Origin: Streptomyces sannanensis
Lineage (GTDB): Bacteria > Actinomycetota > Actinomycetes > Streptomycetales > Streptomycetaceae
DNA: 64,000 bases
Direction: 5' to 3'
Assembly: GCF_039536205.1 (NCBI RefSeq)
Contig: NZ_BAAAYL010000001.1
Location: 1,612,001 to 1,676,000 of the forward strand
Positions within the stretch are counted from its first letter, which is position 1. Every line of letters starts with the position of its first letter. Made by a program: the position numbers and the translations under genes. A model generated the notes under the pieces. It had not been told where the DNA came from and searched no databases. It worked only from the letters and a program-made list of their open reading frames with translations. Positions 1-64,000 of the stretch are shown one piece after another.

Positions 1-745
1 ACTCCTCGGCGTCCAGCGCGGCGCCGCCCACCAGGGCGCCGTCCACGTCCGGCTGCGCCATGATCGCGGCGATGTTGCCGGCCTTCACGGAGCCGCCGTA
101 CTGGATGCGGACCTTCTCGGCCAGCTCCTGCGAGTACAGCTCCGCCAGACGGCCGCGGATCGCCCCGCAGACCTCCTGGGCGTCCTCGGGGGTGGCGACC
201 TCGCCGGTGCCGATGGCCCACACCGGCTCGTACGCGATCACCACGGACTCGGCCTGCTCGGCCGGGATGTCCTTCAGGCCGCCGTCGATCTGCGCGAGGG
301 TGTGGGCCACCTGGTCGCCCGCCTTGCGGATGTCCAGGGCCTCGCCGACGCACAGGATCGGGGTGAGCCCGTACCGGTAGGCGGCCTTGATCTTGGCGTT
401 GCAGATCTCGTCCGTCTCGCCGTGGTACTGACGGCGCTCGCTGTGGCCGACGGTCACATACGTACAGTGCAGCTTGGCCAGCATCGGGCCCGAGATCTCG
501 CCGGTGTACGCGCCGGAGTCGTGCGCCGAGACGTCCTGGGCGCCGTACTTGATCTTGAGCTTGTCGGCGTCGACCAGGGTCTGCACGGACCGCAGGTCGG
601 TGAAGGGCGGCAGGACGGCGACCTCGACGGCGTCGTAGTCCTTGTCCGACAGAGCGAAGGCGAGCTTCTGGACGTGCGCGATGGCCTCGAGGTGGTTGAG
701 GTTCATCTTCCAGTTGCCCGCCATCAGCGGGGTACGCGTGGTCAT
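1..745 (-). CDS. tpiA: Triose-phosphate isomerase, 3' end cut by window edge
   Basis: Interconverts dihydroxyacetone phosphate and glyceraldehyde-3-phosphate in glycolysis; cytosolic TIM barrel. The protein starts [15 protein letters not shown], so the substrate-binding Asn11 and Lys13 are present. The catalytic histidine lies in VGHSERR and the catalytic glutamate in [10 protein letters not shown]. 248 codons are visible and the family is usually about 250-260 residues, so only roughly ten C-terminal residues are missing. The ATG at 745 lies 7 nt after the pgk stop, so tpiA must be translated from the same message as pgk. Last gene of the leftward gap-pgk-tpiA cluster. Family assignment is secure. 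Confidence 0.97.
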
Positions 746-752
746 AAGGGGG

Positions 753-1964
753 TCAGTCCTCCAGTGCGGCGAGGCCGGGAAGCGTCTTGCCCTCGAGGTA
801 CTCGAGGCTGGCACCGCCACCGGTCGAGATGTGTCCGAACTTGTTCTCGTCGAAGCCGAGGATGCGCACGGCCGCGGCCGAGTCGCCACCGCCGACGACG
901 GTGAAGGCCGGGCTGTCGATGAGCCCCTGGGCGACAGCGGCGGTGCCGCCGGCGAAGTCCGGGTGCTCGAAGACGCCCATCGGGCCGTTCCAGAAGACGG
1001 TGGCCGCGTCGGTGAACTTCGACGCGTACAGCTCACGCGTCTTCGGGCCGATGTCCATGGCCTCCTCGTCGGCCGGGATGGCGTCGGCCGAGACGGTGGT
1101 CGGGTTGGCCGGGGCCTTGGTCTTCAGGTCCGGGAAGTCCGGGGAGACCAGGACGTCCAGGGGCAGGACGAACTCCACGCCGCGCTTCTCGGCCCGCGCC
1201 AGGTACTCCAGGCAGGTCGGGATCAGCTCCTCCTGGAGCAGCGACTTGCCGACCTCGTGGCCCTTGGCCTTGAGGAAGGTGTACGCCATGCCGCCGCCGA
1301 TGAGGATGCGGTCGGCCTTCTCCAGCAGCTGGTCGATGACCGCGAGCTTGTCGGAGACCTTGGAGCCGCCGAGCACGACGACGTACGGCCGCGCGACGTC
1401 CTCGGTGAGCTTCTTCAGAACGCCGACCTCGGTGACGATCAGCTGGCCGGCCGCGTGCGGCAGGCGGGCCGGCAGGTCGAAGACCGAGGCGTGCTTGCGG
1501 TGCACGGCACCGAAGCCGTCGCCGACGTACAGGTCGGCGAGGGCGGCGAGCTCGTCGGCGAAGGCGGCGCGCTCGGCGTCGTCCTTGCTGGTCTCGCCCG
1601 GGTTGAAGCGGAGGTTCTCGAGCACGGCGACCTGGCCGTCGGCCAGGTCCGCGACGACGGCCCGGGCGGACTCACCGACCGTGTCGGTGGCGAAGGCGAC
1701 GTCCTTGCCGAGGAGTTCACCGAGCCGCGCGGCGGCCGGGGCGAGCGAGAAGGCCGGGTCCGGGGCGCCCTTGGGGCGGCCCAGGTGGGAGGCGACGACC
1801 ACGCGGGCGCCGGCCTCGGCGAGCTTCGCGATGGTCGGCCGGACGGCGCGGATGCGGCCGTCGTCGGTGATGGTGGTGCCCTCGAGCGGCACATTGAGGT
1901 CGGCGCGGACGAACACCCGCTTGCCCGCCACGCCGTCGGCGATCAGTTCGTCGATCGTCTTCAT
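753..1964 (-). CDS. pgk: Phosphoglycerate kinase
   Basis: Transfers phosphate from 1,3-bisphosphoglycerate to ADP in glycolysis. 403 residues, the normal bacterial length. The N-terminal substrate domain begins [20 protein letters not shown] and contains RADLNVPL. The nucleotide domain contains the [10 protein letters not shown] and GGGDSAAA loops. The frame stays open 36 nt upstream, but the ATG at 1964 is chosen because AAGGAG lies 10 nt before it and the protein then matches the family N-terminus. It sits between gap (upstream, 113 nt, with a strong hairpin in the gap) and tpiA (7 nt downstream). Confidence 0.97.
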
Positions 1965-2001
1965 CTGTTGCTGACTCCTTGCGTCAACGGGATTCAACAC
2001 A

Positions 2002-2048
2002 AGCCACAGGGCTCGTCCAGCGCGGCACTGCGCTGCCCGAGCCCTGTG
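2002..2048 (-). terminator. Two-tier hairpin between gap and pgk
   Basis: An 11-bp perfect inverted repeat (2005-2015 with 2038-2048) encloses a second 6-bp stem (2018-2023 with 2030-2035), separated by a 2x2 internal loop, with a 6-nt loop at the tip. There is no T-run. Lying in the 113-nt gap between co-directional gap and pgk, it could be a partial terminator or an mRNA processing and stability element that sets the gap:pgk ratio. The structure is seen; the role is inferred. Confidence 0.7.
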
Positions 2049-2077
2049 CTTCCATCCAAGTGCCTAGCGGCGAGAGA

Positions 2078-3160
<1,083 letters not shown>

Positions 3161-3208
3161 CTACCTCCCCGAAAGCCCAGGAGTGGCATCGAGCGGCCCT
3201 ATATGTGG

Positions 3209-3251
3209 CGCGGCGGCCCATACCCCCCGGTTAGGGGCACGGACCGCCGCG
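3209..3251 (-). terminator. Hairpin after the secreted carboxypeptidase gene
   Basis: An 8-bp perfect GC stem (3209-3216 with 3244-3251) extends inward with mismatches. It lies just beyond the stop of the leftward carboxypeptidase gene and upstream of gap, so it probably isolates gap from read-through. Confidence 0.5.
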
Positions 3252-3269
3252 ATCCTGTGACTGTCGGCG

Positions 3270-6227
3270 TCAACGACGCAGGGCGGCGAGCGCCTTTCCG
3301 ACGAGCCGCGTGCGCTCGTCCGGGTTCACGAGGTGCTCGAGCCCGAAGCCCAGCAGCACGGTGTCGCGGGTGGTGACCGACGCGTACGACTTGAAGAGCT
3401 CACCCGTGCGGGCCCAGTCCCCGTCGACTGCCGGGCTGCCGGCCGGCGCGCCCTGCACGGTCCAGGCGCCGAGGGAGGTCTCAAAGTCCCCTGCGGATGC
3501 CGGCTCCTTCTCCGTCCCGCCGACGAACAGGGCGGCGTTGTCCGCGAACACACCGCGGCCGCCGGAGCCGGGGTCGGTGATGTAGCTCAGGGACAGGTCG
3601 ACCTTCTTGCCCGCGTAGCCACTGAGGTCGAAGGCGACCTGCTTCCAGCCGGCGGAGGAGCCGGTGAAGCTGTTCCAGGCTCCGCTGGTGCCGTTGGCCA
3701 CGCAGCCGCCCGCGGCGAGGGTCAGGTAGTGCCGCAGGAACGGGTGGCCGTTGATGAAGTACCCGGCGTCGCACTCCTCGGGCACCGCGGACCTGGTGGC
3801 ACCGCCGGCCTCGGGCAGCGTGGTCCAGTCCTCGGCCCCGGTGGTGTGCGCCTCCAGCACGGCGTGGTCGTAGCCGGGCTCGGTGTTCCAGTTGATCGCG
3901 AAGCGCAGCTCGGGCTTGTCGGCCGCAGTGACTCCCGTCAGGTCGACGGTGCGGGTCAGCCGCTTCCAGTCGTTGTCGGTGTGCGTGGCGGCGGCCATCC
4001 ACTGGCCGGCGTACGGGGCGTACGGATTGACGACTCCGGCGTACCGGCCCGCCTCGGCGCTCTTGAACTGCGGGAACTCCGTCGCGGGCAGGCTGTCCGA
4101 GGTGACCGTGTACGCGCCGGCCGCGTTCAGCGGGCCGCCGGCGCCGCTCAGTCCTCCGATGGCGCCGGCGAGCGCCCCGCTGCCGTTGAACCCGGTGGCG
4201 CCATTGGCGTTCGTACGGCCGTACGCCCCCAGGTAGTACTGGCTGAAGTCGTCCGTCACGGCACGCCCGATCTGGACGTTGCCGCCGGCCCGGGTGCCGG
4301 CCTCGATCAGCTTGCCGCCCTCGTTGAGGAAATCGCGGAGCGCCAGCTGCGTGGGGCCGCCGGGAGTCCTGGTCCCGGCGTAGTGCACGACGGTGGAGAA
4401 GTGGCTGAGGACCCCCAGCGCGTGCGGTACGCCCTGGGTGGCGACGTCCCACACGACCGCACTGCGGCCGTTGGCCTTCAGGGCGTCGGCGTACAGCTGG
4501 GCGTTCTGGGCGGCGGCCCCCTCCTCGGCGATCACCAGCGTGTTGGCCTTGGCGCGCTCGGCGACGGTATAGGTGAAGGGCTCACTGGAGGTGCGCCGGC
4601 CGTCCTTCGTACGGGCGGTGAACCAGACCTCGACCCGGTCACCCGGTTCCGCGTCCTCGACCTCGGCCCGGTAGGCGTCGAAGCGGATGTTGTCCTTGCC
4701 GCCGTAGAACTTGCCGCCCTTCCAGGCTTCGAGGTCCTCCTTGTGCGTGCGGCCTCCGTTGATGCGGTAGTTCAGCTCCTTGTCGCGCAGCGACTTGCGG
4801 GCGACGACGGACACCTCCTGGTCGCCGCCGCGGGCGTAGGAGGTGGTGAAGGTGTCGGGGGTGAAGTCGGGGGCGGTCAGGCCGACCGAGGACGAGGGCT
4901 GGTCGGGGTGGGCGGCGGTCTCGGCGACCGCGAGCGCGAACGGGATGTTCTTGGCGAACTCCTGCTGGATCAGCTTCTCGTCGTCCGGGAAGTTGAACCC
5001 GGACTGGCAGTCCTCGGCACGCCAGGCGTCGTTCGGGTCGATGTCGGAGGCCGTCTGGCAGGTGGTCATCTCCGGGGTGAACATCATCATCCCGTTGACG
5101 TTCGCCGCGTGTCCGTCGGCCTCGCCGTTGGTGGTGTAGAGCTCGGAGGAGACCTGGGGGTAGTAGCCGGGGACGGCGGAGTTCTCGGGCGTACCGGCGA
5201 GGGCCTTGTAGAGGACGTCGTCGGGGGTCGGGGTGGCGACCTGCCATCCCACGCCGTAGAGGAGCAGCTCGGCGGCGGAGTGGTAGTTGACGCCGTACTC
5301 GAAGCCGATCCGCTTCTCGAAGCGGTCCAGGGCGACGGTCTCCGGCTCGGAGTTGGGGCCTGCGCCACGGAAGGTCTGGCTCGCCGGGTTCGCGGACGAA
5401 CCCTCGTTGTCGTAGCCCCACTTGTAGGCGAAGTTGCGGTTGAGGTCGACGCCGTCGCCGGCGGTGTAGGCGCCGTCGCCGTTGTTGTCGCGCATGTTCT
5501 TGCGCCACAGCCGCTGGCCGTCGGAGTTGTGGGTGAAGTCGTAGCCGTCCGGGTTGGCGGAGATCACGAACCACAGCTCGGTGGAGTCCACGATCCTGGT
5601 GATGCGCGGATCCTTGCCGTAGTTGTCGAGGTAGTAGTGGAGCAACCGCCTTGTCATCTCGGGCGTGATCCACTCGCGGGCGTGCTGGTTGGCCATGTAC
5701 AGCACGGCGGGCTTGGAGCCGTCCTCCGAGGCCTTGGCGCCCTTGGTGAGCTTGAGGGCGAGGATGTCCTGACCCTGGAGCGTCTTGCCGATCGAGACGA
5801 CCTTGGTGAGGCCCGGGTGGGCCTTTTGGGTCGCGATGATCTCTTCCTGGATGTTGCCCTTTCCGCTGTACGGGCGGAAGACGCCGTCCCCAGCGGCGGC
5901 CAGCCCTCGCTGCGTCCGAGCCGAGACCTTGCGCTCGGTGAGTTCGATGCCCTTCGCCTTCAGACCGGCCGCCTCGGCGTCGGTGAGGAAGAGCTCGACC
6001 TTCGCGGTGCCCTTGTCGGGCGCGCGCTCGCCCAGTTCGTGCGCGTCCTGGCCGGTCGCGAGGAGCAGCGGGATCTGCTCCTTGGTGACATCGGAGTTGT
6101 AGACCTTCACGGCGTCGGCGCCCGCGTCGGATGCCCGGCCGTCCTGCGCCTGGGCGACGGGTGCCGCCGCCAGACCCGCTATCAGCAGTGAAGCCGCTGC
6201 GAGCATCGATCTCGCCCTGCGCCTCAT
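3270..6227 (-). CDS. Secreted M14-family zinc carboxypeptidase
   Basis: 985 residues. A signal peptide is clear: MRRRARSMLAAAS, a hydrophobic core, then a probable cleavage after AQA near residue 28. The M14 catalytic domain follows: zinc ligands His and Glu in NQHAREWITPE, substrate Arg/Asn region GVDLNRNF, distal zinc His in VNYHSAAE, and a probable catalytic Glu in MFTPEMTTC. The C-terminal half (about residue 450 on) has Ig-like and jelly-roll or immune-inhibitor-A-like segments typical of large actinobacterial secreted M14 proteins. The ATG at 6227 is chosen over one 51 nt upstream because AAGGGGGG precedes it and it starts exactly at the signal peptide. It probably digests extracellular peptides. 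Monocistronic, between whiA and gap. Confidence 0.9.
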   Translation of the reverse strand: MRRRARSMLAAASLLIAGLAAAPVAQAQDGRASDAGADAVKVYNSDVTKEQIPLLLATGQDAHELGERAPDKGTAKVELFLTDAEAAGLKAKGIELTERKVSARTQRGLAAAGDGVFRPYSGKGNIQEEIIATQKAHPGLTKVVSIGKTLQGQDILALKLTKGAKASEDGSKPAVLYMANQHAREWITPEMTRRLLHYYLDNYGKDPRITRIVDSTELWFVISANPDGYDFTHNSDGQRLWRKNMRDNNGDGAYTAGDGVDLNRNFAYKWGYDNEGSSANPASQTFRGAGPNSEPETVALDRFEKRIGFEYGVNYHSAAELLLYGVGWQVATPTPDDVLYKALAGTPENSAVPGYYPQVSSELYTTNGEADGHAANVNGMMMFTPEMTTCQTASDIDPNDAWRAEDCQSGFNFPDDEKLIQQEFAKNIPFALAVAETAAHPDQPSSSVGLTAPDFTPDTFTTSYARGGDQEVSVVARKSLRDKELNYRINGGRTHKEDLEAWKGGKFYGGKDNIRFDAYRAEVEDAEPGDRVEVWFTARTKDGRRTSSEPFTYTVAERAKANTLVIAEEGAAAQNAQLYADALKANGRSAVVWDVATQGVPHALGVLSHFSTVVHYAGTRTPGGPTQLALRDFLNEGGKLIEAGTRAGGNVQIGRAVTDDFSQYYLGAYGRTNANGATGFNGSGALAGAIGGLSGAGGPLNAAGAYTVTSDSLPATEFPQFKSAEAGRYAGVVNPYAPYAGQWMAAATHTDNDWKRLTRTVDLTGVTAADKPELRFAINWNTEPGYDHAVLEAHTTGAEDWTTLPEAGGATRSAVPEECDAGYFINGHPFLRHYLTLAAGGCVANGTSGAWNSFTGSSAGWKQVAFDLSGYAGKKVDLSLSYITDPGSGGRGVFADNAALFVGGTEKEPASAGDFETSLGAWTVQGAPAGSPAVDGDWARTGELFKSYASVTTRDTVLLGFGLEHLVNPDERTRLVGKALAALRR

Positions 6228-6323
6228 AAGCCCCCCTTGCTGTTGGCTGCCACATGAGTGAACCGACGCCAGGCTCATGACAAACCCGTGATCAAGTCAA
6301 GGGTCGTGACAGACTGCGTAAAA

Positions 6324-6360
6324 GCCGCTGCCGGCACCCCGACAGGGCACCGGCAGCGGC
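6324..6360 (-). terminator. Terminator of the uvrC-rapZ-yvcK-whiA operon
   Basis: Perfect 11-bp GC stem (6324-6334 with 6350-6360), 15-nt loop, just past the whiA stop. On the transcribed strand it is followed by TTTTACGC, giving a short U-run. Confidence 0.75.
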
Positions 6361-6382
6361 CAGTTGACCTGGAACGTCACGT

Positions 6383-7372
6383 TCAGCCGACCAGGCCGTC
6401 GGCCATCTCCTCGGTGAGGCTGGACTCGGTCCCGGGAATGCCCAGGTCGGCGGCGCGCTTGTCGGCCATCGCCAGCAACCGACGGATACGGCCCGCGACG
6501 GCGTCCTTGGTCAGCGGCGGATCGGCGAGCGCGCCCAGCTCCTCCAGCGAGGCCTGCTTGTGCTCCATGCGCAGCCGACCCGCGGCGGCCAGGTGCTCGG
6601 GAACCTCGTCACCGAGGATCTCCAGAGCGCGCTGGACCCGGGCACCCGCGGCGACCGCGGCCCGCGCCGAGCGGCGCAGATTGGCGTCGTCGAAGTTGGC
6701 GAGCCGGTTGGCGGTGGCGCGGACCTCACGGCGCATCCGCCGCTCCTCCCAGGCCAGCACCGAGTCGTGCGCACCGAGCCGGGTCAGCAGCGCGCCGATC
6801 GCGTCACCGTCCCGTACCACCACCCGGTCCACGCCGCGCACCTCGCGGGCCTTCGCCGCGATCGACAGCCGACGGGCGGCACCGACCAGGGCGAGGGCGG
6901 CCTCCGGACCCGGGCAGGTCACCTCCAGCGAGGAGGAGCGGCCGGGCTCGGTCAGCGAGCCGTGGGCGAGAAAGGCGCCGCGCCAGGCCGCCTCGGCATC
7001 GCAGGTGGCACCGGAGACGACCTGCGGGGGCAGCCCGCGGATGGGGCGGCCCCGGCCGTCGACCAGGCCGGTCTGGCGGGCCAGCTGATCGCCGCCCCCC
7101 ACGACCCGTACGAGATAGCGCGAACCGCGCCGCAGCCCGCCCGGAGCCATCACCACCAGCTCCGAGGGGTGACCGAAGATCTCCAGAATGTCCTTCTTGA
7201 GACGGCGCGCGGCGAAGCTGGTGTCCAGCTCCGCCTCGATCACGATCCGGCCGCTCACCAGGTGCAGACCGCCCGCGAACCGCAGGATCGCCGAGACCTC
7301 TGCCTTCCTGCAGCAGGTGCGGGTGACCGGAAGGTGCGAGATCTCGTCCTTCACCGCTGGCGTCATCGCCAT
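6383..7372 (-). CDS. whiA: Sporulation transcription factor WhiA
   Basis: 329 residues. WhiA is a DNA-binding regulator that, with WhiB, activates genes for the switch from aerial growth to sporulation septation in Streptomyces. The N-terminal LAGLIDADG-like homing-endonuclease fold is recognisable ([35 protein letters not shown]), and the C-terminal helix-turn-helix region contains [20 protein letters not shown]. The start at 7372 overlaps the yvcK stop by 10 nt, so the genes are translationally coupled. The order rapZ-yvcK-whiA is conserved across Gram-positive bacteria and supports the call. Last gene of the operon. Confidence 0.96.
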
Positions 7373-8448
7373 GGGCCGATCCTTCCATGCATCCGAAAAA
7401 TACGGTCGTACGCGGCGGCCAGCAGCTCCGGATCATGCTTCGGAGAGCCTCCCCCAGAGCCTTCGGCCTGGGAGGTGCCCCCATCCGCCGAGGCCACCGG
7501 CGCGAGCTCGACCGCCGCACCGAGCCGCGCGGCGGCATCGGAGAGAGACTGCCGGTCGGGCACCGCGGCCGCGTCGGCCAGCACCACGTCCAGGGCGAGT
7601 TTAGGGGCGTGTCGGGCCAAAACCTCCAAATGACGCTGCGGGGAGAAGCCCTCGGTTTCCCCGGGCTGCGGTGCGAGATTGAGCGAGAGCACCCGGCGCG
7701 CCTTGGTCTCCATGAGCGCGTCCAGCAGTTCCGGCACCAGCAGATGCGGAATCACCGAGGAGAACCAGGAGCCGGGACCGAGCACCACCCAGTCGGCGTC
7801 GAGGACCGCCGCGACGGCCTCGGGCACCGCGGGCGGGTCGTGCGGCACCAGGTGCACGGACTGCACCTCGCCGGGGGTGAGCGCCACAGTGGCCTGGCCG
7901 CGCACCGTGTCCACCTCGTCGGGGCGCGCCGGGTCGTGGCCGCGTACCAGCGCCTGGAGCTCCAGCGGCACCGCGGACATGGGAAGCACCCGGCCCTGCG
8001 CTCCCAGCAGCCTGCCGACCAGGTCCAGGGCCTGCACGGGGTCGCCCAGCTGCTCCCACAGGGCCACGATGAGCAGATTGCCGACCGCGTGGCCGTGCAT
8101 CTCGCCCTTGGACTGGAACCGGTGCTGGATGACCCGGGCCCAGGTCTGCCCCCAGTCGTCGTCGCCGCACAGCGCGGCCAGCGCCTTGCGGAGATCGCCG
8201 GGCGGCAGGACACCCAGCTCCTCGCGCAGCCGGCCGCTGGAGCCCCCGTCGTCGGCCACGGTGACCACCGCCGTGAGGTCTCCGGTGATGCGGCGGAGGG
8301 CGGCCAGCGAGGCGGACAGGCCCATGCCGCCGCCGAGCGCGACGACCTTGGGCTGAGCGCCGCGCCTGCGGATGGGCCGCGCGGTGACTCCGGCACGCTC
8401 GGGGACGGTCCGGCGCAGCCGCCGCAGCCGGAGAGTACGTCCGGTCAC
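7363..8448 (-). CDS. yvcK: YvcK/CofD-family gluconeogenesis factor
   Basis: 361 residues. YvcK proteins bind UDP-sugars and are needed for cell-wall homeostasis or growth on gluconeogenic carbon; the fold resembles the CofD transferase. The nucleotide-binding start is [20 protein letters not shown], followed by [18 protein letters not shown] and GNLLIVAL. The GTG start at 8448 overlaps the rapZ stop by 4 nt, showing translational coupling. Near the C-terminus, residues from about 323 ([12 protein letters not shown]) are encoded by a palindromic G/C repeat at 7448-7482 that looks like an in-frame insertion into the normal family sequence. Confidence 0.94.
7448..7482 (-). repeat. Palindromic G5...C5 repeat inside yvcK
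   Basis: On the coding strand it reads GGGGGCACCTCCC, then GGCCGAAGGC, then TCTGGGGGAGG. It can fold as a hairpin and stays in frame. Related copies occur at 38161-38201, 63295-63324 and 63334-63364. It encodes a Gly/Ser-rich linker absent from the conserved YvcK core. Confidence 0.7.
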
Positions 8449-9380
8449 TCGCGCCCCATGTCACGGTGCACGACGACCGTCTCGATGCCCTCGGAGGCCA
8501 GGCGTGCCGCCAGCTTCTCGGACATGGCGACGCTGCGGTGCTTGCCGCCGGTGCAGCCGACGGCAATGGTCACATAGCGCTTGCCCTCGCGGCGGTAGCC
8601 GGTGGCGACGAGCTGGAGCAGTTCGGCGTACCGGTCGAGGAACTCCTTGGCGCCCGGCTGGCTGAAGACATAGCCGGAGACCTCTTCGTTCATGCCGGTG
8701 AAGGGGCGCAGCTCCGGGACCCAGTGCGGGTTGGGCAGGAAGCGGCAGTCCACCACCAGGTCGGCGTCGACCGGCAGACCGTACTTGTAGCCGAACGACA
8801 TGACGGTGGCCCGCAGCTCCGGCTCCTCGTCCCCGGCGAACTGGGCGTCCATCTTGGCGCGCAGCTCGTGGACGTTGAGGCTGGAGGTGTCGATCACCAG
8901 GTCGGCGTCGCCGCGCAGCTCGCGCAGCAGATCCCGCTCGGCCGCGATGCCGTCGACGATCCGGCCGTCGCCCTGCAGCGGGTGCGGGCGGCGGACCGAC
9001 TCGAAGCGGCGGACCAGCGCCTCGTCGGAGGACTCCAGGAAGACGATGCGCCGGGTGACCTGCCGTGCGTCCAGGTCGGCCAGGGATTCGCGAAGGTTGT
9101 CGAAGAAGCGGCGGCCGCGGACGTCGACGACGACGGCGATACGGGCCACATTGCCCTGGGAGCGGGCGCCGAGCTCCACCATGGTGGGGATCAGCGCGGG
9201 CGGCAGGTTGTCGACGACGAACCAGCCGAGGTCCTCGAGGCACTTGGCGGCCGTGCTGCGGCCCGCCCCCGACATGCCGGAGATGATCACGAGCTCGGGG
9301 ATGGCCGCCTCCGCGGCCTCTCCGGGCTCGATCGGCGTGCCCGTATTCACGTGTGCTCCGTCTCGGTCGTACTCAGTCAT
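8445..9380 (-). CDS. rapZ: RNase adapter / P-loop nucleotide-binding protein RapZ
   Basis: 311 residues. The Walker A motif is [14 protein letters not shown], near residue 36. The C-terminal domain carries the family signatures [19 protein letters not shown] and [18 protein letters not shown]. In enterobacteria RapZ binds glucosamine-6-phosphate and directs RNase E to GlmZ; in actinomycetes the partner is not known from the sequence. The N-terminus carries about 25 extra polar residues before the P-loop. The start overlaps the uvrC stop by 8 nt and its stop overlaps yvcK by 4 nt, so it is an internal gene of a tightly coupled operon. Confidence 0.95.
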
Positions 9381-11346
9381 TCGTGCTGCCCCCGTCGTCT
9401 TCCATGATCTCTCCTGTCGCCGTGTTCACGGCGGGTGCGGCCGGAGCCGCCGATGCGAGGGCCGCGGCAATCGTCTCGGCCGTCCTGCGGCCTATCCCGG
9501 GAACCTCGCAGATCTGGTCGATTGTGGCCGACCGAAGCTTCTTCACCGAACCGAAATGCTTGATGAGCGCCTGTTTGCGGGAGTCACCGAGACCGGGGAC
9601 GACATCCAGGGGACCCGCCTTGAGGCGTTTGGTGCGCTTGCTGCGCTGGTACGTGATCGCAAAGCGGTGGGCCTCGTCACGCACTCGCTGGAGGAGATAC
9701 AGCCCCTCACTGGAGCGGGGCAGCACCACCGGATCGTCCTCGCCCGGCAGCCAGACCTCCTCCAGCCGCTTGGCGAGGCCGCAGACGGCGACATCGTCGA
9801 CACCGAGCTCGTCCAGCGCCCGCTGGGCGGCCGCGACCTGCGGCTGCCCGCCGTCGACGACGACGAGCTGCGGCGGGTACGCGAAGCGCTTGGGACGGCC
9901 GTCCTCCTCGGTGACCGCCTCGTCGTCGGACCACTCCCCGGTCTTCTGCTTCTCCTGCAGATAGCGCTTGAAGCGGCGGGTGATCACTTCGTGCATGGAC
10001 CGGACGTCGTCCTGCCCCTCGAAGCTTTTGATCTGGAACCGCCGGTACTCGCCCTTGCGGGCCAGGCCGTCCTCGAAGACCACCATCGACGCCACCACGT
10101 CCTCGCCCTGGAGATGCGAGATGTCGAAGCACTCGATGCGCAGCGGCGCACTGTCCAGCTCCAGCGCCTCGGCGATCTCCTCCAGGGCGCGGGAGCGGGT
10201 GGTCAGATCGGAGGCGCGCCTGGTCTTGTGCAGGGCGAGCGCCTGCTGGGCATTGCGCTGGACCGTCGCCATCAGGTCCTTCTTGTCGCCGCGCTGCGGT
10301 ATGCGCAGCGAGACGTTCGAGCCGCGCCGCCCGGTGAGCCACTGGCCGACGGCCTCGGGGTCCTCCGGGAGGGCGGGGACCAGCACCTCCTTGGGGACCG
10401 CGTCGCCGCTCTCCTCGCCGTACAACTGCTGGAGCGCGTGCTCGACCAGTCCGGCCGTGTCGACGGCCTCCACCTTGTCGGTGACCCAGCCGCGCTGGCC
10501 GCGCACCCGGCCGCCGCGGACATGGAAGATCTGCACCGCGGCTTCCAGTTCGTCCTCGGCGACGGCGATCAGATCGGCGTCGGTGGCGTCGGCGAGGACG
10601 ACGGCGTTCTTCTCCATCGCGCGGCGCAGCGCCTCGATGTCGTCGCGGAGCCGGGCCGCTCGCTCGTACTCCATCTCCTCGGCCGCGTCCCTCATCTGCT
10701 GCTCCAGGCGGCGCAGATACGTGCCGGTGCGGCCGGCCATGAAGTCGCAGAAGTCCGCGGCCAGTTCGCGATGCTCCTCCGCCGTGACCCGGCCGACGCA
10801 GGGCGCGGAGCACTTGCCGATGTAGCCCAGCAGGCAGGGCCGGCCGATCTGGGCGGAGCGCTTGAAGACCCCGGCCGAGCAGGTCCGTACCGGGAAGACA
10901 CGGAGCATCAGGTCGACGGTCTCGCGGATCGCCCAGGCATGGGCGTACGGACCGAAGTAGCGCACGCCCTTCTTCTTGGCCCCGCGCATCACCTGGACCC
11001 TCGGGAACTCCTCGCCGACGGTGACCGCGAGATACGGATAGCTCTTGTCGTCGCGGTACTTGACGTTGAAGCGGGGGTCGAACTCCTTGATCCAGGAGTA
11101 CTCCAGCTGAAGCGCCTCCACCTCCGTGGAGACCACGGTCCACTCCACCGAGGCAGCCGTGGTCACCATGGTGCGGGTGCGCGGGTGCAGGTTCGCCAGG
11201 TCCTGGAAGTAGTTGGCGAGCCGCTGGCGCAGGCTCTTCGCCTTCCCGACGTAGATCACACGACGGTGTTCGTCGCGGAATTTGTAGACCCCCGGCGAGT
11301 CGGGGATCTGTCCCGGCTTGGGGCGGTAGCTGGAGGGGTCTGCCAT
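9373..11346 (-). CDS. uvrC: Excinuclease ABC subunit C
   Basis: 657 residues. UvrC makes the 3' and 5' incisions in UvrABC nucleotide excision repair. Domains in order: N-terminal GIY-YIG nuclease ([20 protein letters not shown], from about residue 15), Cys-rich segment ([15 protein letters not shown]), UVR/UvrB-binding motif ([17 protein letters not shown]), RNase H-like 5' nuclease ([28 protein letters not shown]), and tandem helix-hairpin-helix at the C-terminus ([26 protein letters not shown]). The frame is open 74 codons further upstream, but the ATG at 11346 starts at the conserved family N-terminus. First gene of the uvrC-rapZ-yvcK-whiA operon. Confidence 0.97.
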
Positions 11347-11387
11347 GCTCCACACCCTACTTGCGGGGGCTGACAGCCGGGGGCCGC

Positions 11388-11816
11388 TCAGGCCTCCGGA
11401 CCGGCGATCAGCTTGCCGCCCTTCGCGGTGACCGGAACCTCGGGAAGCGGGACGGTCGCCGGGCCGCGCAGCGCCTTGCCGGTCGTCACGTCGAAGCGGC
11501 TGCCGTGGCAGGGGCAGTTGCCCTCGGTGCCCTCGAGCTTGTCCAGAACGCAGCCGGCGTGCGTGCACTGCGCGCTGAACGCCTTGTACTCGCCCTCGGC
11601 CGGGCGGCAGACGACCAGCCGCTGCTCGCGGTAGAGCTTGGCGCCGCCGACCGGGATCTCGTCCGCCGCGCCGAGAGTCACCGGCTCGGTGGGCGTCGGA
11701 TTCTTGGCGTGTCCGAGCTTGGACTCCGTCGAGCAGGCCGCGGCACCCAGCCCGGCCACCCCGGCGAGGGCGGCACCTTTCAGCACGGTACGGCGGGCGG
11801 CGGACTGGCCGGACAT
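11388..11816 (-). CDS. Tat-exported Rieske [2Fe-2S] protein
   Basis: 142 residues. The N-terminus has a twin-arginine motif ([10 protein letters not shown]), a hydrophobic stretch and a cysteine in GAAAC that may be a degenerate lipobox, so the protein is probably exported folded and perhaps lipidated. The iron-sulfur ligands are in CTHAGC and CPCHGSRFD, the classic CxH...CxxH pair. The frame extends 84 codons upstream, but the start at 11816 begins at the export signal. It could hand electrons to a membrane oxidoreductase; the substrate is unknown. Divergent from the sugar kinase at 11908, with a 91-nt shared promoter region. Confidence 0.9.
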
Positions 11817-11907
11817 GGCGACTCCACGATCTGAGAACGGTACGACAACCTCATCGACGATACCCGTGGCCTTCTCGGCCCTCGGACCATGGGTTACGTT
11901 CGGCGCT

Positions 11908-12807
11908 GTGATCGTCGTCGCCGGAGAATCCCTGATCGACCTGGTCCCGCAGGGCGGTGGGGCACCGCTGCCCGCGCTGCTGCCGGTGCCGGGCGGCGGC
12001 CCGTACAACACAGCCGTCGCGCTGGGGCGGCTCGGGGCGCGCACCGCCTTCTGCTCCCGTATCTCCACGGACGGCTTCGGCGAGGCCCTGCTGGGCGGAC
12101 TCGTGGCGGCCGGGGTGGATGTGTCGCTCGTCCAGCGCGGGCCCGAGCCGACGACGCTCGCGGTGGCCTCCGTCGGCGCGGACGGCTCCGCCGGGTACGG
12201 CTTCTACGCCGAGGGCAGCGCGGACCGGCTCTTCGAACTGCCGGGCGTGCTCCCGGCCGGGGTACGGGCGCTGGCCGTCGGCACCTGCTCGCTGGTGCTG
12301 GAGCCGGGTGCGAGCGCGTACGAGGCGCTGCTGCGGCGCGAGGCCGGGCACGGATTGCTCACCCTGCTCGACCCGAACATCCGCCCAGGACTGATCCCCG
12401 ATGCGGCCGCTTACCGGGCACGGTTCCGCGGCTGGCTGCCGTACGTGTCCCTGCTGAAGCTCTCCGAGGAGGACGCCGCGTGGCTCGGCGGCAGCCCCGA
12501 GGAGTGGCTGGCCGCCGGGCCGGCAGCGGTGGTGCTGACGCGGGGCGCGGCGGGGCTGACCGTGCTGACCCGGGCGAGGGCCGAAGCGTCGGTGCCGGGT
12601 GTGCCGGTCGATGTCGTCGACACGATCGGCGCGGGCGACACGGTGAACGCGGCGCTGCTGCACGGCCTCGCGGGGCGCGACCCGGCCACGCTGGACGCCG
12701 CGGCGTGGGCGGAAGTGCTGCGGTACGCGGCCCGCGCGGCGGCGGTGACCTGCTCCCGCGCAGGCGCGGAGCCGCCGCACGCGGCGGAGCTGGCCGAGCC
12801 GGTGTGA
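11908..12807 (+). CDS. PfkB-family carbohydrate kinase (fructokinase/ribokinase type)
   Basis: 299 residues. Both PfkB signatures are present: GGGPYNTAVALGRLG near residue 32 and DTIGAGDTVNAALLHG near residue 236, the latter holding the catalytic Asp and the anion hole. It phosphorylates a sugar or nucleoside with ATP; residue choice does not settle whether it uses fructose, ribose or another sugar. A GTG start at 11908 (VIVVAGESLIDLVPQGG) fits the family start; no good Shine-Dalgarno is visible, so it may be leaderless. Ends at a strong bidirectional terminator shared with uvrA. Confidence 0.88.
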   Translation: MIVVAGESLIDLVPQGGGAPLPALLPVPGGGPYNTAVALGRLGARTAFCSRISTDGFGEALLGGLVAAGVDVSLVQRGPEPTTLAVASVGADGSAGYGFYAEGSADRLFELPGVLPAGVRALAVGTCSLVLEPGASAYEALLRREAGHGLLTLLDPNIRPGLIPDAAAYRARFRGWLPYVSLLKLSEEDAAWLGGSPEEWLAAGPAAVVLTRGAAGLTVLTRARAEASVPGVPVDVVDTIGAGDTVNAALLHGLAGRDPATLDAAAWAEVLRYAARAAAVTCSRAGAEPPHAAELAEPV

Positions 12808-12831
12808 GCCCCGGAACGCCCTTCGGGTGTT

Positions 12832-12882
12832 GTCCTCAATCGCCGGACGGGCTCGAATCGAGCCCGTCCGGCGATTGAGGAC
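12832..12882. terminator. 25-bp perfect inverted repeat, bidirectional terminator
   Basis: Arms 12832-12856 and 12858-12882 are perfect reverse complements around a single central A at 12857. It lies between the convergent sugar kinase and uvrA genes, so it can terminate both. No substantial T-run is present, as is common in Streptomyces. Confidence 0.85.
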
Positions 12883-12913
12883 GGACGCACCGGCTGGGTC
12901 CGGGGGCGGGCCG

Positions 12914-15892
12914 TCAGGCCTTCCGTGCGCGCGGTGTCGTCTTCGTCGTCCGCGCCGTCGCCGTCTTCCGCACCGGCTTCGCGTTCGCCGCGACCACCTT
13001 CTTCGCGGTCGTGCGCTTCCGCGCCGCCGGCACCGTCGCGTCGCTGATCTTCTCCGGGGACAGGATGTCCCTGAGGAACTTGCCGGTGTGGCTGGCCGGG
13101 ACCGAGGCGACCTGCTCCGGGGTGCCCTCGGCGATGACCAGGCCGCCGCCGCTGCCGCCCTCGGGGCCCATGTCGATGATCCAGTCCGCGGTCTTGATGA
13201 CGTCCAGGTTGTGCTCGATGACGATCACCGAGTTGCCCTTGTCGACCAGTCCGGACAGCACCTTGATCAGCTTGTTGATGTCGTCGAAGTGCAGACCGGT
13301 GGTGGGCTCGTCCAGGACGTACACCGTGCGGCCCGTGGACCGCTTCTGAAGCTCGCTCGCCAGCTTGACGCGCTGCGCCTCACCGCCGGACAGCGTCGGC
13401 GCGGACTGTCCGAGGCGGACATAGCCGAGGCCGACCTCGGTGAGGGTCTTCAGATGGCGCGAGATCGTCGGGACGGCCTCGAAGAAGTGCAGGGCCTCCT
13501 CGATCGGCATGTCCAGCACCTCGGCGATGGACTTGCCCTTGTAGTGGACCTCCAGGGTCTCCCGGTTGTAGCGCGCTCCGTGGCAGACCTCGCACGGGAC
13601 GTACACATCCGGCAGGAAGTTCATCTCGATCTTGATGGTGCCGTCGCCCGCGCAGTTCTCGCAGCGGCCGCCCTTGACGTTGAAGGAGAAGCGGCCCGGC
13701 AGATAGCCGCGCACCTTCGCCTCCATGGTCTCCGCGAAGAGCTTGCGGATGTGGTCGAAGACTCCGGTGTACGTGGCCGGGTTCGACCGGGGCGTACGGC
13801 CGATCGGCGACTGGTCGACGTGCACCACCTTGTCGACGAGGTCGTCGCCGTCGACACGGGTGTGCCGGCCGGGCACGTTGCGGGCGTTGTTCAGCTCGCG
13901 CGCCAGGTAGGTGTAGAGGATGTCGTTGACCAGCGTCGACTTTCCGGAGCCGGAGACGCCCGTGACCGCGGTGAAGACACCCAGCGGGAAGGCGACGTCG
14001 ATGTCCTGGAGATTGTTCTCGCGGGCGCCGCGCACGATCAGCTGGCGGCTCGGGTCCACCGGGCGGCGGATCTCGGGCAGGACGATGGACTTCTTGCCGG
14101 AGAGGTACTTGCCGGTCATCGACTCCTCGGTGGTCAGCAGCTCCTTCAGCGGGCCGCTGTGCACCACCTTGCCGCCGTGCTCACCGGCGCCGGGGCCGAT
14201 GTCGACGACCCAATCGGCGACCTTGATGGTGTCCTCGTCGTGCTCGACGACGATGAGCGTGTTGCCCATGTCGCGGAGCCGGACCAGGGTCTCGATGAGA
14301 CGGTGGTTGTCGCGCTGGTGCAGACCGATGGACGGCTCGTCCAGGACGTAGAGCACGCCGACCAGGCCGGAGCCGATCTGCGTGGCGAGCCGGATGCGCT
14401 GGGCCTCGCCGCCGGAGAGCGTGCCGGCCGCGCGGTTCAGCGAGAGATAGTCCAGGCCGACGTCGACCAGGAAGCGCAGCCGTTCGTTGACCTCCTTGAG
14501 GACGCGCTCGGCGATCTTCTTGTCGCGGTCGTTGAGCCTCAGCTCGCCCAGGAATTCCGCGCAGTCGCTGATGGACATCGCGGAGACCTCGGCGATGGAC
14601 TTGTCCATGATCGTGACGGCGAGAACGATCGGCTTGAGCCGCGTGCCCTCACAGGTGGGGCACGGCACCTCGCGCATGTAGCCCTCGAAGCGCTCCCGGC
14701 TGGCGTCGCTCTCGGCCTCGGAGTGCCGCCGCTTCACGAACGGAACCGCACCTTCGAAGGACGTGGTGTACGCACGTTCCCGTCCGTAACGATTGCGGTA
14801 CCGCACCTCGATCTGGGTCTTGTGCCCGTACAGCAGGGCCTTCCTGGCCCGCAGCGGCAGTCCGGCGAACGGGATGTCCGTGCGGAAGCCGAGGGCGTCG
14901 GCAAGCGCCCCCACCAGACGGCTGAAGTAGTCCTTCGTCTGGCCGCCCGACCAGGGATGGATCGCCCCCTCGTCGAGGGACCTCTCCTCGTCCGGGACGA
15001 TCAGCTCGGGGTCGACCTCCATGCGCGTACCGATGCCGGTGCAGTCGGGGCAGGCGCCGAAGGGCGAGTTGAAGGAGAAGGAGCGCGGCTCCAGCTCCTC
15101 GAAGGACAGGTCGTCGTACGGGCAGTAGAGATGCTCGGAGTACATCCGCTCGCGCTCGGGGTCGTCCTCGGGGAGGTCGACGAAGTCGAGCACGACCATG
15201 CCGCCGGACAGGCCCAGCGCGGTCTCGACGGAGTCGGTGAGCCGGCGCTTGGCGGAGTCCTTCACCGTGAGGCGGTCGACGACCACCTCGATGGTGTGCT
15301 TCTCCTGCTTCTTCAGCTTGGGCGGCTCGGTGAGCTGGATGGTCTCGCCGTCCACCCGGGCCCGGCTGTAGCCCTTGGTCTGGAGGTCGGCGAACAGGTC
15401 GACGAACTCGCCCTTGCGCTCGCGGACGAGGGGCGAGAGCACCTGGAAGCGGCTGCCCTCGGGCAGCTCCAGGACCTTGTCGACGATGGCCTGCGGGGAC
15501 TGGCGCGAGATGGGCCTGCCGCACTCGGGGCAGTGCGGCTTGCCGATCCGGGCGAAGAGCAGCCGGAGGTAGTCGTAGACCTCGGTGATGGTGCCGACCG
15601 TCGAGCGCGGGTTGCGCGAGGTCGACTTCTGGTCGATGGAGACGGCCGGGGACAGGCCCTCGATGAAGTCCACATCGGGCTTGTCCATTTGCCCGAGGAA
15701 CTGCCGGGCGTAGGAGGAGAGCGACTCGACGTACCGCCGCTGCCCCTCGGCGAAGATCGTGTCGAACGCGAGCGAGGACTTGCCCGATCCCGAAAGCCCG
15801 GTGAAGACGATGAGCGAGTCACGCGGGAGGTCGAGCGAGACATTTTTCAGATTGTGCTCGCGAGCGCCACGGACGATGAGACGGTCGGCCAC
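12914..15892 (-). CDS. uvrA: Excinuclease ABC subunit A
   Basis: About 992 residues. The damage-recognition ATPase of nucleotide excision repair. Two ABC ATPase halves are visible: Walker [15 protein letters not shown] near residue 31 and [14 protein letters not shown] near residue 660; signature loops [12 protein letters not shown] and [12 protein letters not shown]; zinc modules [23 protein letters not shown] and CENCAGDG. The GTG at 15892 ([14 protein letters not shown]) is chosen over one 12 nt upstream because AAAGG lies 11 nt before it and it matches the family start. The last about 45 residues form a Lys/Ala/Thr-rich basic tail, likely a non-specific DNA-binding extension. Confidence 0.97.
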
Positions 15893-15974
15893 GCCGGTCC
15901 GCACCTTTCTTGAGAGAAGCGGGGGCTGGGCCCCCGTCCCAGACTAGGGGGCCTCCACAGCGATGGGTCGCTGA

Positions 15975-16015
15975 ATTCAAGCTTGCCTCACCCGAGCCTA
16001 TAGCACGTGTATTCG
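15975..16015 (-). promoter_or_regulatory. Candidate uvrA promoter with degenerate LexA-like box
   Basis: On the uvrA strand, TCCTGA, a 16-nt spacer and TATAGG form a plausible -35/-10 pair about 120 nt upstream of the start. The spacer contains TCGAATACACGTGC, which keeps one good half (TCGAA) of an actinobacterial LexA/SOS box and a poor second half. Suggestive only. Confidence 0.3.
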
Positions 16016-16074
16016 ATTTCAGGACTCGCTCGAGGAGCTTCACCCGAACGAGTGGCCGGGCTATCGTCGGCCCC

Positions 16075-16764
16075 ATGATCGATCACGAGCACGACCTGGC
16101 CTCTCTCCGTGCGGCGACCGACCGGCTCCTCGCCGCCGCCGGCAAACTGGACAACGCTTCCGTCGCCGAGCCGTCACGGCTTCCCGGCTGGACCCGCGGC
16201 CATGTCCTCGCCCATGTCGCCCGTAACGCGGACGCGCTCGTCAATGTCCTCGAGGGCCGGCCCATGTACGTCAGCGGCGATGCCCGCGACGCCGACATCG
16301 AGCGCGACGCTCCCCGTCCGTTCGACGTCCAGCTCACCGATGTACGCGAGAGCGCGGACCGCTTCCAGCAGGCCGCGGCCGCCCCCGCCGACTGGTCGCG
16401 CACGGTCGAGCTGCGCAACGGCGTGACCGACACCGCCGCCCGCGTCCCCTTCCGCCGGCTGGTCGAGGTCGAGCTGCACCATGTCGACCTGGGCGTCGGC
16501 TACGAGCTGGAGGACCTGCCCGAGGAGTTCGTGGAGCGCGAGATCGACTTCCTCGCCGAGCGGTTCGGCGGACACAAGGACGTCCCGTCGACCGCCGTGG
16601 TCATCGAGGGAGGCCGGTTCTGGACGACGGGCGGCGGCGCCGAGGGCGGGCCCGTCCGCGTCACGGGCGCCGCCGCCGAACTGCTGGGTTGGCTCGCAGG
16701 CCGTCGCGACGGGTCGGCGCTGCGCGTCGAGGGCGGGGTCCTGCCCACGCTGCCCGCGCTCTGA
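16075..16764 (+). CDS. Maleylpyruvate-isomerase-family mycothiol-dependent protein
   Basis: 229 residues. N-terminal DinB-like four-helix metal-binding domain (SRLPGWTRGHVLAHVARNAD; VEVELHHVDLGVGYELEDLP), whose histidines and glutamate form the divalent metal site of mycothiol-dependent maleylpyruvate isomerase. The C-terminal part (from about residue 165) is the short domain usual in this family. Such proteins use mycothiol, the actinobacterial thiol, in thiol-transfer or isomerisation; the exact substrate cannot be read. The frame is open upstream, but the ATG at 16075 matches the family N-terminus. Followed 72 nt later by the MBL hydrolase. Confidence 0.85.
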   Translation: MIDHEHDLASLRAATDRLLAAAGKLDNASVAEPSRLPGWTRGHVLAHVARNADALVNVLEGRPMYVSGDARDADIERDAPRPFDVQLTDVRESADRFQQAAAAPADWSRTVELRNGVTDTAARVPFRRLVEVELHHVDLGVGYELEDLPEEFVEREIDFLAERFGGHKDVPSTAVVIEGGRFWTTGGGAEGGPVRVTGAAAELLGWLAGRRDGSALRVEGGVLPTLPAL

Positions 16765-16836
16765 CCGCCGCGCCGGGGCGCCCTCGACACGGCAGGCGCC
16801 GCGCTGCCCGCACTCCCCCCGCTATAGGCTGAACAC

Positions 16837-17487
16837 ATGACGTACAGCGGAGCGGTGACGGTCGGCGGTCCTGCGGAAGTGCACGAACTCGCGGACCTGA
16901 TGATCTCCAAGGCCGCGGTCGGGCCCATGAACAACAACGCCTATCTGCTGCGCTGCCGGACCACTGACGAGCAGCTGCTGATCGACGCCGCGAACGAGCC
17001 CAGGACCCTGCTCGCGCTGATCGGTGACGACGGCATCAAGTCCGTCGTCACCACCCACCGCCACGGCGACCACTGGCAGGCCCTGGCCGAGGTCGTCGAG
17101 GCGACGGGCGCCACCACCTACGCGGGCAGGCACGACGCCGAGGGCATCCCGGTCCCCACCGACGTGCTCGTCGACGACGGCGACACGATCAAGGTCGGCC
17201 GGGTCGAGCTCACCGTCCGGCATCTGGTCGGCCACACCCCGGGTTCCATCGCACTGATCTACGACGACCCGCACGGCCACCCGCATGTCTTCACCGGTGA
17301 CTGCCTCTTCCCGGGGGGTCCTGGGCGGACAACACGTCCCGAACACTTCGAGTCGCTGATGTCGGGCCTGGAGGCGAAGGTCTTCGTACTCCCGGATGAG
17401 ACCTGGATCTACCCGGGCCACGGCAACGACACCACGCTCGGCGCCGAGCGGCCTCACCTCGGCGAGTGGCACGAGCGGGGCTGGTAG
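16837..17487 (+). CDS. MBL-fold metallo-hydrolase, hybrid: host N-terminus with element-supplied C-terminus
   Basis: 216 residues. Glyoxalase II-like metallo-beta-lactamase fold: metal motif THRHGDHW (HxHxDH), further ligands in VGHTPGS and FTGDCLFPGG, and the last metal His in YPGHGND. From residue 158 (17308) the sequence belongs to the inserted element: the normal continuation, FPGGVGNTWKNPDHF, is found 10.9 kb away at 28213, whereas here it reads FPGGPGRTTRPEHF and is two residues shorter. The final metal ligand lies in the replaced part, so the element must supply it for the enzyme to stay active. It probably hydrolyses a thioester or glutathione/mycothiol adduct. Confidence 0.92.
   Translation: MTYSGAVTVGGPAEVHELADLMISKAAVGPMNNNAYLLRCRTTDEQLLIDAANEPRTLLALIGDDGIKSVVTTHRHGDHWQALAEVVEATGATTYAGRHDAEGIPVPTDVLVDDGDTIKVGRVELTVRHLVGHTPGSIALIYDDPHGHPHVFTGDCLFPGGPGRTTRPEHFESLMSGLEAKVFVLPDETWIYPGHGNDTTLGAERPHLGEWHERGW
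17300..17326 (+). other. attL of the integrative element
   Basis: Host sequence TGCCT, core CTTCCC (17307-17312), then element sequence GGGGGGTCCTGGG. The element arm GGGTCCTG (17316-17323) is the exact reverse complement of CAGGACCC beside the core in attR, as expected for the two half-sites of an attP. Confidence 0.75.
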
Positions 17488-17540
17488 GTCGGCGGCATCG
17501 GCGCGACAAGGTTGCCAGTGCGACCTATCGGCGCCAACCG

Positions 17541-17569
17541 GGGCCACCGGACCGCCGCCCCGGTGGCCC
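17541..17569 (+). terminator. Hairpin downstream of the MBL-fold gene
   Basis: 10-bp perfect stem (17541-17550 with 17560-17569), 9-nt loop, 54 nt after the hybrid gene's stop and inside the element, so the element also supplies a terminator. Confidence 0.6.
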
Positions 17570-17694
17570 TTGGGCAGTAGCCGCGTCTGCGAACAGTCGG
17601 ATTTTGGTGGCACCGCCTACCACAGGCGGCTAACGTCCCGGCATGAACGATTCGCTCTCCTTCGAGAGCGTTCGCCCTCCACGCCGGTGTCGCC

Positions 17695-18513
17695 GTGGAG
17701 AAGCTCGTGAAGGCCGTCCTCGTCTCGAAGAGCCCGGTCTACATTGCGGAGATCCGTAACAACAGCGCGGACGTGGTGCTGCACCTCGGCGGGCACCTCC
17801 CGATGGACGAGGAGAAGGTCCGCACCGTCGGGGCCATGGAAGCCATCAAGCGGCTCCGGAAGATTGGCGTCCTCCAGCCGGACTCCCAACTCGACCTGCT
17901 GATCGAGATGCGCAATGGAGCGGCTCACACCTCTCCCGACAGCACCCTGGCCAAGGCAATGATTTCTCCCCTCGCCCGGACGGTTGAGACACTGCTCGAC
18001 GACCTCGGCAAGCCGCTGGACACCTTTTGGGAGCGGTGGACGGAGGCCGTCAAGGCCGCCGCGAACGAGCAGGAGGACCAGGTCTTCCGAGACGTACAGC
18101 TCCGGATCACGCAGGCCCGTCACGCCTTCGAAGACCGTTTCGTGGGCCTCCCCGCAGAGGTAAAGGAGGGAGCTCTCAAGGCGCCCCAGCCCCGCCGGGA
18201 GGAGTGGTTCGCCCGGCCGATGGAGATCAAGAAAGACGGCATGGTCGTCTTGAAGACCTCGGGCGGCGACTGCCCCGCCTGCGGCGGGCAGGGCCTCCTC
18301 ACGTTCGAACCGGTCAACCGGACGGCCACGGAGACGACTTTCACCGCGAACGGCTTCGGCTGCTACCTGTGCAACTTCGAGGTGAACGGCCCGGATGAGA
18401 TGGCCGCCCTGCGGAAGGCCAACACCCCCGGAATGGTGACCACGATGGCCGTCTCCCACGGCCCCACACTCGCCCCGGAGGGCATCAAGATGGGCGAGAC
18501 CAAGGCAGGCTGA
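17695..18513 (+). CDS. HEPN-like protein with C-terminal zinc ribbon, 5' end frameshifted
   Basis: 272 residues from the GTG at 17695. A helical N-terminal region contains LLIEMRNGAAHTS, an Rx4H motif as in HEPN RNase domains; the C-terminus has a zinc ribbon (CPACGGQG and CYLC). The natural start seems to be the ATG at 17643: its frame gives MNDSLSFESV and, if one base is restored near 17673, runs directly into RALHAGVAVEKLVKAVLVSK. So a single-base deletion (or sequencing error) has cut off the first residues. Whether the downstream GTG rescues translation is unknown. No named family recognised; an RNase or defence role is inference from the Rx4H motif only. Confidence 0.7.
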   Translation: MEKLVKAVLVSKSPVYIAEIRNNSADVVLHLGGHLPMDEEKVRTVGAMEAIKRLRKIGVLQPDSQLDLLIEMRNGAAHTSPDSTLAKAMISPLARTVETLLDDLGKPLDTFWERWTEAVKAAANEQEDQVFRDVQLRITQARHAFEDRFVGLPAEVKEGALKAPQPRREEWFARPMEIKKDGMVVLKTSGGDCPACGGQGLLTFEPVNRTATETTFTANGFGCYLCNFEVNGPDEMAALRKANTPGMVTTMAVSHGPTLAPEGIKMGETKAG

Positions 18514-18796
18514 TGTCACGTCGACGGCCCGGCCGGATGTGCGCTGTGATCACCAGCACCGCGACGACCCTCTCCAGCACCGGGGCGGAGATCGGGCCGA
18601 AGCATCGCGCGGCGAGGCGCGGCACGGGGAGGCGGCCGCCAGGACGTCCAGCACGGGGTTCGGCTGAAGCGCCCACCGGCCGGGTGACGGCCTCCTGGCA
18701 GAGACACTCACCGGCCCAAGTCATGCAAGCCGCCCTGGTCAGGGCCGGGATGGCGAACTCTGCAACCGGGCCATGCATGAAAGCTGTCTAGAAGAT
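18514..18796. other. Intergenic stretch, no supported gene
   Basis: 283 nt between the HEPN-like gene and the broken pentapeptide gene. Short open frames exist on both strands, but none has a ribosome site or recognisable protein. It probably holds the promoter of the downstream gene. Confidence 0.5.
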
Positions 18797-19331
18797 ATGA
18801 ACCTGTTGTCTGCCCTGGCCCAGAGGCAAAGGACCGCTCGCCGGCGAAAGAGCGCTTTGCGGATAGGTGCCGCGCTGGACCAGCGCCGGGAGCGAGTCAG
18901 GAGAGCCGACCGTCTTCGGCGACGGGGGCTGGTTGCCCTGGTGGCGATAGGAGGCCTGGCACTTATGGTCGGCCTGCCCTGGCTTATCTGGCGCGGCCCC
19001 TATGTCCTGGATGCCAAGTACATTGATCGCAAAGCTCTCGGTGAAGGATCAGCAGCGCTCGTCACCGGCCTGCGTACCACTCTGGTCGCGGTCGTTGCTG
19101 CTCTCGGCGCCGGCATCGCCCTGCTCTACACCGCCCGCACCTACCGTCTCACACGGCGCGGGCAGATCACCGACCGCTTCACCAAAGCTCTCGAACGGCT
19201 GGGCTCGCCCGAGATCTACGTCCGTATCGGTGGCATCCTCGCCCTCGAGCAGATCGTGCAGGACGCCCCCGAACAGGCAGCCACCGACGCTGCCGAGGTC
19301 CTCGGCCACTTCATCCGCCACCGGGCTCCTA
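18797..19331 (+). pseudogene. Membrane-anchored pentapeptide-repeat protein A, 5' part
   Basis: Two transmembrane segments (about residues 43-62 and 92-112), then YRLTRRGQITDRFTKALERL and GSPEIYVRIGGILALEQIVQ, a conserved juxtamembrane helical region. The frame is interrupted at 19331 by an IS5-family element. Removing the IS plus one copy of the TA duplication joins CCT to AAG and restores a single reading frame into the pentapeptide repeats at 20432. A start 24 nt upstream (18773) is possible. The same N-terminal design recurs in protein B at 24906. Function unknown; pentapeptide helices can mimic DNA or act as scaffolds. Confidence 0.85.
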
Positions 19332-20429
19332 GGGCGCGTATTCGGTTGTGATCAAGGGGTGGTCCGCGTGAGGTCCTTGATCCAGATCATCGAGGCGCGG
19401 AGGTGGAGGCCGGCGAGGTAGCTCTCAGGGGTCTTGTCGAAGCGGGTGGCGATGCCTCGCCATGCCTTCAGCTTGTTGATCAGCCGCTCGACGGCATTCC
19501 GCTCCTTGTAGAGGTCGGCGTCGTGGCTGACGGGCCGACCGCCCCTGCTGCCTTTCTTCTTCCGGTTGGCGGCCTGGTCCTTCTTCTCCGGGATGACCGC
19601 CTTGATGCGGCGTTTCCGCAGGTAGGCACGGTTTCCGTGGGACGAGTAGGCCTTGTCGCCGGCAACCGCGTCGGGGCGGGTGCGGGGGCGGCCGACGGGC
19701 AGGCGGACCCGCACCTTCTTGAGCACGGGGATGAACTGCGGGCTGTCCGCGGCCTGCCCCGCGGTCAGGACGAACGCCAGAGGACGGCACTTCCGGTCGG
19801 CGGCGAGATGAACCTTGCTGGTCAGCCCGCCCCTCGAACGTCCGAGCAGGGCGGCTTTCAGCCGGAGTTTGCGCCGGCGCCGGATGTGCCGTCGTTCTTC
19901 CCGCTCGGGGTCGTTTCCGGCGTCCTGCCCGTCTTGTTCTTCCGGGCCGCCCCCTTTTGCCGGGCCTTCTCCTCGTCGACGGCGGCCTTCTCCAGAGCGG
20001 TCATGACGTCCTGGCCGAGATGGGTACCGGCAGCGTCGTGGTGGGCCCGGGCTGTGGTGGAGTCCACGCTGACCAGGGACAAGTCCACCTCACCCCGCTT
20101 CGCGGCTTCCGCGATCAGGCCCTCCAGCAGGGCTTCGAAGACGCCGGCATCCCTCCACTGCCGGAAGCGGTTGTGGACGGTCGGCCAGGCACCGAACTCC
20201 TTCGGCATCTCCCGCCACTGCCCGCCCGTCCTGAACCGCCAGATCACGCCTTCGAATTGCTGTCGCAGCCGTTCGGGGTACGGGCCAAACCTGCCGATTG
20301 GCAGGTACGGCTCGATGAACTCCCACTCCTCGTCCGTCAACTGCACCCGCGTCATGCAAGACGATCTACCGGATCAGGCCCCGCCGCGAGGGCGAATCCC
20401 GCAAATTGATCACAACTCGATACGCGCCC
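19332..20429 (-). mobile_element. IS5-family (IS427-group-like) insertion sequence, complete
   Basis: 1098 bp. 24-bp terminal inverted repeats, 19332-19355 and 20406-20429, match at 21 of 24 positions. Flanked by a TA target duplication (19330-19331 and 20430-20431), proven by exact restoration of the interrupted gene's frame on removal. Two overlapping transposase frames on the minus strand. Confidence 0.93.
19352..20355 (-). CDS. IS5-family transposase, two frames joined by -1 frameshift
   Basis: Frame A (20355 to 19858, 165 residues) starts MTRVQLTDEEWEFIEPYLP, the DUF4096-type helix-turn-helix domain, and holds the first catalytic Asp in VSVDSTTARAHHDAAG. Frame B runs from about 19890 to 19352, with LTSKVHLAADRKCRPLAFVL, the second Asp in VAGDKAYSS and the catalytic Glu in KERNAVERLINKLKAWRG. 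Frame B is offset by -1 relative to A, consistent with the programmed -1 frameshifting known in this IS family. Both halves look intact, so it may be active. Confidence 0.9.
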
Positions 20430-20431
20430 TA

Positions 20432-21030
20432 AGGCCCGACGTCAGGACGACCCCGATCCCGGCCGCCTTCCCGATGAACTGGCGGCCGACGTACAGGCAG
20501 CGCTCACCGCACTCACCCGAGCAGAGTCACGCACCCACGTCGACCCCCGCCAACAGCTCGATCTCAGTGGGCTTCACCTCGTCGGTGCACGTCTAAAGGC
20601 CGCGGATCTCACCTATGTCAACATGAGAGGGGCGGATTTGACGGGGGCCTACCTGTCCGGGGCAACGTTGACGGAGGCCAACCTGATCAGGGCGACGTTG
20701 ACGAAGGCCACCCTTTTCGAAGCGACGTTGACGGAGGCTGACCTGGCCTACGCGACGTTGGCAGGGGCCAATCTGCGAAGGGCGGATTTGACGGGGGCCT
20801 ACCTGGTCAAGGCGACGCTGACGGGGGCCAAGTTGGGCAAGGCGACGTTGACGGAGGCTGCCCTGAAAGAGGCGACGTTGACGAAGGCCGCCCTGCCCGA
20901 GGCGACGTTGACGGGGGCTGACCTGTCCGGGGCGACGCTCACTGGGGCCGACCTGTCCAGGGCAGTTACGACAGGTATCGTGACTGACAAGCGCACGAGG
21001 ATGCCGGAGAGGTGGGCCCCGGAGGCATAG
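20432..21030 (+). pseudogene. Pentapeptide-repeat protein A, 3' part
   Basis: Continuation of the gene broken by the IS: a helical linker (RLPDELAADVQAALTALTRA, QLDLSGLHLVGARLKAADL) then about 24 pentapeptides of the A(D/T)L-x-x type, for example MRGADLTGAYLSGATLTEAN. The DNA is correspondingly repetitive, with a recurring 15-bp unit like GCGACGTTGACGGAG. The repeats form a right-handed quadrilateral beta-helix in known structures. An internal ATG at 20623 could express the repeat domain alone. Confidence 0.85.
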
Positions 21031-21126
21031 CGGTGGCGAAGAATGGCGGTTAGGGCCGGGTGGCGCCGTAGTAGGCCCCGGAGTCCTCGCCCAGACACCA
21101 GGGAGCAAGTAACCCACCGGTAGGTT

Positions 21127-21237
21127 TCAGGGCTTCATGACGGTGGTCTTCTTCGGCTGCCGGGGGACGGTCTTGGTTTTGTTGAGGTGTCCGTACACCG
21201 TCGACCGTGGCACGCCGAACACGAGGCGTGCAGACGG
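21127..21237 (-). pseudogene. Recombinase/resolvase C-terminal HTH fragment
   Basis: The minus strand reads ARLVFGVPRSTVYGHLNKTK and ends PKKTTVMKP and stop at 21127. This is the helix-turn-helix tail typical of resolvase-type recombinases (FGVPRSTVYGHL). No catalytic domain remains; upstream sequence is out of frame. Confidence 0.6.
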
Positions 21238-21283
21238 TCGTTCTCCTCTTGGCTAAGCGCGGCCACCATCCGGGCCAACGACG

Positions 21284-21520
21284 TCACACCCGGCAGCAGC
21301 ACGGGTTAGGGGTGTGCTTGCGGACCTTCGCCCGGTACAGCGTCACGTCGTAGCCGTGATCCGCCTCAGTCACCGTGGCGAAGTCCAGGGCGACCAGCTC
21401 GGAGACGCAGGCCGCCGTGGCGAACCCGAGCAGCACCGGGAGGCGTTTGCGCTTCACGACAAAGGTGGTCCGGTTGCCGTCGGCGAACATGGCGCGGGTC
21501 TGCGGAGAGAGGGCCGCGAC
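21284..21520 (-). pseudogene. Tyrosine recombinase (integrase) fragment with lost catalytic Arg
   Basis: The minus strand encodes LSPQTRAMFADGNRTTFVVK then LLGFATAACVSELVALDFAT and YDVTLYRAKVRKHTPNP. This is the first part of a tyrosine-recombinase catalytic domain, in which family members read GFATAARVSELVALD. The catalytic Arg is replaced by Cys, and no later catalytic residues follow. A relic of another integrase, divergent from the PIN gene. Confidence 0.65.
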
Positions 21521-21568
21521 GTCGGAAACCGAAGGCGCACCAGCGGGCCGCGCTGGCAGGATCACCGC

Positions 21569-22519
21569 ATGCTCATCACACCGCGCCCCGGCGCAGACCG
21601 GGAGAACATCCGGCAGGTCCTCAGCGGCGTCCACACCACGGCTATGAACCTGCAGCGGCCGTACGGCAGCGCCTTCGAAGGGCTGCTGACGTATTTGGAC
21701 TGGGCCACGGAGTCCGCGCGGATGCTGCGCTCCCAGATCAGCGATCGGGACCTCGACCAGCTCGTGTTCACCGACCGCTACCGGGCGCTCCTGGGCAGCT
21801 GCGGCACGCTCGCCGGGACCGCCCAGCAGCGCCTCGTGAACGGTCTGGTCCAACTTGAGGTCGCCGAACGGATCGAGGCGTTCGAGGCGGCCGTGGCCGC
21901 GCTGGATGCGCGGATCGGCCGATGGAGCCAGCGGGAGGTGTTCGTCGTGGCCGACTCCAGCTTCTACATCCAGAACGAGGTGAAGCTGGCCGACGTCGAC
22001 CTGCACGAGGTGCTCGACGTGCCGCGGTGGCAGTTCGTGCGCCTGTTGTTCCCGATCGTGGTGGTCGACGAGCTGGACGACCTCAAGGACGCCAGCAAGC
22101 AGCGGGCCCGCTGGCGTGCCGCCCACACGCTCGGTCTCCTCGACGGGGTCCTCAAGGGCGGCACGCACGGGGTCTTACACGAAGGGGAGCACACCGTTCA
22201 GGACGGCGAGACCCGCGGCAGGGTCAACGTTGAGATCGTCCTCGATCCCCCCGGCCACGTGCGCCTGGACCGCCCCGATGTCGAGATCATTGACCGGACG
22301 GTGGCCATCCAGGGCCTGGCCGGCCGCGACGTTCGGTTGCTGACGTGCGATACGAGTCAGCACACCCGGGGCCGGGCCGCCGGGCTGCAGGTGACCAAGG
22401 TGGCGACGAAGGACCCCGGGGACGAGCCGGACTGGTCGGCCCCGGACAGGTCTGGCACTGGCGTACGCGCGCAGCGGCGCGCCCGGCAGGCCGAAGCCCA
22501 GGCTCCGACGGCCAGTTGA
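21569..22519 (+). CDS. PIN-domain ribonuclease-like protein
   Basis: 316 residues. An N-terminal helical region (about 130 residues) precedes a PIN domain: first acidic residue in VFVVADSSFYIQNEV, second cluster in PIVVVDELDDLKDASKQ, third in IIDRTVAIQGLAG and fourth in VRLLTCDTSQHTRGRAAG. This is the D-E/D-D-D layout of Mg-dependent PIN nucleases such as VapC. The size suggests a stand-alone RNase rather than a small VapC toxin, and no antitoxin-like gene overlaps it. ATG 21569 chosen; the upstream open frame does not look coding. Probably element cargo; the RNA target is unknown. Confidence 0.8.
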   Translation: MLITPRPGADRENIRQVLSGVHTTAMNLQRPYGSAFEGLLTYLDWATESARMLRSQISDRDLDQLVFTDRYRALLGSCGTLAGTAQQRLVNGLVQLEVAERIEAFEAAVAALDARIGRWSQREVFVVADSSFYIQNEVKLADVDLHEVLDVPRWQFVRLLFPIVVVDELDDLKDASKQRARWRAAHTLGLLDGVLKGGTHGVLHEGEHTVQDGETRGRVNVEIVLDPPGHVRLDRPDVEIIDRTVAIQGLAGRDVRLLTCDTSQHTRGRAAGLQVTKVATKDPGDEPDWSAPDRSGTGVRAQRRARQAEAQAPTAS

Positions 22520-22834
22520 GAATCGAGCACCACGGCAGTAACACTGCGCTACACGCCGCCTGGCGGTAGCTATACGAGAACAAGGCCTACCGCGATTGGC
22601 CCGCCCGGGGATGCGGCCTCCACGGTGAGCTGACGGTGGCTGCATGGCGATCGTCGTGCTGCGCGAGCTGCGCAAGGAACTGTCGGACGACTTCGGCGCG
22701 GGCGATCCGCTCGGCTTCATCAAGGCGGTACACGCGGCGCCGGCCGACTCGGATGTCTCGGGAGACCCTGACGACCGAACGTTCTGCGGAAAACCCTGGC
22801 GGGCGTCCGGCCTGAGCGGCGTTCCCCAAGGCCG
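22520..22834. other. Gap with a possible short coding remnant on the plus strand
   Basis: From 22644 a plus-strand frame with strong third-position G/C (MAIVVLRELRKELSDDFGAG, then DPLGFIKAVHAAPADSDV) runs about 35 codons before coding character is lost. It may be a truncated gene. No family recognised. Confidence 0.3.
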
Positions 22835-23262
22835 TTACCAGCCAGGAGGCAGGATCATTCCGGTGGGCAGTGGCGACCCGCTTGCTGGAACCAGACCGGT
22901 TGGCGCTACACCCGTCGCGCCAGAGAAATCGACGGTGCCTCCGGAGAACTCCGCGCGGTTAAAGGAGATGGTGCCGCCGGAGAACTCCGAGCCGGGGAAG
23001 CCGATGGTGCCACCGGAGAACTTCGCGTGGAGGAAGAGGACGGTACCGCCGGAGAACGCTGCACCGGCGATGGACACGGTGCTGCCGGAGAACTTTGCGC
23101 CGATGAAGTCGACGGTGCCGCTGGAGAACACCGGGCTCAGGAAGTCGACCGTGCCGCCGGAGAACTGCGCACGGGCGAAGTGAACGGTTCCGCCGGAGAA
23201 CTGGGTGTGGCTGAAGTTAACCGTGCCGCCGGAGACCGTTGCGTTGCCGGGAGCCGTTCGCC
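22835..23262 (-). pseudogene. Pentapeptide-repeat protein B, 3' part
   Basis: The minus strand encodes ten-residue units of the type FSGGTVDFxxAx (FSGGTVNFSHTQ, FSGGTVHFARAQ, FSGGTVDFLSPV and so on), about nine units, ending ILPPGW and stop at 22835. This is a beta-helix repeat of a different flavour from protein A. Its upstream part is cut by the IS1182-like remnant; the junction lies near 23250. Its N-terminal membrane part is at 24523-24906. Confidence 0.75.
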
Positions 23263-24533
23263 AGCGGTCGGCCGAGCGCGGCGGTGTGTCCGGCGGGGCA
23301 GGTGACCTCGCCCTTCTCGGTGTCGACGGTGAACTCGTCGGCGGTGAAGCCGCTGGGGACGGCCGGTTTCAGCGGCGGTGGCTTGAGGACCGGGTCGTGG
23401 CCCTGGGCCTGGAGGTGTTCGCGCAGGTCGCCGGTGCCGTAGGCGGCATCGCCCAGGACGGTGAGCGGTGCTTCCTCGTCGGCGAGGAGGTCGCGGGCGA
23501 TGGCGGCCTCGTGGTTGTCGGCCCCGCTGCCGGCGGTCAGGGCGACCTCGGTGAACAGCCCGGCCTCGGGTTCGAAGGCCACGTGGGCGCGGAAGCCCTC
23601 CTGGTGGCGGGTGCGGTTCTTGTGAATGTGCCGCGCCTCGGGGTCGACGGTGGAGACCGTGCGGTCGCGGGCGGTCCCGCGGGTGATGCGCCAGCGCCCG
23701 TCGCGGCCGTCGGATTCCTCGGCCGGCTCCACGTCCTGGCCCGCGACCAGGGCCAGCAGCCCGACGGCGTTCGCCGCGGCCTCGCCCAACTGCTGCTCGG
23801 GCAGGCGGCCGAGCAGGTTCAGCGCGTCGGTGACCAGGGCGTCGACTAGTGCCTCACGGGCGGCCTGGTCGTTCCAGGCGATGCGGGGCTTGCCCGGGTC
23901 GGCGTAGTCGTGCGCGGTGCACCACGCCGCAGCAACCTGCTCGGCATCGGGGACCTCGCGGATGACCCGGCGGATCGCGGCGATGAGCTGGGTGACGGTG
24001 TCCTGGGTGGCGACCGCGTCGTCCAGCACGGTGGAGTCCAGCGCCCGCCGCTGCCGGCCCTTGAGGACACCGGTGGCCGTGACGACCTCCCTGACCTTGG
24101 CGAACAGCCGGTTCGGGTCACCCGAGCGCTGCAGTCGGCGGCGGAAGTACGTCAGCAGCGACGGGTCGAACGCGGTGTCATACAACCCCAGCCCGCACGC
24201 CGCCTTCCACCAGGTCACAGCGCAGTTCCTGCACCGTCTCGAAGTCCGAGAGCCCGTGCAGGCTCTGCAGCACCACCGTCGCGGCCAGCACCTGCGGCGG
24301 CATCGACGGCCGCCCGTTCGTCGAGGGGTACATGTCCGCGAACATCGACCCGGGGAACAGCACTTCGCGATGCTCGGCCAGGAACGCGAACACACTCCCG
24401 GCCGGGATCAGCTCCCGACAGGTCTCCCACGCATCCGGCCCGACCGTCTCCCCAGCCCATTCCCCCTGCACACACAGCAGTCTGGCCCCACACCAGTGCG
24501 CGCGAGGCCAGAACCGAGATTTTCAGTGATCTT
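23250..24533 (-). mobile_element. IS1182-like element, frameshifted and 3'-truncated
   Basis: The transposase-like sequence starts MQGEWAGETVGPDAWETCRE at 24471 and matches the intact copy at 53422-55002. A 2-nt deletion near 24215 shifts the frame (RCDLVEGG against RCDLRWKAAC in the intact copy). The sequence stops inside the zinc-binding region after CPAGHTAALGRPLA, so the last about 90 codons and the left inverted repeat are gone. The right end (ending CAGTGATCTT at 24533) abuts a CTAG at 24534-24537, the same target as the intact copy. Inactive. Confidence 0.85.
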
Positions 24534-24906
24534 CTAGACGGACCGCGGCGGATTCCTCTCCGAGTTGGGAGACAGCAGTGGTGAAGCGTTCGGTGTGCAG
24601 GCGGGTGGCATCCCGCAGGGCGCCGTCCTCGTCGACGCGCTGGCGCCGGTAGGCCACGACCAGGGCGACCAGGGCACCGGCCCCGGCGACCACTCCGAAG
24701 GACAGCTTCACCAAGTCGAACAGCGTCTTCGAGTCGACTCGGCGCTCAGGCTTGAGGCCTCGGGCGCCGAGCAGGTCCCATCCGGCATAGAACACGACGA
24801 CGGCCACCAGGATCGCGGCAATGAAGGTCAGGCCGAGGACGGTTCCGACCGGCCAGAGCCTCAACCCACGCTGGTTCGTCCGGCGCCGGGGCACAGGTGC
24901 TGTCAC
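24523..24906 (-). pseudogene. Membrane-anchored pentapeptide-repeat protein B, 5' part
   Basis: From a GTG at 24906: a basic N-terminus, two transmembrane segments (about residues 20-42 and 68-86), then YRRQRVDEDGALRDATRLHT and ERFTTAVSQLGEESAAVRL. Reading then enters the IS1182-like element and stops. The order TM, TM, T(E/D)RFT..A...LG is the same as in protein A at 18797. Its beta-helix repeats survive at 22835-23262; the section between is missing, so IS insertion was followed by deletion. Confidence 0.8.
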
Positions 24907-25005
24907 ACATCAACAGGACGGCCCGAGCCCGCCGCCGGTTGCGGCCACCCTCACGAGACCAGGGGGTTCGACGCGCCAACTCCCGGCGGCAGGCTTTAAG
25001 CACGC

Positions 25006-25045
25006 CGAAGGGCCCGCCATGCCTCCACGGCGGGCGGGCCTTTCG
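25006..25045 (-). terminator. Hairpin after the 25.1-kb hypothetical gene
   Basis: A GC-rich stem with outer CGAAGGG...CTTTCG and inner CCGCC...GGCGG lies just beyond the stop of the leftward 116-residue gene. Confidence 0.55.
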
Positions 25046-25070
25046 GTTGCCCAGGAAGGCTGCCCGGGCG

Positions 25071-25421
25071 TCAGCCGACGTCCAGGAGCACGGCGGTCAC
25101 GAAGGCCTCCGCCTGGTCCTCCGACCACTTCCCGTACGGCACGCTGGCCTGTGTCAGGGAGTGCCGCAGGCACAGCGCCGCGTCTCTCAGGGGCACGGGC
25201 TGCTTGTCGCCCTCGTCGGCCGCGTCCTGGAGGGCGCGCCGGGCGACGCGTACGGCCGTCGCCGGGTCCACAGAGTGCACCCACTTCAGTGCCGTGATCA
25301 CGTCGGTGTAGAGGTCACTCCAGCGCAGGTTGTCCATGCCGAACTGCTGGCCGTGGTGGCGCAGGTTGAACGCCAGGGCGTGGCCGATGGCGCCGGTAAC
25401 GCCCGCCGGTAAGTCGCTCAC
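25071..25421 (-). CDS. Hypothetical protein, 116 residues
   Basis: Begins MSDLPAGVTGAIGHALAFNL, acidic and helical, ends AEAFVTAVLLDVG. Strong third-position G/C and a terminator-like hairpin behind it support a real gene. No motif recognised. Cargo of the integrative element, 9 nt downstream of the degraded frame ending at 25431. Confidence 0.65.
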   Translation of the reverse strand: MSDLPAGVTGAIGHALAFNLRHHGQQFGMDNLRWSDLYTDVITALKWVHSVDPATAVRVARRALQDAADEGDKQPVPLRDAALCLRHSLTQASVPYGKWSEDQAEAFVTAVLLDVG

Positions 25422-25430
25422 GAAGACTCC

Positions 25431-25720
25431 TCAGTACTCGATCGGGTGGGGCCGGTTGTGCACGGCGCGGTCCTCCACAGCCCTATACGCGGCCGTGGCG
25501 TCCTCGCCCCGGGTAATCGTGCCAGCGAGGACCCCGGCGAGCCCGTTGCAGAGCACACGGGCTCGCCGTCGTCGGCGGGCAGCTCGCTCGGGACAGTGCA
25601 CAGGTACAGGTTGAACACGGCCAGAGGCTTGGCGCCTATGACTCGGAGGCCTCCCGAGCCGTGACGGCCAGGAAACCGTTCGACACCCGCACGCGGGGCA
25701 TGAGGTCGACGTCCGACAGC
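25431..25720 (-). pseudogene. Degraded hypothetical gene with frameshifts
   Basis: Coding-like pieces follow one another in different minus-strand frames: MPRVRVSNGFLAVTAREASE, then LAVFNLYLCTVPSELPADDG, then VLCNGLAGVLAGTITRGEDA and YRAVEDRAVHNRPHPIEY ending at 25431. They read like one protein broken by at least two frameshifts. It would have been co-directional with the 25071-25421 gene. No family recognised. Confidence 0.45.
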
Positions 25721-25827
25721 CCGGAGTTCGGGCGGGGCCCGCTCGCGCCCTGGTGCAGGGGAAGTCATGGCGGCACGGCCGAAAAAATGTGGCGCGCGCC
25801 CACCAGCGAGCCCGCCACCCTAGGACC

Positions 25828-26465
25828 GTGAGCGAAGCACTGGACGACCCCGATACCTGACCCGCCTGCCCCCACGGCGCTCGGACTGGCACAGCATCGC
25901 CGTCATCGGTAGCCCCCACGAGGACGACTTCGACGTAGCCCTCGGTTACTTGCAGGCGGCCGACATCCTCGCGAGTCACTGGATCCGCAATGGCACGAAC
26001 GATGCGCTGCCTGTCCCGATCTACTACAACTACCGGCACGGCATCGAGCTGTCCCTGAAGGGCTGTATCCGCGTGGCGGCGGGCTGCCTGCGCCGCGACG
26101 GCGTCGAACTCCCGCCCGGCGAGCCCGACAAGCTCGTCAACGCCTCGCACGTGATCGGGCGCCTGGCGGATCGACTGAACCAGTACCTCAGCCAGCTCCT
26201 GGATGACCCGAACGATCGCATTCCTCAGGAGACCCAGGAGACCCTCGACTGGCTGCACCAGCTCGACGAGAACGGGCAAACGTTCCGATACAGCACCGTC
26301 AAGGGCGGTAAAGGCAGGGGAGTGGTGAGGGCCAGGCCGAACCAGCAGAACATCGACTTCGACGCAGGCTGGATGCTGTACGGCGGGGTAGGAGGCTACC
26401 TCGACAATCACGCCGAACTGCAGGCCGACTACTACGCAGAGATGGCACAGCACGCTTGGTGGTGA
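25828..26465 (+). pseudogene. Hypothetical protein with a one-base frameshift near its start
   Basis: A GTG at 25828 gives MSEALDDPDT and stop. The adjacent frame has no ATG or GTG near its 5' end but encodes RYLTRLPPRRSDWHSIAVIG, then continues for 171 codons from TTG 25950 (LQAADILASHWIRNGTNDAL, IYYNYRHGIELSLKGCIR, ending EMAQHAWW). Adding one C to the run at 25848-25850 fuses the two as MSEALDDPRYLTRLPPRR. A recent deletion or a sequencing error in a C-run is likely. No family recognised; it may still be translated from an internal start. Confidence 0.6.
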
Positions 26466-26679
26466 GAGATCTACGGGGCCCCAGGAGGAGCAACTAGAGC
26501 TGCGCTGGCCCGGCCCATTCCGGCGACAGGCGGGCAGTGCCTGATCGTCGTTCTCGCCGTGACAGAGACGCGAGGGCGCGCGCCAGCTCCGCGGAAGAGC
26601 CCGCGGCCGAAGCAGCGGGCCTCTTGTCGTGGGGCCCGGCAGCGAATGATCCTGCCGGGCCCGTACGGCATCCGCGTAC
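26466..26679. other. Gap between cargo gene and recombinase
   Basis: 214 nt between the convergent ends of the 25828-26465 gene and the recombinase. No gene supported; no clear perfect hairpin found. Confidence 0.4.
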
Positions 26680-28194
26680 TCAGGCGCCCGTCCGCGCCCA
26701 GTGGAGCTCAATGGTGGTCTGGTCGAACCCGGGGCCGCGCCGCGCTACCGGATGCACCCTCAACCGCAGGCCCAGGCCGTCCAGGACCCGCCGCTGCTGC
26801 GGCACCGCGAGCGCTTCCCACGTCTCCCCCGACCGCGGCCCCACGAGGCCATCGAAAGCGTCGAGGTCGAAGGCCGGCCGCAACCGGCGCGCCTCGTTCT
26901 GCGCGTCCGTGATCTGCTTCGCCAGCCTCGCCGTGATGCGCCGCAACTGCTCACGGGTAATGATCCCGTCCGCGTAGTCGTCCGCCGCCGCCTCCTGGCG
27001 CGCCTTCAACCTCTCTGCCCGTTCCAGGGCCGCCAGGGCCGCCGAGTCGTCCCCACGGAAGACCTCGGCCGCCTCCGGACGCGACAGCACCCCCACAACC
27101 ACCCGCCCGACGTAGCGGTCGAGCGCCTCCTCATTCCGGCCGACACAGCCGCTCGCGTCGCAGACGTACGTCGGCTGCTTCTGGCCCCGCTTCGCGTTCC
27201 CCTTCAGCGCAACCCGGAGCACCGACCCGCACGGCCCGCACGTGGCGACCTCGCCCCACGTCAGCAGGTGCTTGCGCGCCCCCGGCAGCTCCCGCACCAC
27301 GGCCCGCTCCGCGAACAGGTTCCGCAGCTGTGCGTACTGCTCGTCCGTGATGAGCGCCGGCCATGCCGCCTTGTACTCCACGCCCTGGTGCACGCGGAGC
27401 CCCACGTTCGCCGGCCGCAGCGCGAGCTTCTTCACGCTGGTCTTGTTCCACAGCGACCCGTCCGCGTTCTGTCCGACAGCCCGCCGTTTGAGGTGCATGC
27501 CGGCACCGGGCGACGGCACACCGCGCTCGTTCAGGTCAGCCGTGATGCCGATGAGGCTGCCTCCGGCCAGCAGGCGGGTGACGATCTCCCGGACAACCCC
27601 GGCCTGTACCGAGTCCTCGACGTCATGGAACCCGCTCACCTGCCCCCGGGCGTCGTACTCGTACTGACGCTGCCACCCGTACGCCACGGCGCCGTTCGCC
27701 CGGCCCTCCTGGGCGCGCTCCAGGGCCGCACGGGCAACACGTTCCGACTTCACCTCGGACTCGGCGGTGTCGGACTCGCCGAGGTTGGCGAGCTGCGACC
27801 GGTCCGACGCCTTCGCCATGTTGAACAGACCGCCGGACTCGAACGCGACCCAGCACCCCGCGTGCCTCAAGTCCTCGATCGCCTGCGCGCGCTCGACACG
27901 GCGCCGCCAGACGCGTGACGGGTGGTAGCCCGCGACGATGACACGGACACCGGGTTCGCGGGCGGCCTGGATGGCGTCGGCCATCAGCCGGTCATACTCG
28001 GGGCGTTCCTCACCCGAGTGGGCCGAGACGTCGTTCTCGATGTACTCGCCGCCGACCTCCCAGCCGTTCTCCTCGGAGAACGTGCGCAGGTCGCTCATCT
28101 GCCGGTTGACGCCCCGCCGACGGTCGCGCGGGTCCTCGGAGATCCGCGCGTACAAGAAGACGAGGGTACGGCGCGGGAGCGTCTTAGTGTTCAC
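26680..28194 (-). CDS. Large serine recombinase (integrase)
   Basis: 504 residues. Catalytic domain at the N-terminus: LVFLYARISEDPRDRRRGVN, where the Ser of ARIS is the nucleophile, then the Arg cluster in IVAGYHPSRVWRRRVER. The recombinase domain follows (ANGAVAYGWQRQYEY, GITADLNERGVPSPGAGM, NKTSVKKLALRPANVG), then a zinc ribbon (CGPCGSVLRV ... YVCDASGCVG) and a coiled-coil region (residues about 400-450). Size and order fit phiC31-type integrases. The GTG at 28194 is used although the frame is open upstream, because coding similarity begins there and the attachment site is only 5 nt away. It should catalyse the attB x attP reaction; no excision factor was recognised. Confidence 0.93.
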   Translation of the reverse strand: MNTKTLPRRTLVFLYARISEDPRDRRRGVNRQMSDLRTFSEENGWEVGGEYIENDVSAHSGEERPEYDRLMADAIQAAREPGVRVIVAGYHPSRVWRRRVERAQAIEDLRHAGCWVAFESGGLFNMAKASDRSQLANLGESDTAESEVKSERVARAALERAQEGRANGAVAYGWQRQYEYDARGQVSGFHDVEDSVQAGVVREIVTRLLAGGSLIGITADLNERGVPSPGAGMHLKRRAVGQNADGSLWNKTSVKKLALRPANVGLRVHQGVEYKAAWPALITDEQYAQLRNLFAERAVVRELPGARKHLLTWGEVATCGPCGSVLRVALKGNAKRGQKQPTYVCDASGCVGRNEEALDRYVGRVVVGVLSRPEAAEVFRGDDSAALAALERAERLKARQEAAADDYADGIITREQLRRITARLAKQITDAQNEARRLRPAFDLDAFDGLVGPRSGETWEALAVPQQRRVLDGLGLRLRVHPVARRGPGFDQTTIELHWARTGA

Positions 28195-28223
28195 AGGACA
28201 GGACCCTAGAACTTCCCCGGCGG
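28195..28223 (+). other. attR of the integrative element
   Basis: Element arm CAGGACCC (28199-28206), TAGAA, core CTTCCC (28212-28217), then host CGGCGG. With attL it rebuilds an attP whose two 8-bp arms are perfect inverted repeats around a 14-nt centre, and an attB lying within the MBL gene's FPGG codons. Confidence 0.75.
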
Positions 28224-28398
28224 CGTGGGCAACACCTGGAAGAACCCTGACCACTTCGCCAGTCTGATCCACGACGTGGAGACCAAGCTGTTCGACCAAC
28301 TCGCGGACGAGACCTGGGTCTACCCCGGCCACGGCAACGACACCACGCTCGGAGCCGAGCGCCCTCACCTGCCGGAGTGGCACGCGCGCGGCTGGTAG
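28213..28398 (+). pseudogene. Displaced original 3' end of the host MBL-fold gene
   Basis: 61 codons, FPGGVGNTWKNPDHF through DETWVYPGHGNDTT to LPEWHARGW and stop, with no start of its own. It is the natural continuation of residue 157 of the MBL protein at 16837 and aligns with the element-encoded replacement, with two one-codon gaps. It carries the last metal ligand (His of PGHG). Untranslated unless read from a chance upstream start. Confidence 0.92.
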
Positions 28399-28444
28399 AA
28401 ATCCTGCGGACGCCACGGATGTTGTCCGGATACGCTCCGGCCCC

Positions 28445-29491
28445 ATGACGACGCCTCTGTATCCGCCCAAGCCCCGCCCCGGCGACCGGATCGCGGTGAT
28501 CTCACCGTCCTCCGGTCTGCCGGGGCTGCTGCCGCTCCCGTACGAACTCGGACTGACGCGCCTCGAAAAGGACTTCGGCCTGGTGCCGGTGGAGTATCCG
28601 GCCACCCGCACAATGGGCTCCACGGCGCAGGAGCGCGCCGACGACATCCACGCCGCTTTCGCCGACGACTCCGTCAAGGCGGTGATCGCGAGCATCGGCG
28701 GCGACGACCAGATCACCGTACTGCCGCTGCTGGACCGCGAGTTGATCCGGGCGAACCCGAAGCCGTTCTTCGGGTTCAGTGACAACACCAATCTGCTGGC
28801 CTACCTCTGGAACACCGGGATCGTCGGCTACCACGGCGCGAGCGTGATGTGCGAGCTCGGCCGTCCGGGCGCGATGGAGCCGCTGACGGAGGAGTCCCTG
28901 CGGGCCGCGCTGTTCGGCTCGGGTCCGTACGAACTGCGCCCCGCCGAGCGGTTCCGCGACATGGACCGCGACTGGGCGGACCCGACGACCTTCGAGTCGG
29001 AGCCGGAGACCCGGCCGGGCGGCGGCTGGTTCTGGCACGGCCCCGAGCGGGTGGTGGAGGGCAGGAGCTGGGGCGGCTGTCTGGAGATCCTGTCCTGGCT
29101 GCTGATGGCGGACCGGGAGATCCAGGCCGACCTGTCGGCGTACGACGGCTGTGTGCTGTTCCTGGAGACCTCGGAGGAACTGCCGGCCGCGGAGGAGGTG
29201 TTCCGGATCCTGCGGAACATGGGCGAGCGCGGACTGCTGCAGCGCTTCCCCGCGCTGCTGATGGGGCGCCCAAAGACCTGGTCGTTCGAACAGCCCAACG
29301 GCCCGGAGGAGGCCGATCGTTACGCCCTGGAGCAGCGCAAGGCCGTGCTGCGCGCGCTGGCGCTGTACGCACCGGAGACGGTGGCCGTGTTCGACGTCGA
29401 CCTGGGGCACACCGATCCACAGCTCGTCATACCCTACGGCGGGCTGGTCCGGGTCGACGGGCCGGCGCGCAGCGTGACGGTCACCTATTGA
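28445..29491 (+). CDS. S66-family LD-carboxypeptidase / MccF-like peptidase
   Basis: 348 residues. S66 serine peptidases cleave the L,D-bond of murein tetrapeptide or, as MccF, inactivate microcin C-type nucleotide peptides. The N-terminus is PRPGDRIAVISPSSGLPG; the Ser nucleophile is in FFGFSDNTNLLAYLW; the Glu and His of the catalytic triad are in LFLETSEELP and DLGHTDPQLVIP. The extended loop region (GGWFWHGPERVVEGRSWGGC) resembles the MccF-like branch more than LdcA. Start ATG 28445. It lies downstream of the MBL gene, which the integrative element now separates from it. Confidence 0.9.
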   Translation: MTTPLYPPKPRPGDRIAVISPSSGLPGLLPLPYELGLTRLEKDFGLVPVEYPATRTMGSTAQERADDIHAAFADDSVKAVIASIGGDDQITVLPLLDRELIRANPKPFFGFSDNTNLLAYLWNTGIVGYHGASVMCELGRPGAMEPLTEESLRAALFGSGPYELRPAERFRDMDRDWADPTTFESEPETRPGGGWFWHGPERVVEGRSWGGCLEILSWLLMADREIQADLSAYDGCVLFLETSEELPAAEEVFRILRNMGERGLLQRFPALLMGRPKTWSFEQPNGPEEADRYALEQRKAVLRALALYAPETVAVFDVDLGHTDPQLVIPYGGLVRVDGPARSVTVTY

Positions 29492-29689
29492 TTCCAGGGC
29501 GCGCGACGCCCTCCCGGCGGCCCTCGTTCCGTGCGCACAGGGGGCGGCGGGGAGGCCGCCATGAAGCGCTCCGGGGGCGCGGCCGCATCCATGGGATGCG
29601 CAGCGGCAAGGTGTCACTGGTGACCGGGCAGCGCCGGCGGACGGTGCACACCTTCCCCCTGCCGATGCGCCGACGTGCCTCGCACGCCC

Positions 29690-29711
29690 CCGTAACCGTC
29701 GACGGTTACGG
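29690..29711. promoter_or_regulatory. 22-bp perfect palindrome upstream of the MHS transporter
   Basis: Two 11-bp half-sites, each CCGTAACCGTC in its own orientation, abut with no spacer. The element ends 14 nt before the transporter's ATG. It is the size of a dimeric repressor operator (GntR, TetR or MarR type); as RNA it could also fold and mask the start. No regulator gene is adjacent. Confidence 0.6.
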
Positions 29712-29725
29712 ACAGTTGGCGCGAT

Positions 29726-31024
29726 ATGCAGACCAGTCACACTCCGTCCATGGCGCGGCTTGCCGCGGCCTCGCTCGCCGGCACCGCCGTCGAGTTCTAC
29801 GACTTCTTCGTCTACGGCACGGCCGCCGCGCTCGTCCTCGGTCCGCTCTTCTTCCCCACGTTCTCGCCGGTCGCCGGGACCCTGGCCGCGTTCGGCACCT
29901 TCGCGGTCGGTTTCGTCTCACGGCCGCTCGGCTCCGTCCTCTTCGGGCACATCGGCGACCGGCACGGACGGCGGCCCGTACTCTTCGCCTCACTGCTGAT
30001 GACCGGGCTCGCCACGGTCGCGGTCGGCTTCGTACCGACGTACGCGTCGATCGGTGTGGCCGCGCCCGTACTCCTGCTCGTGCTGCGCTTCCTCCAGGGG
30101 CTCGGCCTCGGCGGGGAGTGGGGCGGGGCGGTACTGCTGACCGCGGAGCACGCCCCGGCCGGGCGGCGCGGGCTGTGGGCGAGCTTTCCCCAGGTCGGGC
30201 CCGCGGTGGGGTTTCTGCTGGCCAACGGGGTGATGCTGGTGCTGTCCGTCGGGCTGAGCGATGCACAGTTCCAGGAGTGGGGATGGCGGGTGCCGTTCTG
30301 GGTCGCGGGCGTCCTGGCGGCCGGCGGGCTGCTGCTGCGCGGCTCGCTGACGGAGACCCCGCAATTCCGTGAGCTCGCCGAGAGCGGGCAGCGGGCGAGT
30401 GTGCCGCTCGCCGAGGTGATGCGTGGGCACTGGCGGCTGGTGCTGCTGACGGCGGGCGCGCTCGCCGTCGGGTACGCCGTCTTCTACGCGGTGTCCACGT
30501 GGGCCCTGTCGTACGGGACCGAGCGGCTCGGCGTCAGCCGGACGGTGATGCTGACCTGCATCATGGCCGCCGTGGCGGTGAAGGGCGCGGTGACGCCGTT
30601 GGTTGCCATGCTCGGCGACCGTTACGGGCGGCGGCCGCTCTGTCTGACCGGGTGTTCGGCGGTGGCGCTGTGGATGTTCCCCATGGCCGGGCTGCTGCAC
30701 ACCGCGCAGCCGCTGCTGATGTTCCTCGGCTGCCTGGGCGCGCTGCTGGGGTTCATCACCATGTTCGCCGTGGTCGCGGCCTATCTGCCCGAGCTGTACG
30801 AGCCGCAGGTGCGCTGCACGGGGGCGGCGGTCGGCTACAACCTGGCTGGGGTGCTCGGCGGAGCGCTCACCCCGATCGTGGCCACGGAGTTGGCGGGCGG
30901 GGAGGGCCCGCCGTGGGGGGTCGCCGCGTATCTGACCGCGGTGGCGCTGCTCAGTCTGGGCTGCTTCGCGCTGCTGCCGGAGACCCGGCCGGTCACGGCG
31001 GCAGCCGAATCGGCGGCAGCCTGA
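29726..31024 (+). CDS. MFS transporter, metabolite:H+ symporter (MHS) family
   Basis: 432 residues, about 12 transmembrane helices. N-terminal signature: LAGTAVEFYDFFVYGTAAAL, then SRPLGSVLFGHIGDRHGRRP, the MFS loop 2-3 motif, and LRFLQGLGLGGEWGGAVLL, characteristic of the MHS branch (shikimate, proline/betaine, alpha-ketoglutarate, citrate carriers). The C-terminal half repeats the motif as LGDRYGRRPLCL. Substrate not deducible. The palindrome just before the start suggests dedicated control. Ends at an inverted repeat shared with terC. Confidence 0.9.
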   Translation: MQTSHTPSMARLAAASLAGTAVEFYDFFVYGTAAALVLGPLFFPTFSPVAGTLAAFGTFAVGFVSRPLGSVLFGHIGDRHGRRPVLFASLLMTGLATVAVGFVPTYASIGVAAPVLLLVLRFLQGLGLGGEWGGAVLLTAEHAPAGRRGLWASFPQVGPAVGFLLANGVMLVLSVGLSDAQFQEWGWRVPFWVAGVLAAGGLLLRGSLTETPQFRELAESGQRASVPLAEVMRGHWRLVLLTAGALAVGYAVFYAVSTWALSYGTERLGVSRTVMLTCIMAAVAVKGAVTPLVAMLGDRYGRRPLCLTGCSAVALWMFPMAGLLHTAQPLLMFLGCLGALLGFITMFAVVAAYLPELYEPQVRCTGAAVGYNLAGVLGGALTPIVATELAGGEGPPWGVAAYLTAVALLSLGCFALLPETRPVTAAAESAAA

Positions 31025-31044
31025 CCGGGCCTCGCCGCTGCGAG

Positions 31045-31089
31045 CACCGGCCGGGACGAGCGGCAGTCCTGCGCTCACCCCGGCCGGTG
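31045..31089. terminator. Inverted repeat between convergent MHS transporter and terC
   Basis: 10-bp perfect arms (31045-31054 and 31080-31089) with a 25-nt loop, in the 90-nt gap between the two convergent genes. Confidence 0.55.
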
Positions 31090-31114
31090 GTGGAAATCCC
31101 TACGTCGTGCGCCG

Positions 31115-32104
31115 TCAGGCCTCGACGCGCTCCGGCTGAGCCTTCTCAGCCGCCTCGGCCTTCTTCTGCTTCCCGGTGGCGATCAGGCTGGTCACCGTCG
31201 TGACGATCAGCACACCGCAGATGACGGCCAGCGAGAACGGGATGGAGATCTCCGGAACGTGCGCCCCGGACTCGTGCAGGGCGTGCAGCACCAGCTTCAC
31301 ACCGATGAAGCCCAGGATGACGGACAGTCCGTAGCTGAGGTGGACCAGCTTCTTGAGCAGTCCGCCGATGAGGAAGTACAGCTGGCGCAGACCCATCAGG
31401 GCGAAGGCGTTGGCGGTGAAGACGATGTACGGGTCCTGGGTCAGGCCGAAGATCGCCGGGATCGAGTCCAGCGCGAACAGCACATCGGTGGTGCCGATGG
31501 CGAGCATGACGACCATGAGCGGAGTCAGGACGCGCTTGCCGTTCTGCTGGATGAAGAGCTTGGTGCCGTGGTACTTGTCGGCGACACCGAAGCGCCGCTC
31601 GACCGACGTGAGGAGGCGGTTCTCCTCGAACTCCTCTTCCTCTCCGCCGGAGCGCGCCTCCTGGATCAGCTTCCACGCGGTCCAGATCAGGAACGCGCCG
31701 AAGATGTAGAACACCCAGGAGAAGCTGGCGATGATCGCCGCGCCGGCGGCGATGAACACCGCGCGCAGGACCAGGGCGATGAGCACACCGACCAGCAGCA
31801 CCCGCTGCTGCAGCTGGGACGGCACCGAGAACTTCGCCATGATCAGGACGAAGACGAAGAGGTTGTCGACACTCAGCGACTTCTCGGTGATGTAGCCGGC
31901 GAAGAACTCGCCGGAGGCCTGGCTGTTGCCGAATATCAGCAGGCCGAGGCCGAAAAGGGCGGCCAGGACGATCCAGACCACGGTCCAGATCCCGGCTTCC
32001 TTGACCGACACGTCATGGGGCTTGCGCCCGATGTAGAAGTCGACTGCGATCAGGGCGGACAGACCGAGAATGGTCAGCGCCCACAGGGTCCACGAAACGT
32101 CCAC
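31115..32104 (-). CDS. terC: TerC-family integral membrane protein
   Basis: 329 residues, about 9 transmembrane helices. Conserved family blocks: EKSLSVDNLFVFVLIMAKF near residue 74 and AIGTTDVLFALDSIPAIFGL near residue 200, whose acidic residues are the likely metal site. TerC proteins are linked to tellurite tolerance and to manganese efflux or metalation of exported proteins. The GTG start at 32104 has GGAGG 6 nt upstream (32107-32120). The leader carries a yybP-ykoY riboswitch, which points to a manganese role. The C-terminus is a charged Lys/Glu/Ala tail. Confidence 0.93.
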   Translation of the reverse strand: MDVSWTLWALTILGLSALIAVDFYIGRKPHDVSVKEAGIWTVVWIVLAALFGLGLLIFGNSQASGEFFAGYITEKSLSVDNLFVFVLIMAKFSVPSQLQQRVLLVGVLIALVLRAVFIAAGAAIIASFSWVFYIFGAFLIWTAWKLIQEARSGGEEEEFEENRLLTSVERRFGVADKYHGTKLFIQQNGKRVLTPLMVVMLAIGTTDVLFALDSIPAIFGLTQDPYIVFTANAFALMGLRQLYFLIGGLLKKLVHLSYGLSVILGFIGVKLVLHALHESGAHVPEISIPFSLAVICGVLIVTTVTSLIATGKQKKAEAAEKAQPERVEA

Positions 32105-32107
32105 TGC

Positions 32108-32250
32108 GCCTCCGGCGTCGTACGGCTACATGATCAGCGTCGTCGCTGCCGGAGGTCTCTTCCGCCCGTTGGTGTCACGGGCCGACGCCCCGGGACCGGT
32201 CACGGTCCGTACTGACGGGAACGCCGCAGTCGGGAGTACTCCCCTCCGCT
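32108..32250 (-). promoter_or_regulatory. yybP-ykoY manganese riboswitch with translational expression platform
   Basis: On the terC strand the conserved pieces occur in order: GCGGAGGGGAGTACTCCCG, CCCGTCAGTACGG and AGAGACCTCCGGC. P1 pairs GCGGAGG with CCTCCG. The same 3' strand, CCTCCGGC (32147-32154), is perfectly complementary over 8 nt to GCCGGAGG (32108-32115), which contains terC's Shine-Dalgarno. So ligand-stabilised P1 should free the ribosome site and the unbound form should hide it. The aptamer class is known to sense Mn2+; the switch mechanism here is read from the pairing. Confidence 0.85.
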
Positions 32251-32281
32251 CCGAGCGAGAGTACCGGAAACACCAAGGAAA

Positions 32282-32311
32282 GGTAAAGAAATCGGTAAAG
32301 GAATGGGTAAA
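32282..32311. repeat. Three GGTAAA repeats spaced exactly 12 bp
   Basis: GGTAAA begins at 32282, 32294 and 32306 (TTTACC on the terC strand), with partly conserved spacers, in an unusually A/T-rich patch just upstream of the riboswitch. It resembles a binding site for a regulator that recognises direct repeats. Confidence 0.55.
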
Positions 32312-32319
32312 TGCCCAGG

Positions 32320-34275
32320 TCAGCCCCAGGGCCAGCGGTCTCCGGCGACCTGCCCGAGGACCTGCCCCAGCACCTCGCTGCCCCGCGGAGGCAGTATCGG
32401 CTCATACGTCCAGGTGTGCCCGACCCACGGGTCAGCCAGGTGGTCGTCCGGCACCGGGCTGAGCCGCAACAGGGAACGCCACAGCGGATCGAGCACCGGG
32501 CCGTACGTGGCGGCCTCCTCGCGGTCGGCGACCATCATCAGATGGACCCCCACCGAGGGTCCCTCGTCGGCGATGTAGCGCAGCCGGTTCACCGTGCGGT
32601 CGTCGAAGCCGTGCGGGAAGTCATTGACGATCAGCAACTGCTCCCCGGGGTCCAGCCCGGGCGGAAGCGCGTCGGCGGCGTTGCCGCGGGCCGCCATCTG
32701 CAGAAGGTCCACCCGCCGGGTCAGGCCTTCGAGCACCGCGCCCGGCCCCTGGGCACCGGTAGCGAGCGGTTCGGACAGCGCACCCGAGGCGGTGAGCTGA
32801 GCGAACGCGACGGCCGCGGAACCCGCGGGGTCGATGACGCGGACCGTGTACGCACCGGGCGGATGGATCGCGAGCAGCCGGGCGGCCAACGCGGCCGCGG
32901 TCTCCAGGGCGAGCCCGTGCAACTGCTCGGCGTCCATCAGCGCCGCGGCGTCCGATCCGGAACGTCCGGCATCGATCCACAGACCGCGCTCCAGCGGCAG
33001 CCGTACCAGCATGGGGATGCGCAGGGCGGTGCGCTCGGGCAGGTGCAGATCGCCGATACGCAGGGCCATCGGGGCCTCGGTGGGGACCTGGTAGGCCTGC
33101 CAGACGGGGTTGTCCCAGCGTGCGAAGGCGGCGGGCAGGGCCGGCTCGACGACCTCGGACTCGGCGGCGAGCTGGGCGATGTCCCGCTCGAAGGCCTCCC
33201 GGGCCCGGTCGACCAGCTCGTCCCGCTTGGCACGGGCCGCCTCGCGCCCCTGGTCACCGGCGGAGCCGATCCGGCTGCGCGGGTCGGAGAGCACACGGTC
33301 GAGCTCCTGCTCCATCCGTAAGTCCGCGAAGTCGACGGCGCTGCGATAGGAGGCAGCGGTGCGGGCCAGGTCCTCGAACATCCCCCAGACCTGGTTGTAG
33401 AGGCGCTCCTCCATGGACCAGCCGGTGGCGTCCCCGGCGACGGGCCGGGCCGGCTCGTCGGGCGCGGCGGGCGGAGGGGCGGAGGCCTGACGGCGAGGAT
33501 GCGCGTAACTGATCCGCCCGTCGGTGGTGGCTCCGGTGCCGCCGACAGACGCGGGCTCGGGCCCATCGCCGGGGCCCGGGGAGTGCGGGAGCAGGTGCTC
33601 GTCGTGGGCGCTCGTGGCGGCGGGGCCGGAGCGGCGGGCCGGGTGGCCGTAGTCGATGGTCCCGGTGGCCGCCGCGGCGTGCGGGGGGCCGTCGGGGCCG
33701 GGACTGCCGGCGGCCTCGGGGGTGCCGGTGCCGGCCGCGGCCGTGTGGATGGACGCGGCGAGCTCATGGGACTGGTGCAGGCCCTGGTCGGCGAGGAGCG
33801 CCGGGAGGCCGGAGGCGTAGCCCTGGCCCACTGCGCGGACCTTCCAGGCGTCCTGACGGCGGTAGAGCTCCAGGGCGACGACGGCGGCCTCGGCGTCCAG
33901 GCCGGTGATGGTGTAGCGGGCGATCTCGGTGCCGTCGACGCCGGTGACGGCGACCGAGGGTGCGGCCAGCTCCCCGAAGCGGGCCGGGCCGCCGGTCCCC
34001 GGGAGCAGGGCCAGCAGCACGCCGACCCGGTGCACGGCGGCGGGAAGGGCGTCCAGGTCCACGGCGAGCCGGTGGCCGGCCGAGGTCTGCCGGAGCACTT
34101 CGACGCCGGGGAGCCGCGGCGCGCCGGGATGGGCGACCCATTCGGCACCGGCCACGGTGCCGTGCTCGTCGCCAAGGGTGGCGCCGGCGACGACCGGGCC
34201 GCCGGCGGACACACGAATCTCCAGACGGGTCCGGGGCAGAGCGTGGTTCTGTCCCCGGACCAGTTCGGCAGTCAT
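32320..34275 (-). CDS. TerD-domain protein fused to a degenerate FtsK-like domain
   Basis: 651 residues. Residues about 1-175 form a TerD calcium-binding domain (TRLEIRVSAGG ... VGVLLALLPGTGG ... VVALELYRRQDAWKVRAVGQ). Residues about 175-275 are a Pro/Gly/Ala-rich linker. The C-terminal 370 residues contain helical segments and an FtsK/SpoIIIE-like block: PLERGLWIDAGRSGSDAAAL stands where a Walker A should be, and LLIVNDFPHGFDD and VHLMMVADREE resemble Walker B and the next strand. The P-loop lacks the GK(S/T), so it is probably not an ATPase. Stop 34275 to TerD stop 34279 spacing is 3 nt: one operon with the 34279-34857 gene. Confidence 0.82.
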   Translation of the reverse strand: MTAELVRGQNHALPRTRLEIRVSAGGPVVAGATLGDEHGTVAGAEWVAHPGAPRLPGVEVLRQTSAGHRLAVDLDALPAAVHRVGVLLALLPGTGGPARFGELAAPSVAVTGVDGTEIARYTITGLDAEAAVVALELYRRQDAWKVRAVGQGYASGLPALLADQGLHQSHELAASIHTAAAGTGTPEAAGSPGPDGPPHAAAATGTIDYGHPARRSGPAATSAHDEHLLPHSPGPGDGPEPASVGGTGATTDGRISYAHPRRQASAPPPAAPDEPARPVAGDATGWSMEERLYNQVWGMFEDLARTAASYRSAVDFADLRMEQELDRVLSDPRSRIGSAGDQGREAARAKRDELVDRAREAFERDIAQLAAESEVVEPALPAAFARWDNPVWQAYQVPTEAPMALRIGDLHLPERTALRIPMLVRLPLERGLWIDAGRSGSDAAALMDAEQLHGLALETAAALAARLLAIHPPGAYTVRVIDPAGSAAVAFAQLTASGALSEPLATGAQGPGAVLEGLTRRVDLLQMAARGNAADALPPGLDPGEQLLIVNDFPHGFDDRTVNRLRYIADEGPSVGVHLMMVADREEAATYGPVLDPLWRSLLRLSPVPDDHLADPWVGHTWTYEPILPPRGSEVLGQVLGQVAGDRWPWG

Positions 34276-34278
34276 CGA

Positions 34279-34857
34279 CTACAGGTGCGGCAGGATCGCC
34301 GGCATCAGGTCCTGGAACGTACGGCCGTTGGCCGGGTTGCCCAGGGCCGTCATCTTCCAGCCGGCACCGGCCCGGTGCACCTTGGCCATGATCTGCGCGG
34401 TGTACTGGCCACCGCCGTCCAGGGTGTAGCGCGCCATCTCCTGGCCCGTTGTCTCGTCGACGAGGCGGCAGAAGGCGTTCTGCACCTCCTGGAACGTCTG
34501 GCCGGTGAACGAGTTCACCGTGAAGACGATCTGGTCGATGTGGACCGGCACCCGCTGGAGATCGACGAGGATCGCCTCGTCGTCGCCGCCCTGGCCGACG
34601 CCGCCGACCAGATTGTCACCGGTGTGGCGCACCGAGCCGTCGTCGCTGACGAGGTGACGGAAGAACACCACGTCCACCGGCTGCTTGTCCGCGAACAGCA
34701 CCGCCGAGGCGTCGAGGTCGATCTCCCGGGTACGCGAGCCGAACAGGCCGCGGCGCGGCGCCGCCTGCCAGCCGAGACCCATCCGCACCGCGGTCAGGGT
34801 GCCGCCGCCCTGCTTCTCCAGGCTGATGGCCTGCCCCTTGGTCATATTGACCGTCAC
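34279..34857 (-). CDS. terD: TerD-family calcium-binding stress protein
   Basis: 192 residues from a GTG at 34857 (VTVNMTKGQAISLEKQ), preceded by GAGGGG. Family hallmarks: LTAVRMGLGWQ, SAVLFADKQPVDVVFFRHLV, GDNLVGGVGQGGDDEAI with the calcium-binding Asp cluster, and a C-terminal block ARYTLDGGGQYTAQIMAKVH. TerD proteins bind calcium and take part in tellurite and oxidative stress responses and in Streptomyces differentiation. First of a two-gene operon with the TerD fusion protein; TerC lies just downstream, giving a ter cluster. Confidence 0.94.
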   Translation of the reverse strand: MTVNMTKGQAISLEKQGGGTLTAVRMGLGWQAAPRRGLFGSRTREIDLDASAVLFADKQPVDVVFFRHLVSDDGSVRHTGDNLVGGVGQGGDDEAILVDLQRVPVHIDQIVFTVNSFTGQTFQEVQNAFCRLVDETTGQEMARYTLDGGGQYTAQIMAKVHRAGAGWKMTALGNPANGRTFQDLMPAILPHL

Positions 34858-34983
34858 GCGCTGTCCCCTCTCCATCCCCACAGCTTTGGTGTGCAGTTGC
34901 CAGCAGCCTACGCAGTGCCACTGACAGAGCGGCGGCTCCGACGCGTTTTGTGTCGGTCTTGCAACACACGCGCCGCCACCGTG

Positions 34984-37137
34984 TCAGGCCAGCCCCGCCT
35001 CCTTCATCTGCCGCAGCTCCTTCTTGAGTTCGCCGACCTCGTCACGCAGCCGTGCTGCCATCTCGAACTGCAGATCCGCGGCGGCGGCCCGCATCCGGCC
35101 GGTCATCTCCTCGATCAGCTCGGCGAGTTGCGCGGCGGGGCGGTCGGTGAGCGCCTCGGCCTCGACGGCCTTGCCCTTCGCGGCCTTTCCGGCCTTGGCC
35201 GCCTTGCCGCTCTTCGCGGGCACGGGTGCCTTGGCGCCCTTGCCGTCCTTGGCCTTGCGGTAGCCGCTGCCGAGCAGCTTCTCCGTGTCGACCTCCTCGC
35301 GGGCGATGGTCGCGACGATGTCGTTGATCTTCTTGCGGAGCGGCTGGGGGTCGATCCCGTGCTCCTTGTTGTACGCGACCTGCTTCGCCCTGCGCCGGTT
35401 GGTCTCGTCGATGGCCCTCTCCATCGCCGGGGTGATCTTGTCGGCGTACATATGGACCTGGCCGGAGACATTGCGCGCGGCACGGCCGATGGTCTGGATC
35501 AGCGAGGTCCCGGAGCGCAGGAAGCCCTCCTTGTCGGCGTCGAGGATGGCGACCAGCGACACCTCGGGCAGGTCGAGGCCCTCACGCAGCAGGTTGATGC
35601 CGACGAGGACGTCGAACTCACCGGCCCGCAGCTCTCGCAGCAGTTCGACGCGGCGCAGCGTGTCGACGTCGCTGTGCAGATAGCGCACCTGGATGCCGAG
35701 TTCCAGGAAGTAGTCGGTGAGGTCCTCGGCCATCTTCTTGGTGAGCGTGGTGACCAGGACGCGCTCGTCCTTCTCCACCCGCTTGCGGATCTCGTGCACC
35801 AGATCGTCGATCTGCCCCTCGGTGGGCTTGACGACGACCTCGGGGTCGACCAGTCCGGTGGGGCGGATGATCTGCTCGACCTGACCGTCCGAACGGGACA
35901 GTTCGTACGGGCCGGGGGTGGCGGACAGATAGACGGTCTGGCCGATCCGCTTCTGGAACTCCTCCCACCTCAGCGGGCGGTTGTCGAGCGCGGACGGCAG
36001 CCGGAAGCCGTGCTCGACCAGGGTGCGCTTGCGGGAGGCGTCGCCCTCGTACATGGCGCCGATCTGCGGCACGGTCACGTGCGACTCGTCGATGACGAGC
36101 AGGAAGTCGTCGGGGAAGTAGTCGAGGAGGGTGTGCGGCGGCGTGCCCGGCTCGCGGCCGTCCATGTGCATCGAGTAGTTCTCGATGCCGGAGCAGGTGC
36201 CGATCTGCCGCATCATCTCGATGTCGTACGTCGTGCGCATCCGCAGCCGCTGGGCCTCCAGCAGCTTGCCCTGCTTCTCCAGCTCCGCCAGGCGCTCCTC
36301 GAGCTCCCTCTCGATGCCGTTGACGGCCTTCTCCATACGCTCGGGGCCCGCGACGTAGTGGCTGGCCGGGAAGACGTACAGCGCCCGGTCCTCGCTGATG
36401 ACCTCGCCGGTGAGCGGGTGGAGCGTGGAGAGGGCCTCGATCTCGTCGCCGAACATCTCGATGCGGACGGCCAGCTCTTCGTAGACCGGGAAGATCTCGA
36501 CGGTGTCACCGCGCACCCGGAAGGTCCCCCGGGTGAACGACAGGTCGTTGCGGGCGTACTGGATCTCCACGAAGCGGCGCAGCAGCTGGTCGCGGTCGAT
36601 CTCCTCGCCGACCTTCAGCGGCACCATCCGGTCGACGTACTCCTGGGGCGTACCGAGGCCGTAGATGCACGAGACGGAGGCGACCACGACCACATCGCGC
36701 CTGGTGAGCAGCGAGTTGGTGGCCGAATGGCGCAGCCGCTCGACCTCTTCGTTGATCGAGGAGTCCTTCTCGATGTAGGTGTCCGACTGCGGGACGTATG
36801 CCTCGGGCTGGTAGTAGTCGTAGTACGAGACGAAGTACTCGACGGCGTTGTTCGGCAGGAGCTCGCGGAACTCGTTCGCCAGCTGGGCGGCGAGCGTCTT
36901 GTTCGGCGCCATCACGAGAGTCGGGCGCTGGAGCTTCTCGATCATCCAGGCGGTGGTCGCCGACTTACCCGTGCCGGTCGCACCGAGCAGGACGACATCC
37001 TTCTCGCCTGCGCGGATGCGCCGCTCCAGGTCGGCGATGGCCGTCGGCTGGTCGCCGCTGGGCCGGTAGGGACTGACGACCTCGAAAGGCCGGTCACTGC
37101 TCCGGCGGAGCTGTTCGATCTGAGATACGGGCCGCAT
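34984..37137 (-). CDS. uvrB: Excinuclease ABC subunit B
   Basis: 717 residues. The DNA-loading helicase-like subunit of nucleotide excision repair. Motifs: Walker [18 protein letters not shown] near residue 43, beta-hairpin region [20 protein letters not shown], Walker [18 protein letters not shown], motif V/VI region [20 protein letters not shown], and the C-terminal UvrC-binding UVR motif ([20 protein letters not shown]). ATG 37137 is the family start. A Lys/Ala-rich insertion lies before the UVR motif ([20 protein letters not shown]), common in actinomycetes. No LexA-type box was seen in the 41 nt before it. Confidence 0.97.
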
Positions 37138-37178
37138 GGAACCAACCGTACGACCCCGCACTGACACTCAGGTCCCCG

Positions 37179-38042
37179 TCACCAGTCCCACGGGGAGGCG
37201 GAGCCGTGCCGCTCGGCCGGCGGTGGAGCCGACCGGCCCCGCGGCTCCGGGTAGGAGGGGCGGTGCCGCGGCACCGGCCGGGGCCGGGGCTGCCGGTGGT
37301 GCCGGTCGGGTTTGCCCATCACGACCAACGGATCGAACATCACGACGGCGGCGGCGAGGAAGAGGAAGACCACGGGGCCGATCAGCATCGGCGCCAGCAG
37401 GGCGGCCGACGAGTCTCCGACGGCGGAGGAAGCCGTTCCGTGCACCTGCACCCGGAGGGCGGCCATGCCCGTGTAGTGCATACCGCTCACCGCCACCCCC
37501 ATGACGAGACTGGCGCCGAGGCTCGCCAGGAAGCCCTGCACCGCGACCGCCGCCCACAGCGCGGCGGTGGCCGCCACGACGGCGATCACCACCGACAGGC
37601 CGACGGTGAGGGTGTCGTACTCCAGCCGCCCGTGCAGCCGCATGCCGTCCATGCCGAGGTAGTGCATGGAGGCGACCCCCAGGCCGGTGATCGTGCCGCC
37701 GGTCCCCAGGGACATGACGGTGGCGCCGCGGTATCCGACGATGAAGACGCCGATACCGGCCATGACGACGGCGACCCCGAGGCTGGCCAAGGTGGTCGCC
37801 GTGTCGTAGCTCAACGGCACCTCCTCGACCGTGAACCCGATCATCGCGATGAAGTGCATGGTCCAGATGCCCGCGCCGATGGATACCGCGCCGAGCGCCA
37901 GCCAGCCGGGCTTCCAGGAGTGGTCCACCAGCACGGAGCGGGCGGTGCAGCGCAGTCCGAGCGCCCCGCCGAGGCACGCCATGACGTACGCGACGACGGG
38001 CGTGACAAGGCCGTAGGTGAATCCGTCGACCGTGCCGTGCAT
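37179..38042 (-). CDS. MHYT-domain integral membrane sensor
   Basis: 287 residues with seven transmembrane helices. The three MHYT-type motifs are WTMHFIAMIGF, VASMHYLGMDGMRL and VSGMHYTGMAALRV, whose Met/His residues are proposed to bind copper and sense O2, CO or NO. There is no GGDEF, EAL or kinase domain; the protein ends in a soluble Pro/Arg/His-rich tail, so it is a stand-alone MHYT protein. Stop lies 41 nt before uvrB's start. Confidence 0.9.
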   Translation of the reverse strand: MHGTVDGFTYGLVTPVVAYVMACLGGALGLRCTARSVLVDHSWKPGWLALGAVSIGAGIWTMHFIAMIGFTVEEVPLSYDTATTLASLGVAVVMAGIGVFIVGYRGATVMSLGTGGTITGLGVASMHYLGMDGMRLHGRLEYDTLTVGLSVVIAVVAATAALWAAVAVQGFLASLGASLVMGVAVSGMHYTGMAALRVQVHGTASSAVGDSSAALLAPMLIGPVVFLFLAAAVVMFDPLVVMGKPDRHHRQPRPRPVPRHRPSYPEPRGRSAPPPAERHGSASPWDW

Positions 38043-38124
38043 ATCCGTACCCTTCGGCCCCGTGCCTGGCTGAGGCGGTGCGACTTCCCCCCAGTGTGCG
38101 CTTGCCTGGTTCCGGCCGAGACCA

Positions 38125-38336
38125 GTGCCCCTCCCGGCAACGTTTGCCCCGTCGCGACGCTCCCCCAGCTACCTCCCCCAGCTACCTCTGGGGGTGCCCC
38201 CAGGGTGCCCCCGGGCACGCACGCTCGCTGCGTCGGCCGAAAACCCAAGGAACGCTGCTACGAGGGCCTTCGGCCGCCTTGCGATCGCACGCACCGGACG
38301 CCGCTCCTCGACGGGCAACGTTGCCGGTCGAGGCAC
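38125..38336. repeat. MITE-like element with imperfect 28-bp terminal inverted repeats
   Basis: Left arm 38125-38154 and right arm 38309-38336 are imperfect reverse complements centred on CCGGCAACGTT. Internally it has GCACGCACGCTCGC and CCTTGCGATCGCACGCACC, both also found in the MITE at 53189-53359, although the two have different terminal repeats. No coding capacity. It fills most of the 469-nt gap between the MHYT and GDPD genes; the rest (38337-38511) should hold the GDPD promoter. Confidence 0.6.
38161..38201. repeat. Palindromic G5/C5 repeat, intergenic copy
   Basis: TCCCCCAGCTACC, then TCCCCCAGCTACC again, then TCTGGGGGTGCCCCC. A hairpin-forming unit of the same type as in yvcK (7448) and hrpB (63295, 63334), with an internal 13-bp tandem duplication. 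Confidence 0.55.
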
Positions 38337-38511
38337 CAGGACGAGCGGAAGAGCTCGGACATGACTTCCTGGTAATTGTCCGGTACGGAAACTGTGGGCA
38401 GGTCCGGACCACATGATTCCGTTCACCCGGTGGCCACCCCGCTGCCGGTTTCCGTTGACCGCCGGGTGACACTGTCCGGCCTGACGAGATTCCCTGACAC
38501 GAGGAGTTCCC

Positions 38512-39291
38512 GTGCCCCTGGTCATCGCCCACCGGGGTGCTTCCGCGTACGCCCCCGAGAACACCCTGGAAGCGGTCGACCTGGCCGCCGCGATGGGGTT
38601 CGACTGGGTCGAGAACGACGTGCAGCGCACCAAGGACGGCGAACTCGTCGTCGTCCATGACGACACCCTGGAGCGGACGACGGACGCCGAGCAGGTCTTC
38701 CCGGACCGCGCGCCCTGGCGGGTCGCCGATTTCACGGCCGCGGAGATCGCCAAGCTGGACGCGGGGGGCTGGTTCGGCGAGCGCTTCGAGGGAGCGCGGG
38801 TGCCGACGCTGACGGAGTACCTGGAGCGGCTCGAGGACAACGGCCAGAGCCTGCTGCTGGAGATCAAGGACCCCGAGTTGTACCCCGGCATCGAGCGGGA
38901 CATCCTGCGGGTGCTGCGCGAGGGCGGCTGGCTGGACCAGGACCACATCGCGCACCGGCTGGTCGTCCAGAGCTTCGGCGAGGACAGCATCAAGGAAGTC
39001 CACCGGCAGTGCCCGGAGATCACCCTCGGCTTCCTCGGCACGCCCCCGGTACCGGAGCTGCCCCGGTACGCGGCCTTCGCGGACCAGATCAACCCGGAGG
39101 ACACGACGCTGTCCGCGGAGTGGGTGGCGGCGGTGCACGCGCTCACGGGGCTGCACGGCAGGCCGCTCCAGGTGAGCACCTGGACGGTCGTCGACGCGGC
39201 GACGGCCGGGCGGGTGCACGATTTCGGCGTGGACGGCATCATCACCGACACCCCCGACGTGGTAGGCGACGTGGTGCGGCCCGCCGGCTGA
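38512..39291 (+). CDS. Glycerophosphodiester phosphodiesterase family protein
   Basis: 259 residues. GDPD TIM barrel that releases sn-glycerol-3-phosphate from deacylated phospholipids. The start VPLVIAHRGASAYAPENTLE holds the catalytic HRG...PENT motif; the metal ligands follow in WVENDVQRTKDGELVVVHDD; the Glu/Lys pair is in LLLEIKDPELYP. No signal peptide, so probably cytosolic. The GTG at 38512 has GAGGAG upstream. Followed closely by the ogt gene. Confidence 0.93.
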   Translation: MPLVIAHRGASAYAPENTLEAVDLAAAMGFDWVENDVQRTKDGELVVVHDDTLERTTDAEQVFPDRAPWRVADFTAAEIAKLDAGGWFGERFEGARVPTLTEYLERLEDNGQSLLLEIKDPELYPGIERDILRVLREGGWLDQDHIAHRLVVQSFGEDSIKEVHRQCPEITLGFLGTPPVPELPRYAAFADQINPEDTTLSAEWVAAVHALTGLHGRPLQVSTWTVVDAATAGRVHDFGVDGIITDTPDVVGDVVRPAG

Positions 39292-39328
39292 GACTCCGGT
39301 GTCAGTGCCGGGCCGTACGGTGGTCGGC

Positions 39329-39874
39329 GTGAACACCGATGCGCTGTACGTGGAGTGGGCCGTCGTCGGCAGCGACATCGGGCCGCTGCTGCTCGCCGCC
39401 ACCGACAAGGGGCTGGTGTACGTGGTCTTCCACGCCGACGACAGGGTGCGGGACAGAGCACTGGCCGCCCTCACGGCGCGGCTGGGGGCGGAGCCGGTCC
39501 CGGCGTCCGGCACGGGCCGGCTCGCCGAGCCGATACGCCAGCTCGCCGCGTATTTCGCGGGCCGGCTGCGGGAGTTCACTCTGCCCCTGGACTGGTCGCT
39601 GATCTCCGGGTTCAACCGGGAAGTACTGCGCGAGCTGGCGACAGGCGTCCCGTACGGCACGGTCGTGGGATACGGCGAGCTGGCCCAACGGGTGGGCCGG
39701 CCGGGCGCCGCTCAGGCCGTCGGCGCGGCCATGGGCTCGAATCCGCTGCCGGTCGTGGTGCCGTGCCACCGGGTGGTGGAGAGCGGCGGCGGTCTCGGCG
39801 GGTTCGGCGGGGGCCCGGAGACCAAACGGAAGCTGCTCGCTCTGGAAGGAGTGCTTCCGGAGCCGCTCTTCTGA
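39329..39874 (+). CDS. ogt: Methylated-DNA-[protein]-cysteine S-methyltransferase
   Basis: 181 residues from a GTG at 39329 (VNTDALYVEWAVVGSDIGPL); another GTG at 39299 would add ten residues. The acceptor cysteine is in PVVVPCHRVVESGG near residue 146, the Asn-hinge and helix-turn-helix region in GYGELAQRVGRPGAAQAVGA. It repairs O6-alkylguanine by irreversible self-alkylation. Only about 37 nt after the GDPD gene, so probably co-transcribed. Confidence 0.93.
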   Translation: MNTDALYVEWAVVGSDIGPLLLAATDKGLVYVVFHADDRVRDRALAALTARLGAEPVPASGTGRLAEPIRQLAAYFAGRLREFTLPLDWSLISGFNREVLRELATGVPYGTVVGYGELAQRVGRPGAAQAVGAAMGSNPLPVVVPCHRVVESGGGLGGFGGGPETKRKLLALEGVLPEPLF

Positions 39875-39993
39875 GTTCCCCAGCGATGTAAGGGGTGGCA
39901 GACTGCCGCGGTGACTACGAACACAGATATGTCCGGGCCCTGCTGTACCGGCCTGCGCCATGGCGCGGTCGCCCCCGGAAAGGCACACGCACG

Positions 39994-41259
39994 GTGACGG
40001 CCACGGACAAGACCGCGGTCGCGCCGCCGGTTACCCCGGCCGAGCTGCCCGCCCTGCGCCGCCGCACCTCGGCGGTGCTCGTCATGAGCCAGATCCTCGG
40101 CGGCCTCGGCGTCCCGATCGGCATCGCCCTCGCCCCCGTGCTGGCGACCTCGGTCAGCGGTTCCGAGGCACTGTCCGGCCTCGGGCCCACCGCTTCGGTG
40201 GCCGGCACCGCCGTACTGTCGGTGCCGCTGGCCTCCCTGATGACCGCTCGCGGCCGCCGCGCCGGGCTCGTCCTGGCCTATCTGATCGGTGCGGCCGGCG
40301 GCGGCCTGGTCGTGCTCGCCGCCGTCATTGGCAACTTCCCCCTGCTGCTGCTCGGCATGGCCGCCTTCGGCGCCGGCTCCTCGGCCAATCTCCAGGCCCG
40401 GTTCGCCGCGGCGGACCTCGCCGAGCCGGACCGGCGCGGCCGGGCGATCTCCACGGTCGTCTGGGCGACCACGATCGGCGCCGTACTCGGCCCGAACATA
40501 GCCGCGCCCGTGAGCCGTGGGTTCGCGGGCACCTCCATACCCGAGACGGCGGGCCCCTTCCTCTGGGCCGCCGGGATCTTCCTGCTCGCCGCCCTGCTGG
40601 TCGGGACACTGCTGCGGCCCGACCCGCTGCTCACCGCCCGGGCACTGGCCCCGCAGGAGGAGCAGTCGGCGGAGAGCCGTTCACTGCGCGCGGGACTCTC
40701 CGCGGTGGCCGCCTCGCCACGCGCCAGGCTGGCCCTGCTGACGGTCGCCGTGACCCACACCGTGATGGTGTCGATCATGGTGATGACGCCCGTCGACCTG
40801 GGCCACCACGGCGCCGATCTGGAGCTCATCGGCCTCGTCATCAGCGGTCACATCGCCGGCATGTACGCCTTCTCGCCCGTCATGGGCTGGCTGTCCGACC
40901 GGGTCGGCCGGCTCGCGGTGATCGGCCTGGCCGCCGGCCTGCTGTCCTGCGCGGCGCTGCTCGCCGGTACGGCGGGCGCGAGCCACGGCCGTACCGCCGC
41001 CGGACTGTTCCTGCTGGGCCTCGGCTGGTCGGCCGGGCTGGTGTCGGGCTCCGCCCTGCTCACCGACTCGGTGCCGCAGGCCACCCGCGCCGCGGTGCAG
41101 GGCCTGTCGGACCTGACCATGAACACCGCGGCGGGCATCGGCGGCGCGGCCGCCGGTCTGATCGTCGCCGGGTCGAGCTACGGAATGCTCAACCTCGTCG
41201 GAGCGTGCCTGCTGCTTCCGATGGCCGGACTCGCCCTCTGGAGCCGGGTCAGGCACTGA
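39994..41259 (+). CDS. MFS transporter, drug/metabolite exporter type
   Basis: 421 residues, 12 predicted transmembrane helices, no large central loop. The start at GTG 39994 (VTATDKTAVAPPVTPAELPA) is preceded by GGAAAGG; an open frame continues upstream without coding character. MFS features: a charged loop after helix 2 (SLMTARGRRAGLVLAYLIGA), LAEPDRRGRAISTVVWATTI between helices 4-5, and GWLSDRVGRLAVIGLAAG at the start of the second half. Substrate unknown. Convergent with the cupin gene. Confidence 0.88.
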   Translation: MTATDKTAVAPPVTPAELPALRRRTSAVLVMSQILGGLGVPIGIALAPVLATSVSGSEALSGLGPTASVAGTAVLSVPLASLMTARGRRAGLVLAYLIGAAGGGLVVLAAVIGNFPLLLLGMAAFGAGSSANLQARFAAADLAEPDRRGRAISTVVWATTIGAVLGPNIAAPVSRGFAGTSIPETAGPFLWAAGIFLLAALLVGTLLRPDPLLTARALAPQEEQSAESRSLRAGLSAVAASPRARLALLTVAVTHTVMVSIMVMTPVDLGHHGADLELIGLVISGHIAGMYAFSPVMGWLSDRVGRLAVIGLAAGLLSCAALLAGTAGASHGRTAAGLFLLGLGWSAGLVSGSALLTDSVPQATRAAVQGLSDLTMNTAAGIGGAAAGLIVAGSSYGMLNLVGACLLLPMAGLALWSRVRH

Positions 41260-41289
41260 CCGTCGGCGGCCGGCCGCCGGGGCCGGCCG

Positions 41290-41652
41290 TCACAGGGTGA
41301 TGTGGTACGCCTTGCGCAGCGTCTCGTGGACCGTCCAGGTCGTACGGTCCCCCTCGCGCAGCACACAGGCGTCGCCGGGGCCCACCTCGAAGGTGTCCCC
41401 GCCCGCCACCTCGATCGTCGCCCGGCCGCTGACCACCACGAAGAGCTCATCGGCCTCGGTGTCGGTCACGACGCCGGGCGTGATCTGCCAGATGCCGCGC
41501 ACCTGCTTCCCGTCCGGCGACTCCCAAAGGACCTTGCCGGTCACGACCGGGTCCCCGGAGATGATCTGCTCCAGGTCGAGCGGCTCGGGCTCCAGCTCGG
41601 CGTCCGGGATGTGCACGGCGAAGGAGGCAGGGGCGTGATCGGTAGTTCTCAT
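41290..41652 (-). CDS. Small cupin-domain protein
   Basis: 120 residues, a single cupin barrel: motif 1 in IWQITPGVVTDTEADELFVV, motif 2 in VGPGDACVLREGDRTTW. It resembles the DUF861/(S)-ureidoglycine aminohydrolase-like branch, in which the usual metal histidines are partly replaced (T and E here), so metal binding is doubtful. Role unknown. Confidence 0.85.
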   Translation of the reverse strand: MRTTDHAPASFAVHIPDAELEPEPLDLEQIISGDPVVTGKVLWESPDGKQVRGIWQITPGVVTDTEADELFVVVSGRATIEVAGGDTFEVGPGDACVLREGDRTTWTVHETLRKAYHITL

Positions 41653-41801
41653 GCCCCGAACCCTAGCGAGCCGGCCCAGGGCGTCTCGGTGGACGCAGAG
41701 CCGACCCTTGCCGCGAAATCCTCGACAGGCTGCCGGATCCGGGCATGACCCCGGAGGGAACGAAGCGTTCCTCAGGAGCCGGGCCGGGGCAGGGATGGAG
41801 C

Positions 41802-42725
41802 ATGCCTCACGACACGCTGCTGCACCTGTCCGAAGAAGTACAGGACGCGCTGGCCGAAGACCGGCCCGTGGTCGCCTTGGAGTCGACGCTCATCGCCCAT
41901 GGGCTGCCGCGGCCGCGCAATCTGCGGGTCGCCGAGGAGCTGGAAGGGCTGGTACGGGCCGCCGGCGCCGTACCGGCCACCATCGCCGTCCTCGACGGGC
42001 GCATCCATGTGGGCCTGGACAAGGCCCGGTTGGAGCGGGTGGCGCAGGACCCGGAGCTGCGCAAGCTCGGCCACCGCGATCTCGCGCCCGCGCTCGTCGC
42101 GGGCGCGAGCGGCGCAACCACCGTGTCCGCGACGGCCTTCCTGGCCGAGCACGCCGACATCCGGGTCTTCGCCACCGGCGGGCTCGGCGGGGTCCATCGC
42201 GCCTGGGCGCGCGACCAGGACGAGTCGGCCGACCTGCGGCTGCTGGCGCAGGCCCGGATCACGGTGGTGTGCGCCGGCGTGAAGTCGGTCCTCGACGTCC
42301 CGGCCACCCTCCAGCGCCTGGAAACCCTCGGCGTGACCGTCCTCGGTTACGGAACCCGCGAGTTCCCCGGCTTCTGCCTGAGCAGCTCCGGCCTGCCGGT
42401 CGACTGGACGGTCCACACGCCCGAAGAAGTCGCGGCGGTGATGCGCGCCAAGGACACCCTCGACGCCCCGGACACTGCGTTGATCGTGGCCAACCCCGTC
42501 GCCGAGTCCCTCCAGCTCGACCCCGCCCTGCACGATCGCGTGCTGGCCGACGCCCTCGACGAATGCCATGAGCGCGGCATCACCGGCCAGGCGGTCACCC
42601 CGTTCCTGCTCGACCATCTGATGCGGCACACCGGCGGATCGTCACTTGAGGCCAATGTGGCGGCAGTACGCGGCAATGTGCGGCTGGCCGCCCAGATCGC
42701 TGTGGCGTGGACCGCTAGGACCTGA
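41802..42725 (+). CDS. psuG: Pseudouridine-5'-phosphate glycosidase
   Basis: 307 residues. Splits pseudouridine 5'-phosphate into uracil and ribose 5-phosphate (C-glycosidic bond cleavage). Family blocks: DRPVVALESTLIAHGLPRPR at the N-terminus with the substrate-handling Glu, IAVLDGRIHVGLD, a catalytic Lys in GAGVKSVLDVPATLQRLET (here CAGVKSVLD), FATGGLGGVHR, and SLEANVAAVRGNVRLAAQIA at the end. ATG 41802 has GGGATGGAG upstream. Tail overlaps the convergent uridine-kinase-like gene by 11 nt. No PsuK or nucleoside transporter is adjacent. Confidence 0.93.
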   Translation: MPHDTLLHLSEEVQDALAEDRPVVALESTLIAHGLPRPRNLRVAEELEGLVRAAGAVPATIAVLDGRIHVGLDKARLERVAQDPELRKLGHRDLAPALVAGASGATTVSATAFLAEHADIRVFATGGLGGVHRAWARDQDESADLRLLAQARITVVCAGVKSVLDVPATLQRLETLGVTVLGYGTREFPGFCLSSSGLPVDWTVHTPEEVAAVMRAKDTLDAPDTALIVANPVAESLQLDPALHDRVLADALDECHERGITGQAVTPFLLDHLMRHTGGSSLEANVAAVRGNVRLAAQIAVAWTART

Positions 42726-43356
42726 TGCCGCTCCATGCGGGCCGCCGCGGATCGTCGGCCCGTACGACGACATCGGCGGCCCCGTCGGGGTCCACCTCCT
42801 CCTCGTACCGCGCGAAGGCGGGCAGCGTCCAGTGCTCGCCCTCCGGTGTACGACGCCGCAGCGCACCCGGCGAGAGCCGCAGATGCACCGTGAGGTCGAA
42901 CGGGAACCAGTGGCCGAGCAGCAGCGGCCCGTGCACCACCAGCACCCCGCCCGGGGGCAGCTCGACCGGCGCGCTGCGGGTCGCCCGGTCGGTGGCCGGG
43001 TCCCACAGATCGGGCAGAACGCGTCCCGAGCCGCCCGCCTCCAGCGGCCCGAAGACCTCCCGCCAGAGGGCACCCACGTCGAACCAGCCGCCGAAGTAAG
43101 CCTCCGGGTCCCGGCGTCCGTATTCGTACCGCAGCGAGGCGGGCCGCAGAAACCCGCCGGTGCCGACGACGAGCACGGCCCGTCCACGCGCCCGCAGCGC
43201 CTCGGCAAGAGCCTCGGCGGCCTCGCCGGTCCGGGCGGCGGGCGCACCGTCGACACCGATGCGCAGCCACGGGGAGCCGTCCTGCGCGGTGAGCTTCGCG
43301 GCATGGCCGGCAAGGGCGTCGGTCAGCCGTTCCCAGGTGATCGGTTCGAGTCGCAC
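42715..43356 (-). CDS. Uridine-kinase-like protein with degenerate P-loop
   Basis: 213 residues. Overall layout matches uridine kinase-like proteins: LRIGVDGAPAARTGEAAEAL near residue 31 stands at the P-loop, LVVHGPLLLGHWFPFDLTVH at the centre, RRTPEGEHWTLPAFARYEEE near the end. The P-loop has A-A-R-T in place of GxGK(S/T), so nucleotide phosphoryl transfer is uncertain. GTG start 43356. Its convergent, overlapping position with psuG hints at a link to pseudouridine metabolism, but that is inference. Confidence 0.75.
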   Translation of the reverse strand: MRLEPITWERLTDALAGHAAKLTAQDGSPWLRIGVDGAPAARTGEAAEALAEALRARGRAVLVVGTGGFLRPASLRYEYGRRDPEAYFGGWFDVGALWREVFGPLEAGGSGRVLPDLWDPATDRATRSAPVELPPGGVLVVHGPLLLGHWFPFDLTVHLRLSPGALRRRTPEGEHWTLPAFARYEEEVDPDGAADVVVRADDPRRPAWSGIRS

Positions 43357-43363
43357 CTGCCCA

Positions 43364-43855
43364 TCATCGCCGCCCGTCCCACCAGCGGGGTGCCCGGTCG
43401 TCGGGTTCGCCGGGGCTCGCGAAGTGGAAGGGCACCCTGAAGCGGGCGGCGAGCTCCCGCCCGGTCGCGGTCGCCTCGTCGCTCTGTTCCAGGCCGCGGA
43501 TGCTCGCCAGAGGCACCTCCTCCCACGGATCCGCGAGGATCGCCAGCAGGTCGACGATCCAGCCCTGGGTGTCGCCGTCCCACACGGCCTCGAAGGCCAC
43601 CGGCGGCCGCGGCAGTCCGCCGACTCGGGCAGCGAGCGTGTCGGGGTCGCGGGGCGGCAGCGGGACGAGCCGGTCGGCGAGCAGCTCGGTGCGCTCGGCG
43701 ATCAGGATCTGACACCCGGCCAGGCCCGGCACGGGCTCGATGCCCGACTCCCGGATCACCCGGACGGCACGGATGAGCTGTCGCTGGACGACCTCGGCGT
43801 CGACGCGTTCGCGTACGGGCTCGGGCAGTCGGTCCCACAGAGTGGTCGAGCGCAT
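43364..43855 (-). CDS. Hypothetical protein, 163 residues
   Basis: Starts MRSTTLWDRLPEPVRERVDA at 43855; no membrane segment. An acidic helical N-terminus followed by WDGDTQGWIVDLLAILADPW and a C-terminus RVPFHFASPGEPDDRAPRWW. It ends 7 nt before the uridine-kinase-like gene starts, so the two are probably one transcript. No family recognised. The frame continues upstream without a coding look. Confidence 0.75.
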   Translation of the reverse strand: MRSTTLWDRLPEPVRERVDAEVVQRQLIRAVRVIRESGIEPVPGLAGCQILIAERTELLADRLVPLPPRDPDTLAARVGGLPRPPVAFEAVWDGDTQGWIVDLLAILADPWEEVPLASIRGLEQSDEATATGRELAARFRVPFHFASPGEPDDRAPRWWDGRR

Positions 43856-44012
43856 GCTCCGACCCTGCCACCGACGGCAGGGCCGGAGCATCCGGATTAC
43901 GGACCGGTCAGCACCGCGCGGTGGGGGTTTCGGAGGCGAAGCAGTGACCGAGTTCGGGTGCGAGGCCCTGGCTCGTGGTGCCCGGCACCCGCTCATGAAG
44001 CATGAACCCCGG

Positions 44013-44486
44013 CTACTCGCCGGCGCAGTCCGGGGCTTCGGCGTCGACGGAGAGCGGCGCCCCCTCGGGCACCATGTACGTCGCATACAGCACGACCGGC
44101 TCGGTGCCGAGGTTGCGTCCGATGTGCACATGGTGCCGGCCGGACGGCTCGATGAACGACTTGCCCGCGGGCGTCACTTCGACCGAGCAGTCGTCGAGGG
44201 TACGGGTCAGCGCACCCGACTGGACGACGGCGATCAGCTGGCCCGGGTGGTAGTGCCAGCCCGTGGAGCCGCCCGGCTGGACGGTGATGGTGCGTACGAC
44301 GACATCGGTGCGGCCCTTGGCCTTCACCGTGAGCGTCCCGTCCGACGTGCCCTTGGCGAGCACCGTGCCGGACACCCCGCTGCCGGGGGTGGCGAGGGCG
44401 GCCGACGGCACCAGGCCCAGCGCGGCGACGCCGCTCGCCACCACCGCGGCCTTGCGTATCCGTCCCCGCCGCTTGCTGATCCCCAT
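44013..44486 (-). CDS. Secreted cupin-domain protein
   Basis: 157 residues. N-terminal signal peptide (MGISKRRGRIRKAAVVASGV, cleavage likely after ALA near residue 33), then one cupin domain with canonical metal ligands GSTGWHYHPGQLIAVVQSG and SGRHHVHIGRNLG. Exported single-cupin protein; ligand unknown. ATG 44486 has GAGGGGA upstream. Divergent from the 44660 gene. Confidence 0.85.
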   Translation of the reverse strand: MGISKRRGRIRKAAVVASGVAALGLVPSAALATPGSGVSGTVLAKGTSDGTLTVKAKGRTDVVVRTITVQPGGSTGWHYHPGQLIAVVQSGALTRTLDDCSVEVTPAGKSFIEPSGRHHVHIGRNLGTEPVVLYATYMVPEGAPLSVDAEAPDCAGE

Positions 44487-44659
44487 GTCAGTCCCCTCCC
44501 CAAGGTGCGGGCCATCGTGGCCCGTTGGCGAAAACCGGCCACACGCTACTCGATGCGGCAGCACATGGTGCAGAGATCCGCACAGCTGACACACCCTCAA
44601 GAAACATGAAACGATTGCAGATCGGACCTGAACACGACAGCTCGGAGGACGGACACGCG

Positions 44660-45118
44660 ATGGGGACGGCGTTGATCGCGGTGGTGGGCACCCTGCTGGG
44701 GTCGGTCGCCACGTACTGGTTCCAGTGGCGCACCACGGAACGCGCGGCCGTCCTCACCCGCGCGGAGAAACTCCGGCAGGAACGGATCGCCGCCTACAGC
44801 ACCTTCGCCAGCGCCCTGGTGGACCTGCGGCACGGGGAGTACGACCGCTGGCATCGCACCCGTGAGGATCCCGGGTCCCGGAGCGCCGAGGAGGCCCGCC
44901 TGGAGTCGTACCGTCTGCGTTCCATCGCCCAGCAGGAACTGATCCACCTCAAGCTGGTGTGCGACGAACCCGCCGTCGTCCAACTGGCCGAGGAGGCCAT
45001 GAAGGTCACCGCCTGCATACACGACGCCCCGGACGACACGGACCGCTCGCTGCGCTCGGACCAGTCGCGTCAGGCACTGGCCAAGTTCATAGAGGCGGCC
45101 TCCCCCGGGGTTCGCTGA
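44660..45118 (+). CDS. Membrane-anchored hypothetical protein
   Basis: 152 residues. One N-terminal transmembrane helix (MGTALIAVVGTLLGSVATYW) then a cytoplasmic helical domain (AVLTRAEKLRQERIAAYSTF, LESYRLRSIAQQELIHLKLV), likely coiled coil. ATG 44660 has GGAGG upstream. Stop is 4 nt before the DUF2293 gene, so the two are coupled. No function recognised. Confidence 0.8.
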   Translation: MGTALIAVVGTLLGSVATYWFQWRTTERAAVLTRAEKLRQERIAAYSTFASALVDLRHGEYDRWHRTREDPGSRSAEEARLESYRLRSIAQQELIHLKLVCDEPAVVQLAEEAMKVTACIHDAPDDTDRSLRSDQSRQALAKFIEAASPGVR

Positions 45119-45122
45119 CATC

Positions 45123-45791
45123 ATGACCAGCTCATCGCTTCTGGTCATCGAGCCACGGCGGCACCACCGCTGCGCCGCGTGCCGGCGGGGCCCGCTCCCC
45201 CGCCTGGTACTGGAGAACGACGCCCCGCACTGCCTGGACTGCGCCGACCTCGGCCATCTCGTTTTCCTGCCGCGCGGCGACACGGCGCTCACCCGCCGCG
45301 CCCGCGAGTGGAGTTCGCTGTCCGCGGTCGTCATCCGCTTCAACCGGCGCCGGGGACGCTACGAACGCCGAGGCGTCCTCGTCGAGGAGGCCGCCCTGGC
45401 CCGTGCCGAGGAGCAGTGCCTGGCCGACGCCGATGCCCGGGCCCGCCGCCGGGAACGCGACGCGGCCCGCCGCGCCACCGAGGACGTGCGCTTCACGGCG
45501 GCGCTCGCCGACGAGGTCCTGCGGCTCTTCCCCGGCTGCCCGCCCGAGCGCGCCCGCGAGATCGCCACCCACACCTCGGTCCGCGGCAGCGGCCGCGTCG
45601 GCCGCACCGCGGCGGGCCGCGCCCTGGACGCCGCCGCGGTCACGGCGGCGGTACGGGCGTCCGTACGCCACGTGGACACGGAGTACGACACGCTGCTGAT
45701 GAACCGCGTACCCCGCCGCGAGGCCCGGGCGCGGGTGGCGCGGGTGATCGAGGCGGTGCTGGCCCGGTGGGCGGCCGAGGGTGGTGTCTGA
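45123..45791 (+). CDS. DUF2293-domain protein
   Basis: 222 residues. N-terminal CxxC pairs (HHRCAACRRGP, HCLDCADLGHL) form a zinc-finger-like unit; a basic helical middle; the C-terminal DUF2293 block (LFPGCPPERAREIATHTSVR, GSGRVGRTAAGRALD, VRHVDTEYDTLLMNRVPRRE). The combination suggests a nucleic-acid-binding protein; function unknown. Convergent with the SWIM gene, 2 nt apart. Confidence 0.85.
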   Translation: MTSSSLLVIEPRRHHRCAACRRGPLPRLVLENDAPHCLDCADLGHLVFLPRGDTALTRRAREWSSLSAVVIRFNRRRGRYERRGVLVEEAALARAEEQCLADADARARRRERDAARRATEDVRFTAALADEVLRLFPGCPPERAREIATHTSVRGSGRVGRTAAGRALDAAAVTAAVRASVRHVDTEYDTLLMNRVPRREARARVARVIEAVLARWAAEGGV

Positions 45792-45793
45792 CC

Positions 45794-47070
45794 TCAGGTC
45801 TCGTACAGGCTCAGCAGGGCGCCGACCGGGTCGTGGTCGGGTGGGCCCTGGGGCCACCAGTCGCCGCGAGCGACGGCACGGTAGGGATACCAGCGTCCGT
45901 CGTGGCCGTAGCGGAGCTGGCGGGTGCGCCAGGAGTCGGTGATGCGGTTGTGCGAGGCGCTCATCTGCGGCAGGTCGGCGGCGGCGAGTTCGGTACGGGT
46001 CCGGTCGAGGACGTCCGCGGGCGGCGACCAGGTGGTTTCCAGTACGGCGAGGCCTTCGGCGCCGCCCTGGTGCCAGGCGGCGACCGCCCGCGTCAGGTCC
46101 AGTGGCTTGCGGCCCACCGCCGCCGCCAGGGCGCGGAACTGTGTGGTCAGCCCGCCGCGGCCGGCGAACCGCGGGTGGGTGGCGGCCAGCCGTACCGCGT
46201 CGGTCCAGGCGTCGGAGCCGGGGAAGAGCTCGGTGCCGGCCGTCAGGAAGGCATGCGCCCGGACCGCCGTGTCGAGGGCGAGGAATGCGGGGCCCTGCGG
46301 CTGCCCGGCGCCGGGCAGGTCCGGGAGCAGCGGCGGCGGGCCGGGCTTCCCGGGAACGGGCAGCGGGTCGGGGAGCGGGGGCCGGTCGCGTACGGCGAGG
46401 GCGGCGCGGGCCGCGACGCCCGGGCGGACCTGCGACGCGGCAGGTTCCTCGCGGGCGGCGCGCGCGGCGAGGGCGGCGTTGCGACGGTGGAGTTCGGTGA
46501 GGAGTTCGCGCTCTCCTCGGCCGCGCATCAGCAGCAGGACGAAGGGGTCCGCGTCGAGCAGCCTGGCCGCCTGGTAGCACAGGGCCGCCGCGTGCTTGCA
46601 GGGGTAGCCCCAGTCGGGGCAGGAGCAGTCGGGAATGAGATCCGAGGCGCCGGGCAGGAGCTGCACCCCGGCGCCTTCCGCCGCGTCGGCCAGTGCGTAC
46701 GGCATGTCCTTGTCGAGCAGTGCGGCGATGTGCTCGGGCCGTTCGGCCACGGTGTCGAGGAAGTGGTCCCATTCGTCGTCGGTCAGCACCCTGAGCCGTA
46801 CCCCGCTGCGGTACGGGCGCGGTCGGCTGCCGGAGACGGGCGCGGCGATACGGCCCGGGGTGACCGTGATCGTGCCGACATGGCCGCCGCGCGCGTACGT
46901 GCGGCCCCGCCCCAGGCGGCCCGGGTCCAGGGAGGTCTCCTCCAGCGCCTCCACCCAGGCGTTGCCCCACCAGGACTCGGCGAACGGTCCGCGGCTGCGC
47001 GGGCGCGGCGGCAGCGGGTCGAAGGCCCGGACGCGGTCGTCGGCCTGGTGCCCACGGCTCCCGCGGGGGC

Positions 47071-47074
<4 letters not shown>
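45794..47074 (-). CDS. SWIM zinc-finger protein
   Basis: 426 residues from ATG 47074 (MSPRGSRGHQADDRVRAFDP), with GAGGAGG upstream inside the preceding gene. The N-terminal region has GPFAESWWGNAWVEALEETS and a Sm-like segment; the SWIM zinc finger is SDLIPDCSCPDWGYPCKHAAA (CxCx4-CxH) near residue 170. The rest is Ala/Pro-rich, with a C-terminal WYPYRAVARGDWWPQGPP block. Its ATG overlaps the stop of the SNF2 helicase by 4 nt. SWIM/SNF2 pairs are common in bacteria and suggest that the SWIM protein targets the helicase to DNA or a partner. Confidence 0.88.
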
Positions 47075-49848
<2,774 letters not shown>

Positions 49849-49923
49849 TGTCCCCTCGCCCCCTTGTGCCTCCGGCCCATCCTAGGCATGCTGCCACCGC
49901 GCGGACGGCGGTTCCGGTGACGG

Positions 49924-50475
49924 TCACCCCTTCGAGGCGTGACGGCCGTCGCAGATCACCCGGGCCAGCCCGTGCACGGCGGCCGTCGCGACGGGGAGGA
50001 GGGCCAGGCCGAGCGCGGCCTCCCGGCGCCCGCCGGCCGGAATGCCGGCCACACGCAGGCGGTGCAGGGCCCAGAGGGTGTAGGGGACGACGACGGTCGG
50101 CGAGGTGGCGACACCCGGAGTGTAGCCGCGGTAGCCCGCGGACTGGGCCATGTGAACGAGGCCGTGCAGTCCGAAGCCCGTGAGCACGGTACGGAAGACC
50201 GGGCTGCGGCCACCGGTGCGGGCGCCCTCCGCGGAGGCCGCCGCGATGATGCCGCCCATCAGGGCGATGCTGACGTTCACATGGCGCTGGGACACGTCCA
50301 TCCGGTTCCACACGGATGCGGGGACTCCGGGAAAGCGGGCCTCCAGACGCGGGCGGGCCCGGCGGGGCCAGCGGGCCATGGTGGCGAGTTCCTCGATGTC
50401 ATTGGCGGCCCAGGCGGCGAACAGCCCCCAGGTCACGGCCGCGGACACGCCCTTCGGCGGTCGGCTTCCGGTCAC
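49924..50475 (-). CDS. HXXEE-like membrane protein
   Basis: 183 residues from GTG 50475 (VTGSRPPKGVSAAVTWGLF), with GGAGGGGGAGAA upstream. Several hydrophobic helices; AWAANDIEELATMARWPRRA near residue 19 corresponds to the HxxEE signature with Asn in place of His; later HGLVHMAQSAGYRGYTPGVA and PTVVVPYTLWALHRL. Likely an integral membrane protein of unknown role. Confidence 0.7.
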   Translation of the reverse strand: MTGSRPPKGVSAAVTWGLFAAWAANDIEELATMARWPRRARPRLEARFPGVPASVWNRMDVSQRHVNVSIALMGGIIAAASAEGARTGGRSPVFRTVLTGFGLHGLVHMAQSAGYRGYTPGVATSPTVVVPYTLWALHRLRVAGIPAGGRREAALGLALLPVATAAVHGLARVICDGRHASKG

Positions 50476-50609
50476 TTCTCCCCCTCCGGACAGATTCTCC
50501 GGCCAACGTACCGCGGCCGTCGCCCGGGCGGACGCGCAGGGGATGCCGTCGGGCCGGGCGGGCGGCAGGGTGGGGACGTACGCCTCACACACAGCGGACG
50601 GGGATCGCC

Positions 50610-50948
50610 ATGTACGTGTCCGGTCAGCGACGCCTGCGCGTCGCCCTGGGAGCCGTGCTCCTGACACTCGGCATCGCGGGCTGCTCGACCAACCGCACCG
50701 CGGTGGGCACGCTGACCTACACCACCGAGGCCGCCCGGATCGTCACGGTGAGCAATCCGTACGTCAGCGGCTGCCACCACTTCGGGCCCGCAGGCGCCAC
50801 GACGCTCGCCAACCGCACGCTCGTCGACATCCTCGTCTACACCAACCGCACCTGCCAGGGCAGGGAGGCGGCCTACGTGGCCACCAGCCTCTCCGACCTT
50901 CCGGCGCCGAGATACGGCCCCTGGCGCAGCTACAGCTTCGTTCACTGA
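50610..50948 (+). CDS. Small secreted lipoprotein
   Basis: 112 residues. Lipoprotein signal: MYVSGQRRLRVALGAVLLTL then lipobox LGIAGC, so Cys25 should be lipidated at the outer face of the membrane. The mature part is a short beta-rich domain with two further cysteines (SGCHHFGPAG, NRTCQGREA) that may form a disulfide. No family recognised. Convergent with the methyltransferase, overlapping by 7 nt. Confidence 0.8.
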   Translation: MYVSGQRRLRVALGAVLLTLGIAGCSTNRTAVGTLTYTTEAARIVTVSNPYVSGCHHFGPAGATTLANRTLVDILVYTNRTCQGREAAYVATSLSDLPAPRYGPWRSYSFVH

Positions 50949-51634
50949 ACCGGGAGCGCCCGCACCCAGGTGCCGTCGTCCGTCAGATACGAGTCGACCA
51001 CCAGCCCGGCCTCCGCGAGGTACGCCTCGAACGCCTGCTTCGTCAGCGGGCGGGACAGAAAGGTCTGCGTCCACCGGGCGTCCGGGTAGACGTACTCCGC
51101 CACACAGGAGTCGACGCCGTCGCCCACCGGTTCGGCGGAGAGGATGCGGACGATTCCGCCCGCGCCGTTGTCCCGCTCCCGTGGCACATCGGTGTGCCAG
51201 TCCTCGCCCTCGCGCTGCACCAGCACACAGCCGCCGTCCCTGACGTACCGCCGGCAGACGCGCAGCATCCCCTCGCGCACCCGGTGGTCCCCTGTGTGGA
51301 CGAGGTAGGACGCCAGCATCACCACGTCGAAGGTCTCGTCCAGCTCCAGCTTCTCGATGGGGCTGCGGACCGTGCGCGCGCCGCGCACCTTCACCAGCAT
51401 CTCGGCCGACTCGTCCACCGCCGTCACCGTGAAGCCCCGCTCGATCAGCGGATGGGTCACCCGCCCCGCGCCGCAGCCCAGTTCGAGGATGCTCGCCCCG
51501 GCGGGAACGGCGGCCTCGATGATGTCCGGCTCCTCGCCGACCGGCAGCCGGGTGTACAGCTCGACCGCGCAACCGTCCGGGGTGATGGCTCCCGGTCCTG
51601 TCCCGTGGTATCCCTCACGCATCGGTTCGCCCAT
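50942..51634 (-). CDS. Class I SAM-dependent methyltransferase
   Basis: About 230 residues. SAM motif I is SILELGCGAGRVTHPLIERG; motif II acidic residue in VTAVDESAEMLVKV; then FDVVMLASYLVHTGDHRVRE. A 7-beta-strand Rossmann methyltransferase of unknown substrate. Starts at 51634, 51652 or 51622 are all possible; 51634 (MGEPMREGYHG) is used because TGGGCGGGC precedes it. Confidence 0.85.
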   Translation of the reverse strand: MGEPMREGYHGTGPGAITPDGCAVELYTRLPVGEEPDIIEAAVPAGASILELGCGAGRVTHPLIERGFTVTAVDESAEMLVKVRGARTVRSPIEKLELDETFDVVMLASYLVHTGDHRVREGMLRVCRRYVRDGGCVLVQREGEDWHTDVPRERDNGAGGIVRILSAEPVGDGVDSCVAEYVYPDARWTQTFLSRPLTKQAFEAYLAEAGLVVDSYLTDDGTWVRALPVQ

Positions 51635-51702
51635 GCCCGCCCAACGAAGCATTCCCCGGGAACGGTTCCCGCACCCTGCGATCAACTCGCAAAAATTGCT
51701 GG

Positions 51703-52836
51703 CTAGTTGTGGGGATACCGCTCGTGCGGGAACACCGGATCGGGATACGCCGAGGACGCATACGCGAACTGTGCCCACAGATCGTCGGCCACCTCCGCGA
51801 TCACCGCCCGGCCTTGGGTCGACACCAGCCAGAGCGGCGGGAGTTGCACGTCACCGTGCGCCGCTCCCAGCAGATTGCCGCAGACCGCGCCCGTGGAGTC
51901 GCTGTCGCCGGAGTGGTTGACGGCGAGCAGCAGTGCCTGCGCCGGGCTGCCGGCCCTGCCCGCCAGGGCGCAGTAGACAGCGATCGCGAGGGCCTCCTCG
52001 GCGACCCAGCCGGCGCCGAGCGTCTCCACCCTCTCGGCGGTGGGCCGTCCGCCCTCCAGAGCCAGGTCCACGGCCGAGCGCAGGGCGGCGCTGGTCTCCT
52101 CGTGCCCGGGATAGCGGCGCAGCAGGTCCATGGCCCGCAGCACGGACCCCTCGAGGCCGTCCCCCTCCACCAGGTGGGCGATCATCGCGGCGAACGCCCC
52201 GGCCGCGTAGTAGCCCGTCGGATGGCCGTGCGTGATCTGCGCGCACCGCGCCGCCAGCTCGAACGCGCCCTTCGCCGACCGGCCCGTCAGCCCGAACGGC
52301 GCCGACCGCATCACCGTGCCGCACCCCTTCGACCCGGGGTTCACCGGCCCCGGCTCACCGAGCGGCGCGAGCGGGTCCGGAACGTGCCCGGCGGCGAGCC
52401 CGGTCAGGCAGGCGTTCCCCGGTGCCCGCCGGGCGTACAGCCACGGCTGCTCGCGCAGCCACCCGGTACGGATCAGGTCGTCCCCGCCGCGGACGGGCGG
52501 CGCGGGGTGGTTCTGGGTGTCCAGCCAGCGCATGTACGCCCGCCGTACGGCCGCGGTCTCGCCTCCCCCGATGCCCTTGCCGACGGCCCTGGCGTGCGCA
52601 CGGATCAGCCCCTCGGCGGTGAACAGCGTCATCTGGGTGTCGTCGGTGACCCGCCCGGCGACCCCCTCCTCGTCCGGTACGAGCCCGGTGACACCCTGCT
52701 CCCCGTACGCTCTGCGGATCGCGCCCAGGGAGAGGAACTCCACCGGGTTGCCCAGGGCATCCCCGATCGCCCCGCCCAGCAGGCACCCCCTCACCCGGGC
52801 ATGGCGCACGGCCATGCTGTCCCACTGGCTCTCCAC
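51703..52836 (-). CDS. ADP-ribosylglycohydrolase (DraG-like)
   Basis: 377 residues. DraG-fold all-helical enzyme with a binuclear Mg/Mn site: GCLLGGAIGDALGNPVEFLS at the N-terminus, metal ligands in RVTDDTQMTLFTAEGLIRAH, and the C-terminal metal motif LAVNHSGDSDSTGAVCGNLL. It removes ADP-ribose from a modified protein or small molecule; the substrate is unknown. GTG 52836 has GAGGAG upstream. No ADP-ribosyltransferase is adjacent. Confidence 0.92.
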   Translation of the reverse strand: MESQWDSMAVRHARVRGCLLGGAIGDALGNPVEFLSLGAIRRAYGEQGVTGLVPDEEGVAGRVTDDTQMTLFTAEGLIRAHARAVGKGIGGGETAAVRRAYMRWLDTQNHPAPPVRGGDDLIRTGWLREQPWLYARRAPGNACLTGLAAGHVPDPLAPLGEPGPVNPGSKGCGTVMRSAPFGLTGRSAKGAFELAARCAQITHGHPTGYYAAGAFAAMIAHLVEGDGLEGSVLRAMDLLRRYPGHEETSAALRSAVDLALEGGRPTAERVETLGAGWVAEEALAIAVYCALAGRAGSPAQALLLAVNHSGDSDSTGAVCGNLLGAAHGDVQLPPLWLVSTQGRAVIAEVADDLWAQFAYASSAYPDPVFPHERYPHN

Positions 52837-52916
52837 GTACGGCTCCTCGGTGTGCGAAACAGTCGGATCAGATCCGGCGGAGACGGGTACAGAACCAGTG
52901 GGAAGAGGCGATTGCC

Positions 52917-53189
52917 ATGCGCACCGGAAATGAACCCGCCACCGCGCGCAGTGCCCTGCGGATGAGGCTCGCGCTAAGTGTATGGGGCCTGATCTGGGCG
53001 ATCGGCGGCACCGTCGGCTTCACTCTGGCCGGCAGGCCGGGCTGGGCCGCGGCCTGCGGCGTCGTGATGCTGATCGTCCTCACCGACATGACGGTGATCG
53101 TCCACCACATGCGGCAAGGACCGCACTGGCAGCCCGGCCGCGACATCCCTCCGTACGAACCGGACCACGGCACGCCCCGGCGCCGCTAG
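52917..53189 (+). CDS. DUF6343-like small membrane protein
   Basis: 90 residues with two transmembrane helices (LALSVWGLIWAIGGTVGFTL; AAACGVVMLIVLTDMTVIVH) and a basic, Pro-rich tail. The N-terminus MRTGNEPATARSALRMRLAL is the conserved start of this actinobacterial family. Function unknown. Its TAG stop (53187-53189) lies in the CTAG where a MITE inserted; the stop is preserved. Confidence 0.8.
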   Translation: MRTGNEPATARSALRMRLALSVWGLIWAIGGTVGFTLAGRPGWAAACGVVMLIVLTDMTVIVHHMRQGPHWQPGRDIPPYEPDHGTPRRR

Positions 53190-53359
53190 GGCGTGTTTCG
53201 AAAGTCCCGCCTGGTCGGGAACGCCCGGCACGCACGCTCGCCGCTTGTCGGTCGTCGGCGCAGCCCGCTGCGCTCTCCTCCCTCCGCCTTGCGATCGCAC
53301 GCACCAGACGCCCCCGACCCCGCCCTCCGGGCGGACGACGCTACTTTCGAAACACGCCC
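53189..53359. mobile_element. 171-bp MITE with perfect 17-bp terminal inverted repeats
   Basis: Ends GGGCGTGTTTCGAAAGT (53189-53205) and its exact reverse complement (53343-53359), flanked by TA duplications (53187-53188, 53360-53361). No transposase. TA target and the GGGCG-type tip resemble IS5/IS427-group elements, so a transposase of that type probably moves it in trans. Internal blocks GCACGCACGCTCGC and CTTGCGATCGCACGCACC are shared with 38125-38336. Confidence 0.88.
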
Positions 53360-53421
53360 TAGAAGACTCATGAAGATCTTGTTGAGGGGCTGTCCGGCCG
53401 GAGGCCGGGCGGCCCTTCTGG

Positions 53422-55002
53422 TCATCCGGTGGCCGGGGCGAGGTGCCAGGTGTCGCCGGTGCGGGTGAGTCCGAGGTTGATCAGTCGGCGGAGGTTGAGG
53501 GCGGCGGCTCGGGTGTGGAGCCAGGTGTCGTTGGCGATGGTTCCGCGGTAGCGGAGTTTGCGGTTGCCGTGGTGGACGAGCCAGGCGACGGCGCGTTCGA
53601 CCGGTGGTCTCCAGCGGCGGTAGTCGGCTTGCCAGTCGGGGTCGGTAGCGGCCTGGCGGCGGGCGGCTGCGAGCAGGTCGTGGTGTGGGCGGATGGTCAG
53701 GATGCGGCCGGCCTTGGCCTTGGTGCACCGCTCGCGCAGGGGACATCCGGCGCACAGTTTCCCGAAGGCCGCCTTGCGCTGGTGGTGCTGTCCGCCGGGG
53801 TCTGACAGGGGGACCGTGTGTCCAGCGGGGCAGGTCACCGTGGCGGCGGCGGTGTCGATGGCGAAGTCGTCCAGGGTGAAGCCGCCGGGGACGGCCGCCC
53901 GTAGCGGGGCGGGCTTGAGGAACAGCCGGTGCCCTGCGTCTTCGAGGGCCTGGCGGGCCTCGCCGGTGGAGTAGGCGGTGTCGCCGAAGGCGTCCACCGG
54001 CCCGTCCTCCTCGGCGAGAAGGTCCAGGCCGACGGTGGCCTCGTGGTGCTCTGGGCCACTGCCGGGCCGCAGGGCGACGGCGGTGTATAACCCGGTCTCC
54101 GGCTCGATGGCCAGGTGGGCCTTGAAGCCGTCTTGCTGGTGGGTGCGGGTTTTGTGGATGTGCCGGGCCTCGGGGTCGACGGTGGAGACCATCCGGTCCT
54201 GCGCGGTGCCACGGGTGATGCGCCAGCGCCCGTCGCGGCCGTCGGAGTCCTCGGCGGGTTCGACGTCTTGCCCGGCGACCAGGGCCAGGATGCCAACGGC
54301 ATTCGCGGCCTTCTCGCCCAGCTCCTGCTCGGGCAGATGCCCGAGCAGCCTGAGCGCGTCACTGACCAGGGCATCAACAAGCGTGGCGCGGGCCTGCTCG
54401 TCATTCCAGGCGATCCTTGGTTTGCCCGGGTCGCTGTAGTCATGCGCGGTGCACTGCACGGCTGCCACCTCAGCGGCCCCGGGGACCTCGCGAATTACCG
54501 CGCGGACGGCGGCGATGATCTGGGTGACGGTGTCCTGGGTGGCGACCGCATCGTCCAGCACCGTGGAGTCCAGCGCCCGCCGGTGCTTGCCCTTGAGGAC
54601 ACCGGTGGCCTTCACCACCTCGCGCACCGTCTCGAAGACACGGTTCGGCCGCACCGAGCGGGCCAGCCGGCGCCGGAAGTAGGCCAGCAGCGACGGATCG
54701 AACGCCATGTCGTGCAGGCCCAGCCCGCACGCGGCCTTCCACCTCAGGTCACACCGCAACTCCTGGACCGTCTCGAAGTCCGACAGCCCGTTAAGGGCCT
54801 GCAGCGTGATCGCCGCGGCCAGGATCTGCGGCGGCATGCTCGGCCGCCCGTTCGCCGACGGGTACATGTCCTCGAACGTCTCCGCCGGGAACAGCGCGCC
54901 GCGATGCTCGGCCAGGAACGCGAACACACTGCCTGCCGGGATCAACTCCCGGCAGGTCTCCCACACATCCGGCCCGACCGTCTCCCCGGCCCATTCCCCC
55001 AT
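53422..55002 (-). CDS. IS1182-family transposase
   Basis: 526 residues from ATG 55002 (MGEWAGETVGPDVWETCREL). DUF772-type N-terminus (FPAETFEDMYPSANGRPSMP, LSDFETVQELRCDLRWKAAC), then the DDE domain: first Asp in RRALDSTVLDDAVATQDTV, second in PVDAFGDTAYSTGEARQALE, a zinc-binding Cys cluster CPAGHT ... CAGCPLRERCT, and the catalytic Glu in RRWRPPVERAVAWLVHHGNR. Full length and undisrupted, so possibly active; an alternative GTG at 55035 would add 11 residues. Confidence 0.93.
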   Translation of the reverse strand: MGEWAGETVGPDVWETCRELIPAGSVFAFLAEHRGALFPAETFEDMYPSANGRPSMPPQILAAAITLQALNGLSDFETVQELRCDLRWKAACGLGLHDMAFDPSLLAYFRRRLARSVRPNRVFETVREVVKATGVLKGKHRRALDSTVLDDAVATQDTVTQIIAAVRAVIREVPGAAEVAAVQCTAHDYSDPGKPRIAWNDEQARATLVDALVSDALRLLGHLPEQELGEKAANAVGILALVAGQDVEPAEDSDGRDGRWRITRGTAQDRMVSTVDPEARHIHKTRTHQQDGFKAHLAIEPETGLYTAVALRPGSGPEHHEATVGLDLLAEEDGPVDAFGDTAYSTGEARQALEDAGHRLFLKPAPLRAAVPGGFTLDDFAIDTAAATVTCPAGHTVPLSDPGGQHHQRKAAFGKLCAGCPLRERCTKAKAGRILTIRPHHDLLAAARRQAATDPDWQADYRRWRPPVERAVAWLVHHGNRKLRYRGTIANDTWLHTRAAALNLRRLINLGLTRTGDTWHLAPATG

Positions 55003-55017
55003 CACCACGAGAAAGAG

Positions 55018-55049
55018 TCTGGCCCCGCCGCTCACGCGGCGGGGCCAGA
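55018..55049. terminator. 14-bp perfect hairpin at the transposase-proximal end of the IS1182-like element
   Basis: TCTGGCCCCGCCGC (55018-55031), loop TCAC, exact complement 55036-55049. It sits between the IS end and the transposase start; in transcripts entering from outside it would block read-through or mask translation. Confidence 0.6.
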
Positions 55050-55071
55050 ACCCAAGATCTTCATGAGTCTT

Positions 55072-55413
55072 CTAGTGCTGTGGCCGATCGTGCCGCGGCT
55101 CGCCCTCCGCGAGCAGCCGCTCCGCCTGCGCGGTCTGCCAATCCCGCTCCTCGGCCGGCAACCGCTCCCACGCCGTGGTGACGTCCCGCACCCGCTCTCC
55201 CAGCGCTTCCGCGTACTCCGGGGCGTGCATGGCCTCCCGCAGCCCCAGGCGCCCGGCGAGCACCTCGCGGGCCATCTCCCGCAGCACCGGCCCGGCGCCA
55301 CCGTTCGCCAGCACCTCCAGCGACGTCTTCAGTACGCGCGCATGTGCGAGATCACGGTACGGGGTGACGAACTCTTCGGGGCCTACGCCGGGTTCGGGCA
55401 CGATGTCCTCCAT
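55072..55413 (-). CDS. Hypothetical helical protein, 113 residues
   Basis: Starts MEDIVPEPGVGPEEFVTPYR; amphipathic helices (DLAHARVLKTSLEVLANGGA, LREMAREVLAGRLGLREAMH); charged tail. Its TAG stop (complement of 55072-55074) is part of the CTAG target duplication of the IS, and the IS did not change its sequence. Translated 8 nt after the small gene upstream. No family recognised. Confidence 0.75.
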   Translation of the reverse strand: MEDIVPEPGVGPEEFVTPYRDLAHARVLKTSLEVLANGGAGPVLREMAREVLAGRLGLREAMHAPEYAEALGERVRDVTTAWERLPAEERDWQTAQAERLLAEGEPRHDRPQH

Positions 55414-55421
55414 GAACGGGT

Positions 55422-55604
55422 TCAGACCGCGGGATGGTCGTAGCCCTCGCGCGGCAGAGGGAAGTCGTTGAGCTGGGCCGCGAGTTGTCCCCAGGCCCGG
55501 GCGGGCACCCCGCAGGACGCGTCGATCGCGAGCCGAAGCGTGCTGATGAGCTGTGTCGCATTCCCCCGGAGCCGCGCGCTGTCCCCGATCCCGGCGGCGG
55601 CCAC
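55422..55604 (-). CDS. Small hypothetical protein, 60 residues
   Basis: From a GTG at 55604: VAAAGIGDSARLRGNATQLI, then SCGVPARAWGQLAAQLNDFP, ending REGYDHPAV. The open frame continues upstream (ILTALAAISWTGAPAVVSFA), so the true start may be earlier, overlapping the anti-sigma gene's end. It ends 8 nt before the 113-residue gene. No family recognised. Confidence 0.5.
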   Translation of the reverse strand: MAAAGIGDSARLRGNATQLISTLRLAIDASCGVPARAWGQLAAQLNDFPLPREGYDHPAV

Positions 55605-55657
55605 GGCGAAGCTGACGACCGCGGGCGCACCCGTCCAGGAGATGGCTGCCAGTGCGG

Positions 55658-56332
55658 TCAGGATAGTCGGGTAGTGGCCAGAAGGTGGCCGGCGCGGTCC
55701 AGGACAGAGACGGTCTGGATGTCCTGAAGGTGCAGGGAGCTGGCGCCGGTAACGGTGGCGGCGGCGGCGGGGGTGGCGGCCCAGGTGGCCGCCTGCTCGC
55801 TACGCCCGTCCGCTGCCGCCACCCGCAGCATGAACGGACCCTGCCCGGGCAGGTCGGCAAGGACAACGCTGACCGATGTGCCCCACGGCTTGGGTGTCAG
55901 AGTGGCCCGCCCGGAGACCGCATACCCTGCGGCCGCGCTGAACTGGCTCGGGGGACCGCCCGGCTCCGGCTGGGACGGGCGCAGCAGCAGTCCCGCACTC
56001 AGGCCCGCCACCATCACCAGCGCCGCAGCCAGCGCCAGCCACTGCAGCCGCCCTCGGCGTCGGCGCGCCGTCTCTGCCTTCCGGACCTGCGTCAGCAGCC
56101 GGTCCAGGGATACCTCCGCCGCTCCCGGATCGGGCACAGCCGGAGGCGGCGGGGCGAGCATGCCGGGAGCGCGGCGCAGCAGACCGGGCACCGGAGCGGA
56201 GCGGGTGAGTTCCTGTCGGCAATCATCGCAGCCGGGCAGATGGGAGTCGACGAAACGCCGGTCGGTCTCGCTGAGGCCGCCGAGCACATAGGCGCCCAGA
56301 AGCATGCGCACGGAATCGTGGCCAGTACTCAC
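55658..56332 (-). CDS. Zinc-binding anti-sigma factor
   Basis: 224 residues. The N-terminal cytoplasmic anti-sigma domain carries the ZAS motif Hx3Cx2C in DSHLPGCDDCRQELTRS; one transmembrane helix at about residues 95-115 (LQWLALAAALVMVAGLSAGL); the extracytoplasmic part is an RskA-like domain (SGRATLTPKPWGTSVSVVLA). It should hold the adjacent ECF sigma factor inactive until an envelope signal triggers release. Its start overlaps the sigma stop by 4 nt. Confidence 0.9.
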   Translation of the reverse strand: MSTGHDSVRMLLGAYVLGGLSETDRRFVDSHLPGCDDCRQELTRSAPVPGLLRRAPGMLAPPPPAVPDPGAAEVSLDRLLTQVRKAETARRRRGRLQWLALAAALVMVAGLSAGLLLRPSQPEPGGPPSQFSAAAGYAVSGRATLTPKPWGTSVSVVLADLPGQGPFMLRVAAADGRSEQAATWAATPAAAATVTGASSLHLQDIQTVSVLDRAGHLLATTRLS

Positions 56333-56838
56333 TGGAGGGCTCCCATCTCCTCGAATGCGGCTCGCAGATTGCGCACCGCATAATATGCACGCGATTTCAC
56401 GGTGCCCTCCGGAACTCCGAGCCGCGACGCGGCCTCGGTGACAGTGAGCCCCTCGTAGTAGAGCGCCTGGACAACGCTCCGGTGCTGCGGGGAAAGGCGT
56501 TCCAGCGCTGCGGCGACCAGTTGGCTCTCCAGCGCGGACTCCACGTCGTCGGTGGACGGGACGGCCGCAATCGCCGCGTCATCCCAGACCGTATACGGAC
56601 GCCGCTGCTCGGCGCGCCATGAATCCGTCACCACATTGCGCGCCGCCGTGAACAGATAGGAGCGGATCGATGCCGAACTCGGCTGCAACCGGTCCACGTT
56701 GCGCCACGTCCGCAGCAGCGTCTCCTGCACCACATCCTCCGCGTGCTCGCGGCTGCGCACGTACCTCAGCACGAAGGAGAGCAGTACGTCGTAGTGCTCA
56801 GTGTGCAGCGCGGTCATCACCCGCTCGTCCGGCGTCAC
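56329..56838 (-). CDS. ECF-type RNA polymerase sigma factor
   Basis: 169 residues. Region 2: YDVLLSFVLRYVRSREHAED and VVQETLLRTWRNVDRLQ, with the -10 recognition helix; region 4: LSPQHRSVVQALYYEGLTVT and EAASRLGVPEGTVKSRAYYA. Size, order and linkage to a ZAS anti-sigma place it among SigL/SigK-like group IV factors. Its own upstream region carries an ECF-type promoter (GAACC, 16 nt, CGTA), as does the divergent secreted-protein gene, so autoregulation is likely. Confidence 0.93.
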   Translation of the reverse strand: MTPDERVMTALHTEHYDVLLSFVLRYVRSREHAEDVVQETLLRTWRNVDRLQPSSASIRSYLFTAARNVVTDSWRAEQRRPYTVWDDAAIAAVPSTDDVESALESQLVAAALERLSPQHRSVVQALYYEGLTVTEAASRLGVPEGTVKSRAYYAVRNLRAAFEEMGALQ

Positions 56839-56880
56839 GCTCGCTGTCCTCGTTTCGTAAGCCCTGCTCCTCAGTGGCGT

Positions 56881-56906
56881 GTACGACAGGCCACGGCGGA
56901 GGGTTC
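56881..56906 (-). promoter_or_regulatory. ECF-type promoter for the sigma/anti-sigma operon
   Basis: On the minus strand GAACC (complement of 56902-56906), 16-nt spacer, CGTAC (complement of 56881-56885). It ends about 42 nt before the sigma ATG and matches the divergent promoter element for element. Confidence 0.65.
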
Positions 56907-56932
56907 ACCGGAAATCCACACAGGTTCCCGCT

Positions 56933-56959
56933 GAACCCGGCCCAGGAAACGGTCGTATA
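56933..56959 (+). promoter_or_regulatory. ECF-type promoter for the secreted EF-hand protein
   Basis: GAACC (56933-56937), 16-nt spacer, CGTATA (56954-56959). Same -35, spacing and -10 as the divergent sigma operon promoter, so both probably use the adjacent sigma factor. Confidence 0.65.
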
Positions 56960-56994
56960 CGCCGGGGCAGGACACCACCTGACAAGGAGACACC

Positions 56995-57678
56995 ATGAAG
57001 AAGATCGGCTGGATGCTCGCCACCGGTGCCGCAGGCGCACTCACCCTGGGATTCGCCGCCTCCGCTTCGGCCGGCGCTGACACCGCGCGGCACGCAGAAG
57101 CCTCCACCGAGAAGCCCATCAAGGTGGAGGTCCTGGCGCCCGAACGCCGCGACAACGCCGGCGTCGAGGGCAAGGGCTGGTTCGTGGACTTGAAGCTCAC
57201 CTTCCGCGGCACCCCCCTGGCCGCCACGGGCTTCACCGCACCGCAGCTGACTGGGCCCGCGACCCACAACAACACCGCGCCCTTCCCCGGCACCTTCTCC
57301 ACCGGCCAGGACGACCGACTGCCCGGGCTGGTGGTTCTCAGCTCCACCACCAACGATGTCCGCCCGGGCTTCTCGGGCCCGGGCACCAACCTGGCCAACC
57401 TGTTCAACCTCTCGGGCATCACCGACCGCAGCTCGGAGAAGACCGAACTCTGGGACACCTGGATCGTCGGTGACTCCATCGCCGGCAAGGACGTCGACAG
57501 CGTCCTGACGGTCGCCGTGGTCGACGACCTCAACCACGACGGCGTGTACAACGACGCCCCCAACGTGGTGAAGGACGTCAACGGCGACGGCAAGATCGAC
57601 GCCCGCGACCTCAAGGCCCAGGGTGTCGCCTCCAACATCGTCACCGTGCCCTTCCACATCAACGGCAGCGCCGCCTGA
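56995..57678 (+). CDS. Secreted protein with EF-hand-like calcium loops
   Basis: 227 residues. Signal peptide MKKIGWMLATGAAGALTLGF with likely cleavage after ASA near residue 26. Near the C-terminus, two Dx(D/N)xDG loops: DDLNHDGVYND and DVNGDGKIDARDL, as in EF-hand or dockerin calcium sites. The rest is beta-rich. ATG 56995 has AAGGAG 8 nt upstream. Divergent from the ECF operon with a matching promoter, so it is the most likely regulon member. Function unknown; possibly a cell-surface or spondin-like adhesion protein. Confidence 0.85.
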   Translation: MKKIGWMLATGAAGALTLGFAASASAGADTARHAEASTEKPIKVEVLAPERRDNAGVEGKGWFVDLKLTFRGTPLAATGFTAPQLTGPATHNNTAPFPGTFSTGQDDRLPGLVVLSSTTNDVRPGFSGPGTNLANLFNLSGITDRSSEKTELWDTWIVGDSIAGKDVDSVLTVAVVDDLNHDGVYNDAPNVVKDVNGDGKIDARDLKAQGVASNIVTVPFHINGSAA

Positions 57679-57694
57679 GCCCTGCCCCGCCTTT

Positions 57695-57735
57695 GCGCCC
57701 TGGGGCCGGCCCGATTCGGGCCGGCCCCAGGGCGC
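57695..57735 (+). terminator. Strong terminator after the EF-hand gene
   Basis: Perfect 19-bp GC stem (57695-57713 with 57717-57735), 3-nt loop, followed by TTTGT; 17 nt after the stop. The stretch from here to 57923 shows no gene. Confidence 0.9.
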
Positions 57736-57923
57736 TTTGTATGCGATCCGTGGAAAGCTTCAACACTCCCCCGGGTCGGGACGCACTCGGGGTGACGAGT
57801 AGCGGTCCGTCGGCTTCACTGCCCATGAGGTGACGGGGCTGGGGAAAAGCGGTGAGACGGCCGGGTTCCGGTCGCGGCACGGAGCGGAGCGTAGAGGACC
57901 GGCGGAGGCGGAACGGCCCCGCT

Positions 57924-58292
57924 TCACTCGTCCGAGTCGAACTTGGCCGCGCGCAGATATTCGGGCTTCGGATCGAGCGCGGCCGCCAGGCGGAAGTGGC
58001 GCTGGGCACGGTCCGGGCGGTTGGCGCGTTCGTAGGTGCGGGCGAGGGCGAAGTGCGCGTAGGCGTTGTCCGGCTCGCGTTCGATGATGTGCAGGAACTC
58101 CTGCTCGGCGGAGCGCAGCTGGGCGGCCGCGAAGTAGGCCCGGGCACGCAGCAGCCGGGCCGCGCGGCTCTCCGGATGGGCGGCGATGACCGGGTCGAGC
58201 AGCTTGATCGCACCCCGTGGGTCGCGGGCGGCCAGCAGCTGCTCCGCGGCACGGAAAGCAATGACGTCGGTCTCGGGTGAGCGCTCCTGCAT
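57924..58292 (-). CDS. Tetratricopeptide-repeat protein
   Basis: 122 residues from ATG 58292 (MQERSPETDVIAFRAAEQLL), with AAAGGAGG upstream. About three TPR units, for example ARDPRGAIKLLDPVIAAHPE, LRSAEQEFLHIIEREPDNAY and NRPDRAQRHFRLAAALDPKP. Cytosolic adaptor of unknown partner. Next to coaE and in the same direction. Confidence 0.88.
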   Translation of the reverse strand: MQERSPETDVIAFRAAEQLLAARDPRGAIKLLDPVIAAHPESRAARLLRARAYFAAAQLRSAEQEFLHIIEREPDNAYAHFALARTYERANRPDRAQRHFRLAAALDPKPEYLRAAKFDSDE

Positions 58293-58354
58293 GGCCGCCT
58301 CCTTTCCCTCGGTCTTTCCCTCGCTCCGCGCTTGCAACGCCGTGTGCCGCGAGG

Positions 58355-58978
58355 CTATTCCTGGCCTGAGTCCTTTCCGGCCGCCGCGGCTCGCTGCTTC
58401 AGTTCGGCCCATACCTTCCGGACCTGCGGCTCCAGCGCGTCCAGGGGGCCGTCGTTGTCGATGACGAGGTCGGCTACGGCGAGCCGCTGCTCGCGGGTGG
58501 CCTGGCTGGCCATACGGGCGCGGGCTTCGGACTCGGTCATGCCGCGCAGCCGTACGAGCCGGTCGAGCTGGTTCTCGGGGGCCGCGTCGATCACGACGAC
58601 GAGGTCGTAGAGCGGGGCGAGCCCGTTCTCGGTGAGCAGCGGGACGTCGTGGACGACGACCGCGTCCGGCGCCGCGGCGGCCTCCAGTTCCGTGGAGCGG
58701 GCGCGGACCAGAGGGTGGACGATGGCGTTCAGGGCCGCGAGCCGCTCGGGGTCGCCGAAGACGATCGCGCCCAGCTTGGGCCGGTCCAGGGTGCCCTGGT
58801 CGGTGAGGACGTCCTCGCCGAAGGTCTCGACGACGGCGTCGAGCCCGGGCGTCCCGGGCTCGACGACCTCACGCGCGATGAGGTCCGCGTCGATCAGTAC
58901 CGCGCCGTACGAATCGAGGAGGCGCGACACCTCGCTCTTGCCGGCGCCGATTCCGCCGGTCAGGCCAACTCTCAGCAT
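58355..58978 (-). CDS. coaE: Dephospho-CoA kinase
   Basis: 207 residues. Last step of coenzyme A synthesis. P-loop [20 protein letters not shown] at the N-terminus; [10 protein letters not shown] with the catalytic Asp; the lid region [40 protein letters not shown] near the end. ATG 58978 begins at the conserved family start. Ten nt after the PAC2 gene's stop, so probably co-transcribed with it. Confidence 0.96.
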
Positions 58979-58988
58979 GAGGGGCAGC

Positions 58989-59927
58989 CTATGCGTCGCC
59001 CTCCCGCTCCGCGAGGAAGCGTTCGAATTCGCGGCCGATCTCCTCCGCCGAGGGCAGATCGACCGGTTCGGCGACCAGATTGCCGCGGGTCTCGGCACCG
59101 GCGACGGCGTCGTACTGGTGCTCCAGTCCCTGGACGAGCGCGACGAGCTCCTGGTCACCCTCACCGATCTGGCGCTCGATCTCGGTCTGGGTGCGCTCCG
59201 CCGCGTTCCGCAGGGCGTGCGCGACGCCCGGCAGGACGAGCCCGGTGGCCGCGGTGATCGCCTCCAGGGCGGTCAGGGCCGCATCCGGGTACGAGGAGCG
59301 CGCGAGATAGTGCGGTACGTGCGCGGCGACCCCGAGCACGTCGTGTCCGGCTTCCTGGAGCCTGTACTCGAGCAGCGACTGGGCGCTGCCCGGCACCTGC
59401 GCCTCGTCGAAGGGGCTGCGGTGGCCCGGCACGAGCTCGGTGCGGTTGCCGTGCGGGGTCAGGCCGACCGGGCGGGTGTGCGGGACACCCATCGGGATGC
59501 CGTGGAAGGTGACCGACAGCCGGACGCCGAGCCGTTCGACGATCTGGCGGACGGCGAGGGTGAAGCGTTCCCACTCGACGTCGGGCTCGGGGCCGGACAG
59601 CAGCAGGAACGGCACACCCGTGGCGTCCTGGACCAGCCGCACCTCGAGGACGGGGGTCTCGTACGCCGTCCAGCGGTCGCGCCGGAAGGTCAGCAGTGGC
59701 CGGCGGGCACGGTAGTCGATCAGCCTGTCGTGGTCGAAGCGGGCCACCACCTGGTGCGGAAGGGTGTCCAGCAGCTTCCCGACGATCTGCTCACCCGTCT
59801 CGCCCGCGTCGATGTACCCGTCGAAGTGGTACAGCATGACCAGGCCGGCCGATTCCTGCGCGAGCGCCATGTCGACGACGGCGAGGCCGTTCGGCTCCCA
59901 TTCGTACAAAGCCTGCGGATCCTGCAC
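58989..59927 (-). CDS. PAC2-family protein
   Basis: 312 residues. Actinobacterial homologue of the PAC2/proteasome-assembly-chaperone fold: [80 protein letters not shown], helical C-terminal tail with a coiled coil ([20 protein letters not shown]). Start: GTG 59927 has AGGAGGGG 8 nt before it. Actinomycetes have proteasomes or Pup, so a chaperone role is possible but unproven. Confidence 0.88.
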
Positions 59928-60017
59928 TTTTACCGCCCCTCCTCGTATCCGTACGGCACAACACCCGGACACGCAGGGTCATTCCCTCTCGCGCGACAAA
60001 AGGCGCCACAAAAGCGG

Positions 60018-60049
60018 GAGGCCCGCTTCCCGGGAGGGAAGCGGGCCTC
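60018..60049 (-). terminator. rpsA terminator
   Basis: Perfect 14-bp stem (60018-60031 with 60036-60049), 4-nt loop, then CGCTTTTGTGG on the rpsA strand; 38 nt past the rpsA stop. Confidence 0.9.
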
Positions 60050-60086
60050 TCTCAGCTGCGATCAGTCAGCCGCGGTGGTCGGAGCC

Positions 60087-61574
60087 TCAGCTCTGGCCGC
60101 CCGCCAGCTTCTCGCGCAGGGCAGCCAGGGCCTCGTCCGACGCCAGGGCGCCGGAGGTGTCCTCGGACTCCGAGGAGTACGAGCCACCGGTCGCGGCCGG
60201 AGCGGCCTCGCCGGCCTCGGCGGCGGCAGCCGCGTCGGCCTCGCGGGACTTGATGACCTGAGCCTGGTGCTGCTCGAAGCGGGCCTGCGCCTCGGCGTAC
60301 TGGCGCTCCCACTCCTCGCGCTGCTTCTCGAAGCCGGGCAGCCAGTCGTTGGTCTCCGGGTCGAAGCCCTCGGGGTAGATGTAGTTGCCCTGGTCGTCGT
60401 AGGACGCGGCCATGCCGTACAGGGTCGGGTCGAACTCGACGGCCGCGGCGTCCGGGCCGAAGGCCTCGTTGGCCTGCTTCAGCGAGAGGCTGATGCGACG
60501 ACGCTCGAGGTCGATGTCGATGACCTTGACGAAGATCTCGTCGTTGACCTGGACGACCTGCTCCGGGATCTCGACGTGGCGCTCGGCCAGCTCGGAGATG
60601 TGGACCAGGCCCTCGATGCCCTCGTCGACGCGGACGAACGCACCGAACGGAACCAGCTTGGTGACCTTGCCGGGGACGACCTGGCCGATCTGGTGCGTAC
60701 GGGCGAACTGCTGCCACGGGTCCTCCTGCGTCGCCTTCAGCGACAGGGAGACACGCTCGCGGTCCATGTCGACGTCGAGAACCTCGACGGTGACCTCCTG
60801 GCCGACCTCGACAACCTCGGACGGGTGGTCGATGTGCTTCCAGGACAGCTCGGAGACGTGAACCAGACCGTCGACGCCACCCAGGTCCACGAAGGCACCG
60901 AAGTTGACGATGGAGGACACGACGCCGGAACGGACCTGACCCTTCTGGAGGGTGGTGAGGAACGTCTGGCGGACCTCGGACTGGGTCTGCTCGAGCCAGG
61001 CGCGGCGGGACAGAACCACGTTGTTGCGGTTCTTGTCCAGCTCGATGATCTTCGCCTCGAGCTCCTTGCCGACGTACGGCTGGAGGTCGCGGACGCGGCG
61101 CATCTCGACGAGAGAGGCCGGGAGGAAGCCGCGGAGGCCGATGTCGAGGATGAGACCACCCTTGACGACCTCGATGACGGTACCCGTGACGATGCCGTCC
61201 TCTTCCTTGATCTTCTCGATGGTGCCCCAGGCACGCTCGTACTGGGCGCGCTTCTTCGAGAGGATCAGGCGGCCTTCCTTGTCCTCCTTCTGGAGAACAA
61301 GGGCCTCGATCTCGTCGCCGACCTTGACGACCTCGTTCGGGTCGACGTCGTGCTTGATCGAGAGCTCGCGGCTCGGGATGACACCTTCGGTCTTGTAACC
61401 GATGTCGAGCAGGACCTCGTCCCGGTCGACCTTCACGATGACGCCGTCGACGATGTCGCCGTCGTTGAAGTACTTGATCGTCTCGTCGATCGCGGCGAGG
61501 AAAGCTTCCTCGTTACCGATGTCGTTGACCGCAACCTGCGGGGTGGTGGCGGTGGTCTCGGTGCTGCTCGTCAT
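60087..61574 (-). CDS. rpsA: 30S ribosomal protein S1
   Basis: 495 residues. Binds mRNA on the small subunit. Four S1 (OB-fold) domains are visible: DGDIVDGVIVKVDRDEVLLD, EDGIVTGTVIEVVKGGLILD, KGQVRSGVVSSIVNFGAFVD and IGQVVPGKVTKLVPFGAFVR; domains 3 and 4 are the most canonical. Domain number fits actinobacterial S1, shorter than the six-domain E. coli protein. Acidic Ala/Glu-rich C-terminal tail. ATG 61574 has GGAG 11 nt upstream and a leader of about 210 nt. Confidence 0.97.
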   Translation of the reverse strand: MTSSTETTATTPQVAVNDIGNEEAFLAAIDETIKYFNDGDIVDGVIVKVDRDEVLLDIGYKTEGVIPSRELSIKHDVDPNEVVKVGDEIEALVLQKEDKEGRLILSKKRAQYERAWGTIEKIKEEDGIVTGTVIEVVKGGLILDIGLRGFLPASLVEMRRVRDLQPYVGKELEAKIIELDKNRNNVVLSRRAWLEQTQSEVRQTFLTTLQKGQVRSGVVSSIVNFGAFVDLGGVDGLVHVSELSWKHIDHPSEVVEVGQEVTVEVLDVDMDRERVSLSLKATQEDPWQQFARTHQIGQVVPGKVTKLVPFGAFVRVDEGIEGLVHISELAERHVEIPEQVVQVNDEIFVKVIDIDLERRRISLSLKQANEAFGPDAAAVEFDPTLYGMAASYDDQGNYIYPEGFDPETNDWLPGFEKQREEWERQYAEAQARFEQHQAQVIKSREADAAAAAEAGEAAPAATGGSYSSESEDTSGALASDEALAALREKLAGGQS

Positions 61575-61791
61575 GTGGGAAAGGGCTCCGGTACGGACAT
61601 GAAAGTCGTAGGTACTGCTACGCCGAGAGCCCGTATCGCAGCTGCAGAAGCCGTACAGCCAAGGAAACGCCGAGCCCGGACCGTGTCTTTTTCGACACTG
61701 CCGGAAGGCGCCTCGAGAACCGAGGGGACATACAACAGATGCGAGCGCGGCCTGCTCCGTCTGAGGCGCGCAGGCCCGCAGCGCAACTTGT

Positions 61792-61820
61792 AGCATACGG
61801 GGACCGCCGGACACGGTCAA
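61792..61820 (-). promoter_or_regulatory. Housekeeping (HrdB-type) promoter of rpsA
   Basis: On the minus strand TTGACC (complement of 61815-61820), 17-nt spacer, TATGCT (complement of 61792-61797). It predicts a leader of about 210 nt before the rpsA ATG (61575-61785), which holds no gene and could carry regulation. The rest of the gap to 61948 serves the divergent methyltransferase. Confidence 0.8.
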
Positions 61821-61948
61821 TGCGCGAAGGCGCACACCCGGGACAGAAACCCCGAAACCGGCTCAAACAAGCCCTCGGCACGCCGACGTTGTGTCGGCTG
61901 TTCGGGTGAAGACCGACCATCCAGCCGCAGACTACGACGACGGGCACG

Positions 61949-62755
61949 ATGATCCAAGAGTACGAACCGGAAGCGACCCGCCGTCACGCGGGGGACGCGG
62001 AGAGCAGCCGGGCCAACCGGGGCTGGTGGGACCGCAACGCGGACGAGTACCAGAGCGACCACGGCGGCTTCCTCGGCGACGACCGCTTCGTCTGGGGGCC
62101 CGAAGGGCTCGACGAGACGGAAGCCCGGCTGCTCGGGCCCGCCGGCTCCCTGAAGGGCCTCGACATCCTCGAGATCGGCGCCGGAGCGGCCCAGTGCTCC
62201 CGCTGGCTGGCCGCGCAGGGCGCCAGGCCGGTCGCACTGGACCTCTCGCACCGCCAGCTCCAGCACGCGCTGCGGATCGGTGGCGAAGGCCTGTCCCTGG
62301 TCGAGGCCGACGCCTCCGCCCTGCCCTTCCGGGACGGCTCCTTCGACCTCGCCTGCTCCGCGTACGGGGCGATTCCGTTCGTCGCCGACCCGGTGGAGGT
62401 CTTCCGCGAGGTACGGCGTGTCCTGCGGCCCGGCGGCCGCTGGGTCTTCTCCGTCACCCACCCCATCCGCTGGGCCTTCCCCGACGAGCCCGGCCCCGAG
62501 GGCCTGTCCGTCTCGGCCTCCTATTTCGACCGTACGCCGTACGTCGAGCAGGACGAGCAGGGCCGCGCGGTGTACGTCGAGCACCACAGGACCATCGGCG
62601 ACCGGGTACGCGACGTGGTGGCCGGCGGCTTCCGACTGCTCGACCTGGTCGAGCCCGAGTGGCCCGAGTGGAACGACCAGGAGTGGGGCGGCTGGTCACC
62701 GCTGCGCGGAAGCCTGATCCCCGGCACGGCGATCTTCGTCTGCGAAAGGGACTGA
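61949..62755 (+). CDS. Class I SAM-dependent methyltransferase
   Basis: 268 residues. SAM motif I LDILEIGAGAAQCSRWLAAQ; motif II in RPVALDLSHRQLQ; LVEADASALPFRDGSFDLAC; VEVFREVRRVLRPGGRWVFS. Methyltransf_11-type enzyme with an N-terminal helix (RANRGWWDRNADEYQSDHGG) typical of an actinobacterial subgroup. Substrate unknown. Start ATG 61949. Confidence 0.9.
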   Translation: MIQEYEPEATRRHAGDAESSRANRGWWDRNADEYQSDHGGFLGDDRFVWGPEGLDETEARLLGPAGSLKGLDILEIGAGAAQCSRWLAAQGARPVALDLSHRQLQHALRIGGEGLSLVEADASALPFRDGSFDLACSAYGAIPFVADPVEVFREVRRVLRPGGRWVFSVTHPIRWAFPDEPGPEGLSVSASYFDRTPYVEQDEQGRAVYVEHHRTIGDRVRDVVAGGFRLLDLVEPEWPEWNDQEWGGWSPLRGSLIPGTAIFVCERD

Positions 62756-62765
62756 GCGCGACGCC

Positions 62766-62945
62766 GGGGCAACCAGCCGGCCCAGGACAACACCCGGGCC
62801 CGGTCGGCAACGGGACCCGCAACCGGCAGCAACCCCGGACCGGCAGCACGCACCCGGCAACCGAGGGCAACCCCGAGCCGCACCAGGCAACGGCAGCAAC
62901 CCCGGACCAGCCCCCGGCCGCACCCGCAACCGGCAGCAACCGGTG
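62766..62945. repeat. Degenerate GGCAAC / GGCAGCAACC repeats between genes
   Basis: The gap between the methyltransferase and hrpB contains about eight GGCAAC or GGCAGCAAC units. The longest duplicates are CCCGCAACCGGCAGCAACC and GGCAGCAACCCCGGACC. Irregular spacing; not a CRISPR array. Confidence 0.5.
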
Positions 62946-63034
62946 CCCCCAGGCCCGCCCCGAGGAGCGCGGTGAGCCGCGTCCCGCGCGCCGCAGGCGC
63001 GTGCGGACGCCGCGCCGGCTGGAACACTGGTTCG

Positions 63035-64000
63035 GTGATCCGCGACGACATCCTGACCGGCCTTCCGGTCCGTACCGCCGTGCCCGCGCTGCGGCGGGCC
63101 CTCGACGGACACGGCTGCGCCGTGCTCTGCGCGCCGCCCGGCACCGGCAAGACCACTCTGGTGCCGCTGGCGCTCGCCGGGCTCACCGGGGACGGCGGTC
63201 CGGTGCGGCGTGTGCTCGTCGCCGAGCCGCGCCGGATCGCGGCCCGCGCGGCCGCCCGGCGGATGGCCTGGCTGCTCGGCGAGCAAAGCGAGATGGGGGT
63301 CCCCCCGGCCGGAGGCTGGGGGAGAAGCGAGACGGGGGTTCCCCCGGCCGAAGGCCGGGGGAAGGTGGGCGGCCAGGTGGGCTTCACCGTGCGCGGGGAG
63401 CGCGTGGTGGGGCCCGGGACGGTCGTGGAGGTCGTCACCACCGGTGTCCTGTTGCAGCGGCTGCAGCGCGACCAGGAGCTGACCGGCGTGGACGTGGTGA
63501 TCCTCGACGAGTGCCACGAACGGCACCTCGACGCGGACACCGCCGCCGCCTTCCTGCTCGACGTACAGGCCGCGCTCCGGCCCGAGCTGCGGCTGGTGGC
63601 GGCCTCCGCCACCACCGACGCCGAAAGCTGGGCCCGGCTGCTCGGTGACGCGCCCGTCGTACGCGCCGAGGGCGTCTCCCACCCGGTGGACGTGGTGTGG
63701 GCACCCCCCGCCCGGCCGGTGCGGCCGCCGCACGGCATGCGGGTCGACCCGGCGCTGCTCGGCCATGTCGCCTCGGTGGTGCAGCAAGCGCTGGCCGAGC
63801 GGGAGGGCGATGTGCTGTGCTTCCTGCCCGGCGTCGGCGAGATCGCCCGCGTCGCGAAGCAGCTGACCGGGCTGGACGCCGAGGTCCTCCAGGTCCACGG
63901 CCGGGCCCCGGCCGCCGTGCAGGACGCGGTCCTCGCCGGGTCCTCCGGCACCCGGCGGGTCGTCCTCGCCACCTCGGTGGCCGAGTCGAGCCTGACGGTG
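63035..64000 (+). CDS. hrpB: ATP-dependent helicase HrpB, cut by window edge
   Basis: 322 residues visible of a protein that is usually about 800 or more. DEAH-box helicase: motif I LCAPPGTGKTTLVPLAL, Ia VLVAEPRRIAARAAARRM, motif II VVILDECHERHLDADTAAAF, motif III LVAASATTDAE, then the start of the second RecA domain (VLCFLPGVGEIARVAKQL; VVLATSVAESSLTV). A GTG at 63035 (VIRDDILTGLPVRTAVPALR) is the likely start. Residues about 88-114 (SEMGVPPAGGWGRS, then ETGVPPAEGRGKV) form an in-frame insertion encoded by two palindromic repeats, not part of the normal HrpB core. Confidence 0.92.
   Translation, partial: MIRDDILTGLPVRTAVPALRRALDGHGCAVLCAPPGTGKTTLVPLALAGLTGDGGPVRRVLVAEPRRIAARAAARRMAWLLGEQSEMGVPPAGGWGRSETGVPPAEGRGKVGGQVGFTVRGERVVGPGTVVEVVTTGVLLQRLQRDQELTGVDVVILDECHERHLDADTAAAFLLDVQAALRPELRLVAASATTDAESWARLLGDAPVVRAEGVSHPVDVVWAPPARPVRPPHGMRVDPALLGHVASVVQQALAEREGDVLCFLPGVGEIARVAKQLTGLDAEVLQVHGRAPAAVQDAVLAGSSGTRRVVLATSVAESSLTV
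63295..63364 (+). repeat. Two palindromic G5/C5 repeats inserted in hrpB
   Basis: Unit 1 (63295-63324) GGGGGTCCCCCCGGCC then GGAGGCTGGGGGAG; unit 2 (63334-63364) GGGGGTTCCCCCGGCC then GAAGGCCGGGGGAAG. Each folds as a hairpin, and together they keep the reading frame, adding a Gly/Pro/Arg linker between helicase motifs Ia and II. Confidence 0.75.

Follow-up and report, generated by a model that had tools for sequence, protein, structure and literature searches.

The end of icd in Escherichia coli is restored by a tyrosine-integrase element. In SCCmec and ECC, two recombinases act and the end of rlmH is kept, the part of the gene concerned being limited to its extreme 3' end. The available portion of one paper describes these cassettes as having the CcrAB large serine recombinases and the rlmH 3' region as their site (PMC6222049). 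The identical core of tyrosine-integrase systems measures 13–17 bp in lysS and at least 25 bp for mycobacteriophage tRNA sites, judging from the accessible text of three papers (PMC9262239, PMC5704250, PMC4701971). Serine integrases appear in excerpts of this literature as enzymes that interrupt genes, such as Bxb1 in groEL1, Bxz2, MabI/MabJ of M. abscessus, and A118 in comK, and streptococcal ICEs in rumA exchange the 3' part of the gene with a change of frame (PMC4701971, PMC8092301, PMC9262239). One serine-integrase site in M. abscessus lies in a methyltransferase gene, at codon 6, and the section available to us leaves open whether expression is reconstituted (PMC10654092). Serine-integrase insertion is accordingly treated as gene disruption in the passages at hand (PMC5704250, PMC4701971, PMC8092301), and one of the sources, as far as its accessible part goes, states that attB of serine integrases has to be determined experimentally (PMC9262239). 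Our literature search, which mostly covered sources other than subscription journals, found no description of a gene-end-restoring exception.

Here we describe a locus in Streptomyces sannanensis that is very probably such an exception. The window (the whole stretch of DNA analysed, 64,000 nucleotides) contains an MBL-fold hydrolase gene split by an element, and the best explanation as a whole, in which we place high confidence, is that a mobile element brings its own diverged gene end and leaves a full-length hybrid MBL gene after integration. Anatomy, recurrence, and a free form are demonstrated at the level of sequence.

Organization of the Locus

The features of the locus are as follows.

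16837..17307, plus strand: MBL-fold hydrolase gene, host part, codons 1-157, with HxHxDH, the middle His, and the Asp ligand; Pfam Lactamase_B
16837-17487, plus strand: hybrid MBL ORF, 216 aa, host codons 1-157 plus the element tail
17308..17309, plus strand: attL core dinucleotide TT (putative crossover), dyad centre of 14 attP sites, with TTCCC at the tail start
17308..17487, plus strand: element-borne replacement tail, codons 158-216 plus stop; 59 codons with the last metal-ligand His (YPGHG)
17310..17335, plus strand: P' arm of attP, inside the tail coding sequence; low GC3 and ACA/CCT codons in element tails
17488..26679, no strand: variable cargo, hypothetical ORFs with little common to related elements
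19352-20355 and 23217-24395, both minus strand: two transposase-like stretches in the cargo
20623-21030, plus strand, and 22835-23131, minus strand: pentapeptide-repeat proteins in the cargo
21314-22519, plus strand: PIN-domain-like ORF in the cargo
26680..28194, minus strand: large serine recombinase, 504 aa, GTG start within the P arm
28187..28212, plus strand: P arm of attP (in attR), imperfect inverted repeat of 17310-17335
28213..28214, plus strand: attR core dinucleotide TT (putative)
28213..28398, plus strand: orphaned native 3' end of the MBL gene, 61 codons plus stop, frame open, grouping with native Streptomyces tails
28445..29491, plus strand: host ORF, 348 aa, 3' of the orphan tail; synteny marker (tblastn)

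An earlier note on this DNA had proposed that a serine-recombinase element splits the gene after residue 157, that its left end encodes a homologous tail supplying the last metal-ligand His, and that the native tail lies intact but orphaned. The coordinates and domains bear this out: the hybrid is in frame, and the orphan is open through 28398. The metal ligands of the host part are those which we take to be typical of the family. Because the element tail is joined in frame, integration would swap the C-terminal 27% of the protein rather than knock it out. The two tails share 69% protein identity, and the P arm holds both the integrase start codon and an in-frame TAG directly 5' of the orphan tail. 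Some relatives, both empty and occupied (for example, G034, G160, G201, and G049), likewise have the 348-aa host ORF 3' of their MBL gene.

No virion structure or packaging gene was recognised among 10 window-element ORFs (PHROGs) or 7 cargo ORFs (Pfam), and related elements carry phage genes, namely a terminase in G589 and a tape measure in G583. Some of the cargo of G269 and G343 was also scanned with Pfam, which gave little information. The mobility of the window copy is putative, and this copy may be immobile because its cargo has two transposase-like stretches and no recognised phage or transfer gene.

Integrase and Attachment Site

The window recombinase has the domain make-up of a large serine integrase (LSR), with Resolvase (PF00239) and Recombinase (PF07508) domains above cut-off and YARIS (YxRxS) at residue 15. 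A CGPC motif is found at residue 319, and there was no Pfam zinc-ribbon match at E<=0.01.

The attP appears to be an imperfect inverted repeat of about 50 bp around a 2-bp core. Its symmetry is 0.58 in the window and 0.49 on average over 14 sites, against 0.265 +/- 0.023 in shuffles; none of 5000 shuffles was as high about the TT core, and TT was the best of 17 centres. These 14 sites, reconstructed or directly read, are a biased sample, being related to one another and comprising 9 of 20 attR rows chosen by eye for a recognisable P arm together with G589, three phages, and L009. Five other attR rows share a different right end. With rare exceptions, attL, attR, and attB rows have TTCCC as the first bases of the tail, and at the window junction it is the only unbroken identity, followed by scattered bases; we infer that TT is the crossover point.

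The first tail codons seem to have a dual role, doubling as half of attP. Over tail codons 2-11, element tails have a GC3 of 0.58 (n=41) and native tails one of 0.91 (n=51), and the start of element tails is marked by the rare codons ACA and CCT, ACA accounting for 64 of 81 Thr codons within codons 5-9 but for 16 of 696 elsewhere in the same genes. This codon-use comparison put G010 (L168) under "other," though it is a Streptomyces. Synonymous diversity shows no overall reduction in tail codons 1-11 (pS 0.43-0.45).

Judging from this arrangement, the integrase, of phage type, would recombine attP with an attB located at codons 157-158 of an MBL hydrolase gene conserved in actinobacteria. Next to its integrase, the element has a headless copy of this gene, comprising the last 59-61 codons, with attP at the 5' edge of the copy. 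Crossover at TT would generate an attL that fuses host codons 1-157 in frame to the element tail, giving a full-length hybrid, and an attR in which the integrase stays next to the displaced native tail. The integrase-attP-tail unit would be the conserved part, the rest varying among mycobacteriophages, prophages, and small islands, and the hybrid end could remain when the element decays.

Occurrence in Actinobacteria and Phages

The tail matched 387 of 392 Streptomyces genomes at E<=1e-15, and an element-type tail was present in at least 34 of the 392, a lower bound drawn from the roughly 150 tail matches listed. In 18 of the 34, a near-complete native tail remains as an orphan. Genomes with and without the insertion thus both exist, a comparison that the earlier note had suggested. 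In 20 Streptomyces genes read that lack the element tail, an orphan-type tail follows the host part, and the Streptomyces orphan tails in the tree group with these tails (17/17). The empty site therefore has the predicted form, contrary to the case named in the earlier note in which no empty site would join the 28213-28398 tail to residue 157. For the genus of G589 (41 genomes searched), 4 of 20 genes read have an element tail; these 20 were the best matches to the G589 hybrid and give no frequency estimate. The integrated form is found in another family (G583 and G622), and viral contig L182 carries both tails and an integrase. The tail adjoins the integrase in the named genomes L004-L010, and L011 has a remnant; judging by length, four of these eight (L004, L005, L010, and L011) are the same contigs as G164, G343, G169, and G216.

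The unit exists unintegrated in free mycobacteriophages. Twelve Mycobacterium phage records contain the tail, which is headless and 68-70% identical, and these same 12 rank highest among phage records for the window integrase (41.3-41.5% identical); in Larva, Kratio, and Collard the integrase, attP, and a 60-aa tail follow in this order. The hybrid and orphan arrangement does not reflect chance, since it recurs in other species, in other families, and in one viral contig, and since free phages have the tail next to their integrase. A scan of viral contigs with two integrase proteins gave no relatives, and the integrase matches listed for plasmid records were all <33% identical. One plasmid tail match was opened and proved to be a whole MBL gene; most others listed are annotated as MBL-fold proteins. 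The distant integrases of G499 and G509 (36-38% identical to that of Larva) had no tail match within 1.5 kb on each side.

History of the Tails

That two homologous tails flank the element might suggest that the element copied the host gene end at insertion and that the copies then diverged. In DNA identity, the window tail is, however, nearer to element tails (mean 81.3%) than to native tails (74.4%), and its orphan shows the reverse (73.4% and 82.0%). In the tail tree, which omits the orphan tails of G164, G361, and G216, all 17 Streptomyces orphan tails and that of L104 group with native tails, which refutes such a duplication for Streptomyces; the orphan tails of L105 and L106 are exceptions and group with element tails of their own family. 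Overall, we consider target duplication hardly conceivable. The displaced tail of G216 is itself of the element type. The reading in which the native gene is the hybrid was rejected.

The preferred explanation, a tail carried by the element, fits pairwise DNA comparisons. G000 and G164 are 93.3% identical in the last 1.5 kb of the element (integrase) and 94.4% in the tail, but 83.0% in both the host part and the orphan tail; this and the tail in free phages agree with the proposal of the earlier note that the element has its own evolving copy. The window tail is 87-94% identical to those of G139, G254, G164, and G097. In sequence comparisons, the tail and integrase are co-inherited in several pairs, and the tail is under purifying selection: pN/pS of tail codons 12-end is 0.27 and 0.31 in element tails and 0.27 in native tails (31 Streptomyces element-tail genes, 23 plus 8 by length, of 41; 19 native).

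The label of tail type changes 23 times on the host-part tree vs twice on the tail tree with the motif removed (92 genes). It is also clustered on the host tree, where shuffles gave a mean of 30.3 changes and none of 500 was as low, and the starred branches of that tree force only 9 changes. L167 was counted as element type in the tree, codon-use, and pN/pS analyses and as native in the gene collection.

Ordinary homologous allele exchange could also have spread the gene ends, the element being there by coincidence. The 3' half of Streptomyces element tails is indeed 83% identical to same-genus native tails and 70% to other-genus element tails, and some pairs have near-equal integrases and unlike tails (G000/G350, 93.9% and 81.9%), which suggests some exchange or separate capture of tails. 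Yet the switch lies at TTCCC in the junctions read, native orphan tails stand behind the insert, attP has dyad symmetry, and G000 and G164 are alike in tail and integrase but not in either host flank. Exchange as the sole cause is refuted because the free-phage form exists, and we regard it as very improbable; it could still explain the 3' half.

Hybrids without the Element

As a counter-case, the earlier note named close relatives that lack the recombinase but have the 17308-17487 tail on their MBL gene. This criterion has to be phrased differently: no integrase remnant was present where looked for in 21 of the 34 Streptomyces hybrids, and none of these is known as a close relative of the window strain. 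What ties them to the element is the tail, together with the orphan in some. Graded remnants in other hybrids lead us to read the integrase-less ones as probably decayed or lost elements. Nine (G242, G160, G225, G330, G028, G245, G272, G049, and G201) have neither integrase nor orphan tail, and the replaced end would therefore outlive the element; in G330, G245, and G272, the integrase was sought within 10-15 kb and one tail was found in each. G242 and G028 lie near contig ends.

The Hybrid Enzyme

The target is probably a glyoxalase II-like MBL hydrolase, with a Lactamase_B domain (PF00753, residues 29-195 of the hybrid) bearing metal ligands; the best solved chain by sequence is 2zwr, and the NCBIfam gloB and beta-lactamase models fall far below cut-off. 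The structure model of the hybrid is confident overall in both pLDDT and pTM, and least so around the junction (residues 151-170), where pLDDT is intermediate.

If the tail were kept only as integrase-binding DNA, the hybrid enzyme would have no use and its open frame would be incidental. In line with this, the first 11 codons show a codon use clearly shaped by something beyond host codon habit; moreover, G005 has a frameshifted MBL gene, and none was found in G274 and G079. Codons 12-60, however, lie outside attP and have pN/pS like that of native genes, YPGHG and an open frame are present in all 41 element-tail genes collected (the latter a condition of collection), and no gene cut at the site without any tail was seen in the 392 Streptomyces genomes. 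The best MBL match reached E<=1.1e-100, beating a 161-residue piece, in all but G005, G221, G079, G130, and G274. The MBL genes of G221 and G130 are cut by contig ends. We give the DNA-only role a small chance; the hybrid enzyme would be active.

Significance and Comparison with Known Systems

The element tail would be a coding sequence that doubles as half of an attachment site, and the family provides dozens of natural chimeras of one enzyme. A broader view is tentative and in our opinion rather doubtful: the unit may be a mobile gene-end exchange system across phages and islands of several actinobacterial families, repeatedly and permanently replacing the C-terminal quarter of the enzyme, with hybrids persisting after element loss and the swapped end (a new helix, the strand with the metal ligand, and the terminal helix) altering the enzyme to the benefit of the element, a lysogenic conversion in which part of a host gene is replaced.

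Further examples, and new integrases whose targets are known, could be sought with a simple signature, a headless homologous gene end next to an integrase. The integrase-attP-tail family makes it possible to bypass experimental attB finding: it predicts attB of K5 mycobacteriophages from sequence alone. It also explains an odd annotated gene of these phages, to which the available part of the K5 paper gives no role and in which attB is unnamed (PMC5679794). Larva/Kratio-type mycobacteriophages (Kratiovirus, subcluster K5) share the module of integrase, attP, and tail with the Streptomyces elements, which differ in cargo and have an integrase only about 41% identical.

Gene-interrupting serine integrases are of the same enzyme class and also have attB within a coding gene, but they disrupt whereas the window element restores; the integrase-attP-tail family is thus an exception to serine-integrase insertion as gene disruption. 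SCCmec and ECC resemble it in large serine recombinases, a protein-coding target, and a gene end that is kept. In place of a ccrAB pair and rlmH, the window element has one recognised serine recombinase ORF, of phage type, and an MBL hydrolase target, of which a quarter including a catalytic ligand is replaced by a diverged homologue. Tyrosine-integrase elements (at tRNA 3' ends, icd, and the 3' ends of rplL, rpsI, and lysS) likewise carry the target-gene end at the attachment site and leave a working gene, and the window element, whose homologous end keeps the target frame open, is gene-end-restoring in the same sense. In those systems, however, an identical direct-repeat core covers the restored end, whereas the window element combines a serine integrase and a core of about 2-5 bp with a diverged, independently evolving tail of 59-61 codons.

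Anatomy of the insertion and integrity of the hybrid gene

An element of ~10.9 kb is inserted at codons 157-158 of the host MBL-fold gene in the window, with the following features.

16837-17487: hybrid MBL-fold gene, 216 codons, the last 59 being those of the inserted element
26680-28194, minus strand: large serine recombinase, closing the element at its right end
28213-28398: native MBL gene end, 61 codons, directly behind the recombinase, reading frame open

The earlier note had claimed that a 59-codon element tail completes the MBL gene and that the native 61-codon tail lies intact but orphaned at 28213; both claims are borne out by these open frames. An in-frame TAG lies two codons upstream of the native tail. 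The recombinase is single-copy in its own genome, the other two matches being 30-32% identical. The MBL gene matches PF00753, with 2zwr as the best solved chain, while beta-lactamase models scored far below their cut-offs; it is glyoxalase II-like.

Indirect evidence suggests that the hybrid may be functional. In tail codons 12 to the end, which lie outside attP (the element's own attachment site), pN/pS was 0.27 and 0.31 in element tails and 0.27 in native tails; the widest of three phage-tail pairs is separated by 10 synonymous changes and 6 others. YPGHG is conserved in the collected element-tail genes; their frames are likewise open, although an open frame was required for collection. In the AlphaFold model of the hybrid (mean pLDDT 86, pTM 0.87), the tail forms a helix, the ligand-bearing strand, and a terminal helix, with the lowest confidence at the junction (pLDDT 68-71).

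A gene cut at the site without a tail was seen in none of 392 Streptomyces genomes, of which 387 gave a tail match. The best MBL match reached E<=1.1e-100 (a 161-residue piece scores 4e-91) in all except G005, where the gene is frameshifted, G221 and G130, where it stops at contig edges, and G274 and G079, which have only distant paralogues. The gene end has diverged in G077.

Occurrence and decay in Streptomyces

The 392 genomes were searched twice, with the hybrid protein and with an element-type tail. At least 34 carry the element-type end (FPGGPGRT...), as opposed to the native end (FPGGVGNT...), an empty site being found, for example, in G034; the survey proposed in the earlier note found both states. 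Displaced native tails were sought in 39 chosen genomes, and a near-complete one was found behind 18 of the 34 hybrid genes, at 2,951 to 217,359 bp, although the largest two of these intervals, of 93 and 217 kb, may each hold more than one element. Native-tail fragments follow the hybrid gene in G226, G139, G110, G361, and G003. The tail displaced in G216 is of element type, with the last codons of a native tail beyond it.

A full-length integrase occupies the site in G000, G350, G164, and G343 (96% identical to the window's). Those of G290 and G269 are full length, 84-86% identical, and carry one in-frame stop each, and fragments remain in G169, G230, G361, G216, G149, G110, and G003. No integrase was seen in the regions examined at the site of the other 21. 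Nine hybrids (G242, G160, G225, G330, G028, G245, G272, G049, and G201) showed neither integrase nor second tail, G242 and G028 being near contig ends. This gradation, from intact elements to none, is consistent with decay of the element while the hybrid gene is kept. The gap from the hybrid gene to the host's next gene is ~0.6 kb in G160, compared with ~0.2 kb in G034, whose site is empty, and the G160 end appears to have outlived its own element.

Three loci are described separately. Scarcely any element remains in G160 (L085) between the hybrid gene (473-1123) and the next gene (1761-2781). Two element-type tails stand in a row in G216 (L078, reverse complement, 933-1112 and 14703-14858), accompanied by an integrase fragment and the last native-tail codons farther along (L011), which looks like stacked insertions. 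In G266 (L103, 1032-1214 and 2000-2181), a native full-length gene is followed ~800 bp downstream by a second, frameshifted copy of the tail, perhaps left behind by a lost insertion.

Free forms and other hosts

Of 50,697 phage records searched, those ranked in the first 12 places for the integrase (41.3-41.5% identical to the window's, with 266 weaker matches below) coincide with the 12 Mycobacterium phage records in which the tail is encoded (68-70% identical). Larva, Kratio, and Collard share the order integrase (minus), attP, tail (plus). In all three, an in-frame stop lies five codons ahead of the tail head and the annotated ORF (43 aa) starts inside the tail, so that the full phage tail makes sense only after integration. 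L182, an uncultivated viral contig of 10.8 kb, holds the integrated form: it encodes the MBL part, the element tail, an integrase with 42% identity, and a second tail.

A single scan of the named genome collection gave nine loci. In L004-L010 (in order, S. lucensis, S. resistomycificus, Streptomyces sp. AC1-42W, S. chryseus, Kitasatospora sp. A2-31, a Streptosporangiaceae MAG, and Streptomyces sp. TP-A0356), the integrase has an orphan or element tail next to it. L011 (BK239) holds remnants, and L012, from another phylum, matches weakly and in part. Tail inspection covered L004-L011, of which L004, L005, L010, and L011 are the same contigs as G164, G343, G169, and G216, so that only four of the eight are additional. 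The tail adjoining the integrase in L009 is element-type, as expected of a free or tandem form.

Six of 394 genomes in the class had an integrase at E<=1e-60. Four of them, G000, G589, G583, and G622, have both a hybrid gene (that of G622 on another contig) and a displaced tail next to the integrase; no MBL tail match lay within 1.5 kb of the G499 and G509 integrases (L108 and L109; 36-38% identical to Larva's). Tails of other target genes may lie alongside these two. Because the G589 integrase is 80% identical to Larva's, its genus, g4, is probably mycobacterial; the best 20 loci from 41 genomes of that genus gave 16 native and 4 element-type ends. The G589 element (~10.7 kb) has a terminase gene, and that of G583 (~30.5 kb) tape-measure and DnaB genes.

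An attachment site within coding sequence

Ten attP sites were rebuilt from attR and attL, and those of three phages and L009 were read directly.

17308-17309 and 28213-28214: TT, centre of the attP dyad, symmetry scored across 26 positions to either side
codons 158-167 of the hybrid gene: right arm of attP

Dyad symmetry amounted to 0.49 matches, compared with 0.265 +/- 0.023 in shuffles (0 of 5000 as high), at the best of 17 centres, and 0.496 on nine lineages alone. Because all sites are related and the Streptomyces ones were selected visually from the attR rows (9 of 20), we take this as supporting evidence and not as 14 independent tests. The integrase start codon lies within the left arm.

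GC3 of tail codons 2-11 is 0.58 in element tails versus 0.91 in native tails. ACA makes up 64 of 81 Thr codons at codons 5-9 of element tails versus 16 of 696 elsewhere in the same genes, and CCT 28 of 41 Pro codons versus 17 of 451. Since synonymous diversity over tail codons 1-11, taken whole, was not lowered, the constraint acts on single positions.

Origin and history of the tail

On trees of 92 genes, with the defining motif removed for the tail tree, the element/native label changes 23 times on the host part versus 2 times on the tail (4 with orphan and phage tails added). Shuffled labels need 30.3 changes on the host-part tree, where starred branches force 9, so the label is somewhat clustered on the host part too. 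That the element owns an evolving copy of the gene end, as the earlier note had proposed, agrees with the G000/G164 comparison, in which the tail (94.4%) and the element's final 1.5 kb (93.3%) are more alike than the host part and orphan (83.0% each). The same note's argument against simple duplication at integration is upheld by the orphans, since all 17 Streptomyces cases entered and L104 fall among native tails. The orphans of L105 and L106 group with their own family's element tails, which counts against a strict two-class picture.

G000 and G350 have unlike tails (81.9%; host part 85.6%) but like element ends (93.9%), so that an exchange of tails, between element lineages or between hosts, seems to have taken place. 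The tail falls into two parts. In its first half, Streptomyces and g4 elements share 76% identity, versus 53% between element and native ends within Streptomyces; for the second half the order is reversed (70% versus 83%). We infer that the first half is old, element-specific, and tied to attP, and that the second was captured from, or homogenised with, the host gene.

Cargo

Few fetched Streptomyces elements share more than integrase and tail with the window's, short common stretches being found in G254, G290, G343, G361, and G342; because so little else is common, the integrase-attP-tail unit is the inherited module. An island of ~4.4 kb without integrase lies at the same site behind the hybrid gene in five Streptomyces species (L062-L064, L066, and L068, in genomes G013, G352, G260, G124, and G249). 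The islands are 94-97% identical over >4.1 kb versus 84-93% for the host parts, their right ends are 93.5-99.1% identical, and no integrase like the window's was found in the five genomes at E<=1e-20. Cargo without its own integrase apparently still spreads. ORFs of the G260 island are, as named from sequence, TetR-like, FAD oxidoreductase-like, and MFS-exporter-like.

Two stretches of the window element (19352-20355 and 23217-24395) have PHROG transposase matches, and the first contains stops if read as one frame; this copy has been invaded by transposase-like sequences and may be decaying. In addition, a PIN-domain-like ORF lies at 21314-22519, 86 residues of which match a G290 region at 86%; a PIN-domain protein is encoded in the G164 element too, though it belongs to a different Pfam family.

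Comparison with known systems

That integration can restore the end of the target gene is well known from tyrosine integrases and, at the 3' end of rlmH, from CcrAB, and the window element resembles these systems in restoring a gene end. For phage and ICE serine integrases, a passage in PMC9262239 states that attB requires experimental determination. Disrupted genes are described for the 29 ICEs with a serine integrase (PMC4701971), for insertions at three sites (PMC8092301), and for IMEs (PMC5704250). In contrast to disruption as described there, elements of the window's type supply the gene end.
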